A stretch of 64,000 nucleotides of DNA from a virus: IMG/VR virus record IMGVR_UViG_3300017917_005108, positions 1 through 64,000 of that record; one strand, given 5' to 3'. A program made the translations under genes and the position numbers. This document shows, piece by piece, positions 1 through 64,000 of this stretch. The notes under the pieces are model-generated. The model saw nothing but the letters and a program-made list of their open reading frames with translations, was not told where the DNA came from and ran no database searches. Each line of letters begins with the position of its first letter. Positions within the stretch are counted from its first letter, which is position 1.

Positions 1-1
1 C

Positions 2-235
2 AATGCATGGACGGGTGGCACTGTATCAAACACCTTGGGTGAGTTTTTAGCCCAAGATAATCAGCTCACTTCCAGTGCTGTCAATTCAATTCTGGCAGCA
101 TTTGTTGCTGCAAATAAGACTACTGGAACCAGAATTTTAAATTTAGGAGGCACAGGCAATGCTGCACCCACAGGGGCAGGAATAACAGACAAAGCTACTC
201 TTGTGTCCAGAGGCTGGACAGTAACCACAAATTAA
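2..235 (+). CDS. C-terminal fragment of LRR-type adhesin-like protein (5' end outside window)
   Basis: The frame is open from the left edge to the TAA ending at 235, so only the last 77 residues or so are seen. The fragment has a short helical stretch (SSAVNSILAAFVAANK), then a Gly/Asn/Thr turn region, and ends in ATLVSRGWTVTTN. Tails of this kind ('...ATLxxxGWTVTTN') are familiar from the C-termini of leucine-rich-repeat surface proteins in phages and bacteria. That recognition is from memory, not from a search. The repeat part itself lies outside the window. The gene is convergent with the tmRNA gene, and the 47 bp between them show no clear terminator. Confidence 0.55.
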   Translation, partial: NAWTGGTVSNTLGEFLAQDNQLTSSAVNSILAAFVAANKTTGTRILNLGGTGNAAPTGAGITDKATLVSRGWTVTTN

Positions 236-282
236 TATGAAAATTTATTCCAATCAAAATGTAAATACAGAAAATAATGCAT

Positions 283-688
283 TGGAGCTGGCGGGAATTG
301 AACCCGCGTCTTGAATAATTTCACTCACAGGCACTACAAGTTTATTTTAGTTATAATTTCATGAGGATTAAACTAAACAAAAAGCCCTCATTCATAACAA
401 TTTTATACATACAATCTATTAATTGTTATAACCCAGATTATACGGAAACTAGTAACACGCTCCATTTTACAAGCTTCAATCTACAATGGAACGATTGAGC
501 TTAAACTAGCTCAAGTGTGGCTTCTGTGTCCACAAAGCCAGCTGCTGCAAGAATTGCATCAGCCTCTTCGAGACTCATAGCCATGTCGAAGTTGTCTTCG
601 GCATTTAATATGATTGCTATTTTATACTGGCATGCCCCAGTACTTGCACTCATGAACTCCACCATTCAATCGATACCTTTACAGCCCC
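283..688 (-). ncRNA. ssrA: Transfer-messenger RNA (tmRNA), one-piece, phage-encoded
   Basis: tmRNA rescues stalled ribosomes by acting first as alanyl-tRNA and then as mRNA for a degradation tag. Read on the minus strand, the 5' end GGGGCUG (688 down to 682) pairs in all seven positions with CAGCUCC at the 3' end (one G-U pair), leaving A as discriminator at 283. CCA is not encoded. The 3' part contains the canonical T-arm GACGCGGGUUCAAUUCCCGCC. The 5' part has the D-like segment followed by a GGGGCAUGCC block and AAAAUAGCAAUC just before the resume codon, as in bacterial ssrA. Length is about 406 nt. Order is normal, not circularly permuted as in alphaproteobacteria. A hairpin (UUGAGCU / AGCUCAA) holds the tag stop codon. 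Confidence 0.93.
501..617 (-). other. Predicted tmRNA tag reading frame (38 codons plus stop)
   Basis: The likely resume codon is GCA at 617-615, directly after AAAAUA, matching the AAUAGUC-GCA arrangement in E. coli. From there the frame runs 38 codons to UAA at 503-501. The peptide starts AIILNAEDNF, is strongly acidic in the middle (SLEEAD) and ends TLELV. Typical bacterial tags are 8-15 residues ending ALAA. The UAA lies in the loop of a downstream hairpin, as expected for helix 5, which supports this frame. The resume codon is inferred from position only. The same frame is open upstream to an ATG at 653, giving 50 codons in all. Confidence 0.7.
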
Positions 689-706
689 ATTGAGAAAGAA
701 CTATAG

Positions 707-735
707 TTGATTATATTTTATGCGCATTATATAAT
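707..735 (+). promoter_or_regulatory. Sigma70-type promoter for the GDP-mannose dehydratase gene
   Basis: TTGATT (707-712) and a perfect TATAAT (730-735) are separated by 17 bp, and the ATG follows at 747. This suggests host-type early or middle transcription, unlike the late octamers elsewhere. The -10 sits in the palindrome ATTATATAAT (726-735), so a TATAAT also faces the tmRNA gene on the minus strand, although no good -35 is visible there. Confidence 0.6.
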
Positions 736-746
736 CAAGTATATTT

Positions 747-1757
747 ATGGCGAAGAAAGCTTTGGTCACAGGTATAACAGGTCAAGATGGGTCCTATTTA
801 GCAGAATTACTCTTAGAAAAAGGTTATGAAGTGCATGGTCTTATAAGAAGGTCTTCATCTTTTAATACAGATAGAATAGAACACCTCTATAGGGACAAAC
901 ATCAAAAAGATACTAAACTATTTTTACATTATGGGGATTTAAGTGATAGTAATGTGCTAATAAAATTGCTGGAAAAGATAAAACCTGATGAAATTTATAA
1001 TTTAGGTGCACAGAGTCATGTAAGAGTTAGCTTTGATATCCCTGAATATACAGGTGATGTTACAGGATTGGGTACAATTAGATTTTTAGATGCTATTTTA
1101 AATGTGTGCCCAACTGCAAAGTTTTATCAAGCCTCTAGTTCTGAAATGTTTGGTTTAGTTCAAGAAGTTCCACAAAGAGAAACAACACCTTTTTATCCAA
1201 GAAGTCCTTACGGTGCAGCCAAAGTATATTCTTACTGGATTACAGTTAATTATAGAGAAAGCTATGATTTGTTTGCTTGTAATGGTATTCTTTTTAACCA
1301 TGAAAGCCCTAGGAGAGGTGAAACCTTTGTTACACGTAAGATTACACGTGCTATAGCAAGAATTAAAGCAGGGTTGCAGGATAAACTATATCTTGGTAAT
1401 TTAGATGCAAAAAGAGATTGGGGTTATGCAAAAGATTATGTAGAAGCAATGTGGTTAATGTTGCAACAAGATAAGCCTGATGACTATGTTATTTCTACAA
1501 ATGAAACACATAGTGTGAGAGAGTTCTGTGAAAAAGCATTTGGTTATGCAGGGTTAGATTGGCAAAAATATGTTGCTTTTGATCCGGCTTATTTAAGACC
1601 TGCAGAAGTAGACTTATTAATAGGTGATTATTCAAAAGCAAAAAAACAGCTTGGATGGGAACCCAGGGTTAAGTTTGATGAATTAGTTAAAATTATGGTA
1701 GATGCTGATATTAATCAATTATCTAAAGAAATGTCTGGTAATAGCATTAGAATTTAA
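747..1757 (+). CDS. gmd: GDP-mannose 4,6-dehydratase
   Basis: An extended short-chain dehydrogenase that converts GDP-mannose to GDP-4-keto-6-deoxymannose, the precursor of GDP-fucose and related deoxysugars. The N-terminal Rossmann motif GITGQDG (residues 9-15) binds NADP. The catalytic Ser-Glu lies in SSSEMFG (around 130-136), and the Tyr/Lys pair is YGAAK (Y155, K159). At 336 residues it is close to the short form of the family (about 340-370). It has its own sigma70-like promoter and no Shine-Dalgarno sequence. Downstream genes are glycosyltransferases, so the sugar probably feeds a surface or virion glycan. The stop overlaps the convergent small membrane-protein gene by 4 nt. Confidence 0.93.
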
Positions 1758-1981
1758 ACGTTTTTATCTACTATATCATCTATTCCATCTTTATTCTTAT
1801 CCTTAAATGATAGAGGATCTCTAACAAATATTTCTTTAGCGTTAAGAAATTCTTCACTTAATTCTTCATCTTTATCTAATATTATTTCATTATGGTTTTT
1901 TTTATACTGTATGAATTTTAATATCAACAGGCCTGCAGAGCTTATTAACATTAATACTAAGCTTATCTCTAAAATATTCAC
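1754..1981 (-). CDS. Small single-span membrane protein with EF-hand-like loop
   Basis: 75 residues starting at GTG (1981). Residues 5-25 or so form one hydrophobic helix, followed by KKNH and an acidic, charged tail. The last 15 residues contain [12 protein letters not shown], which has the D-x-[DN]-x-[DN]-G spacing of EF-hand or thrombospondin type-3 calcium loops. The N-terminus is probably in the membrane with the acidic tail outside it; topology is inferred. No family recognised. A late-type octamer lies exactly 5 nt upstream of the GTG, which supports both expression and this start. Confidence 0.6.
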
Positions 1982-1986
1982 TATAA

Positions 1987-1994
1987 TATTTATT
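1987..1994 (-). promoter_or_regulatory. T4-type late promoter octamer AATAAATA
   Basis: AATAAATA, spacer TTATA (5 nt), then the GTG start of the small membrane-protein gene. With T4 geometry the +1 falls on the G of GTG. Confidence 0.6.
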
Positions 1995-2046
1995 CGGAGG
2001 TAAATAACATAATTGAATATCTAATTATAGGTAATAAATTTTAAAA

Positions 2047-3291
2047 GTGAAGATATTTGTACAGTTTGCTTCTTATAGAGATCCACAATTAGTACCAACA
2101 ATAGAAGATATGCTTGAAAAAGCTTATTACAAAGACATTTTTAATTTTGGTATATGTTGGCAGTATGGTGAAGATGAGGATACTACAAAGTATGATGGTA
2201 AAAGTAATTTTAGAATAAAAAAGCATCATTTTGATGAAAGTGGCGGTCTTGGGTGGGCAAGAAATATAACAAATCAGCTTTATAATGGTGAAGAATTAAC
2301 TTTACAATTAGATTCACATCATAGATTTGAAAAAGACTGGGATAAAGCTATGCTTGAGGATTACGAGCAAGCAAAAGGCATGGCAGAAAAGCCAATTATT
2401 TCAACGTATTGTACACCTTGGGAGCCTGATAAAAACATCTTTAACCCAACACCTTGTTTAATGTCTCAATATGAGTTTAGCAATGATAAATTATTAATGA
2501 GCAGACCTTATTATATTGGTGATTATAAATCTAGAAATAAAGTTATTAAAGCTAGAACATTATCAGGTCATTTCTTTTTAGTAGATGGTAAATTTATTTC
2601 TGAAGTACCTTATGATCCTGAGATATATTTCGGTGGATATACAGAAGAGACAACAATGAGTGTAAGAGCATTTACAAATGGTTATGATTTTTTTAGCCCA
2701 TATAGACAGTTAATATGGCATGAATATACCAGAAATTATAGAAAGAAGCATTGGGAAGATCATGGTACACAATCTAAAACAAAAAAGACAAGCGGTGAAA
2801 GAGATGTATATGCAAGAAACAAGACAAGACAAATGTTTGGTCAAGAACAACACAATATAGATATGAAAAGTTATGGATTAGGATCAGTGCGCTCCTTACA
2901 TGACTATGAAGTATATGGTGGGTTTGATTTTAAGAACTGCTTAATTCAAGAATATACTTTAAAAGTACAAGAGCCGCCAAACCCTTCAGATTGGGAGCAG
3001 CAGTTTATTACAAATGAATATAAAATGCAGGCTTTATGGGATAATACTAAAGTAAACAAAAAAGACAAAAAGCTGCAGTTTGTTGCAATTGGATTTTTAA
3101 ATAAATCTGGTATAGAGTTAAAAAGAGTAGATCTTAATCAGCAAAATGATCCAGAAGTTATAGTATCTGCAAAAAACAATTATATAACAGAATTAAAGAC
3201 AAAGGATAAGCCTGAAAAATGGGTTCTTCATCCTTACTATGAGGGTGAAGGTTGGGGTGAGCGTCAGGAAGGTTCTATTAAATTCTTATAA
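2047..3291 (+). CDS. GT60-like GlcNAc transferase (Skp1 hydroxyproline GlcNAc-transferase family)
   Basis: 414 residues from a GTG start. The N-terminus (IFVQFASYRDPQL) and the block GGLGWARNITNQLYNGEE followed by LQLDSHHRF (D89-S-H91) match the GlcNAc glycosyltransferase family named after eukaryotic [Skp1]-hydroxyproline GlcNAc transferase, in which DxH takes the place of DxD for metal and UDP-sugar binding. Bacterial and phage members probably decorate surface glycans or proteins; the acceptor is unknown. Residues 130-230 or so continue the catalytic domain, and the C-terminal 130 residues are less recognisable. The gene ends convergently with the FkbM methyltransferase gene (14 nt overlap). 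Confidence 0.8.
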   Translation: MKIFVQFASYRDPQLVPTIEDMLEKAYYKDIFNFGICWQYGEDEDTTKYDGKSNFRIKKHHFDESGGLGWARNITNQLYNGEELTLQLDSHHRFEKDWDKAMLEDYEQAKGMAEKPIISTYCTPWEPDKNIFNPTPCLMSQYEFSNDKLLMSRPYYIGDYKSRNKVIKARTLSGHFFLVDGKFISEVPYDPEIYFGGYTEETTMSVRAFTNGYDFFSPYRQLIWHEYTRNYRKKHWEDHGTQSKTKKTSGERDVYARNKTRQMFGQEQHNIDMKSYGLGSVRSLHDYEVYGGFDFKNCLIQEYTLKVQEPPNPSDWEQQFITNEYKMQALWDNTKVNKKDKKLQFVAIGFLNKSGIELKRVDLNQQNDPEVIVSAKNNYITELKTKDKPEKWVLHPYYEGEGWGERQEGSIKFL

Positions 3292-3994
3292 AATGGTAAT
3301 CAGCATCAGGTCCGTTACCACAGAAATACCTTTCTCTACATTCAGAAAAGATAACTGTTGGGTCAACCAATTTAAAGCCTAATGATTCAATAAAAGGAAT
3401 ACTTTCATTAACTTGCTTAGCCCCTAAATTGTACTCAACATGCTGTAATTCAATAATTAAGTGTTTTGTGTCTTTTAGGGTATTCCTCATACCATTTAAA
3501 ATATCAATCTCAGCTCCTTGTACATCTATTTTAACAAAATCAGGCAGTGGAAAATTTTTCTGTAATACTGCAGTATCAATAGTGGTAGTAATTCTTTTTG
3601 ATTCGTGCTCTTTATCATATATCTTTTCTGCAGCAGGTGAAAATTTTGAATTTTCCTTGTAATAGGAATTACCACCAAGGTAAAGAGGGTGTTCATAAAA
3701 TGTTACTTCGTTATTATCTTGATTACTAAAAACTCCCAACTGATAATCTATTCCATAATCTTTATAAAAATCTTCTACTTCTCTTAAAGCTTCAAATGCA
3801 ATAATTTTTGCATTTGGCCATAGTGTTTTAGCGTTTTTTGCCCAATGAAGAACCGCTGAACCTATATCATATATAACTGTTGGTTCAAAGTTTAAAATAT
3901 TTTTAATACCTTGTAAGTAATCTATACTTTTTTGTGGTATATTACCATCTTTATGTAACGTTTTATAATAATGTGTTAAATTACTATCTATCAT
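3278..3994 (-). CDS. FkbM-family SAM-dependent methyltransferase
   Basis: 238 residues. The SAM-binding motif I is YDIGSA (42-47), followed by the acidic turn AFEAL (66-70). The family signature DFVKIDVQGAE lies at 152-162, and a downstream IIELQHVEYN strand completes the FkbM fold. FkbM enzymes O-methylate sugars or polyketides, and in phage glycan loci they usually methylate sugars. Its ATG overlaps the TGA of the upstream glycosyltransferase (ATGA), so the two are translationally coupled. The substrate is not deducible. Confidence 0.85.
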   Translation of the reverse strand: MIDSNLTHYYKTLHKDGNIPQKSIDYLQGIKNILNFEPTVIYDIGSAVLHWAKNAKTLWPNAKIIAFEALREVEDFYKDYGIDYQLGVFSNQDNNEVTFYEHPLYLGGNSYYKENSKFSPAAEKIYDKEHESKRITTTIDTAVLQKNFPLPDFVKIDVQGAEIDILNGMRNTLKDTKHLIIELQHVEYNLGAKQVNESIPFIESLGFKLVDPTVIFSECRERYFCGNGPDADYHFIRI

Positions 3995-5169
3995 AAGAAA
4001 TTATTTAAAAAGCTTTCCCACATAGAGCCAATTTTATTTAAATTAAATTTGTCTAATACATATTCTCTACCTTTTATTTGTTTCTCTTCTTTTAAATTAG
4101 GATTATCTTCTAAAAACTTAATTTTATCTACTATGTTTGATGTTATTTTAAACTTACCTTCATAATCTTTAGAGAGAGGCTCCGCTTGCATTTTTTGAAC
4201 ATCAACCCCTTCTGGAAAATCTAACCAATGACACAATCCATCAAAATTTTCTGGTAATGCTCCCAAAGGATATGTTAATACAGATGTACCTAGCGCTAGT
4301 GCTTCTGCAACTACACAAGAGAAGGTATCCTTATGTACATCCTGGTATGGTGTATATAGAGGGTAAATAAAATATTCACTTTCTGCTAAATGGTGAAATA
4401 GAGTTTCCTTATCTACACCATTATGAATGTGAAAAAAATCATCTTGATGTGCATGAATTACCATTAGATAGTCAAACGCATGAAATTCTTTATCAGGATA
4501 GGGCAAACGTCTAACAGATTCAATCGCTACATTACCTCCTCTTGGCCAAGAAGCATGAAAAATAAACTTATGTTTTTTTCTTTGAATGTTTTTAGACAAT
4601 GTCTTAGTTATTATCTCATCAAAAACAGGATTAGGTATCAATGATCTCTCTGTAGGTACTTTAACATTATTAAATATTGCCTGAACTATAGGCTCTGTAC
4701 AACTCTTTTCCCAATTAGAAATATTAACTATTCCTAATTTTAGGTTATGTTTATTTACATAATTAATAATTTCACCCATTCCATATAACCACTGCATGTG
4801 ACACCAGTAAATTAAACCTTTGGTTATGGTAACTGGAAGGTTTTCATAATTATGAAACCAAAGACTATTAACTAAAATATCAAAAGTTTTGTTTTCAACA
4901 TTTTCAAACTTAAAGTTTGAATAAGTAACACCATTAGAAACTGTTCCCCATTGAAATGTACTGCCATTTTTTCTTAAATTATTTTCTAACTGAGGTTCTA
5001 ATTCATCTGAAACAATAACTACTTCGTGCCCCTTAGATGCGAGATGTTCTGCAACTAAAATAGTACTTGTATCAGTTCCTGAAGCTCCTCCCCCACCGTT
5101 TCTAATAGTATCTCCAGTAAGGTAGTTGCTTCTCCTACTGTTTCCTAGGAGCGTGAATAATATTCTCAC
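3991..5169 (-). CDS. GT4-like glycosyltransferase
   Basis: 392 residues, GTG start placed immediately after the TAA of the upstream gene. A Gly-rich N-terminal segment (NGGGGASGTD, about 24-33) is followed by AEHLASKGHEV, as in GT-B glycosyltransferases. The second half has the strand KFIFHASWPRGG and a nucleotide-sugar-binding region SCVVAEALALGTSV in the position of the GT4 E-x7-E motif. It probably transfers a sugar from a nucleotide donor to a surface glycan. It is followed by the overlapping FkbM methyltransferase gene, forming a two-step sugar transfer and methylation pair. Confidence 0.75.
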   Translation of the reverse strand: MRILFTLLGNSRRSNYLTGDTIRNGGGGASGTDTSTILVAEHLASKGHEVVIVSDELEPQLENNLRKNGSTFQWGTVSNGVTYSNFKFENVENKTFDILVNSLWFHNYENLPVTITKGLIYWCHMQWLYGMGEIINYVNKHNLKLGIVNISNWEKSCTEPIVQAIFNNVKVPTERSLIPNPVFDEIITKTLSKNIQRKKHKFIFHASWPRGGNVAIESVRRLPYPDKEFHAFDYLMVIHAHQDDFFHIHNGVDKETLFHHLAESEYFIYPLYTPYQDVHKDTFSCVVAEALALGTSVLTYPLGALPENFDGLCHWLDFPEGVDVQKMQAEPLSKDYEGKFKITSNIVDKIKFLEDNPNLKEEKQIKGREYVLDKFNLNKIGSMWESFLNNFL

Positions 5170-5529
5170 TTATTTTAAAGTTAAAAGATACTTTAATCTG
5201 TTTAAAACAGCTTTCATTTCATCTCGGATATTAAGAAGATCGCTATCTTTATTATTATCAAACTCATTAGAAAGATTATCCAGAAAATCTATTCCGCTAT
5301 CTATAAATCCTATATAATCGGGGTCAAAATTTGATAGAGTTATATTATACTTTAGTTTTGCTTTTGGCTTACCGTATTTACCAGAATATACCTCTACAAA
5401 CTCATCAACTAAATCATTTAAATCTTCATATGCTTTACCAAAGGCTTTATGCTGAGCGTATGTATCTGATTGCCAATGAAATATACGTAATTGTTCTACA
5501 AGAGAGATAAAAGGGTTTATTAACGTCAC
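5170..5529 (-). CDS. DUF5856-like helical protein, possibly Dps/ferritin-like fold
   Basis: 119 residues, GTG start. Residues 14-46 read like helix A/B of Dps proteins: LRIFHWQSDTY, then H27, and a run AYEDLNDLVDEFVE. The second half is also helical (FIDSGIDFLDNL ... LNIRDEMKAVLNRLKYLL). Marine T4-like phages carry a small protein of this kind, which I recall as DUF5856. The ferritin-like assignment is inference, and full ferroxidase ligands are not evident. It is the first gene of the run into the GT4 and FkbM genes, with a late octamer 5 nt before its GTG. Confidence 0.6.
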   Translation of the reverse strand: MTLINPFISLVEQLRIFHWQSDTYAQHKAFGKAYEDLNDLVDEFVEVYSGKYGKPKAKLKYNITLSNFDPDYIGFIDSGIDFLDNLSNEFDNNKDSDLLNIRDEMKAVLNRLKYLLTLK

Positions 5530-5534
5530 GTAAT

Positions 5535-5542
5535 TATTTATT
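5535..5542 (-). promoter_or_regulatory. T4-type late promoter octamer AATAAATA
   Basis: AATAAATA, spacer ATTAC (5 nt), then the GTG of the DUF5856-like gene. It probably drives the three-gene run through the GT4 and FkbM genes. Confidence 0.6.
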
Positions 5543-5568
5543 GTTTATGAATAAAATACAATATTTTT

Positions 5569-5576
5569 GCTAAATA
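5569..5576 (+). promoter_or_regulatory. T4-type late promoter octamer GCTAAATA
   Basis: GCTAAATA, spacer ATTAT (5 nt), then ATG at 5582. This decides the start of the following gene in favour of 5582 over the in-frame TTG at 5567. Confidence 0.55.
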
Positions 5577-5581
5577 ATTAT

Positions 5582-5884
5582 ATGAAGTTGAATCTCAACA
5601 TTCAAGATAGACACATAAATGAGGGGCTTCAAGGAGAACCTACCGGATGCGCAATAGCTAGAGCATTAAAAGACAAGATCAATAATATTGTCGATGTAGG
5701 TGTATTTCCTAGCCACTTTTTTGTCTCTATCAAGAAAAACAAAAGAGTTCAATATTATACAGGTAAGCTACCAAAAATTGCTTCAAACTTTATAAAAAAG
5801 TTTGATAGAAATAAGGAACAAGCTACACCGTTTAAAATGACTCTTACAGCTAAATCTACTACAAAAACCTTAGCAACTATATAA
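5582..5884 (+). CDS. Conserved-looking hypothetical protein (100 aa)
   Basis: I do not recognise this protein. It is a small basic protein (MKLNLNIQDRHINEGLQGE...) ending TKTLATI. It has a compact N-terminal half with GCAIARALKDKI, then a beta-like segment HFFVSIKKNKRVQYYTGKLP, and a Lys-rich C-terminus. No signal peptide or membrane segment. The start at 5582 is chosen because an octamer ending TAAATA lies exactly 5 nt upstream. It is convergent with the next minus-strand gene, with only 4 nt between stops. Confidence 0.6.
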   Translation: MKLNLNIQDRHINEGLQGEPTGCAIARALKDKINNIVDVGVFPSHFFVSIKKNKRVQYYTGKLPKIASNFIKKFDRNKEQATPFKMTLTAKSTTKTLATI

Positions 5885-5888
5885 GTTG

Positions 5889-6329
5889 TTATTTTAGTAG
5901 AGGGGCATTAAAGGCTTTGCAAAGAAGCGATGTAACATCTTTTTCTTTTACACCTTCGTAAGCCTCGTAATCACCATAAGGATCATTAGAAGTAGTAGTA
6001 ATTGAAAGAGGAAGTTTTTTTACTTTATCTAAAATAAGAAGTAAGAGTTGGTTTAAAACAACATCACTATAAGCAGAATCAACAAACTCTTTTATATTTT
6101 GGTAATTAAATTTACCACTCAAATCACTTATAGGATTTGCATACATTCCAAATACATAATGAGGAAGATATTTTACAGTCATTGCAGCACAGTCTTTAAT
6201 AACATGATAAGCAGCAGGGTTTTGTATAGTTACACCACTGTCAGGTGTATCAGAACATTTTTGAGCAGGGCTATATAATTTTGCCTCTTTTAACGGTGAG
6301 TTTTCAATTATAATATCTAGGAAACGCAT
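5889..6329 (-). CDS. Hypothetical protein (146 aa)
   Basis: No family recognised. The N-terminus MRFLDIIIENSPLKEA resembles the short amphipathic leader that begins many T4-like marine phage head or accessory proteins. The middle is helical, with LLLLILDKVKKLPL, and it ends VTSLLCKAFNAPLLK. It is soluble in appearance with no clear metal site. It follows the dCMP deaminase gene by 4 nt, and a late octamer overlaps that boundary, so it may have its own late transcript in addition to read-through. Confidence 0.55.
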   Translation of the reverse strand: MRFLDIIIENSPLKEAKLYSPAQKCSDTPDSGVTIQNPAAYHVIKDCAAMTVKYLPHYVFGMYANPISDLSGKFNYQNIKEFVDSAYSDVVLNQLLLLILDKVKKLPLSITTTSNDPYGDYEAYEGVKEKDVTSLLCKAFNAPLLK

Positions 6330-6333
6330 AAAA

Positions 6334-6747
6334 CTATTTAATATGATCTACCGCAATGCCAGCTTTCTTAAGAAGATCAATTCCAGAATTAATTCTATAA
6401 TACTCTGAGAAAACAACCCTCTTTACTTTCGCCTGAATTAATAATTTAGAACATTCAAAGCAAGGAGAAAGAGTAATGTAAACTGTAGCATCTTTACTTG
6501 ATTGTGTACTAGTGGCTAACTTCATTAATGCATTACTCTCAGCGTGTAAAACCTCTGGTCTTGTTACAAAATTTTCATCTTCACAGGAATTATTAAAACC
6601 ACTTGGTGTACCATTATAACCATCGCTAATTATTTGGTGATCTCTTACTACAAGACAACCAACCTGCATTCTTTTAGCTCTGCTAAGTTGACTCCAGGTC
6701 TTAGCAATTTCTAAATATTTTCTATCAAGAAGAAGCTGGTCTGCCAT
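6334..6747 (-). CDS. dCMP deaminase
   Basis: 137 residues of the zinc cytidine/deoxycytidylate deaminase fold. The zinc ligands and catalytic Glu are HAE (H68, E70) and SPCFEC (C96, C99). SDGYNGTPSGFNN (41-53) is the dCMP deaminase substrate loop. The enzyme turns dCMP into dUMP for thymidylate synthesis, which suits an AT-rich phage and complements the dUTPase at 55.8 kb. Its start overlaps the end of the upstream nuclease gene by 23 nt, so the two are probably co-translated. Confidence 0.9.
   Translation of the reverse strand: MADQLLLDRKYLEIAKTWSQLSRAKRMQVGCLVVRDHQIISDGYNGTPSGFNNSCEDENFVTRPEVLHAESNALMKLATSTQSSKDATVYITLSPCFECSKLLIQAKVKRVVFSEYYRINSGIDLLKKAGIAVDHIK
6335..6342 (-). promoter_or_regulatory. 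T4-type late promoter octamer ATTAAATA
   Basis: ATTAAATA, spacer GTTTT (5 nt), then ATG at 6329. The octamer lies over the last codons of the upstream dCMP deaminase gene. Confidence 0.5.
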
Positions 6748-7408
6748 AGCTAAGCATTTTCATTATATCTGAAAACATATAAGGTGTATAATAAAGTTCA
6801 AATTTATTATCACTATTAAGGTAAACAACTCCTAGTTTACCAACAATCTTACCTGTCATTGTATGATACATGAATGCATATAAGGAAAGTTGTAAGCTAT
6901 AAATGTTGTACTCACACTCACTTAAATGACCAATAGGGTCTAACAGAAAAGACTTATAATTAGAGACTAGGTTAAATCTTTTATTTGTCTTAAAATCATA
7001 TACGTTAAATGTATTACCTAGATCTTCAATTACATCAGCAGTACCTGCTATTCTATAAACATGGTTATAAACAAGTTCTTCGCATTTAGACTTCTTACTA
7101 TCATATAAATTCAGACTAATGAGAGAATCAATTATATCCTTATGCTCCGGGTCTATATCACCTGTTTTATTAAAGATATCAATTACATCATGTATCTTAC
7201 TACCTCTAGTTTTGCTTTGAGCATTCATAGTATTCCACCTCTTCTTTATTTCATCAGGAGAAACACCTTCTTTATCTGCAACTTTTTTAGCAAAAAATTC
7301 TGAATCAAACTTCTTTTTAAATTTATTAATTAAAGTTGTAGCAGATGTGTATTCTATATCTGTAAAGATGTTTTTGTAAGTGTGAGATATCTTATCAAAT
7401 TTTAGCAT
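6725..7408 (-). CDS. PD-(D/E)XK superfamily nuclease, RecB-like
   Basis: 227 residues. The order of motifs fits RecB-type exonuclease domains: an N-terminal helix with SKTRGSKIHDVIDIF (H73), Glu at 110-111, then GTADVIEDL (D125), and the core YDFKTNK (D138, K140). A YSLQLSLYAFMY helix follows, as the conserved QLxxY helix does in this family. Probably a single-strand DNA exonuclease or recombination nuclease; phage members are used in DNA processing. It is followed by the overlapping dCMP deaminase gene. Exact specificity cannot be read from sequence. Confidence 0.75.
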   Translation of the reverse strand: MLKFDKISHTYKNIFTDIEYTSATTLINKFKKKFDSEFFAKKVADKEGVSPDEIKKRWNTMNAQSKTRGSKIHDVIDIFNKTGDIDPEHKDIIDSLISLNLYDSKKSKCEELVYNHVYRIAGTADVIEDLGNTFNVYDFKTNKRFNLVSNYKSFLLDPIGHLSECEYNIYSLQLSLYAFMYHTMTGKIVGKLGVVYLNSDNKFELYYTPYMFSDIMKMLSYGRPASS

Positions 7409-7430
7409 ATCTCATTATAAATGAGACTGT

Positions 7431-7658
7431 TTATGAATCAACTCTTGCTTTAACTAATACATAAGCAACAGTAAAACTATTTGAAATAGCTTGTTTGAAA
7501 GTAAGCTTGAATCCTATGCTTGTAAGTTTTTTATCTAAAACATCAAACCATTCTTTAGATACGCTAACTAAAATTGAATGATTCTTTTTATCAATAAGAA
7601 CTGTATCTGTAAACTCTTCACAGATTGCTTGTATGTAGCTAATGTATGACGTTGCCAT
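7431..7658 (-). CDS. Hypothetical protein (75 aa)
   Basis: A small soluble alpha/beta protein (MATSYISYIQAICEEF ... VLVKARVDS) with no family recognised. A late-type octamer lies 7 nt upstream of the ATG. It sits in the run of small minus-strand genes that leads to the nuclease and dCMP deaminase genes. Confidence 0.5.
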   Translation of the reverse strand: MATSYISYIQAICEEFTDTVLIDKKNHSILVSVSKEWFDVLDKKLTSIGFKLTFKQAISNSFTVAYVLVKARVDS

Positions 7659-7665
7659 ACATTAA

Positions 7666-7673
7666 TATTTATT
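7666..7673 (-). promoter_or_regulatory. T4-type late promoter octamer AATAAATA
   Basis: AATAAATA with a 7-nt spacer to the ATG at 7658. This would give a leader of 0-2 nt. Confidence 0.45.
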
Positions 7674-7683
7674 CTAAATAAAA

Positions 7684-7899
7684 TTAGTTGTCCAGATCCT
7701 CGTAACTGTCTGTGTCTGTATAAGCTGAATTAATAAAAGAAATATTTTCCATATCTCTTGAGCCATATTTCATAATTTTGATTAAATAATCTAGTTCAAT
7801 TTCATTGAGGTATAAAATGCCAACCTCTTTTTCATCTACTAAAACAGATATATGAAATGCGGTATCAGAACCGCCAGAATTCTTTAATTCAAACTTCAT
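7684..7899 (-). CDS. Hypothetical acidic protein (71 aa)
   Basis: An acidic protein beginning MKFELKNSGGSDTAF and ending DTDSYEDLDN. It is predicted to be mixed strand and helix. No family recognised. Its ATG overlaps the TGA of the upstream 59-codon gene (ATGA), which supports translation of both. Confidence 0.55.
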   Translation of the reverse strand: MKFELKNSGGSDTAFHISVLVDEKEVGILYLNEIELDYLIKIMKYGSRDMENISFINSAYTDTDSYEDLDN

Positions 7900-8075
7900 T
7901 TATTATTGTTTACTGAATTTAAAATAGATAGTAGCTTATCATAAACCCCACCAACTGTAGTGAGATCACCAGCTCTAAAAATACCTTTCGTAGAACAAGC
8001 TTCAATAAGAGTAGCTATAACTTTAAGGTCACTTAATGTTAAATTTGTGGTTAGCTCAGTGGTTTCTTGATTCAT
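7896..8075 (-). CDS. Small conserved-looking phage protein (59 aa)
   Basis: A 59-codon gene starting MNQETTELTTNLTLSDLKVI and ending LLSILNSVNNNK. The pattern 'LTLxDLKxIAxxIEAC...GxFxAxxLxxVGxxYDKL' is one I associate with short hypothetical proteins next to small phage genes in marine T4-like genomes. It is helical, with no metal site or membrane segment. The stop overlaps the next ATG by 4 nt. A late octamer lies some 24 nt upstream, so a short leader is possible here. Confidence 0.6.
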   Translation of the reverse strand: MNQETTELTTNLTLSDLKVIATLIEACSTKGIFRAGDLTTVGGVYDKLLSILNSVNNNK

Positions 8076-8112
8076 ATAAATTATTCTATATTATATAATT
8101 ATTTATTCAACA

Positions 8113-8292
8113 TTATTTTTTTAATATTTTATTTATATAACGCGACTTTAAATTTGTAATAGCGCACTGAGAGCATTTTGTTTGATTTAATTTTTCTAAA
8201 TCTTTCTTATAATCTTCTCTTAATTGTTCGCAATTTGGAATTTCGTTTGGGCAAGGTTTTGTATCATCAAAAAACAGAGCTAAAATATTCAT
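8113..8292 (-). CDS. Small four-cysteine protein, CX6CX18CX2C
   Basis: 59 codons (MNILALFFDDTKPCPNEI ... NKILKK). Cysteines at 14, 21, 40 and 43 form CPNEIPNC ... CSQC, a likely zinc-binding knuckle around a charged helix. The same spacing and many flanking residues (C-P-x-E-I-x-N-C-E-x-L-R ... LKSxxI) recur at the N-terminus of the 156-residue protein at 20618-21088, so the two are paralogous. Function unknown. Its ATG abuts the stop of the upstream gene. Confidence 0.6.
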   Translation of the reverse strand: MNILALFFDDTKPCPNEIPNCEQLREDYKKDLEKLNQTKCSQCAITNLKSRYINKILKK

Positions 8293-8502
8293 TTAAACAG
8301 CAAAGCCGCTATTTACGTCGTATACTAGTGCTCCTTGATAATCTGTAATTTTTACTATCTCTTGATAGTTATTTGTTCTATTGTATGCTTTTTTATGTGC
8401 TTGTAGAGCACAGTCTTCTTCAATAATAAATTTAAATGACTTTTTGTTAACTAAATCCTTAACAAAAATTGTAAACTTTTCAATATACATATCCATATAC
8501 AT
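8293..8502 (-). CDS. Hypothetical protein (up to 69 aa)
   Basis: A small alpha/beta protein. Three in-frame ATGs (8502, 8496, 8490) give MYMDMYIEKF..., and the true start is undecided. It ends YDVNSGFAV. No family recognised, no membrane segment. It is directly followed by the four-Cys gene, with no gap between the stop and the next ATG. Confidence 0.5.
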   Translation of the reverse strand: MYMDMYIEKFTIFVKDLVNKKSFKFIIEEDCALQAHKKAYNRTNNYQEIVKITDYQGALVYDVNSGFAV

Positions 8503-8531
8503 ATAATATAATTAAAAAGTTAATTATCAAG

Positions 8532-8864
8532 TCATTTTTTTGTAACTAAAGCTTTATAAAGGTAGGCTATTGACGGATATGTGAGTGCTGCTAATGGAAT
8601 AAAGGTTAATGGTAAGTTATTTAGTAAAATTAGTATTGAACTGACAAAAATAGATGTCCAAAAAGAAAAACAAATCCAGCAACTAGATAATGTACCGAGT
8701 TTTATATTTTTAGTTAAAAGCCAAGTATCAAAATCTTCTTGAGTTACAAATTCTTTATTAAAAATTTCTCCAATTGAAATTTTAAACGGGCTAAAAAACC
8801 ATATTACTAATACAGTTAAGACGGTAAAGAGGCCTATTAAATATGGCATTAAAAATTCTGACAT
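8532..8864 (-). CDS. Small integral membrane protein with CWIC motif
   Basis: 110 residues with three hydrophobic segments (about 5-25, 58-82 and 85-105). A hydrophilic loop carries FVTQEDFDTWL between the first two. The second segment begins SSCWICFSFW, a Cys pair resembling the CxxC of DUF1360-type small membrane proteins; that link is tentative. It could act in envelope perturbation or lysis, but there is no direct evidence. It is the first gene of its minus-strand run, and the late octamer is 5 nt from the ATG. Confidence 0.6.
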   Translation of the reverse strand: MSEFLMPYLIGLFTVLTVLVIWFFSPFKISIGEIFNKEFVTQEDFDTWLLTKNIKLGTLSSCWICFSFWTSIFVSSILILLNNLPLTFIPLAALTYPSIAYLYKALVTKK

Positions 8865-8869
8865 AAAAA

Positions 8870-8877
8870 TATTTAAA
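8870..8877 (-). promoter_or_regulatory. T4-type late promoter octamer TTTAAATA
   Basis: TTTAAATA, spacer ATTTTT trimmed to 5 nt (TTTTT), then ATG at 8864. It lies in the 132-bp divergent gap before the SGNH-like gene. Confidence 0.5.
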
Positions 8878-8996
8878 TGGAATAATTAATATTTCAATAT
8901 AAATTTTTTAATGATTAATATTATAAAACATATAATATTTTTTTTGAGACTTAAGCGAAGAAAAGCTACCAAAAAACAAAAATTTATTTATAATAT

Positions 8997-9854
8997 ATGG
9001 TAAATTGCGATAAAGAGTATTTGATTGTTGTAGGTGACAGTAATAGTTATGGTTCAGAATCAATAGTAGATGGGGATATGGACAGTAGAGAAAATATAAA
9101 CAATTGTTATGGATTTTTTTTAGCAGAAAAATTAGGTATTAAAAAAGAAAATTATCATAATTTGTCTTTACCGGGAGCATCTAATCTCTATATAAGTAAA
9201 AAGGTAACAGAATCTTTAGCCTATTTTGAAGAGAAAAATATAGATTTTAGTAAATTGTTAGTAATTGTTGGTTGGTCAGAGCCAACTAGAACAACTATTA
9301 CATTTCCCGGGGAAAAAACAGCTCAAGTTTCCCTATTTCTTTATAACTTATTCTATAAAGTAACTCTTACAGAGCTGTTAACTAAAAAAAGCAAGACTCC
9401 TAAATCAGTTGAGTTTGAATATGATAAAGAGATATACAAAAAATATCTCTCAAAGTGTAAGGAATATCCCTATTATGAGTCTCTTATTAAAGGACTAGGA
9501 TTATATTTTCTAAACTCTGATCTTGCTTTATATCAGGATTTAATCTTAAGACGTGGTGTTGTGGGTATACTTGAAAATAAAGGTATTAATTATTTTTCTT
9601 TTCCTACAATAAGAGAGATTTATTTTAAAAACTACTTTGATATAATTAATACTTTCTCTATTAAAAATAATATATTTACTTTTAAAAAAAATAAGTACTT
9701 TTTTAACTCAAAAAGCCATGCATTAAATTTTTGTTTTTTTGAAAAATTTAGTAAGTTCGGAAGAAGTTCTGTTGCAGGGCACCTAAAGCGTGAAGCGCAT
9801 AATGAGGTTGCAGAGTTTATTTTTAATGAGCTTAGAGCTAGAAAAATTATTTAA
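8997..9854 (+). CDS. SGNH/GDSL hydrolase-like protein
   Basis: 285 residues. The N-terminus LIVVGDSNSYGSE (G13-D14-S15) matches SGNH block I, with Ser15 as candidate nucleophile. NLSLPGASN supplies the block II Gly/Asn region, and AGHLKREAHN near the C-terminus supplies a His in the place of block V (the usual DxxH Asp is not obvious). Such enzymes deacetylate or hydrolyse esters of sugars. Here it opens the accessory island next to a glycosyltransferase, so sugar O-acyl chemistry is plausible. It overlaps the convergent GT31-like gene by 4 nt. Confidence 0.65.
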   Translation: MVNCDKEYLIVVGDSNSYGSESIVDGDMDSRENINNCYGFFLAEKLGIKKENYHNLSLPGASNLYISKKVTESLAYFEEKNIDFSKLLVIVGWSEPTRTTITFPGEKTAQVSLFLYNLFYKVTLTELLTKKSKTPKSVEFEYDKEIYKKYLSKCKEYPYYESLIKGLGLYFLNSDLALYQDLILRRGVVGILENKGINYFSFPTIREIYFKNYFDIINTFSIKNNIFTFKKNKYFFNSKSHALNFCFFEKFSKFGRSSVAGHLKREAHNEVAEFIFNELRARKII

Positions 9855-10618
9855 ATTAAAGCATTATTGTAATATGGATTGAGCGGTATAAACTTTTGCA
9901 AAATAGACATTTTTTCACTAAAATTATCAATTTTGTGCAATTTATTAAAAAGTAAATAGTTAACAGGATGAATTATTAAGCCATCTTTAGATATATCAAA
10001 AAATTTATAATTTTTATTTTTACCCAAGTTTAATATTGCGGCATTATTTAAATTGCAATGGTAGCCAATGGTTACATCTTCTTGATAGAATGGACATACA
10101 TTTTTTTTAAAGCTTTCTACTATTTTTACTGCAATTTGTCTACTTAAAAAATAGCATCCACCTACAGCATATTTGAAATTTCTATTATAGCCTGTATAGC
10201 TATTAAATGTTATCTGTGAATTTTTAGTTTTTAGTTTATAGTATTTTTCTGAATTTTTTAATCTTTTTTTGTGTTTATTAAAGCTCGTTATTATTCCTAT
10301 ATAATCTCTTCCTTTAAAATCTAATTTAGATAATACATCTAAATCTAAATATGTATCATCATCTACTTTTGCAATATAATCAAATCTTTTTGCAGAATTT
10401 AATGCATGTTCAATCATTTTAATAACTTTATATTTTATAGAAATATAGCTATCTTCTACATTAACGAGAATATATGGTAGATTAACATTTATACTATCAT
10501 TTTTACCGAGAAAAAAGTTAAATTCATACCCACTTTTAGAATAATATTTTATTAAAGACTTATGCTTATGTAAATTATTTTTATGCGTAATAATACCTAA
10601 ATAAATATTTTTATTCAT
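9851..10618 (-). CDS. GT31-like (beta-1,3-galactosyltransferase/Fringe fold) glycosyltransferase
   Basis: 255 residues. The donor-site DDD lies at 86-88 in YIAKVDDDTYL. A later AVGGCYFLSR and the acidic QEDVTIGYH motif follow in the order expected for GT31 and Fringe enzymes, where ED(V) precedes a catalytic acidic residue. No signal peptide, so it acts in the cytoplasm. Substrate unknown. A weaker late-like octamer, TAAAAATA, lies 6 nt before the ATG. The gene is divergent from the AsnB-like gene across 84 bp that hold no other gene. Confidence 0.7.
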   Translation of the reverse strand: MNKNIYLGIITHKNNLHKHKSLIKYYSKSGYEFNFFLGKNDSINVNLPYILVNVEDSYISIKYKVIKMIEHALNSAKRFDYIAKVDDDTYLDLDVLSKLDFKGRDYIGIITSFNKHKKRLKNSEKYYKLKTKNSQITFNSYTGYNRNFKYAVGGCYFLSRQIAVKIVESFKKNVCPFYQEDVTIGYHCNLNNAAILNLGKNKNYKFFDISKDGLIIHPVNYLLFNKLHKIDNFSEKMSILQKFIPLNPYYNNALI

Positions 10619-10688
10619 TTACTATATTTTTAATACTTAGCCTTCTAATTACTAGAAATCAATATAACTAGACTTCTAAATTTTTACT

Positions 10689-10696
10689 TATAAATT
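10689..10696 (+). promoter_or_regulatory. Late-promoter-like octamer TATAAATT
   Basis: TATAAATT differs from the T4 consensus only in the last base and lies 6 nt before the ATG at 10703. Confidence 0.35.
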
Positions 10697-10702
10697 ATAT
10701 AA

Positions 10703-12103
10703 ATGAGTGGTTTTTTAGTCACTAATAAAAATATAAATGATAATAATTTAGAAAAGGTAAATTTTTTTTTAAAAAAAAGAGGACCAGATGAAACTACATT
10801 TTCTAATTACGATGATTTATCTATTATCTTTAATTTAAACAACATAAGCAATAATATATGTAGGTATCCGTTTATTCGTGATAATATTTTAATTTTACTT
10901 GACGGAGAAGTCTTTAATTATAGAGACATTTATAAAGAATCTAACTCTTGTTGTGAAAGCATTTTTCATAATTACAAAAACAAAAGAAAAAATTTCTTGA
11001 ATGGTATTGATGGTGAATATGCTATTGTTTTAGTTGATTTTAATAAAAATTTAATCTACGCTACTACAGATTTATTTGAAACAAAACCATTATATATAAG
11101 CATTCAGGATGAAAGCTTTGGAATCAGCTCTCTTCCTAGTGCACTTAAAGCACTTGGATTTAAAAAAATAAAAAATTTTAGAAGTAATTGTGCTCTTGAG
11201 TTTAATCTCAAAAATAAAAAAATTCAAGATATGTATAGTTATTATAAATTTGATATTAATAATGAGCACAAAAAACATTTTGAAGACTGGCATATAGCTT
11301 TTGAAAATGCTGTAAAAAAAAGAGTATCATCTTTGCTACCCACAAGTAATATATGCTTGTCTCTGAGTGAGGGCTATGATAGTGGAGCTGTCGCTGCTAG
11401 TTTTAAGAAGTTTGATATATCTTGTTTTTATTTCTCTTACATTACTCAATTGAATAACCCTGAAGTTTTAAATTATAGACATGATATTGATACTAATCTT
11501 CCTTTAAATAAGAATGGTGAATTATTTATAAGCCCAAATTTTAAAAATAAAAAATTAATACCTATCGATGATAAAACATTTAATATTAGCAAAGCATTAT
11601 ATAAAAGCTTAAATGAAAGTTTTTATTATATAACTTACTTAAATAACGGTACTTTAGTTAAGCGCAAAGGTGATAATCATTTTATGACGTTCATTTATTA
11701 TAGTTTTTATAATTTTATAAAGAATAATAAAATAAAAGTAGGATTTACTGGTATTTCTGGTGACGGAGTAGCATACCCTAACGTAAATGAAATAATTAAA
11801 AAATATAATAGCATACTGCCTATTGCAAACGGCGGAGCAGGAAGCAATCTTCAAGCAAGTATAATATTTGGTAATTTAGGTGTTGAAAGTAGATCTCCTT
11901 TTACAGACCCTGCGCTTCTTCAGGAAAGTCTATGGATGGATAAGAGTGTTTATAGAAATGAAAATAATAATTTAAAAGCCCCTATTCATGATTATCTAGA
12001 AAAAGAAAAATTTCCATTTTATTCTAGAGACAAAACCGGTAAACTAAAGCATGAAAAATATGGATTTGGAAATTACTTAAACTTTAACATTTTATGTGAC
12101 TAA
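10703..12103 (+). CDS. Asparagine synthetase B-like protein lacking the catalytic Cys
   Basis: 466 residues with class-II glutamine amidotransferase then synthetase domains. RRGPD-like RGPD (26-29), DGEVFNYRD (67-75) and TDLFETKPLY (122-131) match the glutaminase half. LSLSEGYDSG (219-228) is the PP-loop (SGGxDS in the family), and SGDGVAYP matches SGxGxDE poorly. The nucleophilic Cys2 of the family is Ser here (MSGF), and the PP-loop reads SEGYDS. So glutaminase activity is probably lost; it may use ammonia, or adenylate and amidate another substrate, or be inactive. It is followed by a coupled gene (TAATG). Confidence 0.75.
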   Translation: MSGFLVTNKNINDNNLEKVNFFLKKRGPDETTFSNYDDLSIIFNLNNISNNICRYPFIRDNILILLDGEVFNYRDIYKESNSCCESIFHNYKNKRKNFLNGIDGEYAIVLVDFNKNLIYATTDLFETKPLYISIQDESFGISSLPSALKALGFKKIKNFRSNCALEFNLKNKKIQDMYSYYKFDINNEHKKHFEDWHIAFENAVKKRVSSLLPTSNICLSLSEGYDSGAVAASFKKFDISCFYFSYITQLNNPEVLNYRHDIDTNLPLNKNGELFISPNFKNKKLIPIDDKTFNISKALYKSLNESFYYITYLNNGTLVKRKGDNHFMTFIYYSFYNFIKNNKIKVGFTGISGDGVAYPNVNEIIKKYNSILPIANGGAGSNLQASIIFGNLGVESRSPFTDPALLQESLWMDKSVYRNENNNLKAPIHDYLEKEKFPFYSRDKTGKLKHEKYGFGNYLNFNILCD

Positions 12104-12837
12104 TGAATTTTAAATCTTTTTTATTAAGCAATCAGGTCTCTACTTTTTTTAATAAGTATAAAAATATTATTGGTAATAATAATACCTTAGCTGTATTAAT
12201 TTCAAAAAATTATAAAAATAAAAGCACAATTTCTACTAAAATATACTGTGAACTGAGAGATAATAATGTAGATATATATAAAAACTTTTTTACAGATACA
12301 TTATTAATAGAACAGCTATTACCTTTTTGGAATAAAGATAGAGAATCTAGTCTTTGTGTTGGGTTAAAATATATAGAGAGTGAGAAAATATATGTTCCGT
12401 ACTTCCATATAAAATTTAATTATAATAAAATTATTAATTTAAATATCTATAAACCCGAAAAAAGTATATTACCAGAAAATAACCTTAGAGGGATATCTAT
12501 TGAATTTTACAAAACACCTGTCATTAAAAAATATTTTTATTATAACAGCATTTTAGAAAAAGAATTTTTTTCAAAAAAATTTAAATTACATCAACTTCCA
12601 TCTCATTTTGAATATACAGAGTACAATAATTTAAATAAAATGATATTTGTTTATGAAAATAATACAAATATAAAAACAACAACAAATATTTTAAAATTAA
12701 AAAACAAAAAAATTAATTCAGATATAAAATCTACCTATAAATTGTATAAGGTATTACCTTGCTTTTATGGAAAATATATCTCTGATGATGTTACCAGTGT
12801 TTACTGGTCTTTAACAAAGAAGAAACTATTATTTTAA
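12103..12837 (+). CDS. Hypothetical protein coupled to the AsnB-like gene (244 aa)
   Basis: No family recognised. The protein is Asn/Lys/Tyr rich with alternating strands and helices (IYCELRDNNVDIY, LLPFWNKDRESSLCVGLKYI). It ends SVYWSLTKKKLLF. There is no signal peptide or membrane span. The start codon shares a base with the stop of the AsnB-like gene (TAATG), so the two proteins are likely made together and may form a substrate and partner pair. It is convergent with the dioxygenase gene (4 nt overlap). Confidence 0.6.
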   Translation: MNFKSFLLSNQVSTFFNKYKNIIGNNNTLAVLISKNYKNKSTISTKIYCELRDNNVDIYKNFFTDTLLIEQLLPFWNKDRESSLCVGLKYIESEKIYVPYFHIKFNYNKIINLNIYKPEKSILPENNLRGISIEFYKTPVIKKYFYYNSILEKEFFSKKFKLHQLPSHFEYTEYNNLNKMIFVYENNTNIKTTTNILKLKNKKINSDIKSTYKLYKVLPCFYGKYISDDVTSVYWSLTKKKLLF

Positions 12838-13592
12838 GTATTAAACCATTGCTTGTCAAAGTTAGTACTACCGTCAGTTATCCTAAAATCTAAAGAAAAT
12901 CTTTTGCCTGTCGTAGTGTTTGTACTACCATGAAGAACATCGCTTCTAAAAATAACTGCATCTCCTTTATTCATATTATTTGCAACCCATGTAGTACTCA
13001 TTTCAGCAGGAGTAATATCTATTTTTGCATCTTGCCATGAACTTGAGGGGTTAACTGAATTAAAAGATGATTTAACTTTATCTATATAAGTCTGCAGGTT
13101 AGTGTTGCTCTCATCTGGTTTTACTAGGCAGAGAACACCATTATTCACTTCTAAGTCTTCTAGTGCAACCCAAATTGTATAAAAATAAGAATTTTGAATA
13201 AAGAAAAACCTATCACAATGCGGATAAGTACCGTGTGTATTTTGTGTTTTTCTTACCCATAAATGGTTTGATAGTACGGGATCTTTTAGAAATTTAAAAG
13301 ATTCAAACAAGGGACTATTTTTGATAGAGAAGTATAAATCAACGTCTGTATCAAAGAAGTATTGTTTTTGAAATTTAAATGTATCTTTAGCTTTGGAAAT
13401 ATTTTTAAAATAAAACATTCTTTTATCGTCTTCGAATTGCTGAATTATTTTTGTTAATTGAATATTGGATACATCCAGAGCATTTCTTAAATATACAAAG
13501 CTATTTTTTAAAAGATAATCATGATAATCAAAAAGTGTATAAAAAGGAGCATTTTCTATACTTACTTCGTCTCCAAATATTTGGGCATTCAC
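12834..13592 (-). CDS. PhyH-like Fe(II)/2-oxoglutarate dioxygenase
   Basis: 252 residues, GTG start. The iron-binding facial triad is clear: H125-x-D127 in TYPHCDRFFF and H221 in SDVLHGSTN, with R231 (GKRFSLDFR) to bind 2-oxoglutarate. WVALEDLEVNNGVLCLV is the typical PhyH strand pair. Enzymes of this family hydroxylate diverse small molecules, sugars, lipids or amino acids. The substrate is unknown; neighbours include an amidotransferase-like gene and radical SAM genes. The late octamer is 7 nt upstream. Confidence 0.8.
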   Translation of the reverse strand: MNAQIFGDEVSIENAPFYTLFDYHDYLLKNSFVYLRNALDVSNIQLTKIIQQFEDDKRMFYFKNISKAKDTFKFQKQYFFDTDVDLYFSIKNSPLFESFKFLKDPVLSNHLWVRKTQNTHGTYPHCDRFFFIQNSYFYTIWVALEDLEVNNGVLCLVKPDESNTNLQTYIDKVKSSFNSVNPSSSWQDAKIDITPAEMSTTWVANNMNKGDAVIFRSDVLHGSTNTTTGKRFSLDFRITDGSTNFDKQWFNT

Positions 13593-13599
13593 TATATAT

Positions 13600-13607
13600 T
13601 ATTTATT
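13600..13607 (-). promoter_or_regulatory. T4-type late promoter octamer AATAAATA
   Basis: AATAAATA with a 7-nt spacer to the GTG of the dioxygenase gene. Confidence 0.45.
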
Positions 13608-13639
13608 TTGTTTTTAAATATTATCTATTAAGTAATTGC

Positions 13640-14596
13640 ATGATTTATGTTGGTGATTTAGAAGCAGATTTGCATGAAAAGTGTAATTTAAAGTGCGTAC
13701 AGTGTTCACATAGTTCTCCTCATAGTAATTCAGATGATAAAAATTATAGTATTGAAGCATTTAATAAAGATTTAAATATATTATCAAAACATCTTCATAG
13801 TAGAGTTTTTAGAATTGTAGGTGGCGAGCCATTACTTAATAAAAATTTAGTAAAATTTATAGAAAATATTAAAAATGTAAAAATATCAGATAAAGTTTCT
13901 ATGTTTACTAACGGTCTATTAATTAGTAAAACGGATCCCAGGGTTTTTGAATTGCTTGATGAAATTAGAATTAGTGTTTACGATCTAGAGCCACAAAAAA
14001 TGATAGCTATTAAAAATAATATAGATTATTTAAAACAGTTTAAAAATTTAAATGTTGAATATAATTGTTTAAAAACATTTTTAGTTTTTAATATTGTTGA
14101 AAAAAATAAAAATCAAGAGTTAGTTAAAAAAATATTTGATAATTGTTATCATAAAAAAGACTCTTATAGTATTTTTAATGGTAAATTTTATAGGTGTTTT
14201 GCTGCGCGTAAAAAATATAATTTTTTGTCAAAACATAAAGAATTGGTAAAAGATGATTTTGAATACCTTAGAGATAACAAGCAAGACTATCTAAATATAG
14301 ATAAAAATGTAACGGAAGAATCATTGAAACAATTTATTTTTAATGATAATCCTTTATCAGCTTGTGCATGGTGTTTAGGCTGTTCTGGTAAAAAAATAAA
14401 AAATTATCAAATTAATCAAAGTGAGCCTGAGTATATAGGTACACTTGAGGACATAAATTTTAATGAAGGCAGCTCCTATGTAAGCAATTGTCTTTTGAGT
14501 TGGCATAGAAAAAAAGTTGAAGAGCTTAATAAGGATGAATTCTATAATTACGACTCTTTAAAAAGCTATAAAAAATCACATAGTACTACTTTTTAA
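13640..14596 (+). CDS. Radical SAM protein 1
   Basis: 318 residues from the ATG at 13640. An upstream in-frame extension overlaps the dioxygenase gene and is rejected. The [4Fe-4S] motif CNLKCVQC (C15, C19, C22) sits at the N-terminus, followed by VGGEPLL (60-66), the SAM-binding GGE. The C-terminal third has a Cys-rich region (FYRCFA ... CAWCLGCSG) that could hold an auxiliary cluster of twitch/SPASM type. Unlike the five following radical SAM proteins, it has no N-terminal Cys domain. Function unknown. The 3' end overlaps radical SAM 2 by 21 nt convergently. Confidence 0.8.
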   Translation: MIYVGDLEADLHEKCNLKCVQCSHSSPHSNSDDKNYSIEAFNKDLNILSKHLHSRVFRIVGGEPLLNKNLVKFIENIKNVKISDKVSMFTNGLLISKTDPRVFELLDEIRISVYDLEPQKMIAIKNNIDYLKQFKNLNVEYNCLKTFLVFNIVEKNKNQELVKKIFDNCYHKKDSYSIFNGKFYRCFAARKKYNFLSKHKELVKDDFEYLRDNKQDYLNIDKNVTEESLKQFIFNDNPLSACAWCLGCSGKKIKNYQINQSEPEYIGTLEDINFNEGSSYVSNCLLSWHRKKVEELNKDEFYNYDSLKSYKKSHSTTF

Positions 14597-15925
14597 TGAA
14601 GAAATGACTCCATCCAGCCTTGACTGATAATATGTCTTGAATTTAAATTTACTTAAAAACTTTATTATTTCTTCTTTTTTACTTTCAGCAAGCGTATAAA
14701 TCGATACTTCTGGTAGTAGAGAAGCTGATACTTCTGTAATTTTATCCTTTAAATTAAAATACGATACGGTATCTTTAACACCATTTTCGTGAATACCTTT
14801 TATACGTCCTCCTAAAGGCCCTCTAACTGTGTTTATAGAAAGATCTATATTATACTTTATACAAAATTCTATAATATTGGGTAATTCATATATGTTTTGT
14901 ATCATTGGACAAAAAGCTATTCCTGCAACACGGTTTAAATCATTAAAAAAATTAAAAGTTTCTAAAACTGTTTTTAAATTACCGTTTTTACGTATAAATG
15001 AATAGGTATTTTCATTTAGTGAGTCAAGACTAAAAATAAGTTTAAAATTTGGCAATGAGAGTACAGTTTCTTTTACTTTGTTATTTAAAATTGAACCATT
15101 AGTTGTTGCAAAAACATTAATATTGGGGTTCAAATTTAAAATTTCATTCCAAATTTTGTAATATATAGGAGTTAAAAATGGCTCACCGCCTAAAAAATTA
15201 CATACCTTTAAATGAGGTATAAACTCCTTAAGTTGATCTACAAAATTATTATCATAAACTTGTTTAAGCGGGTCTAATTTTTCTCTGTTTTTTCTTATAG
15301 ATGAAGAAAAATATCCACCGCACATAATACATTCATAATTACAAATATTAGTAATTTCAAATTCAAAAACTGATGGAAATTGGTTATTAGTATAATTAGA
15401 ATAAAAATCAAACTTATGTAGTAAGGAATTTTTAAAATTACCCGTTTTAATCTGATTAAAACATAAATCACATCCTTTTGAAAAATCAAACTCAGCTAAA
15501 CTTTTTCTCATATGATCTAGATAAGCACCAAACCAGACTTCTTTTATACTGTTTTTTGGAAAAGATCCTAAGCTAAACGATCTACTATAACAGCAAACAT
15601 TAATATTACCTGTTTTATCAAAATTTAGAGTAGTGTAAGGAGCATTACATATATATTTTCTTGAACTATGATTAGCATTAAAATACTTTTTAGCTAAAAT
15701 TTTATTGTTGAGCTGTGTAATAATTGTGGAACCTATTTTATCAGTAGAAAAATTTTCTAAAACAAAGTTGAAGTCGCTTACCCCACTATAATTTACCAGA
15801 TCAATAAATTGAGTAAAAAAAACTTTTAATTCTAAAGTATTATTATTTAAAGTTTTATACTTTTTAAAATAATCTTTTAAATCGTTTAATTTTTTTCTGT
15901 TTGCTGCGGTGAGGTTAAATGTCAT
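14576..15925 (-). CDS. Radical SAM protein 2, N-terminal twitch-like domain
   Basis: 449 residues. Residues 90-156 carry C93, CC111-112 in the strand-turn GNINVCC, and C152/C155 (CDLC), a pattern resembling SPASM/twitch auxiliary-cluster domains but placed before the radical SAM core. The core has CNYECIMC (C195, C199, C202) and LGGEPFL (245-251). Such N-twitch radical SAM proteins are often linked to peptide or sugar modification. Its ATG overlaps the stop of radical SAM 3 by 4 nt, giving one unit with radical SAM 4 and 3 upstream. Confidence 0.8.
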   Translation of the reverse strand: MTFNLTAANRKKLNDLKDYFKKYKTLNNNTLELKVFFTQFIDLVNYSGVSDFNFVLENFSTDKIGSTIITQLNNKILAKKYFNANHSSRKYICNAPYTTLNFDKTGNINVCCYSRSFSLGSFPKNSIKEVWFGAYLDHMRKSLAEFDFSKGCDLCFNQIKTGNFKNSLLHKFDFYSNYTNNQFPSVFEFEITNICNYECIMCGGYFSSSIRKNREKLDPLKQVYDNNFVDQLKEFIPHLKVCNFLGGEPFLTPIYYKIWNEILNLNPNINVFATTNGSILNNKVKETVLSLPNFKLIFSLDSLNENTYSFIRKNGNLKTVLETFNFFNDLNRVAGIAFCPMIQNIYELPNIIEFCIKYNIDLSINTVRGPLGGRIKGIHENGVKDTVSYFNLKDKITEVSASLLPEVSIYTLAESKKEEIIKFLSKFKFKTYYQSRLDGVISSLKSSTM

Positions 15926-17079
15926 ATAAAAAATTCTGTAAAAATATCTTTAAATTTTATATTACTATTATTATCTTTTTCATTAATTTTACTAAAAAAA
16001 GTTTTAAGAGTTGTTTCTTTTGGCTTATCTAATAATTTAATTATTTTAAAAATTTTACTTTTCGGAAGCATTTTATTTGCATATGAATTATTTACATCAG
16101 ATAGAAATTCAATGTATTTTGTAAGCTTTTGTTTAACTAAACATTTTGTTTTATCAGGAAGAACATTTAAAAAATAATGTTTTGGAGATGACAAAATATA
16201 ATAACGTAAATTATCCTTACTAAGTAATTTTTCGTTATACCATTTATAATGAAAATCTGGTAATGTAAAGATATTCATATTAGTGATAACTGCCTGCACC
16301 ATAAATTTAATATTAGAATATTTTAATAATTCTATTCTATTTTTTTCTATATCACGCCATTTAGTTCCTTTTCTTATGTATTCTGCTCTTTCACCGTATG
16401 TGTCTAAGCTAGCTATAACCGTTGCGTTATTAAATTTATTTAAAAGCTCTAAAATTTCATTATTTAAAATACTTAAATTTGTTATAAAATTTATTTCTAC
16501 GTTTAAATTATTAGTGTTATACAGATGTTTTATCATTTCTAAGTATCCTTTCTGTAGCATTGATTCACCTGCTGCAAAATTAATAACTTTTATTTTTTTG
16601 CTAAATTGTTTAAATAAATCTAATTGAGCTTTCAAAGAAACAAAGCTTTTTAAAAGCTTATTAGAATTATTTGCTTTTTCTTCATAAAACATAGTACTGT
16701 ATTTAAAATTACAATACATACATTTAAAATTACATAAGTTTGACTCGTTGATGCTCCATACAATAAAATTTTCAAAAAATGTACCATCAAATGCAGTTTG
16801 CGCAAAATATTCATTTTTTTTATTTAAAATTTCTTCATTTAAAAAATTATTAATAGGTTGTGGTCCAGCAAAACAATGATTAAAACACTCTTTGCACGGG
16901 GTATTTTTAGTAAACGATACCCTTAATTTTTTTAAAACCTCTGAATTCCATAATTCATTAACATTGTCAGAGGTTTTTCCTACTAAAAATTTTTCATTTC
17001 CTGCTAATTTACAGCATGGGTAGACACTACCATCAGAATGATAAAACATATGTACCCAGGGCAATAAACAACTATTCAT
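15922..17079 (-). CDS. Radical SAM protein 3, N-terminal twitch-like domain
   Basis: 385 residues. The N-terminal Cys domain starts at once: C4 in CLLPW, CC22-23 after DGSVYP, and C62/C65/C69 in CKECFNHC. The radical SAM motif is CNFKCMYC (C116, C120, C123), followed by NFAAGESML in the place of GGEP. The C-terminus is helical and Lys/Asn rich. Start and stop overlap the flanking genes by 8 and 4 nt, so translation is coupled. Role unknown. Confidence 0.8.
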   Translation of the reverse strand: MNSCLLPWVHMFYHSDGSVYPCCKLAGNEKFLVGKTSDNVNELWNSEVLKKLRVSFTKNTPCKECFNHCFAGPQPINNFLNEEILNKKNEYFAQTAFDGTFFENFIVWSINESNLCNFKCMYCNFKYSTMFYEEKANNSNKLLKSFVSLKAQLDLFKQFSKKIKVINFAAGESMLQKGYLEMIKHLYNTNNLNVEINFITNLSILNNEILELLNKFNNATVIASLDTYGERAEYIRKGTKWRDIEKNRIELLKYSNIKFMVQAVITNMNIFTLPDFHYKWYNEKLLSKDNLRYYILSSPKHYFLNVLPDKTKCLVKQKLTKYIEFLSDVNNSYANKMLPKSKIFKIIKLLDKPKETTLKTFFSKINEKDNNSNIKFKDIFTEFFI

Positions 17080-18313
17080 AATTTAAAACTTTAAATTCTG
17101 GAAAAACATTACATAAATTTATCTTTCGTGATGCATCAAGTTTTTTATTAAAATCAATAAAACCTCTAAGTTGATTGCTTTTATCTTCTTTAAACATGTA
17201 TGATATAAAATTTTTATATTCTTTTACGCTTTTATCGTGGTAAAAATTATATATACCATCTTCTTTTATTGACTCCAACCATTTTATATGCGAATTATAT
17301 TTTTCTGCAATCTTAACTTTTAATAAAGCAGGTAACAGTTGAACTGTGTGATCATCTTTAAATACAGGATTTAATCTAAATCTATTTGCTTTAATATAAC
17401 CTTTATTAAAAAATTCTCTATGAAGGTCAGGAACATGAAGTGCATTAATAGCACTTACAGCAGTATAAAGGTGTAGCTCTACTTGTGGAGCTATTTCTAA
17501 AAGATCTTGTATGTTTTGCTCAATAGTTGCCCATAATCCAGCGTTATCATAGCCTCTTATATATTGATTACATTCTCTTAACCCATCGATACTCATTAAA
17601 ATAATAACTTTTTTAAAGCAGGATAATTTCTTAAAAATATCTACACCTTTAAAAAACCTGGTGCTCATGTTTGTATTATATAAAAGATGAACATCTAGAA
17701 TATTATTATCAATAAGGTAGTTTAAAACATCAATATTTTCGCTTGTGAGAAATGGTTCACCAGCTGAACTCATGTGTATAAGTTTTGCATTCTTAAGTTG
17801 AGGTTTAATTTGATTTAAAAATTTTTGTTTTAATTCTGTTGAAATATTGTAGAAATTAACATCAATTTTTTTGTTAAAAAGTTCCTCTGATTCTTTTATC
17901 CAACTACTACTTCTCTCTGGCTCGCACATTCTACACTTAAAATTACATAAATTAGTAAAACTAAGATGTATATATTTTTTTGGTAGTTTAAAAAACAAAT
18001 TTTCAATTACATATTTTTTAATAAATTCTTTAAAATAATAATTACCCCAATTTCTGGGTGATTTATATCCTATATCCTCATACATTTTGCACATTTTACA
18101 GCAATTTAAAAAATTTTTTTTTCTGCTTCTGCTTTTCATTAGTAATTTAATTCTAGAGAAAAAAGTATTTGTTTCTATTTCTTCAGCATTTAGCTTAAAT
18201 AAGCTATTTTTTTCAGAAAAGGTAAACTCCTTTCTCCACATGCATGGGCAAGGCGAGTAGTACCCGTGTAGATTTCTAAATCCTATCCAAGGAAATATGC
18301 AGAATTTTGCCAC
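17072..18313 (-). CDS. Radical SAM protein 4, N-terminal twitch-like domain
   Basis: 413 residues, GTG start. N-terminal Cys set: C5 in CIFPWIG, C22/C24 in SPCPCMW, then CC71-72 and C75. The core motif is CNFKCRMCEPERS (C123, C127, C130), followed by SSAGEPFL. The C-terminal half closely resembles radical SAM 5 (HLLYNTN, VDIF, FKKVI, IKANRF.LNP), so the two are paralogues. It is the first gene of the 4-3-2 unit, with the octamer TGTAAATA exactly 5 nt before the GTG. Confidence 0.85.
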   Translation of the reverse strand: MAKFCIFPWIGFRNLHGYYSPCPCMWRKEFTFSEKNSLFKLNAEEIETNTFFSRIKLLMKSRSRKKNFLNCCKMCKMYEDIGYKSPRNWGNYYFKEFIKKYVIENLFFKLPKKYIHLSFTNLCNFKCRMCEPERSSSWIKESEELFNKKIDVNFYNISTELKQKFLNQIKPQLKNAKLIHMSSAGEPFLTSENIDVLNYLIDNNILDVHLLYNTNMSTRFFKGVDIFKKLSCFKKVIILMSIDGLRECNQYIRGYDNAGLWATIEQNIQDLLEIAPQVELHLYTAVSAINALHVPDLHREFFNKGYIKANRFRLNPVFKDDHTVQLLPALLKVKIAEKYNSHIKWLESIKEDGIYNFYHDKSVKEYKNFISYMFKEDKSNQLRGFIDFNKKLDASRKINLCNVFPEFKVLNYE

Positions 18314-18318
18314 AGAAA

Positions 18319-18326
18319 TATTTACA
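18319..18326 (-). promoter_or_regulatory. T4-type late promoter octamer TGTAAATA
   Basis: TGTAAATA, spacer TTTCT (5 nt), then the GTG of radical SAM 4. It lies back-to-back with the octamer for radical SAM 5 in a 49-bp divergent gap. Confidence 0.55.
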
Positions 18327-18349
18327 TGCTTTATAGTTGTTTACTAGCT

Positions 18350-18357
18350 GATAAATA
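18350..18357 (+). promoter_or_regulatory. T4-type late promoter octamer GATAAATA
   Basis: GATAAATA, spacer TAACT (5 nt), then the GTG of radical SAM 5 at 18363. Confidence 0.6.
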
Positions 18358-18362
18358 TAACT

Positions 18363-19649
18363 GTGAAGGTTACGGAAGAACAAAAACAATTCTTAATACA
18401 AAAAAGCAATATTTTCTGTCTTTCACCTTTCATGGGTAATAAACAATATTTTAATTACTTTTCACCTTGTTTGTCTGAATGGAGAGATCACCATTTTGTG
18501 GAAGACAACGATTTAAAAATATATGATGCTAATGAGATTATTAACTTGGAAAAATACAACAAACTGCGTCTTGCAATGCTAAAAAATGATACAACTTGTA
18601 AAGAATTAGATAGATGTAAAATGTGTAAAATGTTTCAATCTGCCGGATCTAGATGTTCTAGAGAATGGAGTAATTATTATTATGCTGATATTTTTGATGA
18701 AATATTAGATAATATAGATGATGATGGTTCATTAAAAGACCCAAATAAAATTTATTATGTACATCTTTCTTATACAAATACATGCAATTACAAGTGTAGA
18801 TATTGCGAACCGGAGCGCTCAGGTGCACTAACAAGCGAATTTAAAGCTTTAAAGAAAAATATTAATTATACAGTAGATACAGAAAAAAAAGATTTTTTTA
18901 AAAAACAATTATTTGAAAAATGGAAGCCAAAGCTACTGTCTACCAGGCTGATACATTTTACCTGTAGTGGCGAAGCATTATTGACCCAGGAAAATATAGA
19001 TGTAATGAATTTTTTAATTGAAAATAATAAAACAGATGTTCATTTACTATATAATACAAACTTATCTGTAAGAACATTTAATAATGTAGATATTTTTAAT
19101 CTGTGGAGCAAATTTAAAAAAGTAATAGTTTTAGTTTCTGCAGAAGGTTTAGATCCTTACAATAAAATTATTAAAGGTTCACCTTGTTCATTCAAAACAG
19201 TAGAAGAAAATATAAAAACTCTACGCACAATGCCTAATATTGTTTTAAATGTTCATGCAACTTACGGTGCACATAATATGTTACATCTTCCTTACTTTCA
19301 TAGATATTTATACGAACAAAAATTAATAAAAGCTAATGAATTTTATTTAAATCCTTTATTTCAAGACCCTGAAAGCGTACAAATTTACCCTCAATATATG
19401 AAGAAAAAGACAGAAGCAGTATTTTTAAAGCATATAGAATGGTTAAACTCAATAAATGAAGAGGGTATAGTAAATTTTTATTTTAATAAAAGCAATATAG
19501 AATATGAAAATGCTATTAAATTTATGTACTCTGCTGATAAAACAAATTTAATAAAAGATTATATACAGGGTTATATAGATATAGATAAATTTAGAAAAAC
19601 AGATTCTTTTGTTCTCGAAGAGTTAAAGCTTTTAAAGATGCACACTTGA
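18363..19649 (+). CDS. Radical SAM protein 5, N-terminal twitch-like domain
   Basis: 428 residues, GTG start. N-terminal Cys set: C19 in FCLSPF, C36 in SPCLSEW, and CKMC (C85, C88). The core motif is CNYKCRYCEPERS (C141, C145, C148), then CSGEALL. It is a paralogue of radical SAM 4 across the whole length, transcribed divergently from it, which suggests duplication with inversion or independent capture. The C-terminus ends LEELKLLKMHT and overlaps the convergent radical SAM 6 gene by 18 nt. Confidence 0.85.
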   Translation: MKVTEEQKQFLIQKSNIFCLSPFMGNKQYFNYFSPCLSEWRDHHFVEDNDLKIYDANEIINLEKYNKLRLAMLKNDTTCKELDRCKMCKMFQSAGSRCSREWSNYYYADIFDEILDNIDDDGSLKDPNKIYYVHLSYTNTCNYKCRYCEPERSGALTSEFKALKKNINYTVDTEKKDFFKKQLFEKWKPKLLSTRLIHFTCSGEALLTQENIDVMNFLIENNKTDVHLLYNTNLSVRTFNNVDIFNLWSKFKKVIVLVSAEGLDPYNKIIKGSPCSFKTVEENIKTLRTMPNIVLNVHATYGAHNMLHLPYFHRYLYEQKLIKANEFYLNPLFQDPESVQIYPQYMKKKTEAVFLKHIEWLNSINEEGIVNFYFNKSNIEYENAIKFMYSADKTNLIKDYIQGYIDIDKFRKTDSFVLEELKLLKMHT

Positions 19650-20621
19650 TAATGGTACAATAAAGCTTGAAGTTACATTATGTTTTAAAGAATATTTTTT
19701 AATTTTATCTTCAATTTCATTTAATTTATTAGCGGGTATTGATTTAAGAGCTATTTGTGATAGGTTTTCAGGGTTGTATTCAATTATAGTAGGTCTAAAG
19801 ACTATATAATTAGTCATAGTTTTAGAAGCTATTTCTATTATTTTTTCATATTCATAAATATTAAGCGTATTTAAATTTACATTTATTTTAGATATAATAG
19901 TTTCTGGTTTTAGTTCATTAAATGTTTTTATATTATTAATAACTTTGTTAAAATTTTTATAAATTCTTATTTTGCTGTAAGTCTCTTTAGTGCCTGCATC
20001 AATAGAAAAGGTCACATTACCATGAGGCACTTCTTTTAAAAAATTTGTTATTATTGTTTTGTTTAGAAGAGTACAATTAGTAATTATATCAATTTTAAGC
20101 GTGTTTTTAAAGGCTTTATAATTAATATAATTTAATATATTAAAGATATTTTTTTTATAAAATGGCTCAGCTAAGCCGGTAATTTTTAAAGTTTTTAAAG
20201 TTGATAAGTAGGGTTTAATTTTATCTAATATTTTGTATGTTAAATTATCATTCTGCGGTATAAAATTAAGTGATGATCTGGGACACATTAAGCATGCTGT
20301 AAATTTAGTTGGCGCAGGTCCGCCTATATTGCAACTATAATTGGGTAGCTCTATTTCTATGCTTTCTATTTCATTTGTATTAATACAATAATTTTTATGT
20401 AATATCATCTTTGGACAACCTAAACTATTAATACAATTATGATGAAATTTATTATTTAATAAATAGCTTTTGATATTATTGTTGGTAGCATTATTAATAA
20501 TTTCTTCTATGTTTTTTATAAAGATATTTCCTAACGGTATCTTTTGATAACAGCAATTAAAAACATTGCCGTGTGAGTCTATTTTTAAATTATTAAAAGG
20601 ATACAGGCAGCGTACACTCAT
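19632..20621 (-). CDS. Radical SAM protein 6 with expanded CX12CX2C cluster motif
   Basis: 329 residues. The N-terminal twitch-like part has C5 (RCLYPF), CC23-24 after HGNVFN, and C63/C69. The core cluster site reads C97, C110, C113 (SCNIGG ... TACLMCPRS), that is CX12CX2C instead of CX3CX2C. The insertion keeps the downstream CPRS seen in MoaA-like proteins. LKITGLAEPFY replaces GGEP. QueE variants show that enlarged loops can still bind the cluster, so activity is possible. It overlaps the upstream four-Cys gene by 4 nt. Confidence 0.75.
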   Translation of the reverse strand: MSVRCLYPFNNLKIDSHGNVFNCCYQKIPLGNIFIKNIEEIINNATNNNIKSYLLNNKFHHNCINSLGCPKMILHKNYCINTNEIESIEIELPNYSCNIGGPAPTKFTACLMCPRSSLNFIPQNDNLTYKILDKIKPYLSTLKTLKITGLAEPFYKKNIFNILNYINYKAFKNTLKIDIITNCTLLNKTIITNFLKEVPHGNVTFSIDAGTKETYSKIRIYKNFNKVINNIKTFNELKPETIISKINVNLNTLNIYEYEKIIEIASKTMTNYIVFRPTIIEYNPENLSQIALKSIPANKLNEIEDKIKKYSLKHNVTSSFIVPLSSVHL

Positions 20622-21088
20622 AAAAGTTTTAAAGAAAAAATTTCTTTTCTTGTTATTGTATCAAAAAATACACAAAAATAGTTTTTGCTGGTGTTTAAAT
20701 AAATCATAAACATGTAATTTTTTAAATTAAATTTAAAGATAATTTTATAAACAGCTACATAGTTTATACTTAAAAAATATATTAAATTATCATAAAAACA
20801 AATAAAAGCTTTTCTTGCTTTACAATAACTAAAAATAGTAAATTTTTTAGGCTTTATTTTGTTTTTTAAATTATATTTTTTAAGTTTTTTTATTTTATTT
20901 TTATCTAACTTTTTAATGCGTTTTATAAAACTGGACTTTAAAAACGATATATCGCAGTCCAAGCAATTTGTCTTCAATAAAAAATTTAGCTGTTTAAAAT
21001 ATTCGTTTCTTAAATTTTCGCAATTATATATTTCACTTGGACATTGCTTTTCTTTATTAAAAAAATTTTCTATTATTATAGGTGTCAT
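20618..21088 (-). CDS. Four-cysteine CX6CX18CX2C protein with basic and hydrophobic tail
   Basis: 156 residues. Residues 1-60 carry C16, C23, C42 and C45 with the same spacing as the 59-residue protein at 8113-8292, and with shared residues around them. Then comes a very Lys-rich linker (60-85), followed by a Phe/Tyr/Ile-rich C-terminal half (IFSYCKARKAFICFYDNLIYF...) that may be a small beta domain or membrane-associated. It lies between a GT8 gene and radical SAM 6, with 4-nt overlaps on both sides. It could be an accessory or substrate protein for the radical SAM enzyme; this is inference. Confidence 0.6.
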   Translation of the reverse strand: MTPIIIENFFNKEKQCPSEIYNCENLRNEYFKQLNFLLKTNCLDCDISFLKSSFIKRIKKLDKNKIKKLKKYNLKNKIKPKKFTIFSYCKARKAFICFYDNLIYFLSINYVAVYKIIFKFNLKNYMFMIYLNTSKNYFCVFFDTITRKEIFSLKLL

Positions 21089-21873
21089 AAGTACATCTTA
21101 TATTCTCTTAAAGCTGCTTTTAACGCTAAATATTTGTCAGCTGATATAGCGCCTAAGTCTTCATTTAATACAAAGTCATCGTAATTTTCTTTTAATTCAA
21201 AATTTTTATTAAACCATGGTTTTTTATTTCCAACAAAATGTAAAAAAATAGCACTATTTAATTTTTCTTTTGATAGAAAACTAGTGGTGATGAAATATTT
21301 TTGAGGCAAAAGAGTTAAGTGTTTTTTAAATATTATATTAAATGTAGCTTGATTGCCTAACCAAGAATATTTTTTTGCTGTATTATATGCATTTAAGAGA
21401 AATTTTTTATTTAAAAATTTTTTATTTATCAACATTACACCACAATTAAAGCCATCATTAAATCCTATATGTGGTATTTCTTCTTTTATCATTGGGTGGT
21501 GGCAAGCACCAAAGTCTAAATTAAAATCTAACAATTCCTGTATACTTCCTCTACAAATCATATCTACATCTAAAAATATTATTTTCTCAAAGTTTTTTAT
21601 AGTAAAAATTTCAAATCTGTTACCTGGATTTATTCTCCATTGCCTCATTCCAGAAAACTTTAAATTTTTATATCTTTTTTTGTTTATATCACAAACAGTA
21701 ATGTTGGAGTATATCTGTTTAATGGTTTTTATGTCTTTTTCATCTAAATTACCTTCGTTAAAAATAATATATGGTAAACAAATACCCGGGTTGTTTTTGA
21801 GAATACTTTTTAATAAAACTATAAATCCTGGTACATAGTCTTTTGTTAATGTTGAAACAAAGCACTGCTTCAT
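21085..21873 (-). CDS. GT8-family glycosyltransferase (glycogenin/LgtC-like)
   Basis: 262 residues from the ATG at 21873. The donor-site DVD (D102, D104) lies in KIIFLDVDMICRGS. FNCGVMLINK and FLHFVGNKKPW (His and Gly-x-K-P-W near the end) are GT8 landmarks. An in-frame ATG at 21921 would add 16 residues, but 21873 is preferred: the protein then begins in GT8 style (CFVSTLTKDYV), and the octamer TGTAAATA lies exactly 5 nt upstream. It transfers a hexose from a UDP-sugar, probably to a surface glycan. First gene of the unit with the four-Cys protein and radical SAM 6. Confidence 0.82.
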   Translation of the reverse strand: MKQCFVSTLTKDYVPGFIVLLKSILKNNPGICLPYIIFNEGNLDEKDIKTIKQIYSNITVCDINKKRYKNLKFSGMRQWRINPGNRFEIFTIKNFEKIIFLDVDMICRGSIQELLDFNLDFGACHHPMIKEEIPHIGFNDGFNCGVMLINKKFLNKKFLLNAYNTAKKYSWLGNQATFNIIFKKHLTLLPQKYFITTSFLSKEKLNSAIFLHFVGNKKPWFNKNFELKENYDDFVLNEDLGAISADKYLALKAALREYKMYL

Positions 21874-21878
21874 TAAAC

Positions 21879-21886
21879 TATTTACA
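21879..21886 (-). promoter_or_regulatory. T4-type late promoter octamer TGTAAATA
   Basis: TGTAAATA, spacer GTTTA (5 nt), then ATG at 21873. It decides the GT8 start. Confidence 0.55.
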
Positions 21887-21923
21887 TTGAAAATTACATC
21901 ATCAATATTATAATAAAGCATAT

Positions 21924-22571
21924 ATGCATGTTGTTTTTTTAGTTCCTCATGCTGATGATGAAGTTTTGCTTGGTGGCGGCACTATATCAAAGCATAAGCG
22001 TTGTAATGATACTGTATCTGTATGTACACTGGAGGAAGGTACTACAGATAGAACAATTTGTCAGAATAATGATATTTATGAGGCCGCAAAAATTTTAAAA
22101 ATAGATAATATCCACTGCTTAAATTTAGATGAGGATACGATTAGCAATAAATTAGACATTTTAGCAAAAAAAATTGAAGAGTACCTCTCTTCACAAAAAA
22201 TAGATATATTATATACAGTTTCTCCTGCTGACAACCATCAAGATCATAGAGCTCTTATTAAAGCTGTTAATATTGCAACAAGAGTAATAGGCCCATGCCC
22301 TATACCTGTTATAAGATGTGGTGAAACTATATCCTCTACAGATCAAACATTTAAATGTTTAGCGGCATTTACACCTAACTACTATAATATTTTGACTAAA
22401 GATGATTTACAGAATAAAATTAATGCTCTTAAATGCTATAAAAAAGAATTTAAGTCTCAACCTCATCCGAGATCTACAGAAATATTAAAAGCGTATGCAG
22501 AAATTAGAGGTTCAGAGTGTGGGAGTATGTACGCTGAGGCATTTATGCAAATGCGTAAAATTTCTTTTTAG
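21924..22571 (+). CDS. PIG-L family deacetylase
   Basis: 215 residues. PHADDE (8-13) is the zinc site and catalytic base of GlcNAc-PI de-N-acetylase and related LmbE-type enzymes, and NHQDHR supplies the later His ligands. These enzymes remove N-acetyl groups from GlcNAc or similar amino sugars. In this setting it would de-N-acetylate a sugar made or transferred by the neighbouring glycosyltransferases. No signal peptide, so cytoplasmic. The stop overlaps the convergent GT32-like gene by 4 nt. Confidence 0.88.
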   Translation: MHVVFLVPHADDEVLLGGGTISKHKRCNDTVSVCTLEEGTTDRTICQNNDIYEAAKILKIDNIHCLNLDEDTISNKLDILAKKIEEYLSSQKIDILYTVSPADNHQDHRALIKAVNIATRVIGPCPIPVIRCGETISSTDQTFKCLAAFTPNYYNILTKDDLQNKINALKCYKKEFKSQPHPRSTEILKAYAEIRGSECGSMYAEAFMQMRKISF

Positions 22572-23326
22572 CTTTCGTACTTAAAATAGAGATAATTAAG
22601 ATAAGAATCAGGTAAAGGGTTATTTAAATCATACATTACTCTTGAATTCCACTTACCTGTAGTTACAGCTGTGCTGCACCAGTGTATACAATATCTTTCA
22701 TTTAAAAGATTAATTGAATCACTATAGTTATTCAAAAATTTAAATATTTCTTCCATACTATCATTACCAAAATATTTTTTATCTACAACATACGGTAATA
22801 AATTTTCTGATAATATTTGATTATAAAATATTTTCAATGGCTTTATATATTCATTATTATGTTCATTAATACATTTTTCAGTATTTTTTTTAAGCTTTAA
22901 AAGCATGTGGTAGTCTTTAGGTAATTTTATCGTATTAGATACAACTTTAAACTTATTATGTGGCTTAAGAACAATGTGCTTACTTTGAAAAAAATCACTA
23001 TTAAAATTCTTAATACATGTTGTATCAAAGTCTACATACCAGCCACCGTATTTAAATAATAATTCATATCTAAAAATATCAGAGAACCCTCCAATAGAGT
23101 TTAATGGACAATCACCATTGCCTTGATAATAAAAAACCTTATCTTTAGGTAAAATTTCATTTGCATCAGTTATGTTTAAGTTTTTATGCTTTAAATGATC
23201 AAAAGATTTTGAATTATATGTAAAAATATTAACTTTATGGTTATTGATTAGAAAGCTCTTTATATTTAAATTGTCAAATCTAGTGAGAGGTTTACCATCC
23301 CAGAAAAAATTAATATGGTTTTCCAT
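22568..23326 (-). CDS. GT32-like glycosyltransferase (DXD sugar-binding)
   Basis: 252 residues. The signature run GFSDIFRYELLFKYGGWYVDFD (80-101) with its DFD donor site is typical of Gly_transf_sug/GT32 mannosyl- and capsular transferases. The N-terminus HINFFWDGKPLTRF fits the family start. Cytoplasmic, donor unknown. It starts inside the 3' end of the dehydrogenase gene (17 nt overlap). A TAAATA octamer lies 14 nt upstream, within that gene. Confidence 0.8.
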   Translation of the reverse strand: MENHINFFWDGKPLTRFDNLNIKSFLINNHKVNIFTYNSKSFDHLKHKNLNITDANEILPKDKVFYYQGNGDCPLNSIGGFSDIFRYELLFKYGGWYVDFDTTCIKNFNSDFFQSKHIVLKPHNKFKVVSNTIKLPKDYHMLLKLKKNTEKCINEHNNEYIKPLKIFYNQILSENLLPYVVDKKYFGNDSMEEIFKFLNNYSDSINLLNERYCIHWCSTAVTTGKWNSRVMYDLNNPLPDSYLNYLYFKYES

Positions 23327-24095
23327 TGTTTTTTCTGTGGTATTTATTTAAATTAGAATAAAATGTAGCAAGCCTGCTTTTTGAAAATTTAATAAATTCA
23401 TGAATATCTTTAGTAAAACAGTGACCTCCCCATCCAAATTTTTTATCCCTTCCAGGAACATCTAAGTGGGATGAGCCTATACGCTCATCTAATCCAAGCA
23501 TTTTAGTAAACTCTTTAAAAGTACTCCTTAATTTTAGCTTTTTATGTATTAAAAATAATTCATTAGCTAGCGTGACTTTTAAAGATAAAAATACATTTTC
23601 AGAGTATTTTATAAGTGAAGCTGTCTGTATGTCAGTGGTATGAACATTCTTAACTTTCCTAAGTCTTGATTTTAATATCTTGCAGACTGTTTTAGCAGCG
23701 GAAGACTGACCTCCGGCAATAATAAACTTTTGATTAATAAAGTCATGTATATTATTCCAATGTGAGAGATATTCAGGGCTATGAACCAATTTTAAGTGTT
23801 TAAACTGTTTTTCTGCATTTTTGTAGAAAATAGGTGACGCTGTAGATTTGCAACAAACCAATAATTCAGTAAACGTACTGTTTAATGCTTCTAAAATACT
23901 ATTTAATAGTTTAAAATTTTCATTTTTTGGTGTATCAACACAAACGAAGGCAATATCTATTTTTGTATTTTTAAACGTTTGAATAGTATTATTGTTATAT
24001 TTTGGATCAACTATATGAACAATGTCTTTTTTAAAAGCGGATGCAACAGCTTTACCGACATAGCCATAGCCAATTATTAAAACATTATACTTCAC
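23310..24095 (-). CDS. Shortened UDP-glucose/GDP-mannose dehydrogenase-family protein
   Basis: 261 residues, GTG start; full enzymes have about 390-450. The NAD-binding GYGYVG (9-14), CVDTP, and HSPEYLSHWN segment are present. The catalytic Cys is in FGWGGHCFTKD (C226). The C-terminal UDP-sugar-binding domain is absent, and the protein ends shortly after the catalytic Cys. Since the substrate site is normally built from both domains, it may have changed specificity or need a partner. The ORF is clean, with no frameshift visible. Upstream the start is preceded by ATATAATA plus 5 nt, a looser version of the late element. Confidence 0.78.
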   Translation of the reverse strand: MKYNVLIIGYGYVGKAVASAFKKDIVHIVDPKYNNNTIQTFKNTKIDIAFVCVDTPKNENFKLLNSILEALNSTFTELLVCCKSTASPIFYKNAEKQFKHLKLVHSPEYLSHWNNIHDFINQKFIIAGGQSSAAKTVCKILKSRLRKVKNVHTTDIQTASLIKYSENVFLSLKVTLANELFLIHKKLKLRSTFKEFTKMLGLDERIGSSHLDVPGRDKKFGWGGHCFTKDIHEFIKFSKSRLATFYSNLNKYHRKNNGKPY

Positions 24096-24131
24096 TTAAC
24101 TATTATATAAGCTTTTTGCAGAATTACAATA

Positions 24132-25481
24132 TTAAAAATTAAGATTTACCGGAGCCGGCTGTAAGACTGCTGGCCAGTTAGTTATAACATCTAATATACT
24201 GTAGTTATTAAAATTTTCTGAAAAAGATTTTATAGAATCGTTGATTAGTTCTTTTAGTTCTGTAATATCTTTTAAAACATTACTATCAGTAATATCGTTT
24301 TCGTCATCTAAAAATTTAAATATTTCTTTCTTTCTTTCTTCAAGATACTTTAATTTACTGTTAAAAATTTGCAATTTTATATCTTTTTGTTCTTCAGAAA
24401 GACTATCAGTTTCAAATAATTTTTTAACACTATTAACAGATAAATTGTTATCTGGTACATATATATTAATAGCTTTAATAAGTCTAAGAAGATAGTCATT
24501 TATTGCATAAAATTCAATACGCTTGTCTTCATAATCATTAGTAATAATTTTAATATCCTCACTACTATCTAAGCTAGCAGATGAATCTTTTGTGAGAACA
24601 TAAGTAGAGGTCTCTAAGTTAAAATTATTAAATGGCCAATAAAAGAATACATCGTCAATATTTTTAAAAACTGATAACTCTTCTATAAAATTTACTTTTG
24701 ATATTTTCTCAATTTCATTTTTATAACTGGCTTTTAAAAATCTACTATCTGTATTTTTCTCTGATAAATTTTCTATTTTTTTATTAAGCAAATCAATATA
24801 TTCTTCTCTCTTTTTTGACAAAACTGTATTCCAACAAGCTTTAATAAGTTCTCTTCTTTTATAATCGTCGACTTCGTTAATAACAGAAAGCTGAACTTCT
24901 TTATCAAAATGATATAGAATGTTAGCAATAGGTTGGCTTAGAGCGTCGATAACTTTTTTATTTTTAGAATAAAAAGCTTCTGCAAGAGCACCATCATACC
25001 TAACAATTAATAGGTCTAAGGTATCCATGTTAACATTGACTGGCTCGCCTAACATAGCATTACTTCTAAAAGCATCTATAATTTTTAACTCAATATCTGT
25101 ATTGCGTTGATAAGATACTTTTTGTGTTTTTCTTATTAACTTAAGTCTATCTATAATATACTTACAGTTTGATATTACATCATCTTTTAAAAAGTTACCT
25201 GGGGTTTGACCTGTAGGTATGCTTATAAAAATATTATATGATATATCTTTATAATCTAATGTGACTAAATTACCGCTTTTTAAATCAATAAAAGTTATGC
25301 TATTTTCACCTACTATAATTTTATTAGTGGGTACTGTATCTAAGCAATATTCTAAAAGCTCTTTATTAAGGGTTGTGAAATAAAAATTTTCGTTTGAATC
25401 ACCAACTATATTAATTTGCAGAGATAGCCCCCTTACAAAATGTTCTATATCTTTTTTTGTTATTAAAATTCTATTGCTCAT
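24132..25481 (-). CDS. Helical structural-type hypothetical protein (449 aa)
   Basis: Not recognised. The first 150 residues look like a mixed domain (FYFTTLNKELLEY ... IVGENSITFIDL), and 170-270 plus 350-430 are strongly helical with heptad-like character (YIDLLNKKIENLSEK; EEQKDIKLQIFNSKLKYLEERKKEI). It is the last gene of the long virion block, starts 4 nt inside the upstream gene, and ends beside the accessory island. It is probably a virion or assembly component, perhaps a fibre-associated or chaperone protein; this is inference from position only. Confidence 0.6.
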   Translation of the reverse strand: MSNRILITKKDIEHFVRGLSLQINIVGDSNENFYFTTLNKELLEYCLDTVPTNKIIVGENSITFIDLKSGNLVTLDYKDISYNIFISIPTGQTPGNFLKDDVISNCKYIIDRLKLIRKTQKVSYQRNTDIELKIIDAFRSNAMLGEPVNVNMDTLDLLIVRYDGALAEAFYSKNKKVIDALSQPIANILYHFDKEVQLSVINEVDDYKRRELIKACWNTVLSKKREEYIDLLNKKIENLSEKNTDSRFLKASYKNEIEKISKVNFIEELSVFKNIDDVFFYWPFNNFNLETSTYVLTKDSSASLDSSEDIKIITNDYEDKRIEFYAINDYLLRLIKAINIYVPDNNLSVNSVKKLFETDSLSEEQKDIKLQIFNSKLKYLEERKKEIFKFLDDENDITDSNVLKDITELKELINDSIKSFSENFNNYSILDVITNWPAVLQPAPVNLNF

Positions 25482-26068
25482 GGGTATGTTTGGTTTGGAG
25501 TTTTTTTAAATTCTAGCTTGTTGCCACAACCCTCACTATCTTGAATCCAAATTTGAAAAGTTGCTGTACCTGCTGACATTCCAGAAAATGAATAATCTTT
25601 TGTGGGAGACCCTGATTGCCAGCTATCAAGACCTGCAGCAGTACCGAGATTTGTATTAACCCAGAAATAATATGGTGAACCTGCATCGCTATTTGATCCT
25701 TGACATCGTAAAGTAAAGGTATCTCTATTTCCTGAACCTATATTACTAACTGAAATTACAGGTTTACTATTATAAGAACTAAAAAACTCTGACATTCTTG
25801 CTGCTCTCCAGTTTGTAGAACCAAATGTAGATGAAATTGATTCCCAATTAGCGTTGGGAGCATAAAACCCACCATTTGCTACAGATTTTGCAGCTTCTAG
25901 TTGATATGGCATGCAAAGACTGTTTGCAGCACTGGCATTAGCGGATAATATACCACCCATTGCAGTTACTTCAGTCTGATCTAAAGAACTATTGGGATTA
26001 GTTAATCCCATATAAAATCTTATTGTACTAAACTGTAGTGGATTACCAGCGGTAGGTAGTCTAGCCAT
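25478..26068 (-). CDS. Probable short tail-fibre/virion protein (196 aa)
   Basis: MARLPTAGNPLQFSTIRFYMGL at the N-terminus resembles small virion proteins that precede a shared sequence in many phage fibre sets. Residues 80-110 (WRAARMSEFFSSYNSKP) link to a C-terminal beta domain with an Ig-like look (VISVSNIGSGNRDTFTL ... SGMSAGTATFQIWIQDSEG). There are no membrane segments. The late octamer overlaps the stop codon of the upstream fibre gene, so it likely has its own transcript. Confidence 0.6.
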   Translation of the reverse strand: MARLPTAGNPLQFSTIRFYMGLTNPNSSLDQTEVTAMGGILSANASAANSLCMPYQLEAAKSVANGGFYAPNANWESISSTFGSTNWRAARMSEFFSSYNSKPVISVSNIGSGNRDTFTLRCQGSNSDAGSPYYFWVNTNLGTAAGLDSWQSGSPTKDYSFSGMSAGTATFQIWIQDSEGCGNKLEFKKTPNQTYP

Positions 26069-26072
26069 AAAC

Positions 26073-27683
26073 TTATTTATTTAATGCTTTTATTGATTCA
26101 ATAAGAAGAGGTATTAATTTCTCATATCTAACAGCTTTATAGCCATCATCTCTTGTTTCTACTATCTCAGGCATTACTTTCTCTACTTCTTGAGCTATAA
26201 CACCATAGTCTTTACCGTTTTTTCCAGAATTTTCACTCCATTCAAAATATACCCCTCTTAATTTGTTTATTTTTTCTAATGGAGATTCAATAGTACTGAC
26301 ATTATCTTTAAGACGCTCATCAGAAGAAGCAAAAGCTATAATATCTTGTGAAGCTCTAATAGCACCAGAAACTGTTAGATAACTAGATGAACCACCAGCT
26401 CCAATACGAGCTAGCATTCCTGAACCTGCACTTATTGTAATATAACTAGAATTTTGATTAAAGTAAATTTTACTACCATTAGTATTTTCTATATTAACAA
26501 AATCACCGTTATCACTTATAATGTTACAAGACCCATTATATGCATATAAAGATCCTGGCGAGTTGTATGCATTGATTGTTAATGCATAATTGTTGTTAGC
26601 AGGATTTATGTTAATACCTGCTACCCCTCCTCCAGAAGAAGCATTATCTTTAATAATTAGATAGGGGCTTGTATCGGGTCCCATTACTCTTAAAATAGTT
26701 TGATTATTAGGGCTACCAAGCTGTTGAATTACTACTGTATCTATATTGTTGTTATAATTAATAACACTTAAAGTACTTGTTACAGATACAATAGTATCGA
26801 GATAAGTAAGATCTCCTTGAACAGATAAATTTCCAACTACAGTAAGGTCACTTGAAAATAAAGAATTATCTCTAAATTGTGCAAAACCATAGAAATCAAA
26901 ATCAGGTGAACCTGCAACACCAGTTCGGTTAGATGAAAATGTAGTTACATATGTATCAGCAACTTTTAAAGCATTTTTTCCATTAGCTTTTAAATTAATA
27001 GAGGCTTTACCCTGTAAATCAAAGTTTCCTGAAACTGAATCTATTAATGAATTACCTAACGCACTTCTTGCATAAATTCCAATTTGATTAGGGCTTACAT
27101 TAATATCATTTACAAAAATATTTTTATCTACATTAACAGTTGCATCAAAATTGTTTAATACTTTTCTATTAGCTATACTACCAAAATAAAAACTGTTGCG
27201 TACAGCACAAAGAGAGAGATACGTAGAATCAAACTGTAGTTTACCTTGAATTCCCTGTATTTGTGTTGCACCTGCGTCGGGGTAACTAACAGAAAACCCT
27301 TCTCCTGTAAAATCTGGAGAAATTCGTAATTTATTTTCAAAAGGATCGCTATTAATGTTAGATATGTTGTTTATTGTATAAAATTTAGGATTTAAATTAC
27401 TCCATGAGCCACCTCCATTGTACGCATATAGAATATTGTTTTCATATATTAAGTCGCCTTGAGAGCTATAAGGATTAAAAGAGTTTTTATCACCTGTTTC
27501 CCCCAGGTATTTGTTACCAGCGGGTGTACCGCCTGGTGTAATACCGTCGCCAATAAACAATCTTCTTGTATCAATTGAATAGCCTAGCTCTCCTTCAGTC
27601 AAAACAGTAAGAACTCTTTCAGATTCTAGTCCTCTACGAACTAAAATCTTTACTATTGTGTCAGATGTAATTTCTACAGCCAT
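26073..27683 (-). CDS. Tail fibre with C-terminal S74 intramolecular chaperone
   Basis: 536 residues. The N-terminal 60 residues (VKILVRRGLESER ... GELGYSIDTRRLFIGDG) form the attachment-type domain that also opens the next upstream gene. A long repetitive beta region follows. The last 80 residues start SSDERLKDNVSTIESPLEKI and include YGVIAQEVEKVMPEIV and YEKLIPLLIESIK, the S74 chaperone that trimerises fibres and then cleaves itself off, typically at the Ser-Asp before ERLKD. This is a virion surface protein, probably a side or tail fibre contacting the host. It begins 1 nt after the upstream stop. Confidence 0.88.
   Translation of the reverse strand: MAVEITSDTIVKILVRRGLESERVLTVLTEGELGYSIDTRRLFIGDGITPGGTPAGNKYLGETGDKNSFNPYSSQGDLIYENNILYAYNGGGSWSNLNPKFYTINNISNINSDPFENKLRISPDFTGEGFSVSYPDAGATQIQGIQGKLQFDSTYLSLCAVRNSFYFGSIANRKVLNNFDATVNVDKNIFVNDINVSPNQIGIYARSALGNSLIDSVSGNFDLQGKASINLKANGKNALKVADTYVTTFSSNRTGVAGSPDFDFYGFAQFRDNSLFSSDLTVVGNLSVQGDLTYLDTIVSVTSTLSVINYNNNIDTVVIQQLGSPNNQTILRVMGPDTSPYLIIKDNASSGGGVAGININPANNNYALTINAYNSPGSLYAYNGSCNIISDNGDFVNIENTNGSKIYFNQNSSYITISAGSGMLARIGAGGSSSYLTVSGAIRASQDIIAFASSDERLKDNVSTIESPLEKINKLRGVYFEWSENSGKNGKDYGVIAQEVEKVMPEIVETRDDGYKAVRYEKLIPLLIESIKALNK
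26074..26081 (-). promoter_or_regulatory. T4-type late promoter octamer AATAAATA
   Basis: AATAAATA, spacer AGTTT (5 nt), then ATG at 26068. It lies on the last codons of the S74 fibre gene. Confidence 0.6.
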
Positions 27684-27684
27684 A

Positions 27685-28377
27685 TTATAATTTTACCTTT
27701 AAAATTCCTGTTACAAGCTCGTAATACACCTGCCCTGTTCTGAGTGAGCCTACTGTAGAAGAATCTGGCAGAGAAAATAAAGCAAGATTACTCCATGTTA
27801 AATTTTTACCAGAGAAGTTTAAATTATTCACATTTAATGCTGATTCATCTACAGTTAAAGCACCACCAACTATTTTAATCTTCACATTATCATAACTAAC
27901 GCTCACCTTGCCTATACCTGAAGCTCTAGAAAAACCTTGAGTTAGGTCAAATACATCAGAGTTTACCTGAGCGGCACTAATACCTGTAGTTTGCACTACA
28001 AGTTGACCGCCGCCATTATATGTCATTGTTTTATTATCTGTTCTTGGACCTATAAATTGATAGGCTGCAGGATCTCCATAATTTGGAAAATTTGATGAAT
28101 CATAACCTGTTAATGCATAAAGCTTGCTATCGCTAGTACTAAAAATAATATCACCTATCTGCGCAGTAGCTAAATTAGTCCCTGTGGCCACACTTCCATT
28201 ATAATAAAGCTTAGCCCCGGTAGGATATCCGCCTTTTGTAACACCATCGCCTGCAAATAGGCGTTTTGATGCAGAATCAATAACATAGCCTAATTCTCCG
28301 TTATCTAGAGTAATTAGCTTTCTTTCAGCATCAGTACCTCTTCTAACTTTAAGTTTTACTACATTTACTGTGGCCAT
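27685..28377 (-). CDS. Short fibre protein sharing the N-terminal attachment domain
   Basis: 230 residues. Residues 7-50 (LKVRRGTDAERKL ... GELGYVIDSASKRLFAGDG) are homologous to the start of the S74 fibre downstream. The rest is beta-rich with no S74 chaperone. It may be a shaft or connector, or a truncated fibre whose tip is supplied by the next gene. The late octamer is 6 nt before the ATG. Confidence 0.75.
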   Translation of the reverse strand: MATVNVVKLKVRRGTDAERKLITLDNGELGYVIDSASKRLFAGDGVTKGGYPTGAKLYYNGSVATGTNLATAQIGDIIFSTSDSKLYALTGYDSSNFPNYGDPAAYQFIGPRTDNKTMTYNGGGQLVVQTTGISAAQVNSDVFDLTQGFSRASGIGKVSVSYDNVKIKIVGGALTVDESALNVNNLNFSGKNLTWSNLALFSLPDSSTVGSLRTGQVYYELVTGILKVKL

Positions 28378-28383
28378 TGAAAT

Positions 28384-28391
28384 TATTTATT
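28384..28391 (-). promoter_or_regulatory. T4-type late promoter octamer AATAAATA
   Basis: AATAAATA with a 6-nt spacer to ATG at 28377. Confidence 0.5.
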
Positions 28392-28408
28392 AAAAATACT
28401 CTATTTCA

Positions 28409-30028
28409 CTAGTTTAAATATATAATAGTACTATCTAAAGGAGCCTTTTTAACTTCATCTTTTAGAATATTTAAAAGATTTTCCTGTATGTCATATATCT
28501 TCTCTAGACATCTATTAACGACAGCATTTTGAAATACTTCATTTTTACCTATAAAAAAGTCAATATCAGTTTCAAAATAAATAGATTCTCTTTCTTCTAC
28601 TGTTAAATATCTTGTAAATTTAAAAACTATATTATTTTTTTCATCTCTTTTAAATAAAAATTTTCCTATTATTTGATCTCTAAATCTCATATGATTTATT
28701 AAAAGTTTAGAAAGTGCTTTATTAAAGATCCAGCTTTGAACATACTCTAATTCATTAAATTTGATTTCATCATATGTATATACATCATAATTAGGAATAG
28801 TTAAAATATCATATAGGTTTACATTATCGTAAAATGAATTAAACATAGGCGTGTTTCCGTTTTTTGTATATACTATATTTCTATCATTTTGATTATCTTT
28901 AGTTGGAATTGTGGTAAAACCGTAAACTATTTGAGGTGTGGTGTAGTTAAAGAGGTAGAACAAATATTTACCTATTGTTTCTTGAGGAAGTGAGACAAAT
29001 TTTTTATATATATTTTTGTTGCTAGTTACATAAAATATATTGTCATCTGTTTGTGAGAAAAATAAATTAGTAAAAACCTCATCATCATTAGTAATAGAAG
29101 AAAGAGATACAACAGTTTTTGTACTGAAATTACTGTCGTATTTTAATAATAAACTATTATTACATAATATATACATATTTCCAAAATTATCATTTTTAAT
29201 TCTTATAGGGTATGCGCTTAATAAATCTCTTTGTAAGCCGTAAGTATATTTCCAATTTAAATTTTCATCATATTCTTTTACACATAAATTTCCGCTATCT
29301 AAGATGTAGATATTATTATCGTAGTAGCTTATACCTCTTGGATTCTTAAATTCATACTTATCTTTTATAGAACCATTACCGCCAATAGCTTTTTGAAAAA
29401 ATAACCTATTGGTTAAAATATTATCATCTGTGTAGAGACCGTTACCATCGTACTTGTAAAGTTTACTTGCACTTAAATCTAAGACTAAAATACTATTATT
29501 TGGGCCTTTACTAATGTCGTTAATATATCCGAAATTAATACCGGTTGGCTGCTCTGTGCTATAATCAGTAGTACTCAATACAACTCCTATAGTAGATTGA
29601 TTTATATTTGAATCTAATAGTATTAATTTTTGTCCTGTTGTAGCTAGAATATTATATTTTTGCGCTTCAGGGTTATTTGCACCGTAAATTAATGTAAGAT
29701 TATCAAGGTCAGGGAGGCCTACACTTGAAAGAGGTTGAAATTGTTGTGAAGATGCACCATAATACCACGTAAATTCATTATGCAATGAAGACACACCAGC
29801 AATCGCTGTTGAAGATAGAGGAATTAAATTGCTAGCAATTTTACTGTATTTGTAGAGATATAAAAAATTATCATATAAATGTTTTATTTTTAAATTAACT
29901 AAACCTGCAGTTACGGTATCGTTTGGCGCTATTTTTATTTTATCTCTATTAAAAGGTAGAGTTAAATTATAACTTACAAATCTATCGTATATTAATCCTG
30001 AATTGTTAAAGACTTCTTCTATATTCAT
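28409..30028 (-). CDS. Virion protein with propeller-like repeats (539 aa)
   Basis: N-terminal 60 residues are globular. Residues 90-340 or so carry repeated short strands with the NHL-like pattern NPRGISYYDNNIYILDSGN and KEYDENLNWKY, suggesting a six-bladed propeller. The last 120 residues are helical (MRFRDQIIGKFLFKRDE ... IYDIQENLLNILKDEV). The C-terminal helical part resembles that of the next upstream gene, hinting at a shared virion-docking role. The start overlaps the upstream stop by 1 nt (TAATG). Confidence 0.6.
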   Translation of the reverse strand: MNIEEVFNNSGLIYDRFVSYNLTLPFNRDKIKIAPNDTVTAGLVNLKIKHLYDNFLYLYKYSKIASNLIPLSSTAIAGVSSLHNEFTWYYGASSQQFQPLSSVGLPDLDNLTLIYGANNPEAQKYNILATTGQKLILLDSNINQSTIGVVLSTTDYSTEQPTGINFGYINDISKGPNNSILVLDLSASKLYKYDGNGLYTDDNILTNRLFFQKAIGGNGSIKDKYEFKNPRGISYYDNNIYILDSGNLCVKEYDENLNWKYTYGLQRDLLSAYPIRIKNDNFGNMYILCNNSLLLKYDSNFSTKTVVSLSSITNDDEVFTNLFFSQTDDNIFYVTSNKNIYKKFVSLPQETIGKYLFYLFNYTTPQIVYGFTTIPTKDNQNDRNIVYTKNGNTPMFNSFYDNVNLYDILTIPNYDVYTYDEIKFNELEYVQSWIFNKALSKLLINHMRFRDQIIGKFLFKRDEKNNIVFKFTRYLTVEERESIYFETDIDFFIGKNEVFQNAVVNRCLEKIYDIQENLLNILKDEVKKAPLDSTIIYLN

Positions 30029-31755
30029 TAATTACTCCATTTAATTTCATTTATTTTTATATAAGCAGGAACTGTTTTAGCTAAAATAGAATATATTCTT
30101 TTTTCTATTTCTAACTTTAATTCATCGTTTAATATACTGCTATTTTTAAGAACTATATTCATTAAGGTAGATTTATTACCGGGGATACTAAATTTAAAGT
30201 ATCTTTCAATTTCTTCTAAATAATTTCTCCTACCACAAGCAGTGTCAAATACAATATCTTGAATTTCTCCAGAATTAGCTTTAGCATGAAACGCAATATC
30301 AAAATAATTTAAAGGTTCACTATATAAATAAAAATTTTTCATTGTAATACCTGTTGTGTTAAAATTATTATCTTTTAAAAATTCAAACAACGGTAGTGAA
30401 TTAGTGTAAGGTGCTGTTCCTATAAAAAACGGTCTATCTATTAAATTAGAAAATTCATATTTTCTTGGCTTGAAAGTGTCATTAGCTACTATTTGATTAT
30501 CTATTAGAAAATAAGCTGTTCCTGTATATGTATCTACACGGAAACAGAAATTATGGTATCCAGGATCTAGAGTGGATAAATTATATACCAAATTTACATA
30601 AGCATAATCTAGATTATTAAGAGAATTTACAAGTTTTAATTTAAAATTAATACTTGATTTTGGATATAAATCCAAAATATATTCTCTTAAATAGCTAGTC
30701 TGTGTTAGTGGGATATTTACTGACGGTATGTAGTAAATTTTATAATCTTTAAATATCTCTAAATTATCATTCATTTTTAAAAACTGTGTATGATAAGATC
30801 CTGAAGAAGAAATGCTTTGTACTAATGCAGTTTTTACTATTGTATTATTTTCTAATTCATAGGTAAAGTCTATAGACGTGCATGATTTTGCGAAATTTAT
30901 AGTTGATGCAGATGCAATAAACACTAATGTGCTATCAAATTTCGAAACATTTGTATTATTATGTAAAATCCATATATTACCATCTAGATCAATATTGTAA
31001 TTGTTTAAGATTGTCTGAGATTGAAAAACTTCTGAAACATCAAAAAATGGAGAGGTTATGTTTTTCCATTTATAGATAGAATTGCCGTCAACAAAATATA
31101 TAGTACTTTTTACTCTTTTAGAATTGTTTTTTCCAGTTAAGTATAGTTTATCATCGTATAAATTAATCGTAGTTGCTCGTGAGAGAATAGTACCATAAAC
31201 TTTTTTCTCAACATCAGTATCAGCTATTACATCTTGTATGCTTCCTGTGTCTAATTCAATACGAAGTATTGATCTTCCTGGGTTAGTATTAACAAGAAAA
31301 TAAGCATATTTTTCATCGTAATCATAATCTAAAAGCTCTGTTAGAAGTGAATTATATACTGAATATACCTCTACATTTAGATTTGTGTATTTTATAAAAA
31401 TACCTGTATCATATAGTATAAAATAATCATTAAATCCTTCTTTTCTTATAACAGCAATTGCTGAAGCAGGTAATTCTACAGTATTTAAAATATCAAAGTT
31501 TAAATTGGTAATTACTAAAGCGCTTGCAGAATTTATAAATAGTGTAGGTGTTAGGTAGTTAATATTAAAAATTCCAAAACCGTCATTTGAATAATTTCCG
31601 ATTAACTGATAAGAAAATGGCTTATTCCAGTCATCCGCATACATGTCAAATACTAGAGTGAAGTTGTTTGAATATTGTATAGAAGAAAGATTGGTTGTTT
31701 TACTATATGTATATTTGTCAAAATATACTTCTTCAGTGTCATAGTAAACTGACAT
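30028..31755 (-). CDS. Virion protein with LamG-like segment (575 aa)
   Basis: Beta-rich. The middle resembles propeller strands (FDSTLVFIASA; DLDGNIWILHNNT). Residues 385-440 contain DPGYHNFCFRVDTYTGTAY and DNQIVANDTF, the core strands of a LamG/concanavalin-like domain. A helical C-terminus (STLMNIVLKNSSILNDELKL) follows. Probably a fibre or baseplate-attached adhesin that binds glycans; the target is unknown. The late octamer is 5 nt upstream. Confidence 0.62.
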   Translation of the reverse strand: MSVYYDTEEVYFDKYTYSKTTNLSSIQYSNNFTLVFDMYADDWNKPFSYQLIGNYSNDGFGIFNINYLTPTLFINSASALVITNLNFDILNTVELPASAIAVIRKEGFNDYFILYDTGIFIKYTNLNVEVYSVYNSLLTELLDYDYDEKYAYFLVNTNPGRSILRIELDTGSIQDVIADTDVEKKVYGTILSRATTINLYDDKLYLTGKNNSKRVKSTIYFVDGNSIYKWKNITSPFFDVSEVFQSQTILNNYNIDLDGNIWILHNNTNVSKFDSTLVFIASASTINFAKSCTSIDFTYELENNTIVKTALVQSISSSGSYHTQFLKMNDNLEIFKDYKIYYIPSVNIPLTQTSYLREYILDLYPKSSINFKLKLVNSLNNLDYAYVNLVYNLSTLDPGYHNFCFRVDTYTGTAYFLIDNQIVANDTFKPRKYEFSNLIDRPFFIGTAPYTNSLPLFEFLKDNNFNTTGITMKNFYLYSEPLNYFDIAFHAKANSGEIQDIVFDTACGRRNYLEEIERYFKFSIPGNKSTLMNIVLKNSSILNDELKLEIEKRIYSILAKTVPAYIKINEIKWSN

Positions 31756-31760
31756 ATTAT

Positions 31761-31768
31761 TATTTACT
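31761..31768 (-). promoter_or_regulatory. T4-type late promoter octamer AGTAAATA
   Basis: AGTAAATA, spacer ATAAT (5 nt), then ATG at 31755. Confidence 0.55.
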
Positions 31769-31789
31769 ATTCAAGTTAGATACAACTAC

Positions 31790-32356
31790 TTATGAAATTT
31801 TGTTTATTTTCACATTAGCATAGATTTCTGTAGTAAAGTTACCTTCAACTCCAAATCCATTAGTGCTTTGGGTAGATTGACATCTTTGCTGTAATTCAAA
31901 CGTTTTACTAGAAGCAATAGTAAATCTACCTTGTATAATATTGTTTACAGTAACGTTTGAATAAGCGTAAATAGCTCCTCCTAGTAAAGTTGTAGATGTG
32001 TCTGTTATATTTTGCAGCCTTGCTTGCACTCTATTACAAGAATAGGCTGGTGCTACTGCAAAAAAATCATATGTACCTGGAGGCAAAGTAAACTGATTAC
32101 TAGCTAGTGAACATATATTGCCTGTATCTAATACTTTAGTATTAAGTGTTCTAGTTCTCCAATCACCGCTAGTAAATGACCCACCGGGGGTGTTTTGAGT
32201 TTTTTGATCCTGTAAAACTACTGTATAGTCAACTCTACCGGTTGAAACAGCAGAAGCTAATGTAGTTCTATACGTTACTACCCCAGTTGTTAGTGGAAAA
32301 TAGTCAAAACTAGCTGGCTGCTGTATAGGTAAATCTATAATTTTTACGTTTGCCAT
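31790..32356 (-). CDS. Short fibre-tip protein, C1q/TNF-like jelly-roll (188 aa)
   Basis: N-terminal 40 residues are a linker (MANVKIIDLPIQQPASFDYF). The remainder looks like a compact jelly-roll: FTLPPGTYDFFAVAPAYSCNRVQARL, then strands, then FELQQRCQSTQSTNGFGVEG and a closing EIYANVKINKIS. The 'LPPGTY...' and 'LQxRxxxxxxxxGxGxxxxxxxEIYxxVxIxKI' features recur at the C-termini of marine phage fibres and resemble C1q-like trimers. Likely receptor-binding. Confidence 0.65.
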   Translation of the reverse strand: MANVKIIDLPIQQPASFDYFPLTTGVVTYRTTLASAVSTGRVDYTVVLQDQKTQNTPGGSFTSGDWRTRTLNTKVLDTGNICSLASNQFTLPPGTYDFFAVAPAYSCNRVQARLQNITDTSTTLLGGAIYAYSNVTVNNIIQGRFTIASSKTFELQQRCQSTQSTNGFGVEGNFTTEIYANVKINKIS

Positions 32357-32363
32357 ATATTAT

Positions 32364-32371
32364 TATTTATG
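32364..32371 (-). promoter_or_regulatory. T4-type late promoter octamer CATAAATA
   Basis: CATAAATA with a 7-nt spacer to ATG at 32356. It overlaps the stop region of the upstream gene. Confidence 0.45.
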
Positions 32372-34232
32372 GTCCAGTTATTATATAGTCACCGCTATCT
32401 GCAATAATAGGATCACTTGCATCTGTTAATAGCTTATCTACTAAAGTAGGTGTAGGAGTGGGTGTAGGCGTAACAGTAGGTGTAGGTGTTGGTGTAGGTG
32501 AAGGACCAGGAATTGTTGGAGTAGGTGTAGGAGTTGGTGTGTTTGTAGGTGTAGGAGTAGGTGTAGGTGTGGGTGTGGGTGTAGGTGTTGGTTTTGGAGC
32601 AGTAAATCCATTAGTGTCTTTTTCTATTATATTAGTATTAAATAACTGTAACCCTTTTTGAACTAAACTACCTGTTAATGAGTTTAATAGGTTTATACTA
32701 AAATCTGGTCCTATATGATGATAGGCGTAATACGTGCCTTTTTCAAATACTAAACTTGAAGGTATGTCAAATACATCAACATAACCAAACAAATCATTAA
32801 TATCCTTTACCAAACAATCAAAAACTGAAGTAAATTCAATAGCATTAAAAGTAGATGCAGTCAATGCATTTATATAGGATACTTTTATAGGGTTATAATA
32901 TCTGTCTATCCATATTGGTTTAACTTTTGGGTCTAAACTACCAGAAAGCCAAGAGCATAGAAAATCACCAGATGTTTCTTCTAGTGTATTGCCAAAATAA
33001 CTATTTCTTGAATAGTTTCCTTTTTTCTTAAAAATTTTATCACTCTTAAGAGGATGATCACCTGGAATTGCTCCTGCCTCTATTAACCCTGAATCATTTA
33101 TATTAAGTTTTGTAAATGGATAAAATATTTGGGGTATGTGAAAATAAGTAACTTTATCTTTTTTAAGAATTATATTTGAAGTATAACTTTCATATCCAAC
33201 AGTTATATTATCATTTCCTAGTAATTGGTTAGATCCTGTAAACAGTTTTTTATAATCTCTTTGAACAATTCTTTGCTCATTAAAAAATGGGTTATTTCTA
33301 GATTGATAATTTTCAGGTGTATTAGAATTCTTTAAAGATAGTAAATTAATATAAATTTCATTGCCAGAAATAGTAAAATATTCATTATTAAGTAAAAAAT
33401 TATCAAATGCATCATTATAGCTTAAACTTTCATTTATTGGTAAAGAATTATTTTTAAAGTTTTTAAGATATGATACCCAGGGGTCTGAAATATCTGTAAA
33501 GTTAGGCCCATAATTTCTTTTAACACATCTAAAAATAGAATTGTTTGTAAAAGCAGCTTGAGTACCTGTAATGGGATCAACTAAAGTTAATTCATCTAAA
33601 TCAGGATTATAAGTTACATATTTTATAATATCATTTATATTTTTTTGCAATACTATAAAATTATCACCTCTATCATAGTTGTAGATAAAAATTTGAGGTG
33701 AATACTGTCCAAAATTATCTGCATCAATATCTTTACACATGCTTAAATTTCCTGTATAATCAAGTGTTAAAAATCTCTTTACACCGTCATTTTCATGAGC
33801 AATTTTACACAATGCATCAGTTAAAAATACAATTTCAAAAAAGTATCTGTTGTCAATTAAGTCACTTTTACCAGAAACTGCTACATTACAATTAAAAATG
33901 TTTGGTGATGGCTCTGCTGCAACCCAAAATTTAGAAAGCGGTGAAATAAAATCAATAGCGTTTACAGCAAGATAGGTAGAAAACCCCTCATCTGGTAATG
34001 GCTCTAATGGTTCTATCTCTAGAACATCAGATAAAAAATTAGTTTTAGAAAGATATAAATTCGAGTAGTTGTTTGTTGAAGTATCATTAGCATCTTTAAA
34101 AACACTTGCAAATGAAAAATTTATACTGTTTTCAGTATAAATGTTTTGTGTTTTTAAATTTAAAGTTTCGTCTAAATTATACTTGGCTGATAAGGGTATA
34201 AAATTAGTAGATGATAAGCCAAATACTTGCAT
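32367..34232 (-). CDS. Virion protein with C-terminal Pro-Thr linker (621 aa)
   Basis: Residues 1-545 are a large globular part of unknown fold with many Asn/Tyr and short strands, and no recognised domain. Residues 546-595 are a Pro-Thr repeat (PTPTPTPT with occasional NTP, SPT, VTP). The final 25 residues ([21 protein letters not shown]) look like a small closing motif also common at phage fibre C-termini. It differs from the next three genes in having the linker at the end, so the tip is minimal or was lost. Confidence 0.62.
32446..32594 (-). repeat. Pro-Thr coding tract (hexamer repeat)
   Basis: Near-perfect repetition of Pro-Thr codons (CCT/CCA/CCC + ACA/ACT/ACC), read as GGTGTx on the plus strand. 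Six such tracts occur in four neighbouring genes. Confidence 0.85.
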
Positions 34233-34237
34233 ATTAT

Positions 34238-34245
34238 TATTTAAG
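34238..34245 (-). promoter_or_regulatory. T4-type late promoter octamer CTTAAATA
   Basis: CTTAAATA, spacer ATAAT (5 nt), then ATG at 34232. Confidence 0.55.
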
Positions 34246-36217
34246 AAATAGTTCCATATACAACACCTGCCCCTATATTATTTACAGTAGCAGTATATCC
34301 GTTTAAATTAATTGCTTTGCCTGCAGCGCCACCTTGGCCTCCTCCATTTGAAGCTGATGCTCCATTAATACCTAAATTACCACCATTACCGCCAGGAGCA
34401 GCAGACGCACCAGCAGCGCCTCCTGTAAGATAACTGCCAGGGCTTGAAGCTTCTCCTACACCAGATGCGCAATCTCCTAGCGCCAACCCTTGACCAACAT
34501 TTATTCCAGCGCCACCACCTGAGCGACCACCTCTAATTGCTCCAAATATAATATTAGTTGATCTTCCTCCTCCTCCTGCACCTCCACCGCCACCTATAAT
34601 ACCTGAGTTATTAATTGTTAGATTATAGTTTAAGTTAATTGCATTTCCACCAGAATTGCCATTTAAAAACTCACATACGCCATTGCCACCCTTACCAGCC
34701 ACGACACCATTTGCAGGTGAATTGGTTCCATCAGATACAGCTGGTACTACCAATGTAATATTTGATCCAGCAGGCCAGCTACCGGTATCTAATGCTGCTG
34801 TTCCTGTTGAAGTGCTTCCTATATTTCCTATTACAGTAAATGAAATGTTTACTGGGTTATTGGATGAATCACCGGTTTGAGATTCATAAGATGATCTAAG
34901 ATTTACATTATAAGTAGTTGAGCTAGCGGAACCAATAGTTAGATTACTAGGTGTGTTAGTTGGAGTAGGCGTAGGTGTTGGAGTTGGGGTAGGTGTAGGA
35001 GTGGGAGTTGGTGTGGGGGTAACGCAAATTTGCATTACTGCTGGTAGCCCACCAAAAGGATTAGTAAATCCAGTGGCATTGTTGCAATAGTACACAGTAG
35101 CTCCGGAGCCTAAGTCATTACCAACGCCTAAGCTTGGAGCATTTCCAGAAAAATAAATACCCGATAAGCTATCACAACTACCAAACACAAGATCATCTAC
35201 TAGTGTTACACTACTTGGAATGGTAATATCTTTTAAGAGTTTGCAAACTGAAAATGCATTACCCAGAATAGTAGTTACACTGTTAGGTATATTGACGCTT
35301 GAAAGCCCATAAAGATTCCGGGCAAAACAATAATAATCAAGGGTTGTTACACTGTTTGGAATTGTATAAGCATCTTTTCTGCCAGCAGGGTAAGTCAGCA
35401 AAGTAGTTTGATTTTTGTCAAATAGTACTCCATTGATAGAGCTGTAATTAGGATTAGCAGGGTTTACATTGATGCTTGATAGTGAAGTACAGGATGAAAA
35501 GGTACGGCTGGCTATAGATGCTAGCCCGCTACCTAACTCTACAGATCCAGTAAGAGCAAAACAATACCTAAAAGAACTACTTCCAAAAGTGGTCACATTT
35601 TTAAGGCTAGGAATAGTAACTAGATAAGAACATGAGGTGAAAGCTTGTGAACCTATGTTAGTTACGTTAGAGCCACCCTCTACACTTATTAGACTGCCTT
35701 GATTATAAAACGCATTACTACCAATGCTGGTGACACCAGAGCCAATGACTATATTGGTAAGTGTTTTACTTGTATTGTAACTGTTTGATGTTAATGTGGT
35801 ATCAGAACTCTGTGAGGTAGTATTGTCACTATAAAAGAACACAGTATGTACGGGTGGTAGCGTGGGTGTAGGCGTAGATGTCGGAGTATTTGTTGGTGTA
35901 GGTGTTGGTGTAGGGGTAAATGTTGGAGTGGGAGTGGGAGAAGGTGTTGGTGTATTAGTTGGAGTAGGTGTAGGCGTAGGAGTACCTACTGGTGTAAAAT
36001 TAACTGGTATTGTGTTTAAATCAAATACATAATCTTTATTTGGTTCTAATGAAGTTAAAGTATTAGTAACGCTATTTGGGGTAAAAGTAATTAAACCTGT
36101 TCCAGCAGTATTAGGAGTAATAATTCTATTAATTTTATTTTTATCAGGAAAATTAGGTAAGAAGCATCCTTCTGCTTCTGTGTATTTAGTAATTATTTTA
36201 TTTTTGTTTATATTCAT
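34241..36217 (-). CDS. Modular adhesin: N-module, Pro-Thr linker, BspA-type LRR, Pro-Thr linker, Gly-rich tip
   Basis: 658 residues. 1-76: N-terminal module shared with the RCC1 protein ([17 protein letters not shown] ... [15 protein letters not shown]). 78-118: Pro-Thr linker. 120-390: BspA-type leucine-rich repeats ([40 protein letters not shown]). 399-422: second Pro-Thr linker. 423-658: beta then Gly-rich segment ([27 protein letters not shown]), reminiscent of polyglycine-II-type receptor-binding tips such as gp38 adhesins. Exposed virion surface is inferred. The start overlaps the upstream stop by 4 nt. Confidence 0.8.
34951..35020 (-). repeat. Pro-Thr coding tract (second linker of LRR adhesin)
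   Basis: Joins the LRR domain to the Gly-rich C-terminal part. Same hexamer composition as the other tracts. Confidence 0.85.
35863..35982 (-). repeat. Pro-Thr coding tract (first linker of LRR adhesin)
   Basis: Follows the shared N-terminal module and includes NTPTPSPTP and NTPTSTPTP variants. Confidence 0.85.
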
Positions 36218-39200
36218 GGTATATACTCATATGTTACTACATTTCTAGATACGTCACCGCCACCTATTATATAGACTTTTTCTGAGCTGTCCTTTGTTAT
36301 TCCCTCTCCGCCGTAACCACCTTGATTTATTGAGGAGGAAACAAAAGATAAAACAGGCTGATTACCATTTGGGTAAACTGGATAGGTAATGACAATTCCG
36401 CTTGCAAGTGTTGTACTCCCTACAGCAATTAATCTTTTTACCCCGCCATTATTAGTGAAAATAGCATTCGATATACTATATGTAAAATTCAATGGAACGT
36501 TGGCCCAGGTAGCCCCGTTATCATTAGAGCATTTAAAAAACTGTGAGGTTGAGGGAAATTTAGCTAATCCCATAGCAACCCAATTGTTACTTCCATCTGT
36601 TGTAACTACTCTAAAATCAAAATTATCTGTATTAGGATCAGGATCTGGCCAGTCGTTCCATTGTAATTTTGACCAAGAGAGACCATTATCTGTAGATCTA
36701 TAATAAGCTTTGCTTAATCCTACAGCAACCCATACCCCATTACCGTAGTCTATAGATCTTATATCGGTGTTGACAGTACCTACTGATGGTTGAGAGATGG
36801 TAGTCCATGTGGCTCCGTTATCTGTCGATCTATATAATCCTCCATTTTGAACCCATGAAGCTATCCATACCCCATTACCATATTTTGCTACAGATTGATT
36901 GAATACCGTACTTTCAAGTTTTTTACTCCAGTTTAATCCATCAGTAGAGTATAGATATCTTGTATAAGGGCCTGGTGTATTTAAATCATCAAAGCTGCCG
37001 CTCATTATCCACAAACCATTACCATAAGCTATATCAAAAGGCTGAGTATTAATTGGAAGATTAGTCATCTTAGTCCAATTAACACCATCTGTTGATGTTA
37101 GATATTCATTATTGCCTGGGGGAGGTGTATTAAAATTAATAGCTGTGAATCTATTGTTACCATAAGCTACTTTATAAACTGCGCCATTAAAAGGTGCAGG
37201 TAACTTATTGCTATATAAAGTAAATCCAAGATCTCCTGGTATTTGTGTAGACGTTGGGGTAGGTGAAGGTGTTGGAGTAGGAGTAGGTGTAGGGGTAGCA
37301 GTAGGCGTTGGAGTGGGTGTGTTAGTAGGGGCAGGTGTAGGTGATGGTGTAGGAGTAGGTGTAGGTGCAAAAGGATCGTAATTAATTATATAAGGAATAA
37401 CTGATGAGTTAATCAAATAATATCTGCCAGCAGAAAGGTATTGCATAGTGCTAGGTCCACCAGGCTTATAAATTAAGAATGTAGTTCCGTTTAAGTCTGT
37501 CCCAGTAATTCCTATGATGTTACTGTTACCATAATATCCTGGCATGAAAATGTCAGTCTGACTATTGTTGTAAACTATTTGCCAGTATTTGTTGACTTCT
37601 ATGCCCAGAGGGTTAAGAGTGGGAGTAGGCGTAGGTGTAGGAGTAGGGGTAGGAGTGGGTGTAGGAGTGGGTGTAGGAGTAGGGCCTTGACGAGGTCTAG
37701 TATATAAATTGTATATTTTTAATATAGAAGATCCAGTATTTGCAAAAGTAAATGAATATAAGCTTTCTTGTGTAGTACTAATGGTTGCATTAGTTGTTAT
37801 ATAAACAGGATTATTATCTATAGAAGTTTCAGAAAAATTATAGGCAGATAGATAATTTTGAGCATATATAGGCGAATAGTTATTAAAGAAAGAATGATTA
37901 GGGAAGGGCGGTGAAATTAAATCTACATCATAGAATACATTAAACGAGGTAACATTTGTAGCTACTGTTATGTTATAAGACTCAGTAGATTTTACAAATA
38001 TATCTAAGCCATTTTTATCTATATAGTATGTAGATTCTTTAGGCAACACTTGATATGAAATTACATCTGTAGAAAGTAATTTAAAGTTTGTAACATAGTT
38101 AGCAGAATCAGCTTCTGCTACAATCATATTTTTATAGATATCATTGCTCAATCCTATTTTGTTTAGAGCGTTTATATTTTCTACATCATAATAAGATAGA
38201 GGTACGGAAGTAAAAGCAAGGTTAAAAATGTTAAAAACTGAATTTCCATTTATAACAGTTACAGAAGGTGTATAAAGTGTTAGGTTTTCATTTTGAGGAT
38301 AATATTCATGCTTTGGATATACAAACTTTGGATTACCTGGCTGATATCCAAAAGTATTAGAAGCATTAGGGTCTATGTTTGTATAATTAACTATAATTTC
38401 TTTTTCTACATCTAATATTTCAGAACCATCTCCAAAATCATATATAACTTTTAAAGTAGTATAAAAAGAATTATCTATAGCTGAGGGTATAAAAGTTAAA
38501 GTATATGGACCTTTTAAAATTCCTAAATTTATATTTTCTATCGTATTTTGTATTTGATATCCCCATGGAAAAAACAACCCACCATATGTAGATAAAGTAT
38601 ATGCAGATGTTTGACCAAATAAAAATGTTGATGTATAATAGTCGTTTAATACTTCTGCCTGTGAGAGCGCGGTGTTATAAATTTTTACACTTTGCACATT
38701 ACCCTTAAACCCCTCTCCGTTTGTTGGATCATTAGTAGGATCAGCTCTTCCTATTAAAAACGGCGCAGTGTTGGTTGCTGATAATGTTGTTGCAGCTGCA
38801 GAAAAATCTAAATCAAAACCACTAATATTTAAAACTAAATTAGTTGCAACATGTGATTGACTAGGACATAAAAACTTTTTAGATCCGTTTACATAGCACT
38901 GTAATATTTTGCTGGACTGATCTACTACTAATGCAACATGGTTATAACCATTTATAATACAGTTATCAATAGTAGTATGATAGATTGCACTAAGTGGACT
39001 CGGACTAAGCCCTGATCCAATACCAACATAAACATTTTTATTAGCAGTTTGTATTATATATCCAGGGCTAAAAAACCAATGTCCTTTATTTACAACTCTT
39101 TGCAAACTACTTCTTCCTGATGAAAAAATAGCAGTAATAGTAAAGCTGTTTTGTTCAAAATTAAATCTTTTATCATTATCAGCTGATAATACGGAAAGAC

Positions 39201-39510
39201 TACTGTAGAGAGTGTTATTTAAAGAATATACTCCAGTATTACTTGTTCTGTTTAATTTTAAATCATTTGTTTGAGTGGTAGAGGTATCATTAGCTGATAC
39301 CGTACTATATCTTGATTCAGGGTCTTCTGTATCTATTTTTAATACTTGAGGTGTTATGCTTGCAGAAAGAACTGTAAAAACACCGCCATCTACGTTATTT
39401 GGATATGTAAAGGCTGTTCCGTATACAGGATCTAAGAAAAACCAGTGATTTAAGTAATTTGGCTTTCCAGATATTTGATAACTGGACAGTATTACATTAA
39501 GAAAATTCAC
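36214..39510 (-). CDS. Modular adhesin: LamG, PKD-like, two Pro-Thr linkers, BNR-type propeller
   Basis: 1098 residues, GTG start. 120-300: LamG/concanavalin-like domain (NGYNHVALVVDQSSKILQCYVNGSKKF; VQSVKIYNTALSQAEV). About 350-430: PKD-like strand IYDFGDGSE. 607-631 and 713-753: Pro-Thr linkers flanking the module NIIGITGTDLNGTTFLIY, shared with neighbouring adhesins. 754-1098: repeated BNR/Ycf48-type blades (STDGVNWTKM, STDNGATWTTI, STDNGLSWSKL, SNDNGATWANV) forming a propeller. The Asp-box repeats may bind sialic-acid-like or other glycans. The octamer is exactly 5 nt upstream of the GTG. Confidence 0.8.
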   Translation of the reverse strand: MNFLNVILSSYQISGKPNYLNHWFFLDPVYGTAFTYPNNVDGGVFTVLSASITPQVLKIDTEDPESRYSTVSANDTSTTQTNDLKLNRTSNTGVYSLNNTLYSSLSVLSADNDKRFNFEQNSFTITAIFSSGRSSLQRVVNKGHWFFSPGYIIQTANKNVYVGIGSGLSPSPLSAIYHTTIDNCIINGYNHVALVVDQSSKILQCYVNGSKKFLCPSQSHVATNLVLNISGFDLDFSAAATTLSATNTAPFLIGRADPTNDPTNGEGFKGNVQSVKIYNTALSQAEVLNDYYTSTFLFGQTSAYTLSTYGGLFFPWGYQIQNTIENINLGILKGPYTLTFIPSAIDNSFYTTLKVIYDFGDGSEILDVEKEIIVNYTNIDPNASNTFGYQPGNPKFVYPKHEYYPQNENLTLYTPSVTVINGNSVFNIFNLAFTSVPLSYYDVENINALNKIGLSNDIYKNMIVAEADSANYVTNFKLLSTDVISYQVLPKESTYYIDKNGLDIFVKSTESYNITVATNVTSFNVFYDVDLISPPFPNHSFFNNYSPIYAQNYLSAYNFSETSIDNNPVYITTNATISTTQESLYSFTFANTGSSILKIYNLYTRPRQGPTPTPTPTPTPTPTPTPTPTPTLNPLGIEVNKYWQIVYNNSQTDIFMPGYYGNSNIIGITGTDLNGTTFLIYKPGGPSTMQYLSAGRYYLINSSVIPYIINYDPFAPTPTPTPSPTPAPTNTPTPTPTATPTPTPTPTPSPTPTSTQIPGDLGFTLYSNKLPAPFNGAVYKVAYGNNRFTAINFNTPPPGNNEYLTSTDGVNWTKMTNLPINTQPFDIAYGNGLWIMSGSFDDLNTPGPYTRYLYSTDGLNWSKKLESTVFNQSVAKYGNGVWIASWVQNGGLYRSTDNGATWTTISQPSVGTVNTDIRSIDYGNGVWVAVGLSKAYYRSTDNGLSWSKLQWNDWPDPDPNTDNFDFRVVTTDGSNNWVAMGLAKFPSTSQFFKCSNDNGATWANVPLNFTYSISNAIFTNNGGVKRLIAVGSTTLASGIVITYPVYPNGNQPVLSFVSSSINQGGYGGEGITKDSSEKVYIIGGGDVSRNVVTYEYIP
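37251..37368 (-). repeat. Pro-Thr coding tract before BNR propeller
   Basis: Leads into the propeller domain; same hexamer pattern. Confidence 0.85.
37618..37683 (-). repeat. Pro-Thr coding tract before the repeated module
   Basis: About 11 Pro-Thr units between the PKD-like part and the repeated module. Confidence 0.85.
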
Positions 39511-39515
39511 TTAAT

Positions 39516-39523
39516 TATTTAAT
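39516..39523 (-). promoter_or_regulatory. T4-type late promoter octamer ATTAAATA
   Basis: ATTAAATA, spacer ATTAA (5 nt), then the GTG of the BNR adhesin. It likely drives the coupled BNR and LRR adhesin genes together. Confidence 0.55.
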
Positions 39524-39562
39524 TTTATATTATATTATCCAATATATAAATACATCTTTATG

Positions 39563-41125
39563 TTACTGTAACAATGCAAAGCTTTCTAAAGCTCCAGCTT
39601 GAGCTGCTGACCAGCTACCAGATATCTGACTAAATGCACCTCTTGTTGTTGTATCACCCAGTCCTAATTGACCGTATTCATTATATCCTGTTCCTAGTAA
39701 TACAGTACTATTAGCTGATAATCCTATTGTATGACCTAATCCAGCTCCTACAAATTGAGACCAGGTACCTGTCATTGATGTAAATGTTGTATAATTTGTA
39801 AAGGAACTAAACCCTAGCTGGCCTAAATTATTAGCTCCAGTACCGAATAGTTTATAATAACTACCGTTTGCAGATATACCTATAGTGAATGCACTGCCAG
39901 TGCTTACAAGAGTTGAAGATGAAATTACATGTACAACAGTAAATGTTGTTCTATCTGTAGTATCTCCTACACCCAACTGACCCCTATTATTACTGCCAGT
40001 CCCATACCACCTACAATTTGCAAAAGGTGTACCAGAGGATAGAGCAAGAGTATGGTTATAGCCAGGTGATATACTATCCCAATTTCCAGGTAGTCTATTA
40101 AACCCATTTCTACTAATTCTATCTCCTAACCCGAGTTGACCTGATAAGTTATTTCCTGTGGTAAACCATACACTATTAGGTGTAGCTGATTGTGCAAATA
40201 CATAATTATCACCTGCAAGTACTGTATTCCAACTACCTGTTAGCTGAACAAAGGTATTAGATGTTGCGGGTATATTAGCTTGCAAACTAGTCAAAGTACC
40301 AGCTGCAAACATAGTATTTGTACCAGCAGAAATAGCTACTGTAAATGCACCTGCTGGAGCTATATAATCCCAGTTTCCATTTACAATAGTATAAGTTGAT
40401 TTGTTAGTGTTGTCACCTACACCTAACTGACCTTCTGTATTTCTACCCGCAGCATACCACGTAGTGGTGCCTGTACTTCTAGCAAACGTATATAGATATG
40501 TATTGCTCTTTGTAGATTTAAATATGTCAAAGTTTCCTGGTACATTACCAAATGAATTCATTTGACTACCTGTACCGGATTCACCGTAAATATTAGATCC
40601 TGCTCTTCTAATTATATAAGTTGGTACTGTAGGTGTAGGCGTGGGTGTATTAGAAGGTGTGGGTGAAGGTGTTGGTGTGTTGGTAGGTGTAGGTGTGGGT
40701 GTATTAGTAGGTGTATTAGTTGGGGTAGGCGTAGGTGTATTGGTAGGTGTTGGTGAAGGCGTAATAGTGGGTGTATTGGTAGGTGTCGGTGTAGGTGTAA
40801 TTGTAGGCGTCGGTGTAGGAGTATTTGTAGTAAAGATTGTAGGTGTGGGAGTCGGAGAAGGAGTTGGTGTGGGAGTTGGAGTTGGTGTGGGACAAATAAT
40901 AGTATAGGGAACTGTATTAGAAATAAACAAATAGTCTGTATTTGGAAAAACGTGATTTAAGGTATTTAAAGAACTTAATGGGTTGTATGTTAATAGATAA
41001 TTTCCAGTTGAACCTATTCCTATTATCTTATTGATATTCAAACGACTAGGAAAAGCTGATAGGGGTATAGGTGTAGATGTTGTACACCCTAGATTAACAA
41101 ATTCATATATGTTAGAAATTGTCAT
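39563..41125 (-). CDS. Modular adhesin: N-module, long Pro-Thr linker, RCC1 propeller
   Basis: 520 residues. 1-77: shared module ([17 protein letters not shown] ... [14 protein letters not shown]). 78-166: the longest Pro-Thr linker. 167-520: RCC1-type repeats, each with GxNxxGQLGxGDxxxxxxF (for example [53 protein letters not shown]), a seven-bladed propeller. RCC1 repeats are rare in characterised phage fibres; here they presumably act as a binding tip. The perfect late octamer lies 11 nt before the ATG. Confidence 0.82.
40629..40891 (-). repeat. Pro-Thr coding tract of RCC1 adhesin (longest)
   Basis: About 88 codons of PTP/NTP/SPTP repeats. Opposite-strand reading gives an artefactual Gly-Val ORF. 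Confidence 0.88.
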
Positions 41126-41136
41126 TTATTATTATA

Positions 41137-41144
41137 TATTTATA
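41137..41144 (-). promoter_or_regulatory. T4 consensus late promoter octamer TATAAATA
   Basis: Perfect TATAAATA, 11 nt before ATG at 41125. Predicted leader is about 6 nt, the one clear exception to the 5-nt rule. Confidence 0.55.
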
Positions 41145-44100
41145 ACACCTGAACAGAGCCAGGTGCAAATATCCCTTCATAATTAGTTTGTGTATTAAAC
41201 TTAAAGTATGTAAATTTTTGACCTAGATATATTGGATCAAAGTTTACAGTAGCAACAAAAGCATTATTAATATAGATATCCATTGTTAATGGTAAATCAG
41301 TTGGATACTTGTTATCATAGGAAAGAATATCGCTTTGATACAATGAAGCAAATGAAACACCATAATAGCCTACAACGCCTCCGGAGATCGGTATCTGTAT
41401 AGAGGAATCAAATGTAGTAGGCTCTACAGGAGTACTATAATCATTATTAAAGTAGCCATTAATATTGAAGTTTTTAATTTTTAATGTAGCAGCTGTTAGA
41501 CCAGAGCTATATGATAAACAAGGTCTAACTGCGTTAGGCGTTAAATCACCAAAATTATAATCAAGATAGGTAGAAAAATCTCTAGCACTTAATTCTTTTT
41601 GTTGAACTATAACTCTTTTACCTAAATCACAAAATCTAATTCTTATTCTTCTATATACAGGCAAATCTGTACCAGTTATTTGTTGATAAATTGAAATTGG
41701 ATTGTCAAAGCTAGATAAAGAGTTAGTTCTTGTTATAACTTGATAGTTATCATAAAATCCGCCTCTTAATGTTATAGAGTTTGATACGCTTGTAGGTAAT
41801 CCAGTTACACCATAACTTGAAGTGCCAAAATTACCAGTTGAGTCAAAGCCTATACCTAAGATACCACTATAAAGACCGTTATAATTTATAAATGCTGCGC
41901 CACCTGTTGAATTAGTACTCAAGTAATTAGCGTTTGTATAATTCAACCCATATCCTGGTGCGCCACCACTTACTATAGGTGTGTAACCTATTAAAGATAC
42001 ACAGAATCCTTCTCCTGCTTGTGTTGTTGAACCGTAGAAAGCATAATCAAAAGTAATTACTATATCTTTTCTTGTATCAAAACCGCTTGTGCTATAAATT
42101 AGAGTGCTTTTTGCACTTACAGGTAACGTATAAAAGCCTGTTGGGTAAATTGTCATGGTTGTAGTGGCTGAACCAGAATAATTACCGTTCACCGAAACAG
42201 CACTTACTGTATAAGAACCTGTTTCAATTGGAGTGACAAAACTACCTGAAGAAAGATAATAGGTTAACAACCCTACACCGGGATAAGAAGGTGAAAACGC
42301 TGACACGCTCTTTGGACTACCTGTATAAACAAAGCTGGTATTTGTAAATTGTATAAAATTAGAAATGTCTAATCTTGTTAGTGTAATATCAAATAAAGCT
42401 GTTGCAGGAGCAAAAACTGTAGTGGATAAAGAGCTTACTAAAACTGTTATTGTACCTGTACCAGATAAAGCAGAAACTGTTGGACTTAAAGTCTTACCAG
42501 GACCACTTAGAACTGTATAAAATGTTTGTAATCTGTTACCCAGGTATGATGCAGTTGCTGATAAGTCTAGGGTTTGTGTGTATTGAAGTGTTGCAGGCAG
42601 AGAAGGCTGAACTATAGATATTTTAGGAACAGGCTGGCTTACAGTATTGTTGGGTTCATCAGGGTATAAGACGACTCCCTGAGTAGACATGTGTGTATAC
42701 TGCTGATTGGAATAACTGGATCTGCCAGTTTTGTTGTTTGTATAATCATAAATGTAAGCGCCACCTGCGCACAGTGAGTAAAATAATGCATCTATAGATT
42801 CTGAATCTAGTAAATTGTTGTTTACATATGCTTCATAGGAAATTTTTGTAGAAGTAAGAACATTTATTGATGTTAAATTATTGTACTCGCAATGAATATA
42901 CTCTAACCCGGTGAGTGGTGTTAAATCTAATGTTGAAATGTTATTGTCTTGAATTTGAAGGTTGGTTATGTTTTTGCTGTAGTTTAAATTAATTGTAGAA
43001 AGATAATTTGTAAATGCTTGAAAATATATAAGAGACGAAAAAGCAGATAAATTGATACTGCTTAGCTGATTAGTATTAGCTGTAAACTCTGTTATACCGG
43101 AACATTTATGCAAAACGGTGAAATTGTTAATTTCTCTTAAACGGTTATTACTAATATTAACTGATGAAAGATTTACAGAGCCAGTAAAATCAAAAGACGT
43201 CAGTCCATTGTTATTGAGGCTTAGATAGGCTAGATTAGGGAGATTAGACAACGTAATGCTGTTAGCGTCTCCGCCTCCAAATACCAGATAGTTTAATACA
43301 GGGTAATTGGAAAAGTTAATAGATGAGATGTTATGATAATAAACATTTATTCGTTCCATTGTGCCTGGTAATGTTGGCAGCGATGTTAAGTTAGTATAAT
43401 AAAGAAAAATGCTTGATAAAACAGTACAATTTGTAAAATCAATAGAGTTTATAGGTCCATAATAATATATTTGATTTAAATTGTAGCAGTTAGAAAAATC
43501 TACAAATTTATTTGAAGATTGTATGCTGAGAAAATAGAAATAATTTAACTGTGGGTTGTTTTTTATATTAATGTTTTTTAATGGAGAGCCATCCATATAA
43601 ATGGTTTTTAAAACAGGAGCACCAGTCAGAGTGAATGCGCTCAACGAATTGTTGTATCTAGTAAAGAAAAAACTATCAAATGTTATAGAAGTTAAACTAG
43701 CAAAATAGTTGTTTTCAGTTTTAACTGCAGAAAGGTGCACATTTCCTGTAAAAACTAAAGTATCTATACTGCTTAGACCTTTAGTTAAATCTATTTCAGG
43801 GGCAGAAGTTCTGCAGTTAAAATATTTTAATGCACTCAATCCAGCTAGCTGCACAGATGATAGACTGTATGAATTAAGTGTTAATGATATTAAATTGTTT
43901 AGTGTATTGTAATTAAAGGAAGTGATAAAACGTGAGTTAGTAAACGCAATATTTTCTAAATTGTTAGGTATTGCAGGTAGAATTAAAGATCTTAGATTAG
44001 ATGTGGCTCCTAAGTCTAAAAATTTGAGGGCTGACAGACTTGATATATCTAATGAAGACAGGGATTGGCTATTAAAGAGGTTTAAAGCTGTTAGAGAGTC

Positions 44101-45246
44101 TGCTAAATTATCTAAATTTAGTGAAGTCAGGGAACAATTTAATGCTGATAAATTTCTAAGCTTAAAAGAAGATGGGTAGTTATTAAAATTTATTTCAGTT
44201 ATAGGATTACAAGATACATCAAGTGTTTCAAGTGCAGATAATGCTGATAGACCTATAATAATGTTTAAAGAACTTAAAGAACCAACAGGAGAAGAAAAAT
44301 AATTATAGCCGCCTACATCTAAATACTGTAATGCTGTTAGACCTGTTACATTAAGTGATGTCAGAGGATTGGTATTCAGATACAAGTATTGTAGAGCAGG
44401 TAAATTTATTAGAACAGGATCAGTAATTAAGTTACCATTTGTTAATCCAAGATTATAGTAAGTAATTGGATCGTACCCACGGCGATCACCGAGGTGTAAA
44501 TAACTCAAAGTAGGTATGTTTTGTAATACAAAAGAAGTTAGCTGGTTGTTATTACAGAAAAGATATCGCAAACTGCTCAAAGGCCCAGTAAAATTAAATG
44601 AGCTTAATCTACTAGTGTAATTGGAATAGATGTTATGAGGCCCTAGATTTAAAGATGCAATACCACTAAGAGCTCTGGTATCAGATAGTGTAAAGTCTAA
44701 TACTTTTAATGGTGTTCTACCTATATCTAATGAAAATAAGCTACAATTATTAAATTTAAATGCACTAAGATAAGAGCTGTCTAGATTAAGGTAAGATAAT
44801 TTAGTACCACTTAAATTAACATACTGATATGATCCATTGCGTATGTCTAGACTAAAGAGGTTTTGTAGTCCTATAACTCTGATGCCTGATATACCGCCTG
44901 TCCATGTGTAGAAATTATATAAAGAAGCATTTTCCCTTAGATCTGCTTCAAACAATGTATTGTTCCCTGCTCCATGAAATGTCACCAGGTTAGGAAATAA
45001 TCTGAAATCTAAATATGTAAGAGACTGCTGAAATGGTAGTTCATAAAGTCCGCTGTATAAATCTGTTACTAAAGCCAATCTAGGTGAAGTGTTTTCAATG
45101 TAAAGTGTATTGTTACCGACGTTTAAGCCTTCTTTTTGCACATAATAATCAGTGCCAGAGAGTAAAGGAGGGTATGGTACAAAAAAAGCAGATATACTAC
45201 TTGTTTGATTGTTATTGCTTGCGGTTGCTGCTCTTACCCATGCCAT
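41140..45246 (-). CDS. Giant LRR adhesin with MBG and L-type-lectin-like domains
   Basis: 1368 residues. 60-830 or so: long internalin-like leucine-rich repeats (ALQYLDVGG, LTSLNVTGL, LRNLSALNC, SSINLSAFSS). A tail that resembles LRR caps of adhesins follows (NNNLLDSESIDALF). Next come two beta domains, one MBG-like (FVYTGSPKSVSAFSP ... PIETGSYTVSAVSV). Then there is a segment with FDYAFYGSTTQAGEGFCVSL, GYGLNY and GIGFDSTGNFG, the pattern of bacterial L-type lectins. It lacks a signal peptide, as expected for a virion protein. Probably the host-range adhesin. It ends 14 nt before the RCC1 adhesin gene. Confidence 0.8.
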   Translation of the reverse strand: MAWVRAATASNNNQTSSISAFFVPYPPLLSGTDYYVQKEGLNVGNNTLYIENTSPRLALVTDLYSGLYELPFQQSLTYLDFRLFPNLVTFHGAGNNTLFEADLRENASLYNFYTWTGGISGIRVIGLQNLFSLDIRNGSYQYVNLSGTKLSYLNLDSSYLSAFKFNNCSLFSLDIGRTPLKVLDFTLSDTRALSGIASLNLGPHNIYSNYTSRLSSFNFTGPLSSLRYLFCNNNQLTSFVLQNIPTLSYLHLGDRRGYDPITYYNLGLTNGNLITDPVLINLPALQYLYLNTNPLTSLNVTGLTALQYLDVGGYNYFSSPVGSLSSLNIIIGLSALSALETLDVSCNPITEINFNNYPSSFKLRNLSALNCSLTSLNLDNLADSLTALNLFNSQSLSSLDISSLSALKFLDLGATSNLRSLILPAIPNNLENIAFTNSRFITSFNYNTLNNLISLTLNSYSLSSVQLAGLSALKYFNCRTSAPEIDLTKGLSSIDTLVFTGNVHLSAVKTENNYFASLTSITFDSFFFTRYNNSLSAFTLTGAPVLKTIYMDGSPLKNINIKNNPQLNYFYFLSIQSSNKFVDFSNCYNLNQIYYYGPINSIDFTNCTVLSSIFLYYTNLTSLPTLPGTMERINVYYHNISSINFSNYPVLNYLVFGGGDANSITLSNLPNLAYLSLNNNGLTSFDFTGSVNLSSVNISNNRLREINNFTVLHKCSGITEFTANTNQLSSINLSAFSSLIYFQAFTNYLSTINLNYSKNITNLQIQDNNISTLDLTPLTGLEYIHCEYNNLTSINVLTSTKISYEAYVNNNLLDSESIDALFYSLCAGGAYIYDYTNNKTGRSSYSNQQYTHMSTQGVVLYPDEPNNTVSQPVPKISIVQPSLPATLQYTQTLDLSATASYLGNRLQTFYTVLSGPGKTLSPTVSALSGTGTITVLVSSLSTTVFAPATALFDITLTRLDISNFIQFTNTSFVYTGSPKSVSAFSPSYPGVGLLTYYLSSGSFVTPIETGSYTVSAVSVNGNYSGSATTTMTIYPTGFYTLPVSAKSTLIYSTSGFDTRKDIVITFDYAFYGSTTQAGEGFCVSLIGYTPIVSGGAPGYGLNYTNANYLSTNSTGGAAFINYNGLYSGILGIGFDSTGNFGTSSYGVTGLPTSVSNSITLRGGFYDNYQVITRTNSLSSFDNPISIYQQITGTDLPVYRRIRIRFCDLGKRVIVQQKELSARDFSTYLDYNFGDLTPNAVRPCLSYSSGLTAATLKIKNFNINGYFNNDYSTPVEPTTFDSSIQIPISGGVVGYYGVSFASLYQSDILSYDNKYPTDLPLTMDIYINNAFVATVNFDPIYLGQKFTYFKFNTQTNYEGIFAPGSVQVL

Positions 45247-45252
45247 AAAAAA

Positions 45253-48200
45253 TTAGAAAGTTAGTTCTCCTCCGGTTAGAGTTGGCGTATCACCTATTAC
45301 AACAAAAGTGCTGTAATTTAATAAATTAGTTGGATTACTAAAATTGTTGTGTATTGTTCCTATATTTGGTCTATACATACTACTTTGTATATTAGTTAAT
45401 ATACCGTTAAAGTATTTAAAGTCTGTTACAAATGCATAAAACATATTAGTTGTATCTTTGGCAAGATAGGTAATACTATATATATTTGTTTCAGAATTTA
45501 AAGTCATAATAGGCTTGTCTATAGTAATAATATCAATGTTCTGGTTAGTACCTGTTAGACTAAACTGTACTACGTCAAGATAGTTTACATCTGCAAGCTT
45601 TTTGTAAGGGTAGAGCTGTACTAAACTAAATGTGTTTAAATTTAAAGAATATATAACAGGATATATTGATTTAAAGTTTGAAGCACTAGCTATAGGGTGT
45701 AGTGTTGTTTTTGCAAAAATAAGTTCATTATTCTTTTCATCAAACCAAACAGTGGAAAACTTTTCAAATTCTTTATTAATACCTCTTTCTACATAGGTTT
45801 CGTTATTAGAAGGTGTCCTGACATTATTAGTGGAATAATTAAAATCAATTTTATCAAAAATTAAATGATTTTCTGTTTCAACTTGTAATGTATCATAATA
45901 TACATCAAAATTAATAACACAGTTATTAACCTCTTCTCTTATATGTTGAGGGTATTTTATAAAAATGCTTGAAAGTGCAGAAGAAACTGGTTCTATTAGA
46001 GAAGAATTAGAATTTCTCATATAAAAATCTCCATATGTAGAATATCTAGTATTGTAAATAGAAACTTTACCTGAGGAGCCTGTTAAAGTAGGTACATATT
46101 CAGTTTCTCTATTTTGTAGTCTGATATTAAAGAAATTACTAGGTAATGTAAAATCAGGCTCCTGTGTAAATTGATCATTACAGGGAGTAAATTGATCGGT
46201 AAAACTACTTACAACAAAATAATAACCTAGATATTGTGGTAAAGCAGAAGCTGGGGGTTCAAATGTAAATGAAGCTGCATATGCAAATGTGGGTCTATAA
46301 TCAGGTGCAATAGGATTAGCTCCTGCATCTACAAGCTCATCATAAAAAGTTGGTGTTACATTAGGTACAAATGAGGGGTTATCAGTGCAGGGATCAACTA
46401 ATAAAGTTCCATTTGGTGAGATAAAAGAAAATCCGTCTTTAACATAGCAAATAATTGTAGTTTTAACTATTTCTGAACAAAATCTTTCTGGTTGAAATGC
46501 ATAGGATGCAATGTTATAAGGTGAACCAGAAAGAGCAAATTCTGGTATACCGTCTGTGTACTGTGTTGCTGAAAGCGGTGATATTGCAGTAAGAGATCCA
46601 GAATAAACAAAATAACCTGATCCTGGAGGATAGTTATTAGTTGTTCTTAATATAACACCAGAATAATTTTTTAAAGCATTAATTTCTGTATAATCAAAAT
46701 TAAATCCTGATACAACATCATAAAAAACATGTCCATCTATTATTAAACAATCTTTATCTGTTAAAAGACTACCACTATTTGAGTATGCAGATAAAATACC
46801 GGAAGTGTTTTTAAAGTCACCAGTAATTTTGTATAAACCATAATCATTACCATAGACATCTGATTTAAATTGAACTAATGTTTTGTTAAGTGAAAGTAAT
46901 TTTTCAAGTCTTAAATCTATTGGGTATTGGTTAACAGGGTGGAGAGGATATATATCATCATTTGCCCAAGTATCTTTTTTATAATTTTTAAAAAATTCTT
47001 GAGGGTCTATATATCTAGATAATCCTTGATTAGAAAATGTTATGCTTTGCTCTCTGCTTTGATATCCTCTAAAAGTATGTAATAGAGGGTCACTTTTAAC
47101 ATCGCCGAATTTATAGCCGTTTGTATAATCTATTTGAGTAAAGCTATTATCTTCTATAAAAATTAAGGGTGACTCTTGATCTTGCTGTGTATTACCTGAG
47201 ATATTTCCAAATTTACTTGGATCTGGAAAAATATAAACAGTGTTGGGTGTTAAAGTAGAAACACTTACTGTTGAAGTAAAATTAAAATTATAAAAATTAA
47301 GTAGCCCTAATTTATCTGGTTTAAAAAACAATCCTTGTGCTTTTGGTGTTTTTAAAAGACTTTCTTCGGGTACAAATGCTACAGTTGGAGAAGTTTTATT
47401 TAAATAGTTTGCAAATGGGCTCTCTGCTTTAAATAAAATACCAGAGGTAATATTTGTAACTGTATTTCCGGTTGATACATAATAAAAATCTGTACCCATG
47501 TATTTTTTTGTAACTTCTTTAAGTAAGCTTAGCCTTAAATTATTTTGACTATTATTGTTTATATTATTAATAAAGTCTCTATCTTTAAGAAAGTTTAATT
47601 GGGTTGAATTAATTGTTGGTGTAATAGAGAAATTATTTGTACCTAATTCAACTAAAAAGAATGGGTAGCTTGTGATTGCATTTACTATAGATTTGTCAAA
47701 ATTTAAATAATAATTTGCATCTATATCTAGTAAATTAAGAACAAATTCAGTATTTCGTAATCCTGTTGCCCCGTAGGCTGATGCGGGTAAAGTACCTAAA
47801 TCAAAATAGCTAGAATTATTATCATATAGTTCTTCTAACTCTACTATTATGTTATTTCTTACTGCAGAGGGAGTAATATTTAGAGTTTGAATTAGTTCAG
47901 TTAAATCTTGTGCTTCTAAACTTTTTGATATTTCATTGTAGATTAGTTTTTCTACGCCGTATATACTACCCTTTAGGTTATACTCAACAGCGCTAAACTT
48001 TGCTTTATCACGTAAAGTAGAGAAATATATACAAATATCCTTTATTTTTTTAGCAAAAAATGGAACTGCAATAGCTAAGTCTCTAGGGCTGTTTTTATCT
48101 ATATTTTGTAAGAATCTTCTTTCATCAATAGATGAATAATTTAAAACTATTTCTGTTATAAAGTCTTTATATAATTCGGTAATAGCATCAGAAGATGCTT

Positions 48201-48411
48201 GAGGCGCATAATCTTTAGCTTCAAACCAATTATTAAGATAATTGTTATATCTTTGAAATAATTCTTCTGTACTTAGGGATAAGGTACCGTTATATTTTAA
48301 CCAGTCTATAAATGATATAGGTGTTGTTCTATCAATTGGAAATTCAACTAATGTGTCTTTAGTAATAGAATTATCTAATTTTTCATCTACAAATCTATTA
48401 ACATCTGGCAT
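45253..48411 (-). CDS. Large baseplate-associated structural protein (1052 aa)
   Basis: No domain recognised. Residues 1-220 are helical (FIDWLKYNGTL, YNNYLNNWFEAKDY, FFAKKIKDICIYF). The rest is beta-rich with repeated loops. Position after gp6-like and the next 1157-residue protein suggests the place of T4 gp7/gp8 wedge components, but sequence similarity cannot be judged by eye. It is followed by the LRR adhesin, so it may anchor the fibre set. Octamer 5 nt upstream of the ATG. Confidence 0.62.
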   Translation of the reverse strand: MPDVNRFVDEKLDNSITKDTLVEFPIDRTTPISFIDWLKYNGTLSLSTEELFQRYNNYLNNWFEAKDYAPQASSDAITELYKDFITEIVLNYSSIDERRFLQNIDKNSPRDLAIAVPFFAKKIKDICIYFSTLRDKAKFSAVEYNLKGSIYGVEKLIYNEISKSLEAQDLTELIQTLNITPSAVRNNIIVELEELYDNNSSYFDLGTLPASAYGATGLRNTEFVLNLLDIDANYYLNFDKSIVNAITSYPFFLVELGTNNFSITPTINSTQLNFLKDRDFINNINNNSQNNLRLSLLKEVTKKYMGTDFYYVSTGNTVTNITSGILFKAESPFANYLNKTSPTVAFVPEESLLKTPKAQGLFFKPDKLGLLNFYNFNFTSTVSVSTLTPNTVYIFPDPSKFGNISGNTQQDQESPLIFIEDNSFTQIDYTNGYKFGDVKSDPLLHTFRGYQSREQSITFSNQGLSRYIDPQEFFKNYKKDTWANDDIYPLHPVNQYPIDLRLEKLLSLNKTLVQFKSDVYGNDYGLYKITGDFKNTSGILSAYSNSGSLLTDKDCLIIDGHVFYDVVSGFNFDYTEINALKNYSGVILRTTNNYPPGSGYFVYSGSLTAISPLSATQYTDGIPEFALSGSPYNIASYAFQPERFCSEIVKTTIICYVKDGFSFISPNGTLLVDPCTDNPSFVPNVTPTFYDELVDAGANPIAPDYRPTFAYAASFTFEPPASALPQYLGYYFVVSSFTDQFTPCNDQFTQEPDFTLPSNFFNIRLQNRETEYVPTLTGSSGKVSIYNTRYSTYGDFYMRNSNSSLIEPVSSALSSIFIKYPQHIREEVNNCVINFDVYYDTLQVETENHLIFDKIDFNYSTNNVRTPSNNETYVERGINKEFEKFSTVWFDEKNNELIFAKTTLHPIASASNFKSIYPVIYSLNLNTFSLVQLYPYKKLADVNYLDVVQFSLTGTNQNIDIITIDKPIMTLNSETNIYSITYLAKDTTNMFYAFVTDFKYFNGILTNIQSSMYRPNIGTIHNNFSNPTNLLNYSTFVVIGDTPTLTGGELTF

Positions 48412-48416
48412 TGAAT

Positions 48417-48424
48417 TATTTAAT
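48417..48424 (-). promoter_or_regulatory. T4-type late promoter octamer ATTAAATA
   Basis: ATTAAATA, spacer ATTCA (5 nt), then ATG at 48411. Confidence 0.55.
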
Positions 48425-51400
48425 TATTGTATACAATATCAACAGTATTAGTAAATAGCTTTAAGCCTTTAGTTAGCTCATAACTTAAAATATTTTGCAT
48501 GATTCCGTTATTCTTTGACCAGTCTTTATAAGAGCTTAATGTGGGAGACAGTAGATTAATTGGGTCATTCCAATTTAAAATATTGTTATAGAAAGAGTTT
48601 TCAGTAATATCATTAAATTGATAGAAGGAATAATAATTTTTAATATTTATACCAGTAAGACTCTTAGGCGCTACTAAGCCCCAGCCCCAGTCATACGTGT
48701 ATGAACTTAAAGGTAATATATCTCCTAAATTATAGCCTTTGATATTAGATGTGTTTACTATTGTATAAAGGTCAGAGAAGAGCTCTAAAGCTACTATAGA
48801 TTTTCCAGAAATAATAGTACCTGACAATACATTTATTTGATTGCCTAAATTTATTCCATATTTTGAGCTATTAATATATCCTTTTTTATCAAAATTTCTA
48901 TTAAACGTATTTCTATCACCCCAAAGTATTTTGTGTTTTATTGATAAAAGATCTACAAGTCTTCTTAATTGAGGTGGAAAGGGATAATTATATTCCTCAA
49001 ACTGTAGACTTAACTCATCGCAAAAAGATAGAAGTTTATCTAAATTGCATTTATCTATATCTGAGTTGTTGGAAACAAAGTTTGCTGTTTTTTCATATAC
49101 TACTTTTCCCAACTCATAAGGTTGAGCACTAATGCTGCCTACTATTGTGCTTAAAAAATTATCAAAAAACATTTTTTTATTAAAAAGAACTTCTTGATAT
49201 CTTAAATCTTTATAAAAATTACCAGCATCAAAATCTTCATTTATTTTTGTAACGTTATATTTACCGGTAGAAGGATATACGTTAAAAAGCGCAGACTCGC
49301 CAGATAGATATCTTGTAACATTAAAAGGAACCATATATTTGTTAATCCATCTTGATCCAATCCAATCACCGTAGGCCTGGAATATTCTTTCTTGGAAAGC
49401 AGATACGGGATTAGATGTTGAATCTGGAGGAAACTCTAAAGTAATACTGTCAACACCTGCAATAGAAGACATGCTTTCGTTAGTAGTGTCAACATAATAC
49501 AATTTGTTTTCAAAATTGTTTATTACCCAAAGATAATTTGCAGTATCACATGCAATACCACCTATACTACCTATATAGTTTGTTGTGTTAACACCGGAAC
49601 CGCCAGGAAAAGAAGTAACTTTTTGAGGATTATTTGCATCTAGCTTTATTATTGTTTCTCTATCATTAACAACATAAGCATTTTGTGCACCATCAACAGT
49701 TATATTGCCTGCTAGTCTAAACCCTGTAAGAGGATATCCTGTGAGAAGGTTACCGTCTTTATCAAACTTATATACAAAATCATTTTTACCTGTTAAAGAA
49801 ACAGAAGGTGAAACAGGATAATTCATATTTAAAGTAGTAAGCCATACATAATTGTTTCTATCAACACAAATTTCTACCGGGGATATTAAACTTGGAAATG
49901 GTATTACTTTTATAAAATTACCTGTATCATCAAATTTAAATAAAAAGTTTGATATTGGATGTGTATAAGCAACCCATATATTATTTTGTGTATCGGTATC
50001 TATAGATGCAGGTAGTAAAGTATTTTCACCAGCAAATCCACTTAGGGGAGCTAAATTGTAATCAGAACTTAAAGCATACACCAGATTTTTATACATAGGT
50101 ACAGCAACAGATTTTGCTTGTCCTGTATATCTATCAATTTTTATTGATGAGACTGCATCAAAAAGTGTAAACCATACATCGCTATTACCGTCCATAACAA
50201 TACTCGCAGGAGCAGCGCTAGATAGTTCTGTTGATCTAAGATCAACATAGTAGGTAGAGTTGTATCCTGAAAAAGGATATGAAGATAAATTAAATGCAGA
50301 GAGAATTCCGCCGTAAATATCAATTTTATAAATTTTATCTGCTTGTCCGTCTGCTACCCATGTTCTATAGTCTTCACCAAACCCTGCTCCAGATGGTGCA
50401 ACTTGAAATGAATAGCTTTCAACACTTCCAGGTGTATCATAATCTGATACATAGGCTGAAAGAAACTCTTCCATTGTACCATCACAGTAATTAAAGTTTC
50501 TAGTTTTAAAAATACGTTTTACCTTGAAGTATTGTGGCATAGATACCCATCCTACTAAACTATCTTTAGGAAAGTTTACCGGGTCAACAACAGTCATGCC
50601 AGCAGTTAATAATAAATTCTCACTGCTAATATGAGGAATAAAATATCCTTTATAAAATCCACCAATGCTTCTTGGTATATCAACAGAAAAATCACTATAA
50701 AAGCTTACTGCAGATATACAGGTGCGAGTTAAGTCATTATTTTGCTTTACTAAGCTTATGGCTAAATCATAAGAAGTGACATTTTGCGCAAGAGTTTCAA
50801 TTGTAGATGATGATAGAGGTGGATATGTTTTTGTAGTATAATTTTCAAAATCTTTCATTCTAATAACAAAAGGTATCTCAGTATACTGCCAACTAATTTC
50901 AGGAATGTTAAAGTTAGTTGCTGACAAAGCACCTTCGCCATCAATACCATTGGAAGTAATGCTCAGTCTACCTGCAGAATTATGTCTAACTTTAATAATA
51001 GGTAGACATGCGGGGTCTAGTTGCTGAAAACCGTAAGGCGGATATCCAACGTAGTCTTGTATGCTAGTAACCATGGAGTATGCATCTTTAAATTTTGCAT
51101 TGTCAAAAGTAGCAAAAATTAAAATTGGCGGTTCTCTTGTAGTGTAATTTTTTGTTCTATCATCAACATAATAAAATTCTGCATATCCGGTGGTACCGGC
51201 AAACCTAGATCCAGTGTCATTCTCTTGACACTGTTGAATATTGTTATTAACTATGTTTGCGTATATTTTTGTATCTTTTGTTATCACTTTATCAACTATT
51301 ACAAATTCATCAAAATCTCCTATTTTTTGAACTTCATAAAGTCGTGACAAACTTCTTAAATGACTCCATTTGTCTCTAATAAAAGAATTATAATCAATAT

Positions 51401-51893
51401 AGTCTCCAGCTGCTCCAGAAGCATAAAGATTTAATGTATATCCTTCTGCACTTAAAGCTCTATAGGACTGCCAACTATTTTGACGTTGTATTGTGAGAGG
51501 CTCTATAATTCTACTAGCTGGTACGTCATATATAAAACGTTTAAAATCTTTGAACCCTAATTTATCTGCAACAAAGTCGTAAATTGCAATGGTTGGTTGA
51601 TAACTAGAATCGTATGCATTACCATAGCTGTCAAATATAACAAGCTTCGGTTTATAAAAACCGGGGAATTTATAATGATGAGTAGCTGTTAAATCGTTTG
51701 AGTAAGTTCCATCACCAAAATGCCATTCAATTTTTTTATTACTAATAACTGTAGATCCGGTTAATAATGGAGAAGAAGTAAAATCAGGAATAAAAGTTAT
51801 AGGTGTTATATCAAGAGAATATGAAGAAAGGGTATTATTTCCTGAGTAATCTCTAGTATAAAAATAGAGATATGTGTAGTTTAAAGATTCCAT
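48420..51893 (-). CDS. Large structural protein with PKD domain and propeller (1157 aa)
   Basis: Residues 45-110 form a PKD domain (IEWHFGDGTYSND ... HHYKFPGFYKPKLVIFD). Residues 480-830 contain repeated blades with DSDVWF-type strands (DGNSDVWFTLFDA, TQNNIWVAYTH, DRNNYVWLTTL, DTANYLWVINNF), a six-bladed NHL/Vgb-like propeller. The C-terminal 300 residues are helical and mixed. Directly follows the gp6-like gene with a 1-nt overlap, so it is a baseplate wedge-associated protein, in the slot of T4 gp7. Confidence 0.68.
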   Translation of the reverse strand: MESLNYTYLYFYTRDYSGNNTLSSYSLDITPITFIPDFTSSPLLTGSTVISNKKIEWHFGDGTYSNDLTATHHYKFPGFYKPKLVIFDSYGNAYDSSYQPTIAIYDFVADKLGFKDFKRFIYDVPASRIIEPLTIQRQNSWQSYRALSAEGYTLNLYASGAAGDYIDYNSFIRDKWSHLRSLSRLYEVQKIGDFDEFVIVDKVITKDTKIYANIVNNNIQQCQENDTGSRFAGTTGYAEFYYVDDRTKNYTTREPPILIFATFDNAKFKDAYSMVTSIQDYVGYPPYGFQQLDPACLPIIKVRHNSAGRLSITSNGIDGEGALSATNFNIPEISWQYTEIPFVIRMKDFENYTTKTYPPLSSSTIETLAQNVTSYDLAISLVKQNNDLTRTCISAVSFYSDFSVDIPRSIGGFYKGYFIPHISSENLLLTAGMTVVDPVNFPKDSLVGWVSMPQYFKVKRIFKTRNFNYCDGTMEEFLSAYVSDYDTPGSVESYSFQVAPSGAGFGEDYRTWVADGQADKIYKIDIYGGILSAFNLSSYPFSGYNSTYYVDLRSTELSSAAPASIVMDGNSDVWFTLFDAVSSIKIDRYTGQAKSVAVPMYKNLVYALSSDYNLAPLSGFAGENTLLPASIDTDTQNNIWVAYTHPISNFLFKFDDTGNFIKVIPFPSLISPVEICVDRNNYVWLTTLNMNYPVSPSVSLTGKNDFVYKFDKDGNLLTGYPLTGFRLAGNITVDGAQNAYVVNDRETIIKLDANNPQKVTSFPGGSGVNTTNYIGSIGGIACDTANYLWVINNFENKLYYVDTTNESMSSIAGVDSITLEFPPDSTSNPVSAFQERIFQAYGDWIGSRWINKYMVPFNVTRYLSGESALFNVYPSTGKYNVTKINEDFDAGNFYKDLRYQEVLFNKKMFFDNFLSTIVGSISAQPYELGKVVYEKTANFVSNNSDIDKCNLDKLLSFCDELSLQFEEYNYPFPPQLRRLVDLLSIKHKILWGDRNTFNRNFDKKGYINSSKYGINLGNQINVLSGTIISGKSIVALELFSDLYTIVNTSNIKGYNLGDILPLSSYTYDWGWGLVAPKSLTGINIKNYYSFYQFNDITENSFYNNILNWNDPINLLSPTLSSYKDWSKNNGIMQNILSYELTKGLKLFTNTVDIVYNN

Positions 51894-53755
51894 TAGAACT
51901 CTCTTTCAAAATACTGAATGGAAGGGGTTATAACATTTATTTTGTTTATAAAATCTAATTGATTATTTAAAAATGGAAATTTAAAAAATGGCAGTGCAGT
52001 GTCTTGTGTGATAATCTGTATATCATCATAAGGATACACTGGGTTATATACTAGTAAGCTAACCCCTGGTGTTTCTATTTGATTACCATCTATATTTTTT
52101 ACTGTTTTAATATCCTGTACTCCTTCAATTGCTCTTATTTGATTTGTAATGTCGGTTAGTGATATAGATAATCCAAGATTATCTTTTGTAGTTGAAAAAT
52201 AATTTTGAAATATTTGACTTATTTGTTTTTTAATAGTTTCAGGATTTCTTTTAGCTGTTACTGTGCGTGTTATCTGTAAAAAGGTATTATTAGATAACTC
52301 CGGAGTTAATTCTTCACCGGAAGCTCTTAGACCTAAATCAACTAATACATAAACTGGATCAGTTACAACTAATTCAGCTGTTGCAAGTTTTACATTATTT
52401 AAATCATTTGTAATTAATTGCTTTTGTGCACTATTTAAGTAATTAGCTCTCGTGGTTAGTGAGGTAAGTTTTTCTAATTTTGGTACAGCATATATATAAA
52501 TGTTATTAAAATTACAAGTATCTGAAAACTTTACTTGGTTAAACAATACTCTCGATTCAATATCAGGTTTTTCAACACCAATATCAAAATAATATTTTAT
52601 ATGCTGGCTTAAAAAATCCCAGTTGTTGACAACTTTTACAGATGCTAAAATATTGCTATAGTTTTTAAGAAGATAATTAGTGAAGTCTTCTGAAGTTATA
52701 AGTCTATACTGACTTTTAAAGGTATTAATAGCATTTTGTTTGATGCTAGTTACAGATTCAGCTTCAACAAAATTAGTTGAGGGCTCGGGGTTAGAGAATG
52801 TTAGATAACCTGCTTGTGTTTGAGTTATTAACGTGAGATTTAAAGGAGTAGTATCAATCTGTATTTGTGAAAATCTTGAAGTATTATAAAAAAACAATTG
52901 ATTATTATCAAGCAAGCTATTGCTTATCTGTCCAGATGTTCCATCTGATTTTAGATAATAAATAGCAATTTCATCATTAGCATTAAGCATTTTACCGTTA
53001 ATGTTATTTCCAAATTTTATTTCATACCTGCCATTTTCGTTTAAACGAATTTCATATTTTAATGCATTTGATCTTTCTAAGAATAAAGATGCAGTTGGTT
53101 CATATTTAGCCCATTTTGGATTTTCTATAGTATTATCTTTTACGTAAACATCAACATTAAAATGATCAATTATTGTATTATTATTAGTTGAATCAACAGT
53201 AGTCATAGTAACTACTTCAAAAGGTTCTCCAGTAGCTATATAAGTTGGATATTCAGTATATGTGCCTTGATATAGTAAATACTGAGAAGAAAAATCTTCT
53301 AATACTTCTGTACCTGAAGTTGCTTTAGTAAATGAAATATCATTATTAAATGAGTAGTTTACTCCATTAACAGTAAAATAAGAATATCTTGGTATGGTAT
53401 ATGTTTCAGGTACTAATTGATCGGATGCTGTAGCTATAAATGGTAAAATAGCAGTTTGATAGCCTGTGGGGTTATAATTTATTAATTTTACAATTTTATT
53501 AATATTTTCATATAGCTCAGCGTTTGTAAAAGTGGCTTCTGAACTTGTTCTGTTGAGATAAAAAAGCAGTACATGATATGCATACGCAATTATATCAATT
53601 ATGGAAGATATATTGCTACCTTCAAAATTTTGATCAGTAAAAACAGTATTACTGTTTAGTCTTTTTATAATTAAATTTTTTAAAGAAAGAGCATCAAATG
53701 CAGCGTAGCCATCTACATTCAAATTAAAGTTGTTAAATGTGTTCTGTGTTGCCAT
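51893..53755 (-). CDS. Baseplate wedge protein, gp6/J-like
   Basis: 620 residues. The N-terminal part (FNNFNLNVDGYAAFDALSLK, then FEGSNISSIIDIIAYAYHVL, FYLNRTSSEATF, ENINKIVKLINYNPTGYQTA) is characteristic of T4-type gp6 and related baseplate J proteins. Mid-region YEIKFGNNINGKML supports this. gp6 forms the inner ring of the wedge. It is followed by gp25-type in the expected T4 order (25 then 6 along the transcript). Overlaps the next gene by 1 nt. Confidence 0.85.
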   Translation of the reverse strand: MATQNTFNNFNLNVDGYAAFDALSLKNLIIKRLNSNTVFTDQNFEGSNISSIIDIIAYAYHVLLFYLNRTSSEATFTNAELYENINKIVKLINYNPTGYQTAILPFIATASDQLVPETYTIPRYSYFTVNGVNYSFNNDISFTKATSGTEVLEDFSSQYLLYQGTYTEYPTYIATGEPFEVVTMTTVDSTNNNTIIDHFNVDVYVKDNTIENPKWAKYEPTASLFLERSNALKYEIRLNENGRYEIKFGNNINGKMLNANDEIAIYYLKSDGTSGQISNSLLDNNQLFFYNTSRFSQIQIDTTPLNLTLITQTQAGYLTFSNPEPSTNFVEAESVTSIKQNAINTFKSQYRLITSEDFTNYLLKNYSNILASVKVVNNWDFLSQHIKYYFDIGVEKPDIESRVLFNQVKFSDTCNFNNIYIYAVPKLEKLTSLTTRANYLNSAQKQLITNDLNNVKLATAELVVTDPVYVLVDLGLRASGEELTPELSNNTFLQITRTVTAKRNPETIKKQISQIFQNYFSTTKDNLGLSISLTDITNQIRAIEGVQDIKTVKNIDGNQIETPGVSLLVYNPVYPYDDIQIITQDTALPFFKFPFLNNQLDFINKINVITPSIQYFEREF

Positions 53756-53756
53756 A

Positions 53757-54236
53757 TTAATTATTAAAATAGAATCCAGAATTACTTAATGTTCCAATCA
53801 GTCTGAACGAAGAGTTTATAATTCTAGGAACAGTTATTGTTAAAGTTATTATGTATTCTTGTTTGTCTACATTTACCACAACATCAACATTATTAACTGT
53901 TACTCTTGGTTCAAATTTATTAATGCCTTCTACTATTTCTTGACCTATAAGATAGCCATTGTTCTGGCTAACTGGCTCAAACAAGTATTGAGCTAAATTA
54001 AGACCATAAACAGGGTTCAACAGCTTTTGACCGGGTATAGTAGTAAAAAGGTTGTAAATACTGTTTCTTATTGCATCATAGTCTAGGCTATTTACAGAAT
54101 CCTTAATTTCTTTATTTTTAAGTAGTTCGTTGTTTCTTGTATAGTCAAACTCTAAATCTAATGTTATGTCTGAATACGTAAATCCTTGGTATGTTTCAAC
54201 TGGTTTTCTTATTGATTTTACATTAATAGAGGCCAC
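53757..54236 (-). CDS. Baseplate wedge protein, gp25-like
   Basis: 159 residues, GTG start. The run RNSIYNLFTTIPGQKLLNPVYGLNLAQYLFEPV is typical of gp25/GpW (lysozyme-like but inactive) baseplate proteins, followed by strands EPRVTVNNVDVVVNVD. It bridges the sheath and wedge. One base separates its stop from the gp6-like ATG. The octamer is exactly 5 nt before the GTG. Confidence 0.88.
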   Translation of the reverse strand: MASINVKSIRKPVETYQGFTYSDITLDLEFDYTRNNELLKNKEIKDSVNSLDYDAIRNSIYNLFTTIPGQKLLNPVYGLNLAQYLFEPVSQNNGYLIGQEIVEGINKFEPRVTVNNVDVVVNVDKQEYIITLTITVPRIINSSFRLIGTLSNSGFYFNN

Positions 54237-54241
54237 AAAAT

Positions 54242-54249
54242 TATTTATT
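54242..54249 (-). promoter_or_regulatory. T4-type late promoter octamer AATAAATA
   Basis: AATAAATA, spacer ATTTT (5 nt), then the GTG of gp25-like. It probably drives gp25, gp6 and the 1157-residue gene. Confidence 0.6.
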
Positions 54250-54282
54250 ATAAAAATTAAATAAGAAACTCATATTGAATAA

Positions 54283-54290
54283 GATAAATA
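54283..54290 (+). promoter_or_regulatory. T4-type late promoter octamer GATAAATA
   Basis: GATAAATA, spacer TTTCT (5 nt), then ATG at 54296. It selects this start over an in-frame TTG at 54275. Confidence 0.6.
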
Positions 54291-54295
54291 TTTCT

Positions 54296-54898
54296 ATGGA
54301 AAAGAAGTTTGTTAAGCTATATGAAACAACATTAAGCAGATACAATAGAGGAGGCTTTCTTACTAGCGATAGAGTTAAGTTTATTGATAATGTTTTACGT
54401 AACGATTTCTTTAAAAACCAACCAGACTCTGTAAGAGATGCTGTAAAAGGGTTAATTGATTCAGGTCTTAACTTAAGAGTTAAGAACGTAAAATCATATT
54501 TTCCTACAGCTATGGGTGCTGGTAATACTGATTATAATGGATATAGCTATACAGTAGAAATAGTGCCTGAAATAGCTCCTGGAAGATTTGATGTTAATAA
54601 GACTGTAGTAGTCCCTGCAAGCTTACTAACACATCAAAATGATGGTGTAAATCTACCTCCTGTACCTGATCAATTTAAATATAACAACAACGTTAAAATT
54701 AAGCCTGAAGAGCCTGAGATAGCTGACACAAAAAATTATTTAACACCTAAACAACAAACACATAATTCTGATGTAAATGGTAAAATGGTACCAGGTGATA
54801 GAGAGTTGGGCGATAAAAATGTAAAAATTCCTTCCTCACCTGCTGAAGGTCAAAAAGACCCTGCTGCTTATACAGCAATGTATTTACCTAAAAACTGA
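54296..54898 (+). CDS. Hypothetical late-expressed protein (200 aa)
   Basis: MEKKFVKLYETTLSRYNRGGF at the N-terminus. The first 110 residues look like a compact alpha/beta domain (FIDNVLRNDFF; SYTVEIVPEIAPGRFD). The remainder is a Pro/Lys/Asn-rich flexible tail (KIKPEEPEIADTKNY ... SSPAEGQKDP). No family recognised. Its start is set by the octamer 5 nt upstream. It runs opposite to the surrounding baseplate genes and overlaps the 3' end of the clamp-loader gene by 15 nt. Confidence 0.6.
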   Translation: MEKKFVKLYETTLSRYNRGGFLTSDRVKFIDNVLRNDFFKNQPDSVRDAVKGLIDSGLNLRVKNVKSYFPTAMGAGNTDYNGYSYTVEIVPEIAPGRFDVNKTVVVPASLLTHQNDGVNLPPVPDQFKYNNNVKIKPEEPEIADTKNYLTPKQQTHNSDVNGKMVPGDRELGDKNVKIPSSPAEGQKDPAAYTAMYLPKN

Positions 54899-55834
54899 AA
54901 ACAACGCAGGTTCAGTTAAAAGTATAAAACAACTAAAACAGTTAATTTCTTGATCTACTACAAAACTAGATCTATAGAGATGCTCAGCAATAATTATTAA
55001 TGATTTCTTTTTCTGTTCTAGATTGCTTTCATTTTCTTCGATATACTTAAACAAGGTTCGTAATAACGAAACATAATCTGAATTAAACGATCCTTCATTT
55101 TCAATTAAAGCTTTTCTTAGTGCATTTATGTTTTTTGCTTTTATTTCTTTATAAATTAGTGTTACTAGTTCTTCATTTTTAAAATTATAGATTTTTAATT
55201 TACCTGTAGAAGAATATTTCTGTAATTCGTTAATACATGACCTTAGGTCTGGATAACAAGACTTAATAAAATCTAAGAGTATACTCTTTTGCTCACTATC
55301 AATTTCAACCTTTTCTTCCTTAAGAATAGATACACATCTTTTTATTGATCTATCTAACGGAGGCGTTAAATCTAAGAACTGACATCTGCTTTGCAAAGCA
55401 GGTATAATTCTATATTTGTAGTTCGCTGTTAGTATAAAGCGCGTAATAGAGGAAAACTCCTCCATGGTATTACGCAATGCTCTTTGTCCTTCTAGTGAAA
55501 TACCGTCTGCTTCATCTAAAATAACAACCTTTATATTACCATCTATGCTTTTTGTTTGAGAAAATTGAGTTACTTTTGTTCTTATAGTATCGATACCGTT
55601 TTCATCGCTTGCATTTATATAAAGATATTGACACTTTAAAATATCGTTTACAATAATTTTAGCTAGTGACGTTTTTCCAAGACCTTGTTTACCTGCTAAG
55701 AGCAAATTAGGTATTTGACCTTTAACAGAAAAGCTATTAACTATTTCTAAATTTGAATCTGATATTACAAAGTCATCTAGCTTTTTAGGTCTATACTTCT
55801 CTACCCACAAACTTGATATATCACTTAAATTCAT
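54884..55834 (-). CDS. Sliding-clamp loader ATPase, gp44/RFC-small-subunit type
   Basis: 316 residues of the AAA+ clamp-loader family. WVEKYRPKKLDDFV (10-23) is the usual opening. Walker A GKQGLGKT (48-55), Walker B LDEADG (105-110), sensor TANYKYR and the arginine-finger SRC (148-150) are all present. It loads the gp45 sliding clamp. In T4 the clamp also activates late promoters, which fits the many late octamers here. The partner gp62 is not seen in the window. Unusually placed between baseplate genes; ATG overlaps the dUTPase stop (ATGA-type). Confidence 0.92.
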   Translation of the reverse strand: MNLSDISSLWVEKYRPKKLDDFVISDSNLEIVNSFSVKGQIPNLLLAGKQGLGKTSLAKIIVNDILKCQYLYINASDENGIDTIRTKVTQFSQTKSIDGNIKVVILDEADGISLEGQRALRNTMEEFSSITRFILTANYKYRIIPALQSRCQFLDLTPPLDRSIKRCVSILKEEKVEIDSEQKSILLDFIKSCYPDLRSCINELQKYSSTGKLKIYNFKNEELVTLIYKEIKAKNINALRKALIENEGSFNSDYVSLLRTLFKYIEENESNLEQKKKSLIIIAEHLYRSSFVVDQEINCFSCFILLTEPALFSVFR

Positions 55835-56298
55835 TTACCAGAACTACCAAAACCCTTTTCACCTCTAGATGTTTCATTAATTTCACCCCATTCTATCTGC
55901 ATTCCTATATTAAAATATACAACGAATTGTGCAATACGATCACCAGCTTTAATAGAATAGTCGGTATCAGATAAATTATACAGCTTTACACCTGCATCTC
56001 CTCTATATCCATTGTCAATAATACCTGGATGTGCGAGTATGCTATGTTTAAACCCAAGGCCACTTCTACTTTCTACTTTTACCCAGTATCCTTCCGGTAT
56101 ATCTGCAAATTTTAACCCAACACTCACCACGGCGTTACCTTTTGCGGGTATTATCTTGTCTTCTACTGAATAAACATCGTAGCCTGTATCAGATTCGTGG
56201 TTCTTAGTGGGTAATTTTGCATCTTGATGTGTCTTAGCAAACTTTAACACTGGTATATACGCAAAATTAGGGTCTAATGCAGTGGTAGAAGAGATCAT
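55831..56298 (-). CDS. dut: dUTPase (trimeric type)
   Basis: 155 residues. The five dUTPase motifs appear in order: DTGYDVYS near 37, RSGLGFKH, GIIDNGYRGD, GDRIAQFV, and RGEKGFGSSG at the C-terminus. The enzyme hydrolyses dUTP to dUMP, keeping uracil out of DNA and feeding thymidylate synthesis with the dCMP deaminase at 6.5 kb. Coupled with the clamp-loader gene by a 4-nt overlap. No clear late octamer is seen upstream, so an earlier class of promoter is possible. Confidence 0.93.
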   Translation of the reverse strand: MISSTTALDPNFAYIPVLKFAKTHQDAKLPTKNHESDTGYDVYSVEDKIIPAKGNAVVSVGLKFADIPEGYWVKVESRSGLGFKHSILAHPGIIDNGYRGDAGVKLYNLSDTDYSIKAGDRIAQFVVYFNIGMQIEWGEINETSRGEKGFGSSGK

Positions 56299-56336
56299 AC
56301 CACTATAATAAGATAAGTTTATAAAAAATCAATTGT

Positions 56337-56344
56337 AATAAGTA
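56337..56344 (+). promoter_or_regulatory. Late-promoter-like octamer AATAAGTA
   Basis: AATAAGTA, spacer ATAAT (5 nt), then ATG at 56350; one mismatch to the core TAAATA. Confidence 0.35.
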
Positions 56345-56349
56345 ATAAT

Positions 56350-56826
56350 ATGAGTGATGAGCTTAATGAAATGGTAGGAGATCTTCTAAATCAATTGGAA
56401 GATGCTAATAAAAAGGCTAAAGATATTGAAAAAGAACAAAATACATTAAAAAAAGAAGATCTAGAGAGGTTTGTTGTTGAAAAGGCAGGGTCACTAGTAC
56501 AAGAAAGCCTGGAAATGTTAAAAAATGTAAAAGATTATATTGTAAGTGCGCCTGAAAGTAAGGATGTAGCCTCTTTTAGTGAATTAGTTGCAGCAACTTC
56601 TACAGCTTTAGATACCCTTAACAAAATTTTAGTAAGTGATAAAAAGAATGAAACGATTGTTAATGTTAAGAAAATGGATATTGATGCTAGAAAAGAATTA
56701 AAACAGGAAGATACTACACAAAAAATGTTAGCTACAAGAGAAGAAGTGTTTAAAATGCTTTTAAATAATGTAAAGACCGCTGAAAAGGAAGTTATTGAAA
56801 TAGAATCTGAGAATACTAGCAAGTAA
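56350..56826 (+). CDS. Helical coiled-coil hypothetical protein (158 aa)
   Basis: Almost entirely helical and charged. Residues 1-40 form a heptad-like coil (LLNQLEDANKKAKDIEKEQ), then LVQESLEMLKNVKDYI and a C-terminal helix (FKMLLNNVKTAEKEVIEIE). No enzyme motifs. The pattern resembles small helical phage proteins that act as scaffolds or chaperones; no firm family. It is convergent with the 560-residue structural gene (11 nt overlap). Confidence 0.6.
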   Translation: MSDELNEMVGDLLNQLEDANKKAKDIEKEQNTLKKEDLERFVVEKAGSLVQESLEMLKNVKDYIVSAPESKDVASFSELVAATSTALDTLNKILVSDKKNETIVNVKKMDIDARKELKQEDTTQKMLATREEVFKMLLNNVKTAEKEVIEIESENTSK

Positions 56827-58498
56827 ACAGATTTTTATATAAATCTTCAAACGTTTTTGTTATATTATCCACAAAGTTATCTGCAGCATTTTCTAATACT
56901 TTGGATAAATCAAAACTATCGATACCGAATTTAGGAAATATGTTTAAAATCTTAAAAAAGGAATCAAAGAAATTAGCAGGAAAATCAAAATTAGGTGCAG
57001 TAAATGTTGGTAACTGAAAGTTACACAGTGTTGTTTTAAGTTGCTCAATTGAGTTAAATATAGCCATAGGATCTGAAGGTAGTCCTCCATTAAAGGACGC
57101 TGCTAATCCTGCTAGTTCTCCAAATGACCCCAATCCAAAGCCGGGTAAAAATTGGTTAGATGTTGCAAAACCTGTAAACTGGTTTAATAAACTAGGATCT
57201 AGAGATGGTAAAAAGTTAGGAACTGAGGGTAAGCTGAGCTCAGGTATTATAGTGTTTAAATTTAATGACTGTAAAGGTGTATTTTGAAATACATTTCCAG
57301 CAAATTGAGTAGGAAAATTTAAAAATTGATTAACATCACCTATTGCGGTATTAAAGAATTGATTTGGCAAATTCAAGTATTGGTTAGCTTGACCTATAGT
57401 ACTATTTAGTAATTGGTTAGGTTGATTTAAGTAATTTGTAAAATCTATATTAAAATCAAATTTAGGTAGCTCTAAGCTTGTAGGCGAAGGTATAGATGTC
57501 TTTGAAACACTTGGATTCAGATTTAATTGATTTGTTGACCTGTTGTATGCATACGTATTTCTTGTCTTTGGATTAGATAGAGTATTTTTAATTGTTTTGT
57601 CGCTTAAAACTAGCTGAAGTTTGTTGAGCAAGAAGTCAACATTTTGAGTTACATTTTCAACATTAATATCAAAATAAAAATTGTCTACTTTCTGTGCATT
57701 AGATTTATCTAAATCTCTCAGGTTACATGCAATATCGTTTTTTATGTTACTATAATATTCAATAAATGTAAAAAGCTTATTATAATAATCCATTAAAGAA
57801 ACAAATAATCTTGCTAAAATATTTGTATAATCAATAAAAAACTTATAATCACTAACTAAATTCAACCCATGTGATACAGTTGAATCAACATATGGAGGAG
57901 TATTTGGTGAAACATAGTATATATTTCTTAAATTAGTTCTAATCCTAGATGTAGTTTTACTGCTTAACTCATTACTAATATTTGCAGTTATCTCAGATAT
58001 TTTATTTCTAAGCTGTACTGGTATATAGTTAGGAGCACCATATATATTGCAATATATATCGTATGTAGGTGTTGTTGAATCATCTAATTTATTTTCTGTA
58101 TTAACTAGTAAACCTATAGAATCAGAAACAGATGTGTAAAAATTTTTCTTTTTTCCTATCTTTTCTAGCACTTTTTGCTTTATAGGCTCTATAGAACTAT
58201 AAAATCTTTTAGACCAAAATTCTATAAATTCATTGTCTATTTGTTCAAATTTATTATCGTTTAAATCTAAATAAAATTCAGTTAGCTTAGTTACTGGGTC
58301 ACAATCTTGTATATTATTATAGTAAGCTAAGCTTATATTAATTTGATCTTCTATATTTTTAATATTTTCTACATATGTGGAGAATTCTTTAATTATATCT
58401 AAATTAGATGCATAATTTATATCTGCTAGCTGTGGTTGTACAGTCTTCAGGGTTGTTTTTTTGTTACTAGTTTTTTTAGCTGTAAATTCAGGTATCAT
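56816..58498 (-). CDS. Baseplate-region structural protein with Asn/Gln/Leu repeats (560 aa)
   Basis: Residues 1-320 are largely helical. About 345-470 consist of degenerate repeats with Leu-x-x-Pro-x-Gln (LNQPNQLLNSTIGQANQ, NLPNQFFNTAIGDVNQF, NFPTQFAGNVFQ) leading to a Leu/Pro/Phe-rich stretch. The last 60 residues are helical and Phe-rich (NFFDSFFKILNIFPKF). No family recognised. It overlaps the upstream hub-like gene by 4 nt. Probably a structural or assembly protein of the baseplate hub region. Confidence 0.6.
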   Translation of the reverse strand: MIPEFTAKKTSNKKTTLKTVQPQLADINYASNLDIIKEFSTYVENIKNIEDQINISLAYYNNIQDCDPVTKLTEFYLDLNDNKFEQIDNEFIEFWSKRFYSSIEPIKQKVLEKIGKKKNFYTSVSDSIGLLVNTENKLDDSTTPTYDIYCNIYGAPNYIPVQLRNKISEITANISNELSSKTTSRIRTNLRNIYYVSPNTPPYVDSTVSHGLNLVSDYKFFIDYTNILARLFVSLMDYYNKLFTFIEYYSNIKNDIACNLRDLDKSNAQKVDNFYFDINVENVTQNVDFLLNKLQLVLSDKTIKNTLSNPKTRNTYAYNRSTNQLNLNPSVSKTSIPSPTSLELPKFDFNIDFTNYLNQPNQLLNSTIGQANQYLNLPNQFFNTAIGDVNQFLNFPTQFAGNVFQNTPLQSLNLNTIIPELSLPSVPNFLPSLDPSLLNQFTGFATSNQFLPGFGLGSFGELAGLAASFNGGLPSDPMAIFNSIEQLKTTLCNFQLPTFTAPNFDFPANFFDSFFKILNIFPKFGIDSFDLSKVLENAADNFVDNITKTFEDLYKNLFTC

Positions 58499-60054
58499 AG
58501 TGTATTTGATGTTAAGAATATATTATTGTTTGCATAAGTTTTAACACATACCAAATCATTAAAATAAGTAGCATTTTCAAAAACATGTTTCACATTTACA
58601 ATAAAATATACACCTAAAAGCTTTGAATCAAAATCTGACTGAGGTAAGTTAGTATCTCTACTAATTGAAATAAATCTTCCTGCTTGTCTGTGTGTTGATC
58701 CATAAACTCTAAAAATTACAACGTTACTATTCATTACATAGTCATATATTACATTTGATCTTCCAATTGAAAGTCGCTGTTCAGGAGTGCTCTCAAGAGG
58801 ATAAAAAATGTGTTTTATATTTTTATTTTTATCTCTAAATTCTCCTGGTATAATATTAGCATAGTTTGAATTAAAAGGTGTACAAAAATAAGCTATTATT
58901 CTTTTAAAAGTTTCTTTAGAAGAATTTTGTTCATAATCAATCTCAAACATTTTATCTGTATAGCTATAATAATGTACAGCTGTGGGTATTATTTCATCTT
59001 GACTGTGATCTCCTGGCATATTATCAAAAGAATATGAAATAATGTTACCTAGTGTTCTAAAGTAAGGAGCAAACTTTGGTGAATAATTATTTAAAACAGC
59101 ATAATTAGATTGTGTTTGTCCATCTGCGTAACCAGCTAAACGATAGTCTTCTAAATAATATCTGCCTGGTGCCATACCATCTCCAGTTTTTCTAACTGCA
59201 TTTACAAAATAATCACTTAAACTTATTAAAGAAAATTCTTTTGGATATCTCTCTAGTCTTAATATACTAGGCTCATAAGCTGCTCCATCAGAAACTTGTA
59301 AAGAGACGAGGTAATTTAAACTGTCTATAGCTTTATATTTAGCGGGGGCAGAAAAAAATATACTTGTAGCACCCTCATTAAAGTCATCACTAAATGTAAT
59401 ATTAAGATTTTCTTCCTGGTTAAGTGATTGTCTTAAGAGTTCTTTTATTGCTATACCGGTTTTAAGAGAACGCTGCGAATTAGATAAATCATATACTTGA
59501 CCCTGTGTTTGCGGTTCAGAATTATCTGAGTTTATATTAGCAGTAGAAAAATAAGAATCTTTTTCTTTTAAAATTTCATAGTGAATATCCCAAAAATGTA
59601 GTGTTTTGGTTTTATCTGATATATTTTTACCTGCAGAGTCTTCTTCATGATATATAATAAATTCAAAATCTAGTAAAAAATATTTTAAAGACTCTTCATC
59701 TATTGTATCAGCTCCTTCAGTTAGTTTTGGCATTATCTGTATTTTTAATACATCTCTACTATCTCCTTTTAAAATAAATCCTCTATTTTGTTGATTACTC
59801 TCTTCTAATTTTGTTTGTTCTAAATTATCAAAAGAGTTATCAAGCACAACAAATCCTTTGTGAAACGGTGTAGTTAGATCATCTTCTATTACTAATTTTT
59901 TTATGGATTGTGGATTTAAAACTTTTAATCTACCATCAAATGTAGCGATAGAAACACTAAAAATATAATAGTTGTCATTAATTACATAATTAAAGCCTTC
60001 GCTTAAATTGTAGGTTTTTAAAAATGAATTGTTTGAAGGCTGTGTTGAGTTCAT
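58495..60054 (-). CDS. Probable baseplate hub protein (gp27/gpD-like)
   Basis: 519 residues. The N-terminal beta part (LNPQSIKKLVIEDDLTTPFHKGFVVLDNSF) and the C-terminal LLGVYFIVNVKHVFENATYFNDLVCVKTYA resemble the recurring strands of phage hub proteins, where the chain folds into two barrels around the tail tube. Position between the gp53-like gene and the tape-measure region agrees. The fold is inferred from pattern and context. Overlaps neighbours by 4 nt. Confidence 0.55.
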   Translation of the reverse strand: MNSTQPSNNSFLKTYNLSEGFNYVINDNYYIFSVSIATFDGRLKVLNPQSIKKLVIEDDLTTPFHKGFVVLDNSFDNLEQTKLEESNQQNRGFILKGDSRDVLKIQIMPKLTEGADTIDEESLKYFLLDFEFIIYHEEDSAGKNISDKTKTLHFWDIHYEILKEKDSYFSTANINSDNSEPQTQGQVYDLSNSQRSLKTGIAIKELLRQSLNQEENLNITFSDDFNEGATSIFFSAPAKYKAIDSLNYLVSLQVSDGAAYEPSILRLERYPKEFSLISLSDYFVNAVRKTGDGMAPGRYYLEDYRLAGYADGQTQSNYAVLNNYSPKFAPYFRTLGNIISYSFDNMPGDHSQDEIIPTAVHYYSYTDKMFEIDYEQNSSKETFKRIIAYFCTPFNSNYANIIPGEFRDKNKNIKHIFYPLESTPEQRLSIGRSNVIYDYVMNSNVVIFRVYGSTHRQAGRFISISRDTNLPQSDFDSKLLGVYFIVNVKHVFENATYFNDLVCVKTYANNNIFLTSNTL

Positions 60055-60416
60055 GTAAGAGAGGTGCTTATTTCAGAAAGCACATTTTTTAAGTATGAGG
60101 GATTTAGTACTTTTAAAACTGTTCCTATATCTGGAGCTCTTATAGGGTTTTCTATTTTATTTAACAGACATATAAGCCACCAAAGTTCTGTAGTACCGTA
60201 CGTATTATAGCTTATAGTTGTCCAAGGCATTTTTTGTCTTACTGTTACATAGCCTAATTGAGTTGAATCAAGTTCTTCTGGAAAATTAATAGCTTTTTGA
60301 ATATTATAATAAAATTGACCTGTTTTTAACTGATACATTTTAAAGATATTTTCATATCTTATATTGCTTAATTTAGACAATTGAGAAACCTCGTTTTGGT
60401 ACTTACCTAAATCCAT
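60051..60416 (-). CDS. Baseplate wedge protein, gp53-like
   Basis: 121 residues. ISYNTYGTTELWWLICLLNKIENPI is the LysM-like run shared by gp53 and similar small baseplate proteins (binding of a tyrosine-rich loop, then WWLI.LLN.I.NP). The N-terminal half is helical with YQLKTGQFYYNIQKA. It caps or orders the wedge around the hub. Perfect late octamer TATAAATA is exactly 5 nt before the ATG. Confidence 0.75.
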   Translation of the reverse strand: MDLGKYQNEVSQLSKLSNIRYENIFKMYQLKTGQFYYNIQKAINFPEELDSTQLGYVTVRQKMPWTTISYNTYGTTELWWLICLLNKIENPIRAPDIGTVLKVLNPSYLKNVLSEISTSLT

Positions 60417-60421
60417 AGAAG

Positions 60422-60429
60422 TATTTATA
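60422..60429 (-). promoter_or_regulatory. T4 consensus late promoter octamer TATAAATA
   Basis: Perfect TATAAATA, spacer CTTCT (5 nt), then ATG at 60416. The best single match in the window to T4 late geometry. Confidence 0.7.
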
Positions 60430-60441
60430 AGTAAATTATTA

Positions 60442-61884
60442 TTATACAGTAATGCCTGTATAATTAGGTAACCTAGTTGGAGAATTATTTAGTACTTCAG
60501 AGCTAGTAGTATTTTGTGGGTTTAGCGTAGTGCTTGTTATTAAATCAGTGCTTCCGGAAGCAAAACTATCTGCTAAAGATGTTTCTCCTGAGCCACCGCT
60601 AGAAGCGCTTTCTCTTACTGTAATTTTATTTGTTTGTGACTTTAATTTATATGTGTATGCTAAGAAATTTTTAGTTTCGGATAGTAAGGATCTTAAAGTT
60701 ATTTTAACTTGATATGCATCAGGAATAATAGCTTCAATAGTACTAGATGTATAGTTTACTTGCGATCCTACATTTTGATTGTTTGGCATATAAGGTGTAG
60801 GTGAATCAGATGTTGGTGTTACAAAGAGTGAGTTAGGACCCTGTGGAAGATTAAATTTTAATTTTCTTCTAGCTCCTTTAAAAGTAACTACCATTTCAGA
60901 GATATAGCAAAATGGTATAAATTTTTGGCCTGGTATTTCAGCTTCATAAATTACAGGGGGTTCAATAACCGTTCTATTAATTCTTGATGGCTTGTTTTGA
61001 TATAAAAGTAAAAATAAAAATTGCCAGTTTTTAATAACATCTTCAAAAGTAGCACTTCCAGTATTGATAAGAGGAAAATTAATTACAAATTCTTCACCAT
61101 TTTGATCAAAATTATAAAATTTTGCTCTCTCTTGAAAAGAAAATCCAAATGATGATTGTAGTGACCCTATAACATCTGCTGCAGTTACTAATTTAGCTCT
61201 AGTTGGTGAAAATATATTTAAAGGAGCATCGTCACCAAATGTTACATTACTTGCGTTGTAGTAATCTTCAAAGTAAGGAAGTCTGTAATTAAACCCTGTT
61301 GGTTCAGTTAAGTATAAATCTTTATAAGCCCTTAGAAGATCGTCATTAAGTCTAGGATTATCATCTGTGGTATAGTTTTTTATATCTTCTGCAATTCTTG
61401 AATTAGATACAGACTGCCCTAGATTACCTATTTGCTGACCAACACTTTGTGCTATATTTGTAGATGCTATTCTTGTTAAGAAAGATGTAAAACTGCTAGA
61501 GACATTGCCTAGAGGTGTATTTACATTTAAATAATTTACAATATTAGATATACCTTCAACTGATGCTCCAAAAGATGATTTAATTTGAGCTATAACTGAA
61601 TTTGTTTTTAAGCGTTTCTCACTTAAAAAAATAGAAGGCACCTCTAATCTTGCAGGTTCACCTTTTTTAGAGTATGTCCAATAGAAATCTTTAACAACAT
61701 CAATAATAGTATATTTTCTATTTGGTCTTAGAACTGGTGGAATACTTTCAAGTCTAACATTTGAAGTAGAAGAGTTGTTCTGCGCAACATAATTTGTATT
61801 AAAATTGCCACCTAGCCCACCTGCGGTGTTTCCGTTAGAATTGTAAGCAAGTTCAGGGCCTGAAACTACATAATCTGTTGGCAT
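60442..61884 (-). CDS. Probable baseplate/tail-tube cap protein (gp48-like)
   Basis: 480 residues. Opening beta/linker region, then RPNRKYTIIDVVKDFYW, a helical centre, and a C-terminal domain with FIPFCYISEMVVTFKGARRKL and IPDAYQVKITLRSLLSETKNFL. That pair of strands resembles the 'IPDAYxVxIxLxSL' feature of T4-like tail-tube cap proteins. The assignment to gp48 rests on pattern and on its place immediately after the tape-measure-like gene. A Ser/Gly/Thr-rich tail (ASSGGSGETSLADSF) follows. Octamer 7 nt upstream. Confidence 0.5.
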   Translation of the reverse strand: MPTDYVVSGPELAYNSNGNTAGGLGGNFNTNYVAQNNSSTSNVRLESIPPVLRPNRKYTIIDVVKDFYWTYSKKGEPARLEVPSIFLSEKRLKTNSVIAQIKSSFGASVEGISNIVNYLNVNTPLGNVSSSFTSFLTRIASTNIAQSVGQQIGNLGQSVSNSRIAEDIKNYTTDDNPRLNDDLLRAYKDLYLTEPTGFNYRLPYFEDYYNASNVTFGDDAPLNIFSPTRAKLVTAADVIGSLQSSFGFSFQERAKFYNFDQNGEEFVINFPLINTGSATFEDVIKNWQFLFLLLYQNKPSRINRTVIEPPVIYEAEIPGQKFIPFCYISEMVVTFKGARRKLKFNLPQGPNSLFVTPTSDSPTPYMPNNQNVGSQVNYTSSTIEAIIPDAYQVKITLRSLLSETKNFLAYTYKLKSQTNKITVRESASSGGSGETSLADSFASGSTDLITSTTLNPQNTTSSEVLNNSPTRLPNYTGITV

Positions 61885-61891
61885 ACATTAA

Positions 61892-61899
61892 TATTTAAG
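61892..61899 (-). promoter_or_regulatory. T4-type late promoter octamer CTTAAATA
   Basis: CTTAAATA with a 7-nt spacer to ATG at 61884. It overlaps the 3' end of the tape-measure-like gene. Confidence 0.45.
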
Positions 61900-64000
61900 C
61901 ATAAACTGTAGGTCCCTGTAGACCTACACGGTTTCTAAAAGATGTTGAAGTATAAGAATCTACATTTATTAAATTGTTATTAACAGCTGTATTAACCATA
62001 CTAACATTATTTCCTTCCTCAGTTAGTATTTGGTTTAATTCTGCTATTTTTTCTAAAAGAGTTGTTTGCTTTTTGACTTCAACAGTTGTTTCAAAAGTTC
62101 CTTTCTTTTGCTGTTCAACTAACTGTTTAAGAGCTTTTTCTACATTTTTATAACTTTCAGCTATTTGATCCTTCAGTGGATCAAAGACTCCTGCAGATTT
62201 AAATGCTAATATATTATCTTCTGAAGAAAACATTATTGGTGGTTGATTAGGTCTAGAGAGAAAGTCTTGTGCGACTCTTGTTTTATTACCAAATAGCTGT
62301 CCAAAGGGGCCCTGCTCTTTCCCAGGTTGCGTAGGCGCTGGCACGGAAGCTATATTACCTAATTTATCAAATTTCAATTTGTTTAAGTTTTCTACTGCAT
62401 TTTTAACTGAATCTGTACCGCCTGATCCTAAAGCTTTAAATATATGTTCTATAGCTTTAGCATTTCTGTCTAATTTATCCCCATCTATTTTTTCAAAATC
62501 TTTAATTATATCTAATGCAGATTTTTGACCGGTTAATTTACCCCAAAAATTAGTAAAAGTATTTGCAAGTGTTTGTGTTACACCAGTAAATGATTGTAAG
62601 GTTAGAGCACCAACTAAAGCAGAAATACCACCTGCAACTAATAGTAAATTACTGCCATTCATTTCAGAATATGACTTAAATAAATCTCTCAGCCCCTCAA
62701 AACCAGGCATTCCTTCTTCTAATGCTTTACCAATTAAATAAATAGAACCTGCTACCGCAGCACCACCTAAGAAAAATACTCCAAGCCCGGCTAAAACTAA
62801 CGGATCTGCTAAAACTGCACCAAATTTTCCCAATGCTACTAAACCGACTCCTAAAGCTCCTAATGCTGTACCAGCCTTTCCTATAGTTTCCCAGTTTATT
62901 GTATCCCACCCTTCTAAAGCAGCTTTAATTCCTTTCAAATAAAATATAATGCCTGCTCCTACACCTCCAGCCACTAAAAACGGTTTAATATCATTAAAAG
63001 TTGGGCCCATTTTGGAAGTAAAAAACAACACTCCAAATAAACCACCTATTGCTGCAGTGGCTTTACCTATTGTTTCCCATGAAATTTCCTCTAATGTTTT
63101 AAACGAATTAAAATAATACCCTAACGAATATACCAAAGCTGCAGTTGCAGCAGCATTTAAAACTCTTAGAGGTTTTGTAATAGCAGCAATTGCTGCGATT
63201 AAACCTACCGGTAAAGATAGTGAAAATAAAAATAATAAATTTTGATAAAAACTATTTTCAGATAGTTTTTTACCTAAATCATTCATATCATTTAAAAATC
63301 CAACAATCTCCTGTCTAATAACTGGAATATTTTTAAGCAATAAGTCAAATAAAACAGGTAATTGATTTAAAAGGCTATCTATTGTATCTAGTGTTCTATC
63401 AAAAAAGTATATTGCAGTGTCTGTAAAATCATCCCAAAATGGAAACAAATTCTTTCTCAAAGAGTCTAAGATATCTGGTAAATTTTGTTTTCCTGATTTT
63501 AAAACCATATCAATACTTTTTGCTATTTTTTCTATATTTTTTACAATATAAAATGCTAAGGCTATGCCGCCTGCTGTTAGCAATAAAGGTATTAGCTTAT
63601 TAAATGATCCTAGAAATCCAAATGCACCACCAATTAAATCACCTAGAAATCCTAATACGCCTCCTTTTTTTGCTGTTTTTTCTTTAGTTACTTTACCTAT
63701 TGCTTCAGCAATATCAGGTATAACTTTTTTAATAGTACTCTCTATACCTCTAAAAGTTTTTTTATCAAAAGTTACGGTTAATGCTTTTGATTTTTCAATT
63801 CCTTCTTCTTCTTTATTTGGCTCTAAATTTTCAAATAAATCTTTAAATTCTGTTTTATAAATTTTTGCTATTTTTTGTATTCTTCTTTTTTCGTTGCCCT
63901 GTACCCTTACATCATTCCTGTCCTCTAATAAAGCTTCTTTAACAGAAGATGTTATCCCTGTTTTTTGTTCTTTAGTTAAAGAGGTGTCTTTATTTAAAAA
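61895..64000 (-). CDS. Tape-measure-like tail protein (5' end beyond the window)
   Basis: The frame is open from the right edge to the stop at 61895, giving at least 700 residues. A TTG at 63583 is in frame, but translation continues upstream without a stop, so it is internal. The visible N-terminal part is charged and helical (TSLTKEQKTGITSSVKEAL). The middle has many hydrophobic Gly/Ala-rich segments (LLLTAGGIALAF; LPVGLIAAIAAIT; GVLFFTSKMG; GGAAVAGSIYLIGKAL), as in tail tape-measure proteins that span the tube and enter the membrane. The end is helical (VEKALKQLVEQQKKG). Functional analogue of T4 gp29; length analogue only. Confidence 0.68.
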   Translation of the reverse strand, partial: FLNKDTSLTKEQKTGITSSVKEALLEDRNDVRVQGNEKRRIQKIAKIYKTEFKDLFENLEPNKEEEGIEKSKALTVTFDKKTFRGIESTIKKVIPDIAEAIGKVTKEKTAKKGGVLGFLGDLIGGAFGFLGSFNKLIPLLLTAGGIALAFYIVKNIEKIAKSIDMVLKSGKQNLPDILDSLRKNLFPFWDDFTDTAIYFFDRTLDTIDSLLNQLPVLFDLLLKNIPVIRQEIVGFLNDMNDLGKKLSENSFYQNLLFLFSLSLPVGLIAAIAAITKPLRVLNAAATAALVYSLGYYFNSFKTLEEISWETIGKATAAIGGLFGVLFFTSKMGPTFNDIKPFLVAGGVGAGIIFYLKGIKAALEGWDTINWETIGKAGTALGALGVGLVALGKFGAVLADPLVLAGLGVFFLGGAAVAGSIYLIGKALEEGMPGFEGLRDLFKSYSEMNGSNLLLVAGGISALVGALTLQSFTGVTQTLANTFTNFWGKLTGQKSALDIIKDFEKIDGDKLDRNAKAIEHIFKALGSGGTDSVKNAVENLNKLKFDKLGNIASVPAPTQPGKEQGPFGQLFGNKTRVAQDFLSRPNQPPIMFSSEDNILAFKSAGVFDPLKDQIAESYKNVEKALKQLVEQQKKGTFETTVEVKKQTTLLEKIAELNQILTEEGNNVSMVNTAVNNNLINVDSYTSTSFRNRVGLQGPTVYA

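Follow-up and report, generated by a model that had tools for sequence, protein, structure and literature searches.

T4-like phages with many radical SAM genes have been described before. The environmental genome TARA_ERS488813_N000010 encodes 12 such genes (PMC5332604), and pelagimyophages, in the part of their published description available to us, carry radical SAM cassettes in a host-recognition cluster beside GT8 and other glycosyltransferases and tail fibers (PMC7029224). Here we analyze a 64-kb window at the start of a 162,497-bp IMG/VR virus record, in which six long radical SAM-type open reading frames, genes A–F, fill positions 13640–20621. The record represents a T4-like phage, with a Gp23 capsid protein matched at 292 bits and portal, tail sheath and phage DNA polymerase genes also present; the capsid is only about 32–34% identical to its best isolate matches, mostly cyanophages, indicating a distant branch.

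The locus resembles the pelagimyophage cassettes, as far as the available part of that account describes them, in T4-like gene content, genome size, a hypervariable region and the placement of radical SAM genes and GT8-type glycosyltransferases beside tail fibers (PMC7029224). It differs in that the closest isolate capsids are those of cyanophages, so that the window phage need not be a pelagimyophage. TARA_ERS488813_N000010 is likewise T4-like and rich in radical SAM genes, twelve compared with six here, and carries an A-type Fe-S carrier (PMC5332604); in the present record the search covered the IscU/NifU scaffold alone and found none. A sequence-only reading of the window had proposed a previously undescribed pathway, a claim overtaken by these two reports of the same kind of locus. 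The available part of the pelagimyophage account does not name a subfamily or a set of partner genes and draws no link to bacteria (PMC7029224). What is new here is a shuffled gene set shared by phages bearing B and C, a link to bacterial polysaccharide-type loci, the mobility of single cassettes, an altered cluster motif in F and the spacing of late promoters. We read the locus, with a probability of about one half, as a mobile, modular cassette for glycan modification, expressed late and situated in the host-recognition region of this T4-like phage.

Six radical SAM genes overlap in both orientations

The six genes are arranged as follows.

13640..14596, + strand: gene A, radical SAM protein without an N-terminal twitch domain (Radical_SAM, 38.6 bits)
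14576..15925, − strand: gene B, N-twitch radical SAM protein with a CNYECIMC core (NF033640, 147.4 bits)
15922..17079, − strand: gene C, N-twitch radical SAM protein (NF033640, 225.6 bits; SPASM, 40.4 bits)
17072..18313, − strand: gene D, N-twitch radical SAM protein, paralog of E (NF033640, 229.4 bits)
18314..18362: divergent D/E gap of 49 bp with one late-type TAAATA motif per gene
18363..19649, + strand: gene E, N-twitch radical SAM protein, paralog of D (NF033640, 202.1 bits)
19632..20621, − strand: gene F, N-twitch radical SAM-like protein with CX12CX2C replacing CX3CX2C (SPASM, 27.5 bits)

All six proteins match radical SAM models, and the coordinates bear out the packed, bidirectional arrangement first read from the letters: adjacent genes overlap by 4–21 bp, and D and E instead diverge across the 49-bp gap. 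At the G+C content of these genes (about 25%) we estimate that about 9% of random codons would be stops, and frames of 318–449 codons are therefore not expected by chance.

Five proteins place an auxiliary cysteine domain before the radical SAM core

NCBIfam model NF033640, which describes an N-terminal twitch domain ahead of the core, has a curated cut-off of 170 bits, and by this score C, D and E are members. B and F (94.8 bits) fall below the cut-off and match most of the model, and A, which is not an N-twitch protein, is matched in its core alone (28.8 bits). With the Pfam model PF04055 (gathering score 29.5), A, B (50.3) and C (45.6) score above gathering and D (20.1), E (26.1) and F (24.3) below. 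A cysteine-rich twitch/SPASM-like domain precedes the core in B–F, as first proposed, and is absent from A: B, C and F have Pfam SPASM matches, D and E have conserved N-terminal cysteines, and in profile comparisons the N-terminal domain of B and of C aligns with the C-terminal portion of the aminocyclitol enzyme BtrN, which supports a twitch-type auxiliary cluster domain at the N terminus. A literature search yielded no published activity for the N-twitch subfamily.

The cluster motif claimed for all six proteins holds for A–E, which carry CX3CX2C, and fails for F, where the core reads CX12CX2C (C97, C110 and C113), a difference that also sets F apart from NF033640 proteins. Among 526 homologs of at least 280 amino acids, only three lack CX3CX2C, the other two of these start at contig ends, and CX12CX2C occurs in F alone. 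The AlphaFold model of F is poor (pLDDT 63) and Foldseek still matches it to radical SAM folds; F may have degenerated or play a regulatory role. Protein A has CX3CX2C at residues 15–22, a C-terminal cysteine cluster (CAWCLGC) and a MoaA-like core, and its closest solved relative, the 4Fe-4S cluster-binding domain-containing protein PDB 7wzv, aligns over residues 8–256 (E=1.5e-23) with moderate similarity. The enzymes are predicted to bind [4Fe-4S] and cleave SAM.

The AlphaFold model of B (pLDDT 82) matches radical SAM structures in Foldseek, including the peptide enzymes SuiB and SkfB together with MoaA, BlsE and viperin. Viperin structures recur in the PDB list, and the PADLOC pVip model hits A, B and C in their cores (41–48 bits), as would be expected if the genes performed viperin-like nucleotide chemistry in defense or counter-defense during infection. 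These matches are confined to the shared core, and the NCBIfam viperin model scores 42.7 bits for B and 40.6 for C against a cut-off of 180. Viperins are not known to have an N-terminal twitch domain, and we regard this explanation as scarcely credible.

A late-type motif precedes D and E

The sequence NNTAAATA ends 0–20 nt upstream of 20 of the 49 genes in the window, compared with 1.3 expected, and the spacing from TAAATA to the start codon is most often exactly 5 nt. TAAATA lies 5–7 nt ahead of many structural-gene starts and, beyond the window, is found at the genes for the tail sheath, portal and head-tail adaptor; the region at 79–101 kb, with DNA polymerase and helicases, is almost free of it at gene starts, and the DNA polymerase and two helicase genes lack it. 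This distribution, with TAAATA at structural genes and almost none at replication genes, indicates that the motif is most likely the late promoter of the phage.

Within the cassette, TGTAAATA lies 5 nt before the GTG start of D and GATAAATA 5 nt before the GTG start of E, and AATAAATA is found 7 nt upstream of the PhyH gene described below. A late octamer had been assigned to both D and E: the TAAATA hexamer and its spacing stand for each gene, and the exact octamer TATAAATA is not enriched and is rarer than in shuffled sequence. C and B, which continue from D in overlapping reading frames on its strand, are probably co-transcribed with it. The motif was not seen before F, u156 or the GT8 gene, and ahead of radical SAM genes in related phages it is not clearly conserved.

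Sugar-modifying genes and tail fibers flank the cassette

The genes around the cassette are listed below.

8997..9854, + strand: GDSL/SGNH-like protein, weak (Lipase_GDSL, E=0.0095, below cut-off)
9851..10618, − strand: Galactosyl_T-family glycosyltransferase, GalT (54.7 bits)
10703..12103, + strand: AsnB-like protein without the catalytic N-terminal cysteine (GATase_7 match only)
12103..12837, + strand: u244, 244-amino-acid protein of no assigned family (homologs in phage loci L091, L095 and L099)
12834..13592, − strand: PhyH-type 2OG dioxygenase with a late-type motif (PhyH, 49 bits)
20618..21088, − strand: u156, cysteine-containing protein (no Pfam match)
21085..21921, − strand: GT8-family glycosyltransferase (94.4 bits)
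21924..22571, + strand: PIG-L-family deacetylase (63.8 bits)
22568..23326, − strand: Gly_transf_sug glycosyltransferase (33.7 bits)
23310..24095, − strand: UDP-sugar 6-dehydrogenase-like protein, UGDH (UDP-glucose 6-dehydrogenase 7kws, E=5e-15)
26073..27683, − strand: tail-fiber/baseplate protein (PHROG tail families)

Family searches recovered the partners that had been recognized from sequence, namely glycosyltransferases (GT8, GalT and Gly_transf_sug), PhyH, the AsnB-like protein (GATase_7) and PIG-L, and added UGDH. The PhyH and Gly_transf_sug proteins have no sequence match in the PDB. These sugar genes, the gene set shared among phages bearing B and C, and the bacterial neighborhoods described below, together with the late motif and the N-terminal alignment with BtrN, argue for glycan modification. 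The genomic context of this reading is well supported, and its substrate and reaction are what we infer from that context. The radical SAM enzymes would bind [4Fe-4S] and SAM and generate a 5′-deoxyadenosyl radical that abstracts hydrogen from a sugar carbon, leading to epimerization, dehydration, oxidation or coupling, with electron transfer perhaps running through the N-terminal auxiliary cluster. UGDH could oxidize, the AsnB-like protein amidate, PIG-L deacetylate and PhyH hydroxylate the sugars that the glycosyltransferases attach, and the outcome would be either an altered outer glycan of the host that blocks superinfection or a decorated virion.

Two partners count against this scheme. 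The AsnB-like protein lacks the glutaminase cysteine, its N terminus reading MSGF compared with MCSF in relatives (the cysteine is kept in L091 and L099), and has no Asn_synthase match in Pfam; in UGDH, Pfam detected no C-terminal domain. Many SPASM/twitch enzymes act on peptides or proteins, which with SuiB and SkfB in the Foldseek list of B also weighs against a sugar substrate. One form of this alternative is a RiPP-like pathway in which the enzymes cross-link or epimerize a short phage-encoded peptide, and weak matches to the peptide-maturase radical SAM models StsB, PapB and CbpB, along with the nearby small frames u244 and u156, are consistent with it. The six packed, overlapping genes leave no space for a precursor frame between them, no Pfam match to PqqD/RRE, a protease or an exporter was found among the ten flanking proteins scanned, and u156 homologs in phage loci L096 and L097 lie beside gene g8532 and not beside an N-twitch gene. 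A RiPP-like pathway is thus very unlikely, and of the peptide, sugar or surface targets first suggested for a late pathway we retain sugar and surface, which the late motif, sugar neighbors and bacterial neighborhoods favor, and find no support for the peptide.

A different possible protein target is the virion itself. The radical SAM cassette adjoins the tail-fiber module and bears the late-type motif, and Foldseek matches to SuiB, SkfB and anSME would fit enzymes that modify virion proteins, for instance tail-fiber side chains or cross-links, with the sugar genes as independent neighbors in a hypervariable region. The bacterial relatives, however, have polysaccharide-type genes as neighbors, no tail genes being noted there, and in other phages B and C are accompanied by these same sugar genes, leaving virion-protein modification a rather doubtful account.

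The gene set was gathered from several lineages and recurs in phages

In a phylogenetic tree that left out A, D and E are sister paralogs (support 1.0; 41% identical), C falls within a phage clade with L091, L095 and L099, B within a phage clade close to sequences from bacteria, and F branches deeply beside the B/bacterial group. Counting A, the six genes thus represent about five lineages, which argues that the set was gathered and did not arise by one tandem expansion. B is 25–51% identical to its phage relatives and 32–46% to its bacterial ones, and C is 33–37% identical to its phage relatives, which occur in 76 IMG/VR loci, many with 7–12 radical SAM genes head to tail. One 174-kb phage record has 17 radical SAM matches, and uninterrupted runs of such genes reach 12, so that six is no maximum. 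B-type genes also move singly: in L101, a relative of the window phage (capsid 82% and portal 73% identical), a B-type gene lies between two head-module genes that are adjacent in the window phage.

Partner genes travel with B and C. In phages bearing B and C, genes for AsnB-like, GT8, PIG-L, Gly_transf_sug, GalT, UGDH and u244 proteins recur in shuffled order; L095 and the window have at least nine non-radical-SAM genes in common, and u244 homologs (30–36% identity) adjoin the C homolog in L091, L095 and L099. Weak u156 homologs occur in L095–L097. Pfam annotation of the wider phage radical SAM neighborhood includes carbamoyltransferases, GDSL hydrolases, galactosyltransferases, methyltransferases and 2OG oxygenases. 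In related phages, AsnB, GT8 and PIG-L genes showed no significant tendency to adjoin radical SAM genes. Among phage isolates C has no match and D only two weak ones, in Vibrio phages K566 and K567; in IMG/VR no relative was confirmed for A, D, F or the D/E pair, a weak indication of absence given that the scans depended on exact peptide patterns. Elsewhere in the window phage record, the single further NF033640 match is weak, in a gene at 112.3–113.1 kb read as QueE-like.

Mixed origins and orientations, an island with a higher A+T content than the remaining window, the canonical motif lost from F and the cysteine lost from the AsnB-like protein might all indicate cargo that hitchhikes or decays in a hypervariable island and forms no coordinated pathway. 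All six frames are nonetheless unbroken despite a G+C content of 25%, the cluster-site residues are retained among sequences 20–50% identical, and the same gene types come together again in distant phages and bacteria, so that we judge cargo of this kind improbable.

Bacterial relatives of B lie in polysaccharide-type loci

In bacterial genomes, almost all of them metagenome-assembled genomes of Bacteroidota, the B subfamily is present at 70 loci, and its link to bacterial polysaccharide-type loci is newly added here. Among 96 genes adjoining bacterial B relatives we counted GDSL (17), Gly_transf_sug (9), AsnB (6), GT2 (5) and PhyH (4) proteins; in a control set of 96 distal genes, GDSL, Gly_transf_sug and AsnB reached at most 2 each, and PhyH (11) and ABC-2 transporters were present. 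With the control ceiling set at 2, GDSL alone is clearly enriched (P=0.0004; Gly_transf_sug, 0.06), and PhyH is not enriched beside bacterial radical SAM genes (4 adjacent compared with 11 distal). Both results count against glycan modification in the window, where the GDSL match is weak. Homologs of the window Gly_transf_sug protein adjoin a radical SAM gene in 21 of 29 bacterial loci, at a distance shorter than in all 20,000 permutations.

Radical SAM sets recur in many aquatic phage records, and the neighborhood they have in common with bacterial polysaccharide-type loci points to a concrete, testable class of substrate for which culturable Bacteroidota offer a workable model. A broader and tentative possibility is that N-twitch proteins form a large, hitherto undescribed class of sugar-editing enzymes, which bacteria (chiefly Bacteroidota) and T4-like phages use in assembly-line sets to build unusual surface glycans, with phages swapping single members as cassettes so as to alter the surface of the infected cell and F representing a new cluster-loop variant with CX12CX2C. 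If so, phages would rewrite surface sugars by radical chemistry, with a bearing on superinfection exclusion and phage-host recognition.

The bacterial B-type loci resemble the window in having Gly_transf_sug, AsnB and GDSL genes adjacent to radical SAM groups of up to six genes in both orientations, and differ in being chromosomal, in an AsnB with a full synthase domain and in having no tail genes noted. Locus L121, for example, reads in order a CMAS methyltransferase, a UbiA prenyltransferase, AsnB, an unknown gene, Gly_transf_sug, three radical SAM genes and a GDSL-like gene, its UbiA and CMAS-type genes being additions relative to the window.

Radical SAM genes in other phages and in bacteria

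Rows of N-twitch radical SAM genes recur in other phage contigs (L009:5483-21140, L022, L017 and L054), where 9-12 different genes of this type follow one another on one strand, in a size order that is alike across the four contigs and often preceded by a conserved protein of ~317 aa. Bacterial loci, including L121, L129 and L109-L111, hold as many as six N-twitch radical SAM genes, some in each orientation, adjoining a glycosyltransferase gene of the Gly_transf_sug family, which in several such loci encodes a portion of a larger protein of ~670-700 aa. The head module of L101, a close relative of this phage, holds a relative of radical SAM gene B, and the same site is empty in this phage.

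L101:9731-11149, B-type gene in the head module (compared against L088:8032-9568)

Catalytic cysteine of the AsnB-like proteins

Comparison of phage AsnB-like proteins revealed that the catalytic cysteine varies, being present in those of phage loci L091 and L099 (MCSF) and lost in the window protein (MSGF) and that of phage locus L095 (MSSF).

Window 10703-12103 (+), AsnB-like gene
L091:5172-6557, AsnB-like gene
L099:12840-14138, AsnB-like gene

Probable late promoters and additional genes

Across many gene starts in the window, NNTAAATA most commonly ends exactly 5 nt upstream of the late-gene start codon. Given T4 late-promoter geometry, this spacing would place transcription initiation at or near the start codon, and late mRNAs of this phage may therefore be leaderless.

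18314-18362, NNTAAATA example sites, divergent gap between radical SAM genes D and E
39563-41144, NNTAAATA example sites
60417-60429, NNTAAATA example site

A tmRNA gene was identified in this T4-like phage with Rfam and ARAGORN, the latter assigning an unusually long tag of 33 residues.

282-688 (-), tmRNA gene (RF00023, 96.3 bits; gathering score 47)

Elsewhere in the record, a QueE-like radical SAM gene, named by reading its sequence, suggests 7-deazaguanine-type chemistry in this phage.

L087:10348-11115 (record 112348-113115), QueE-like gene
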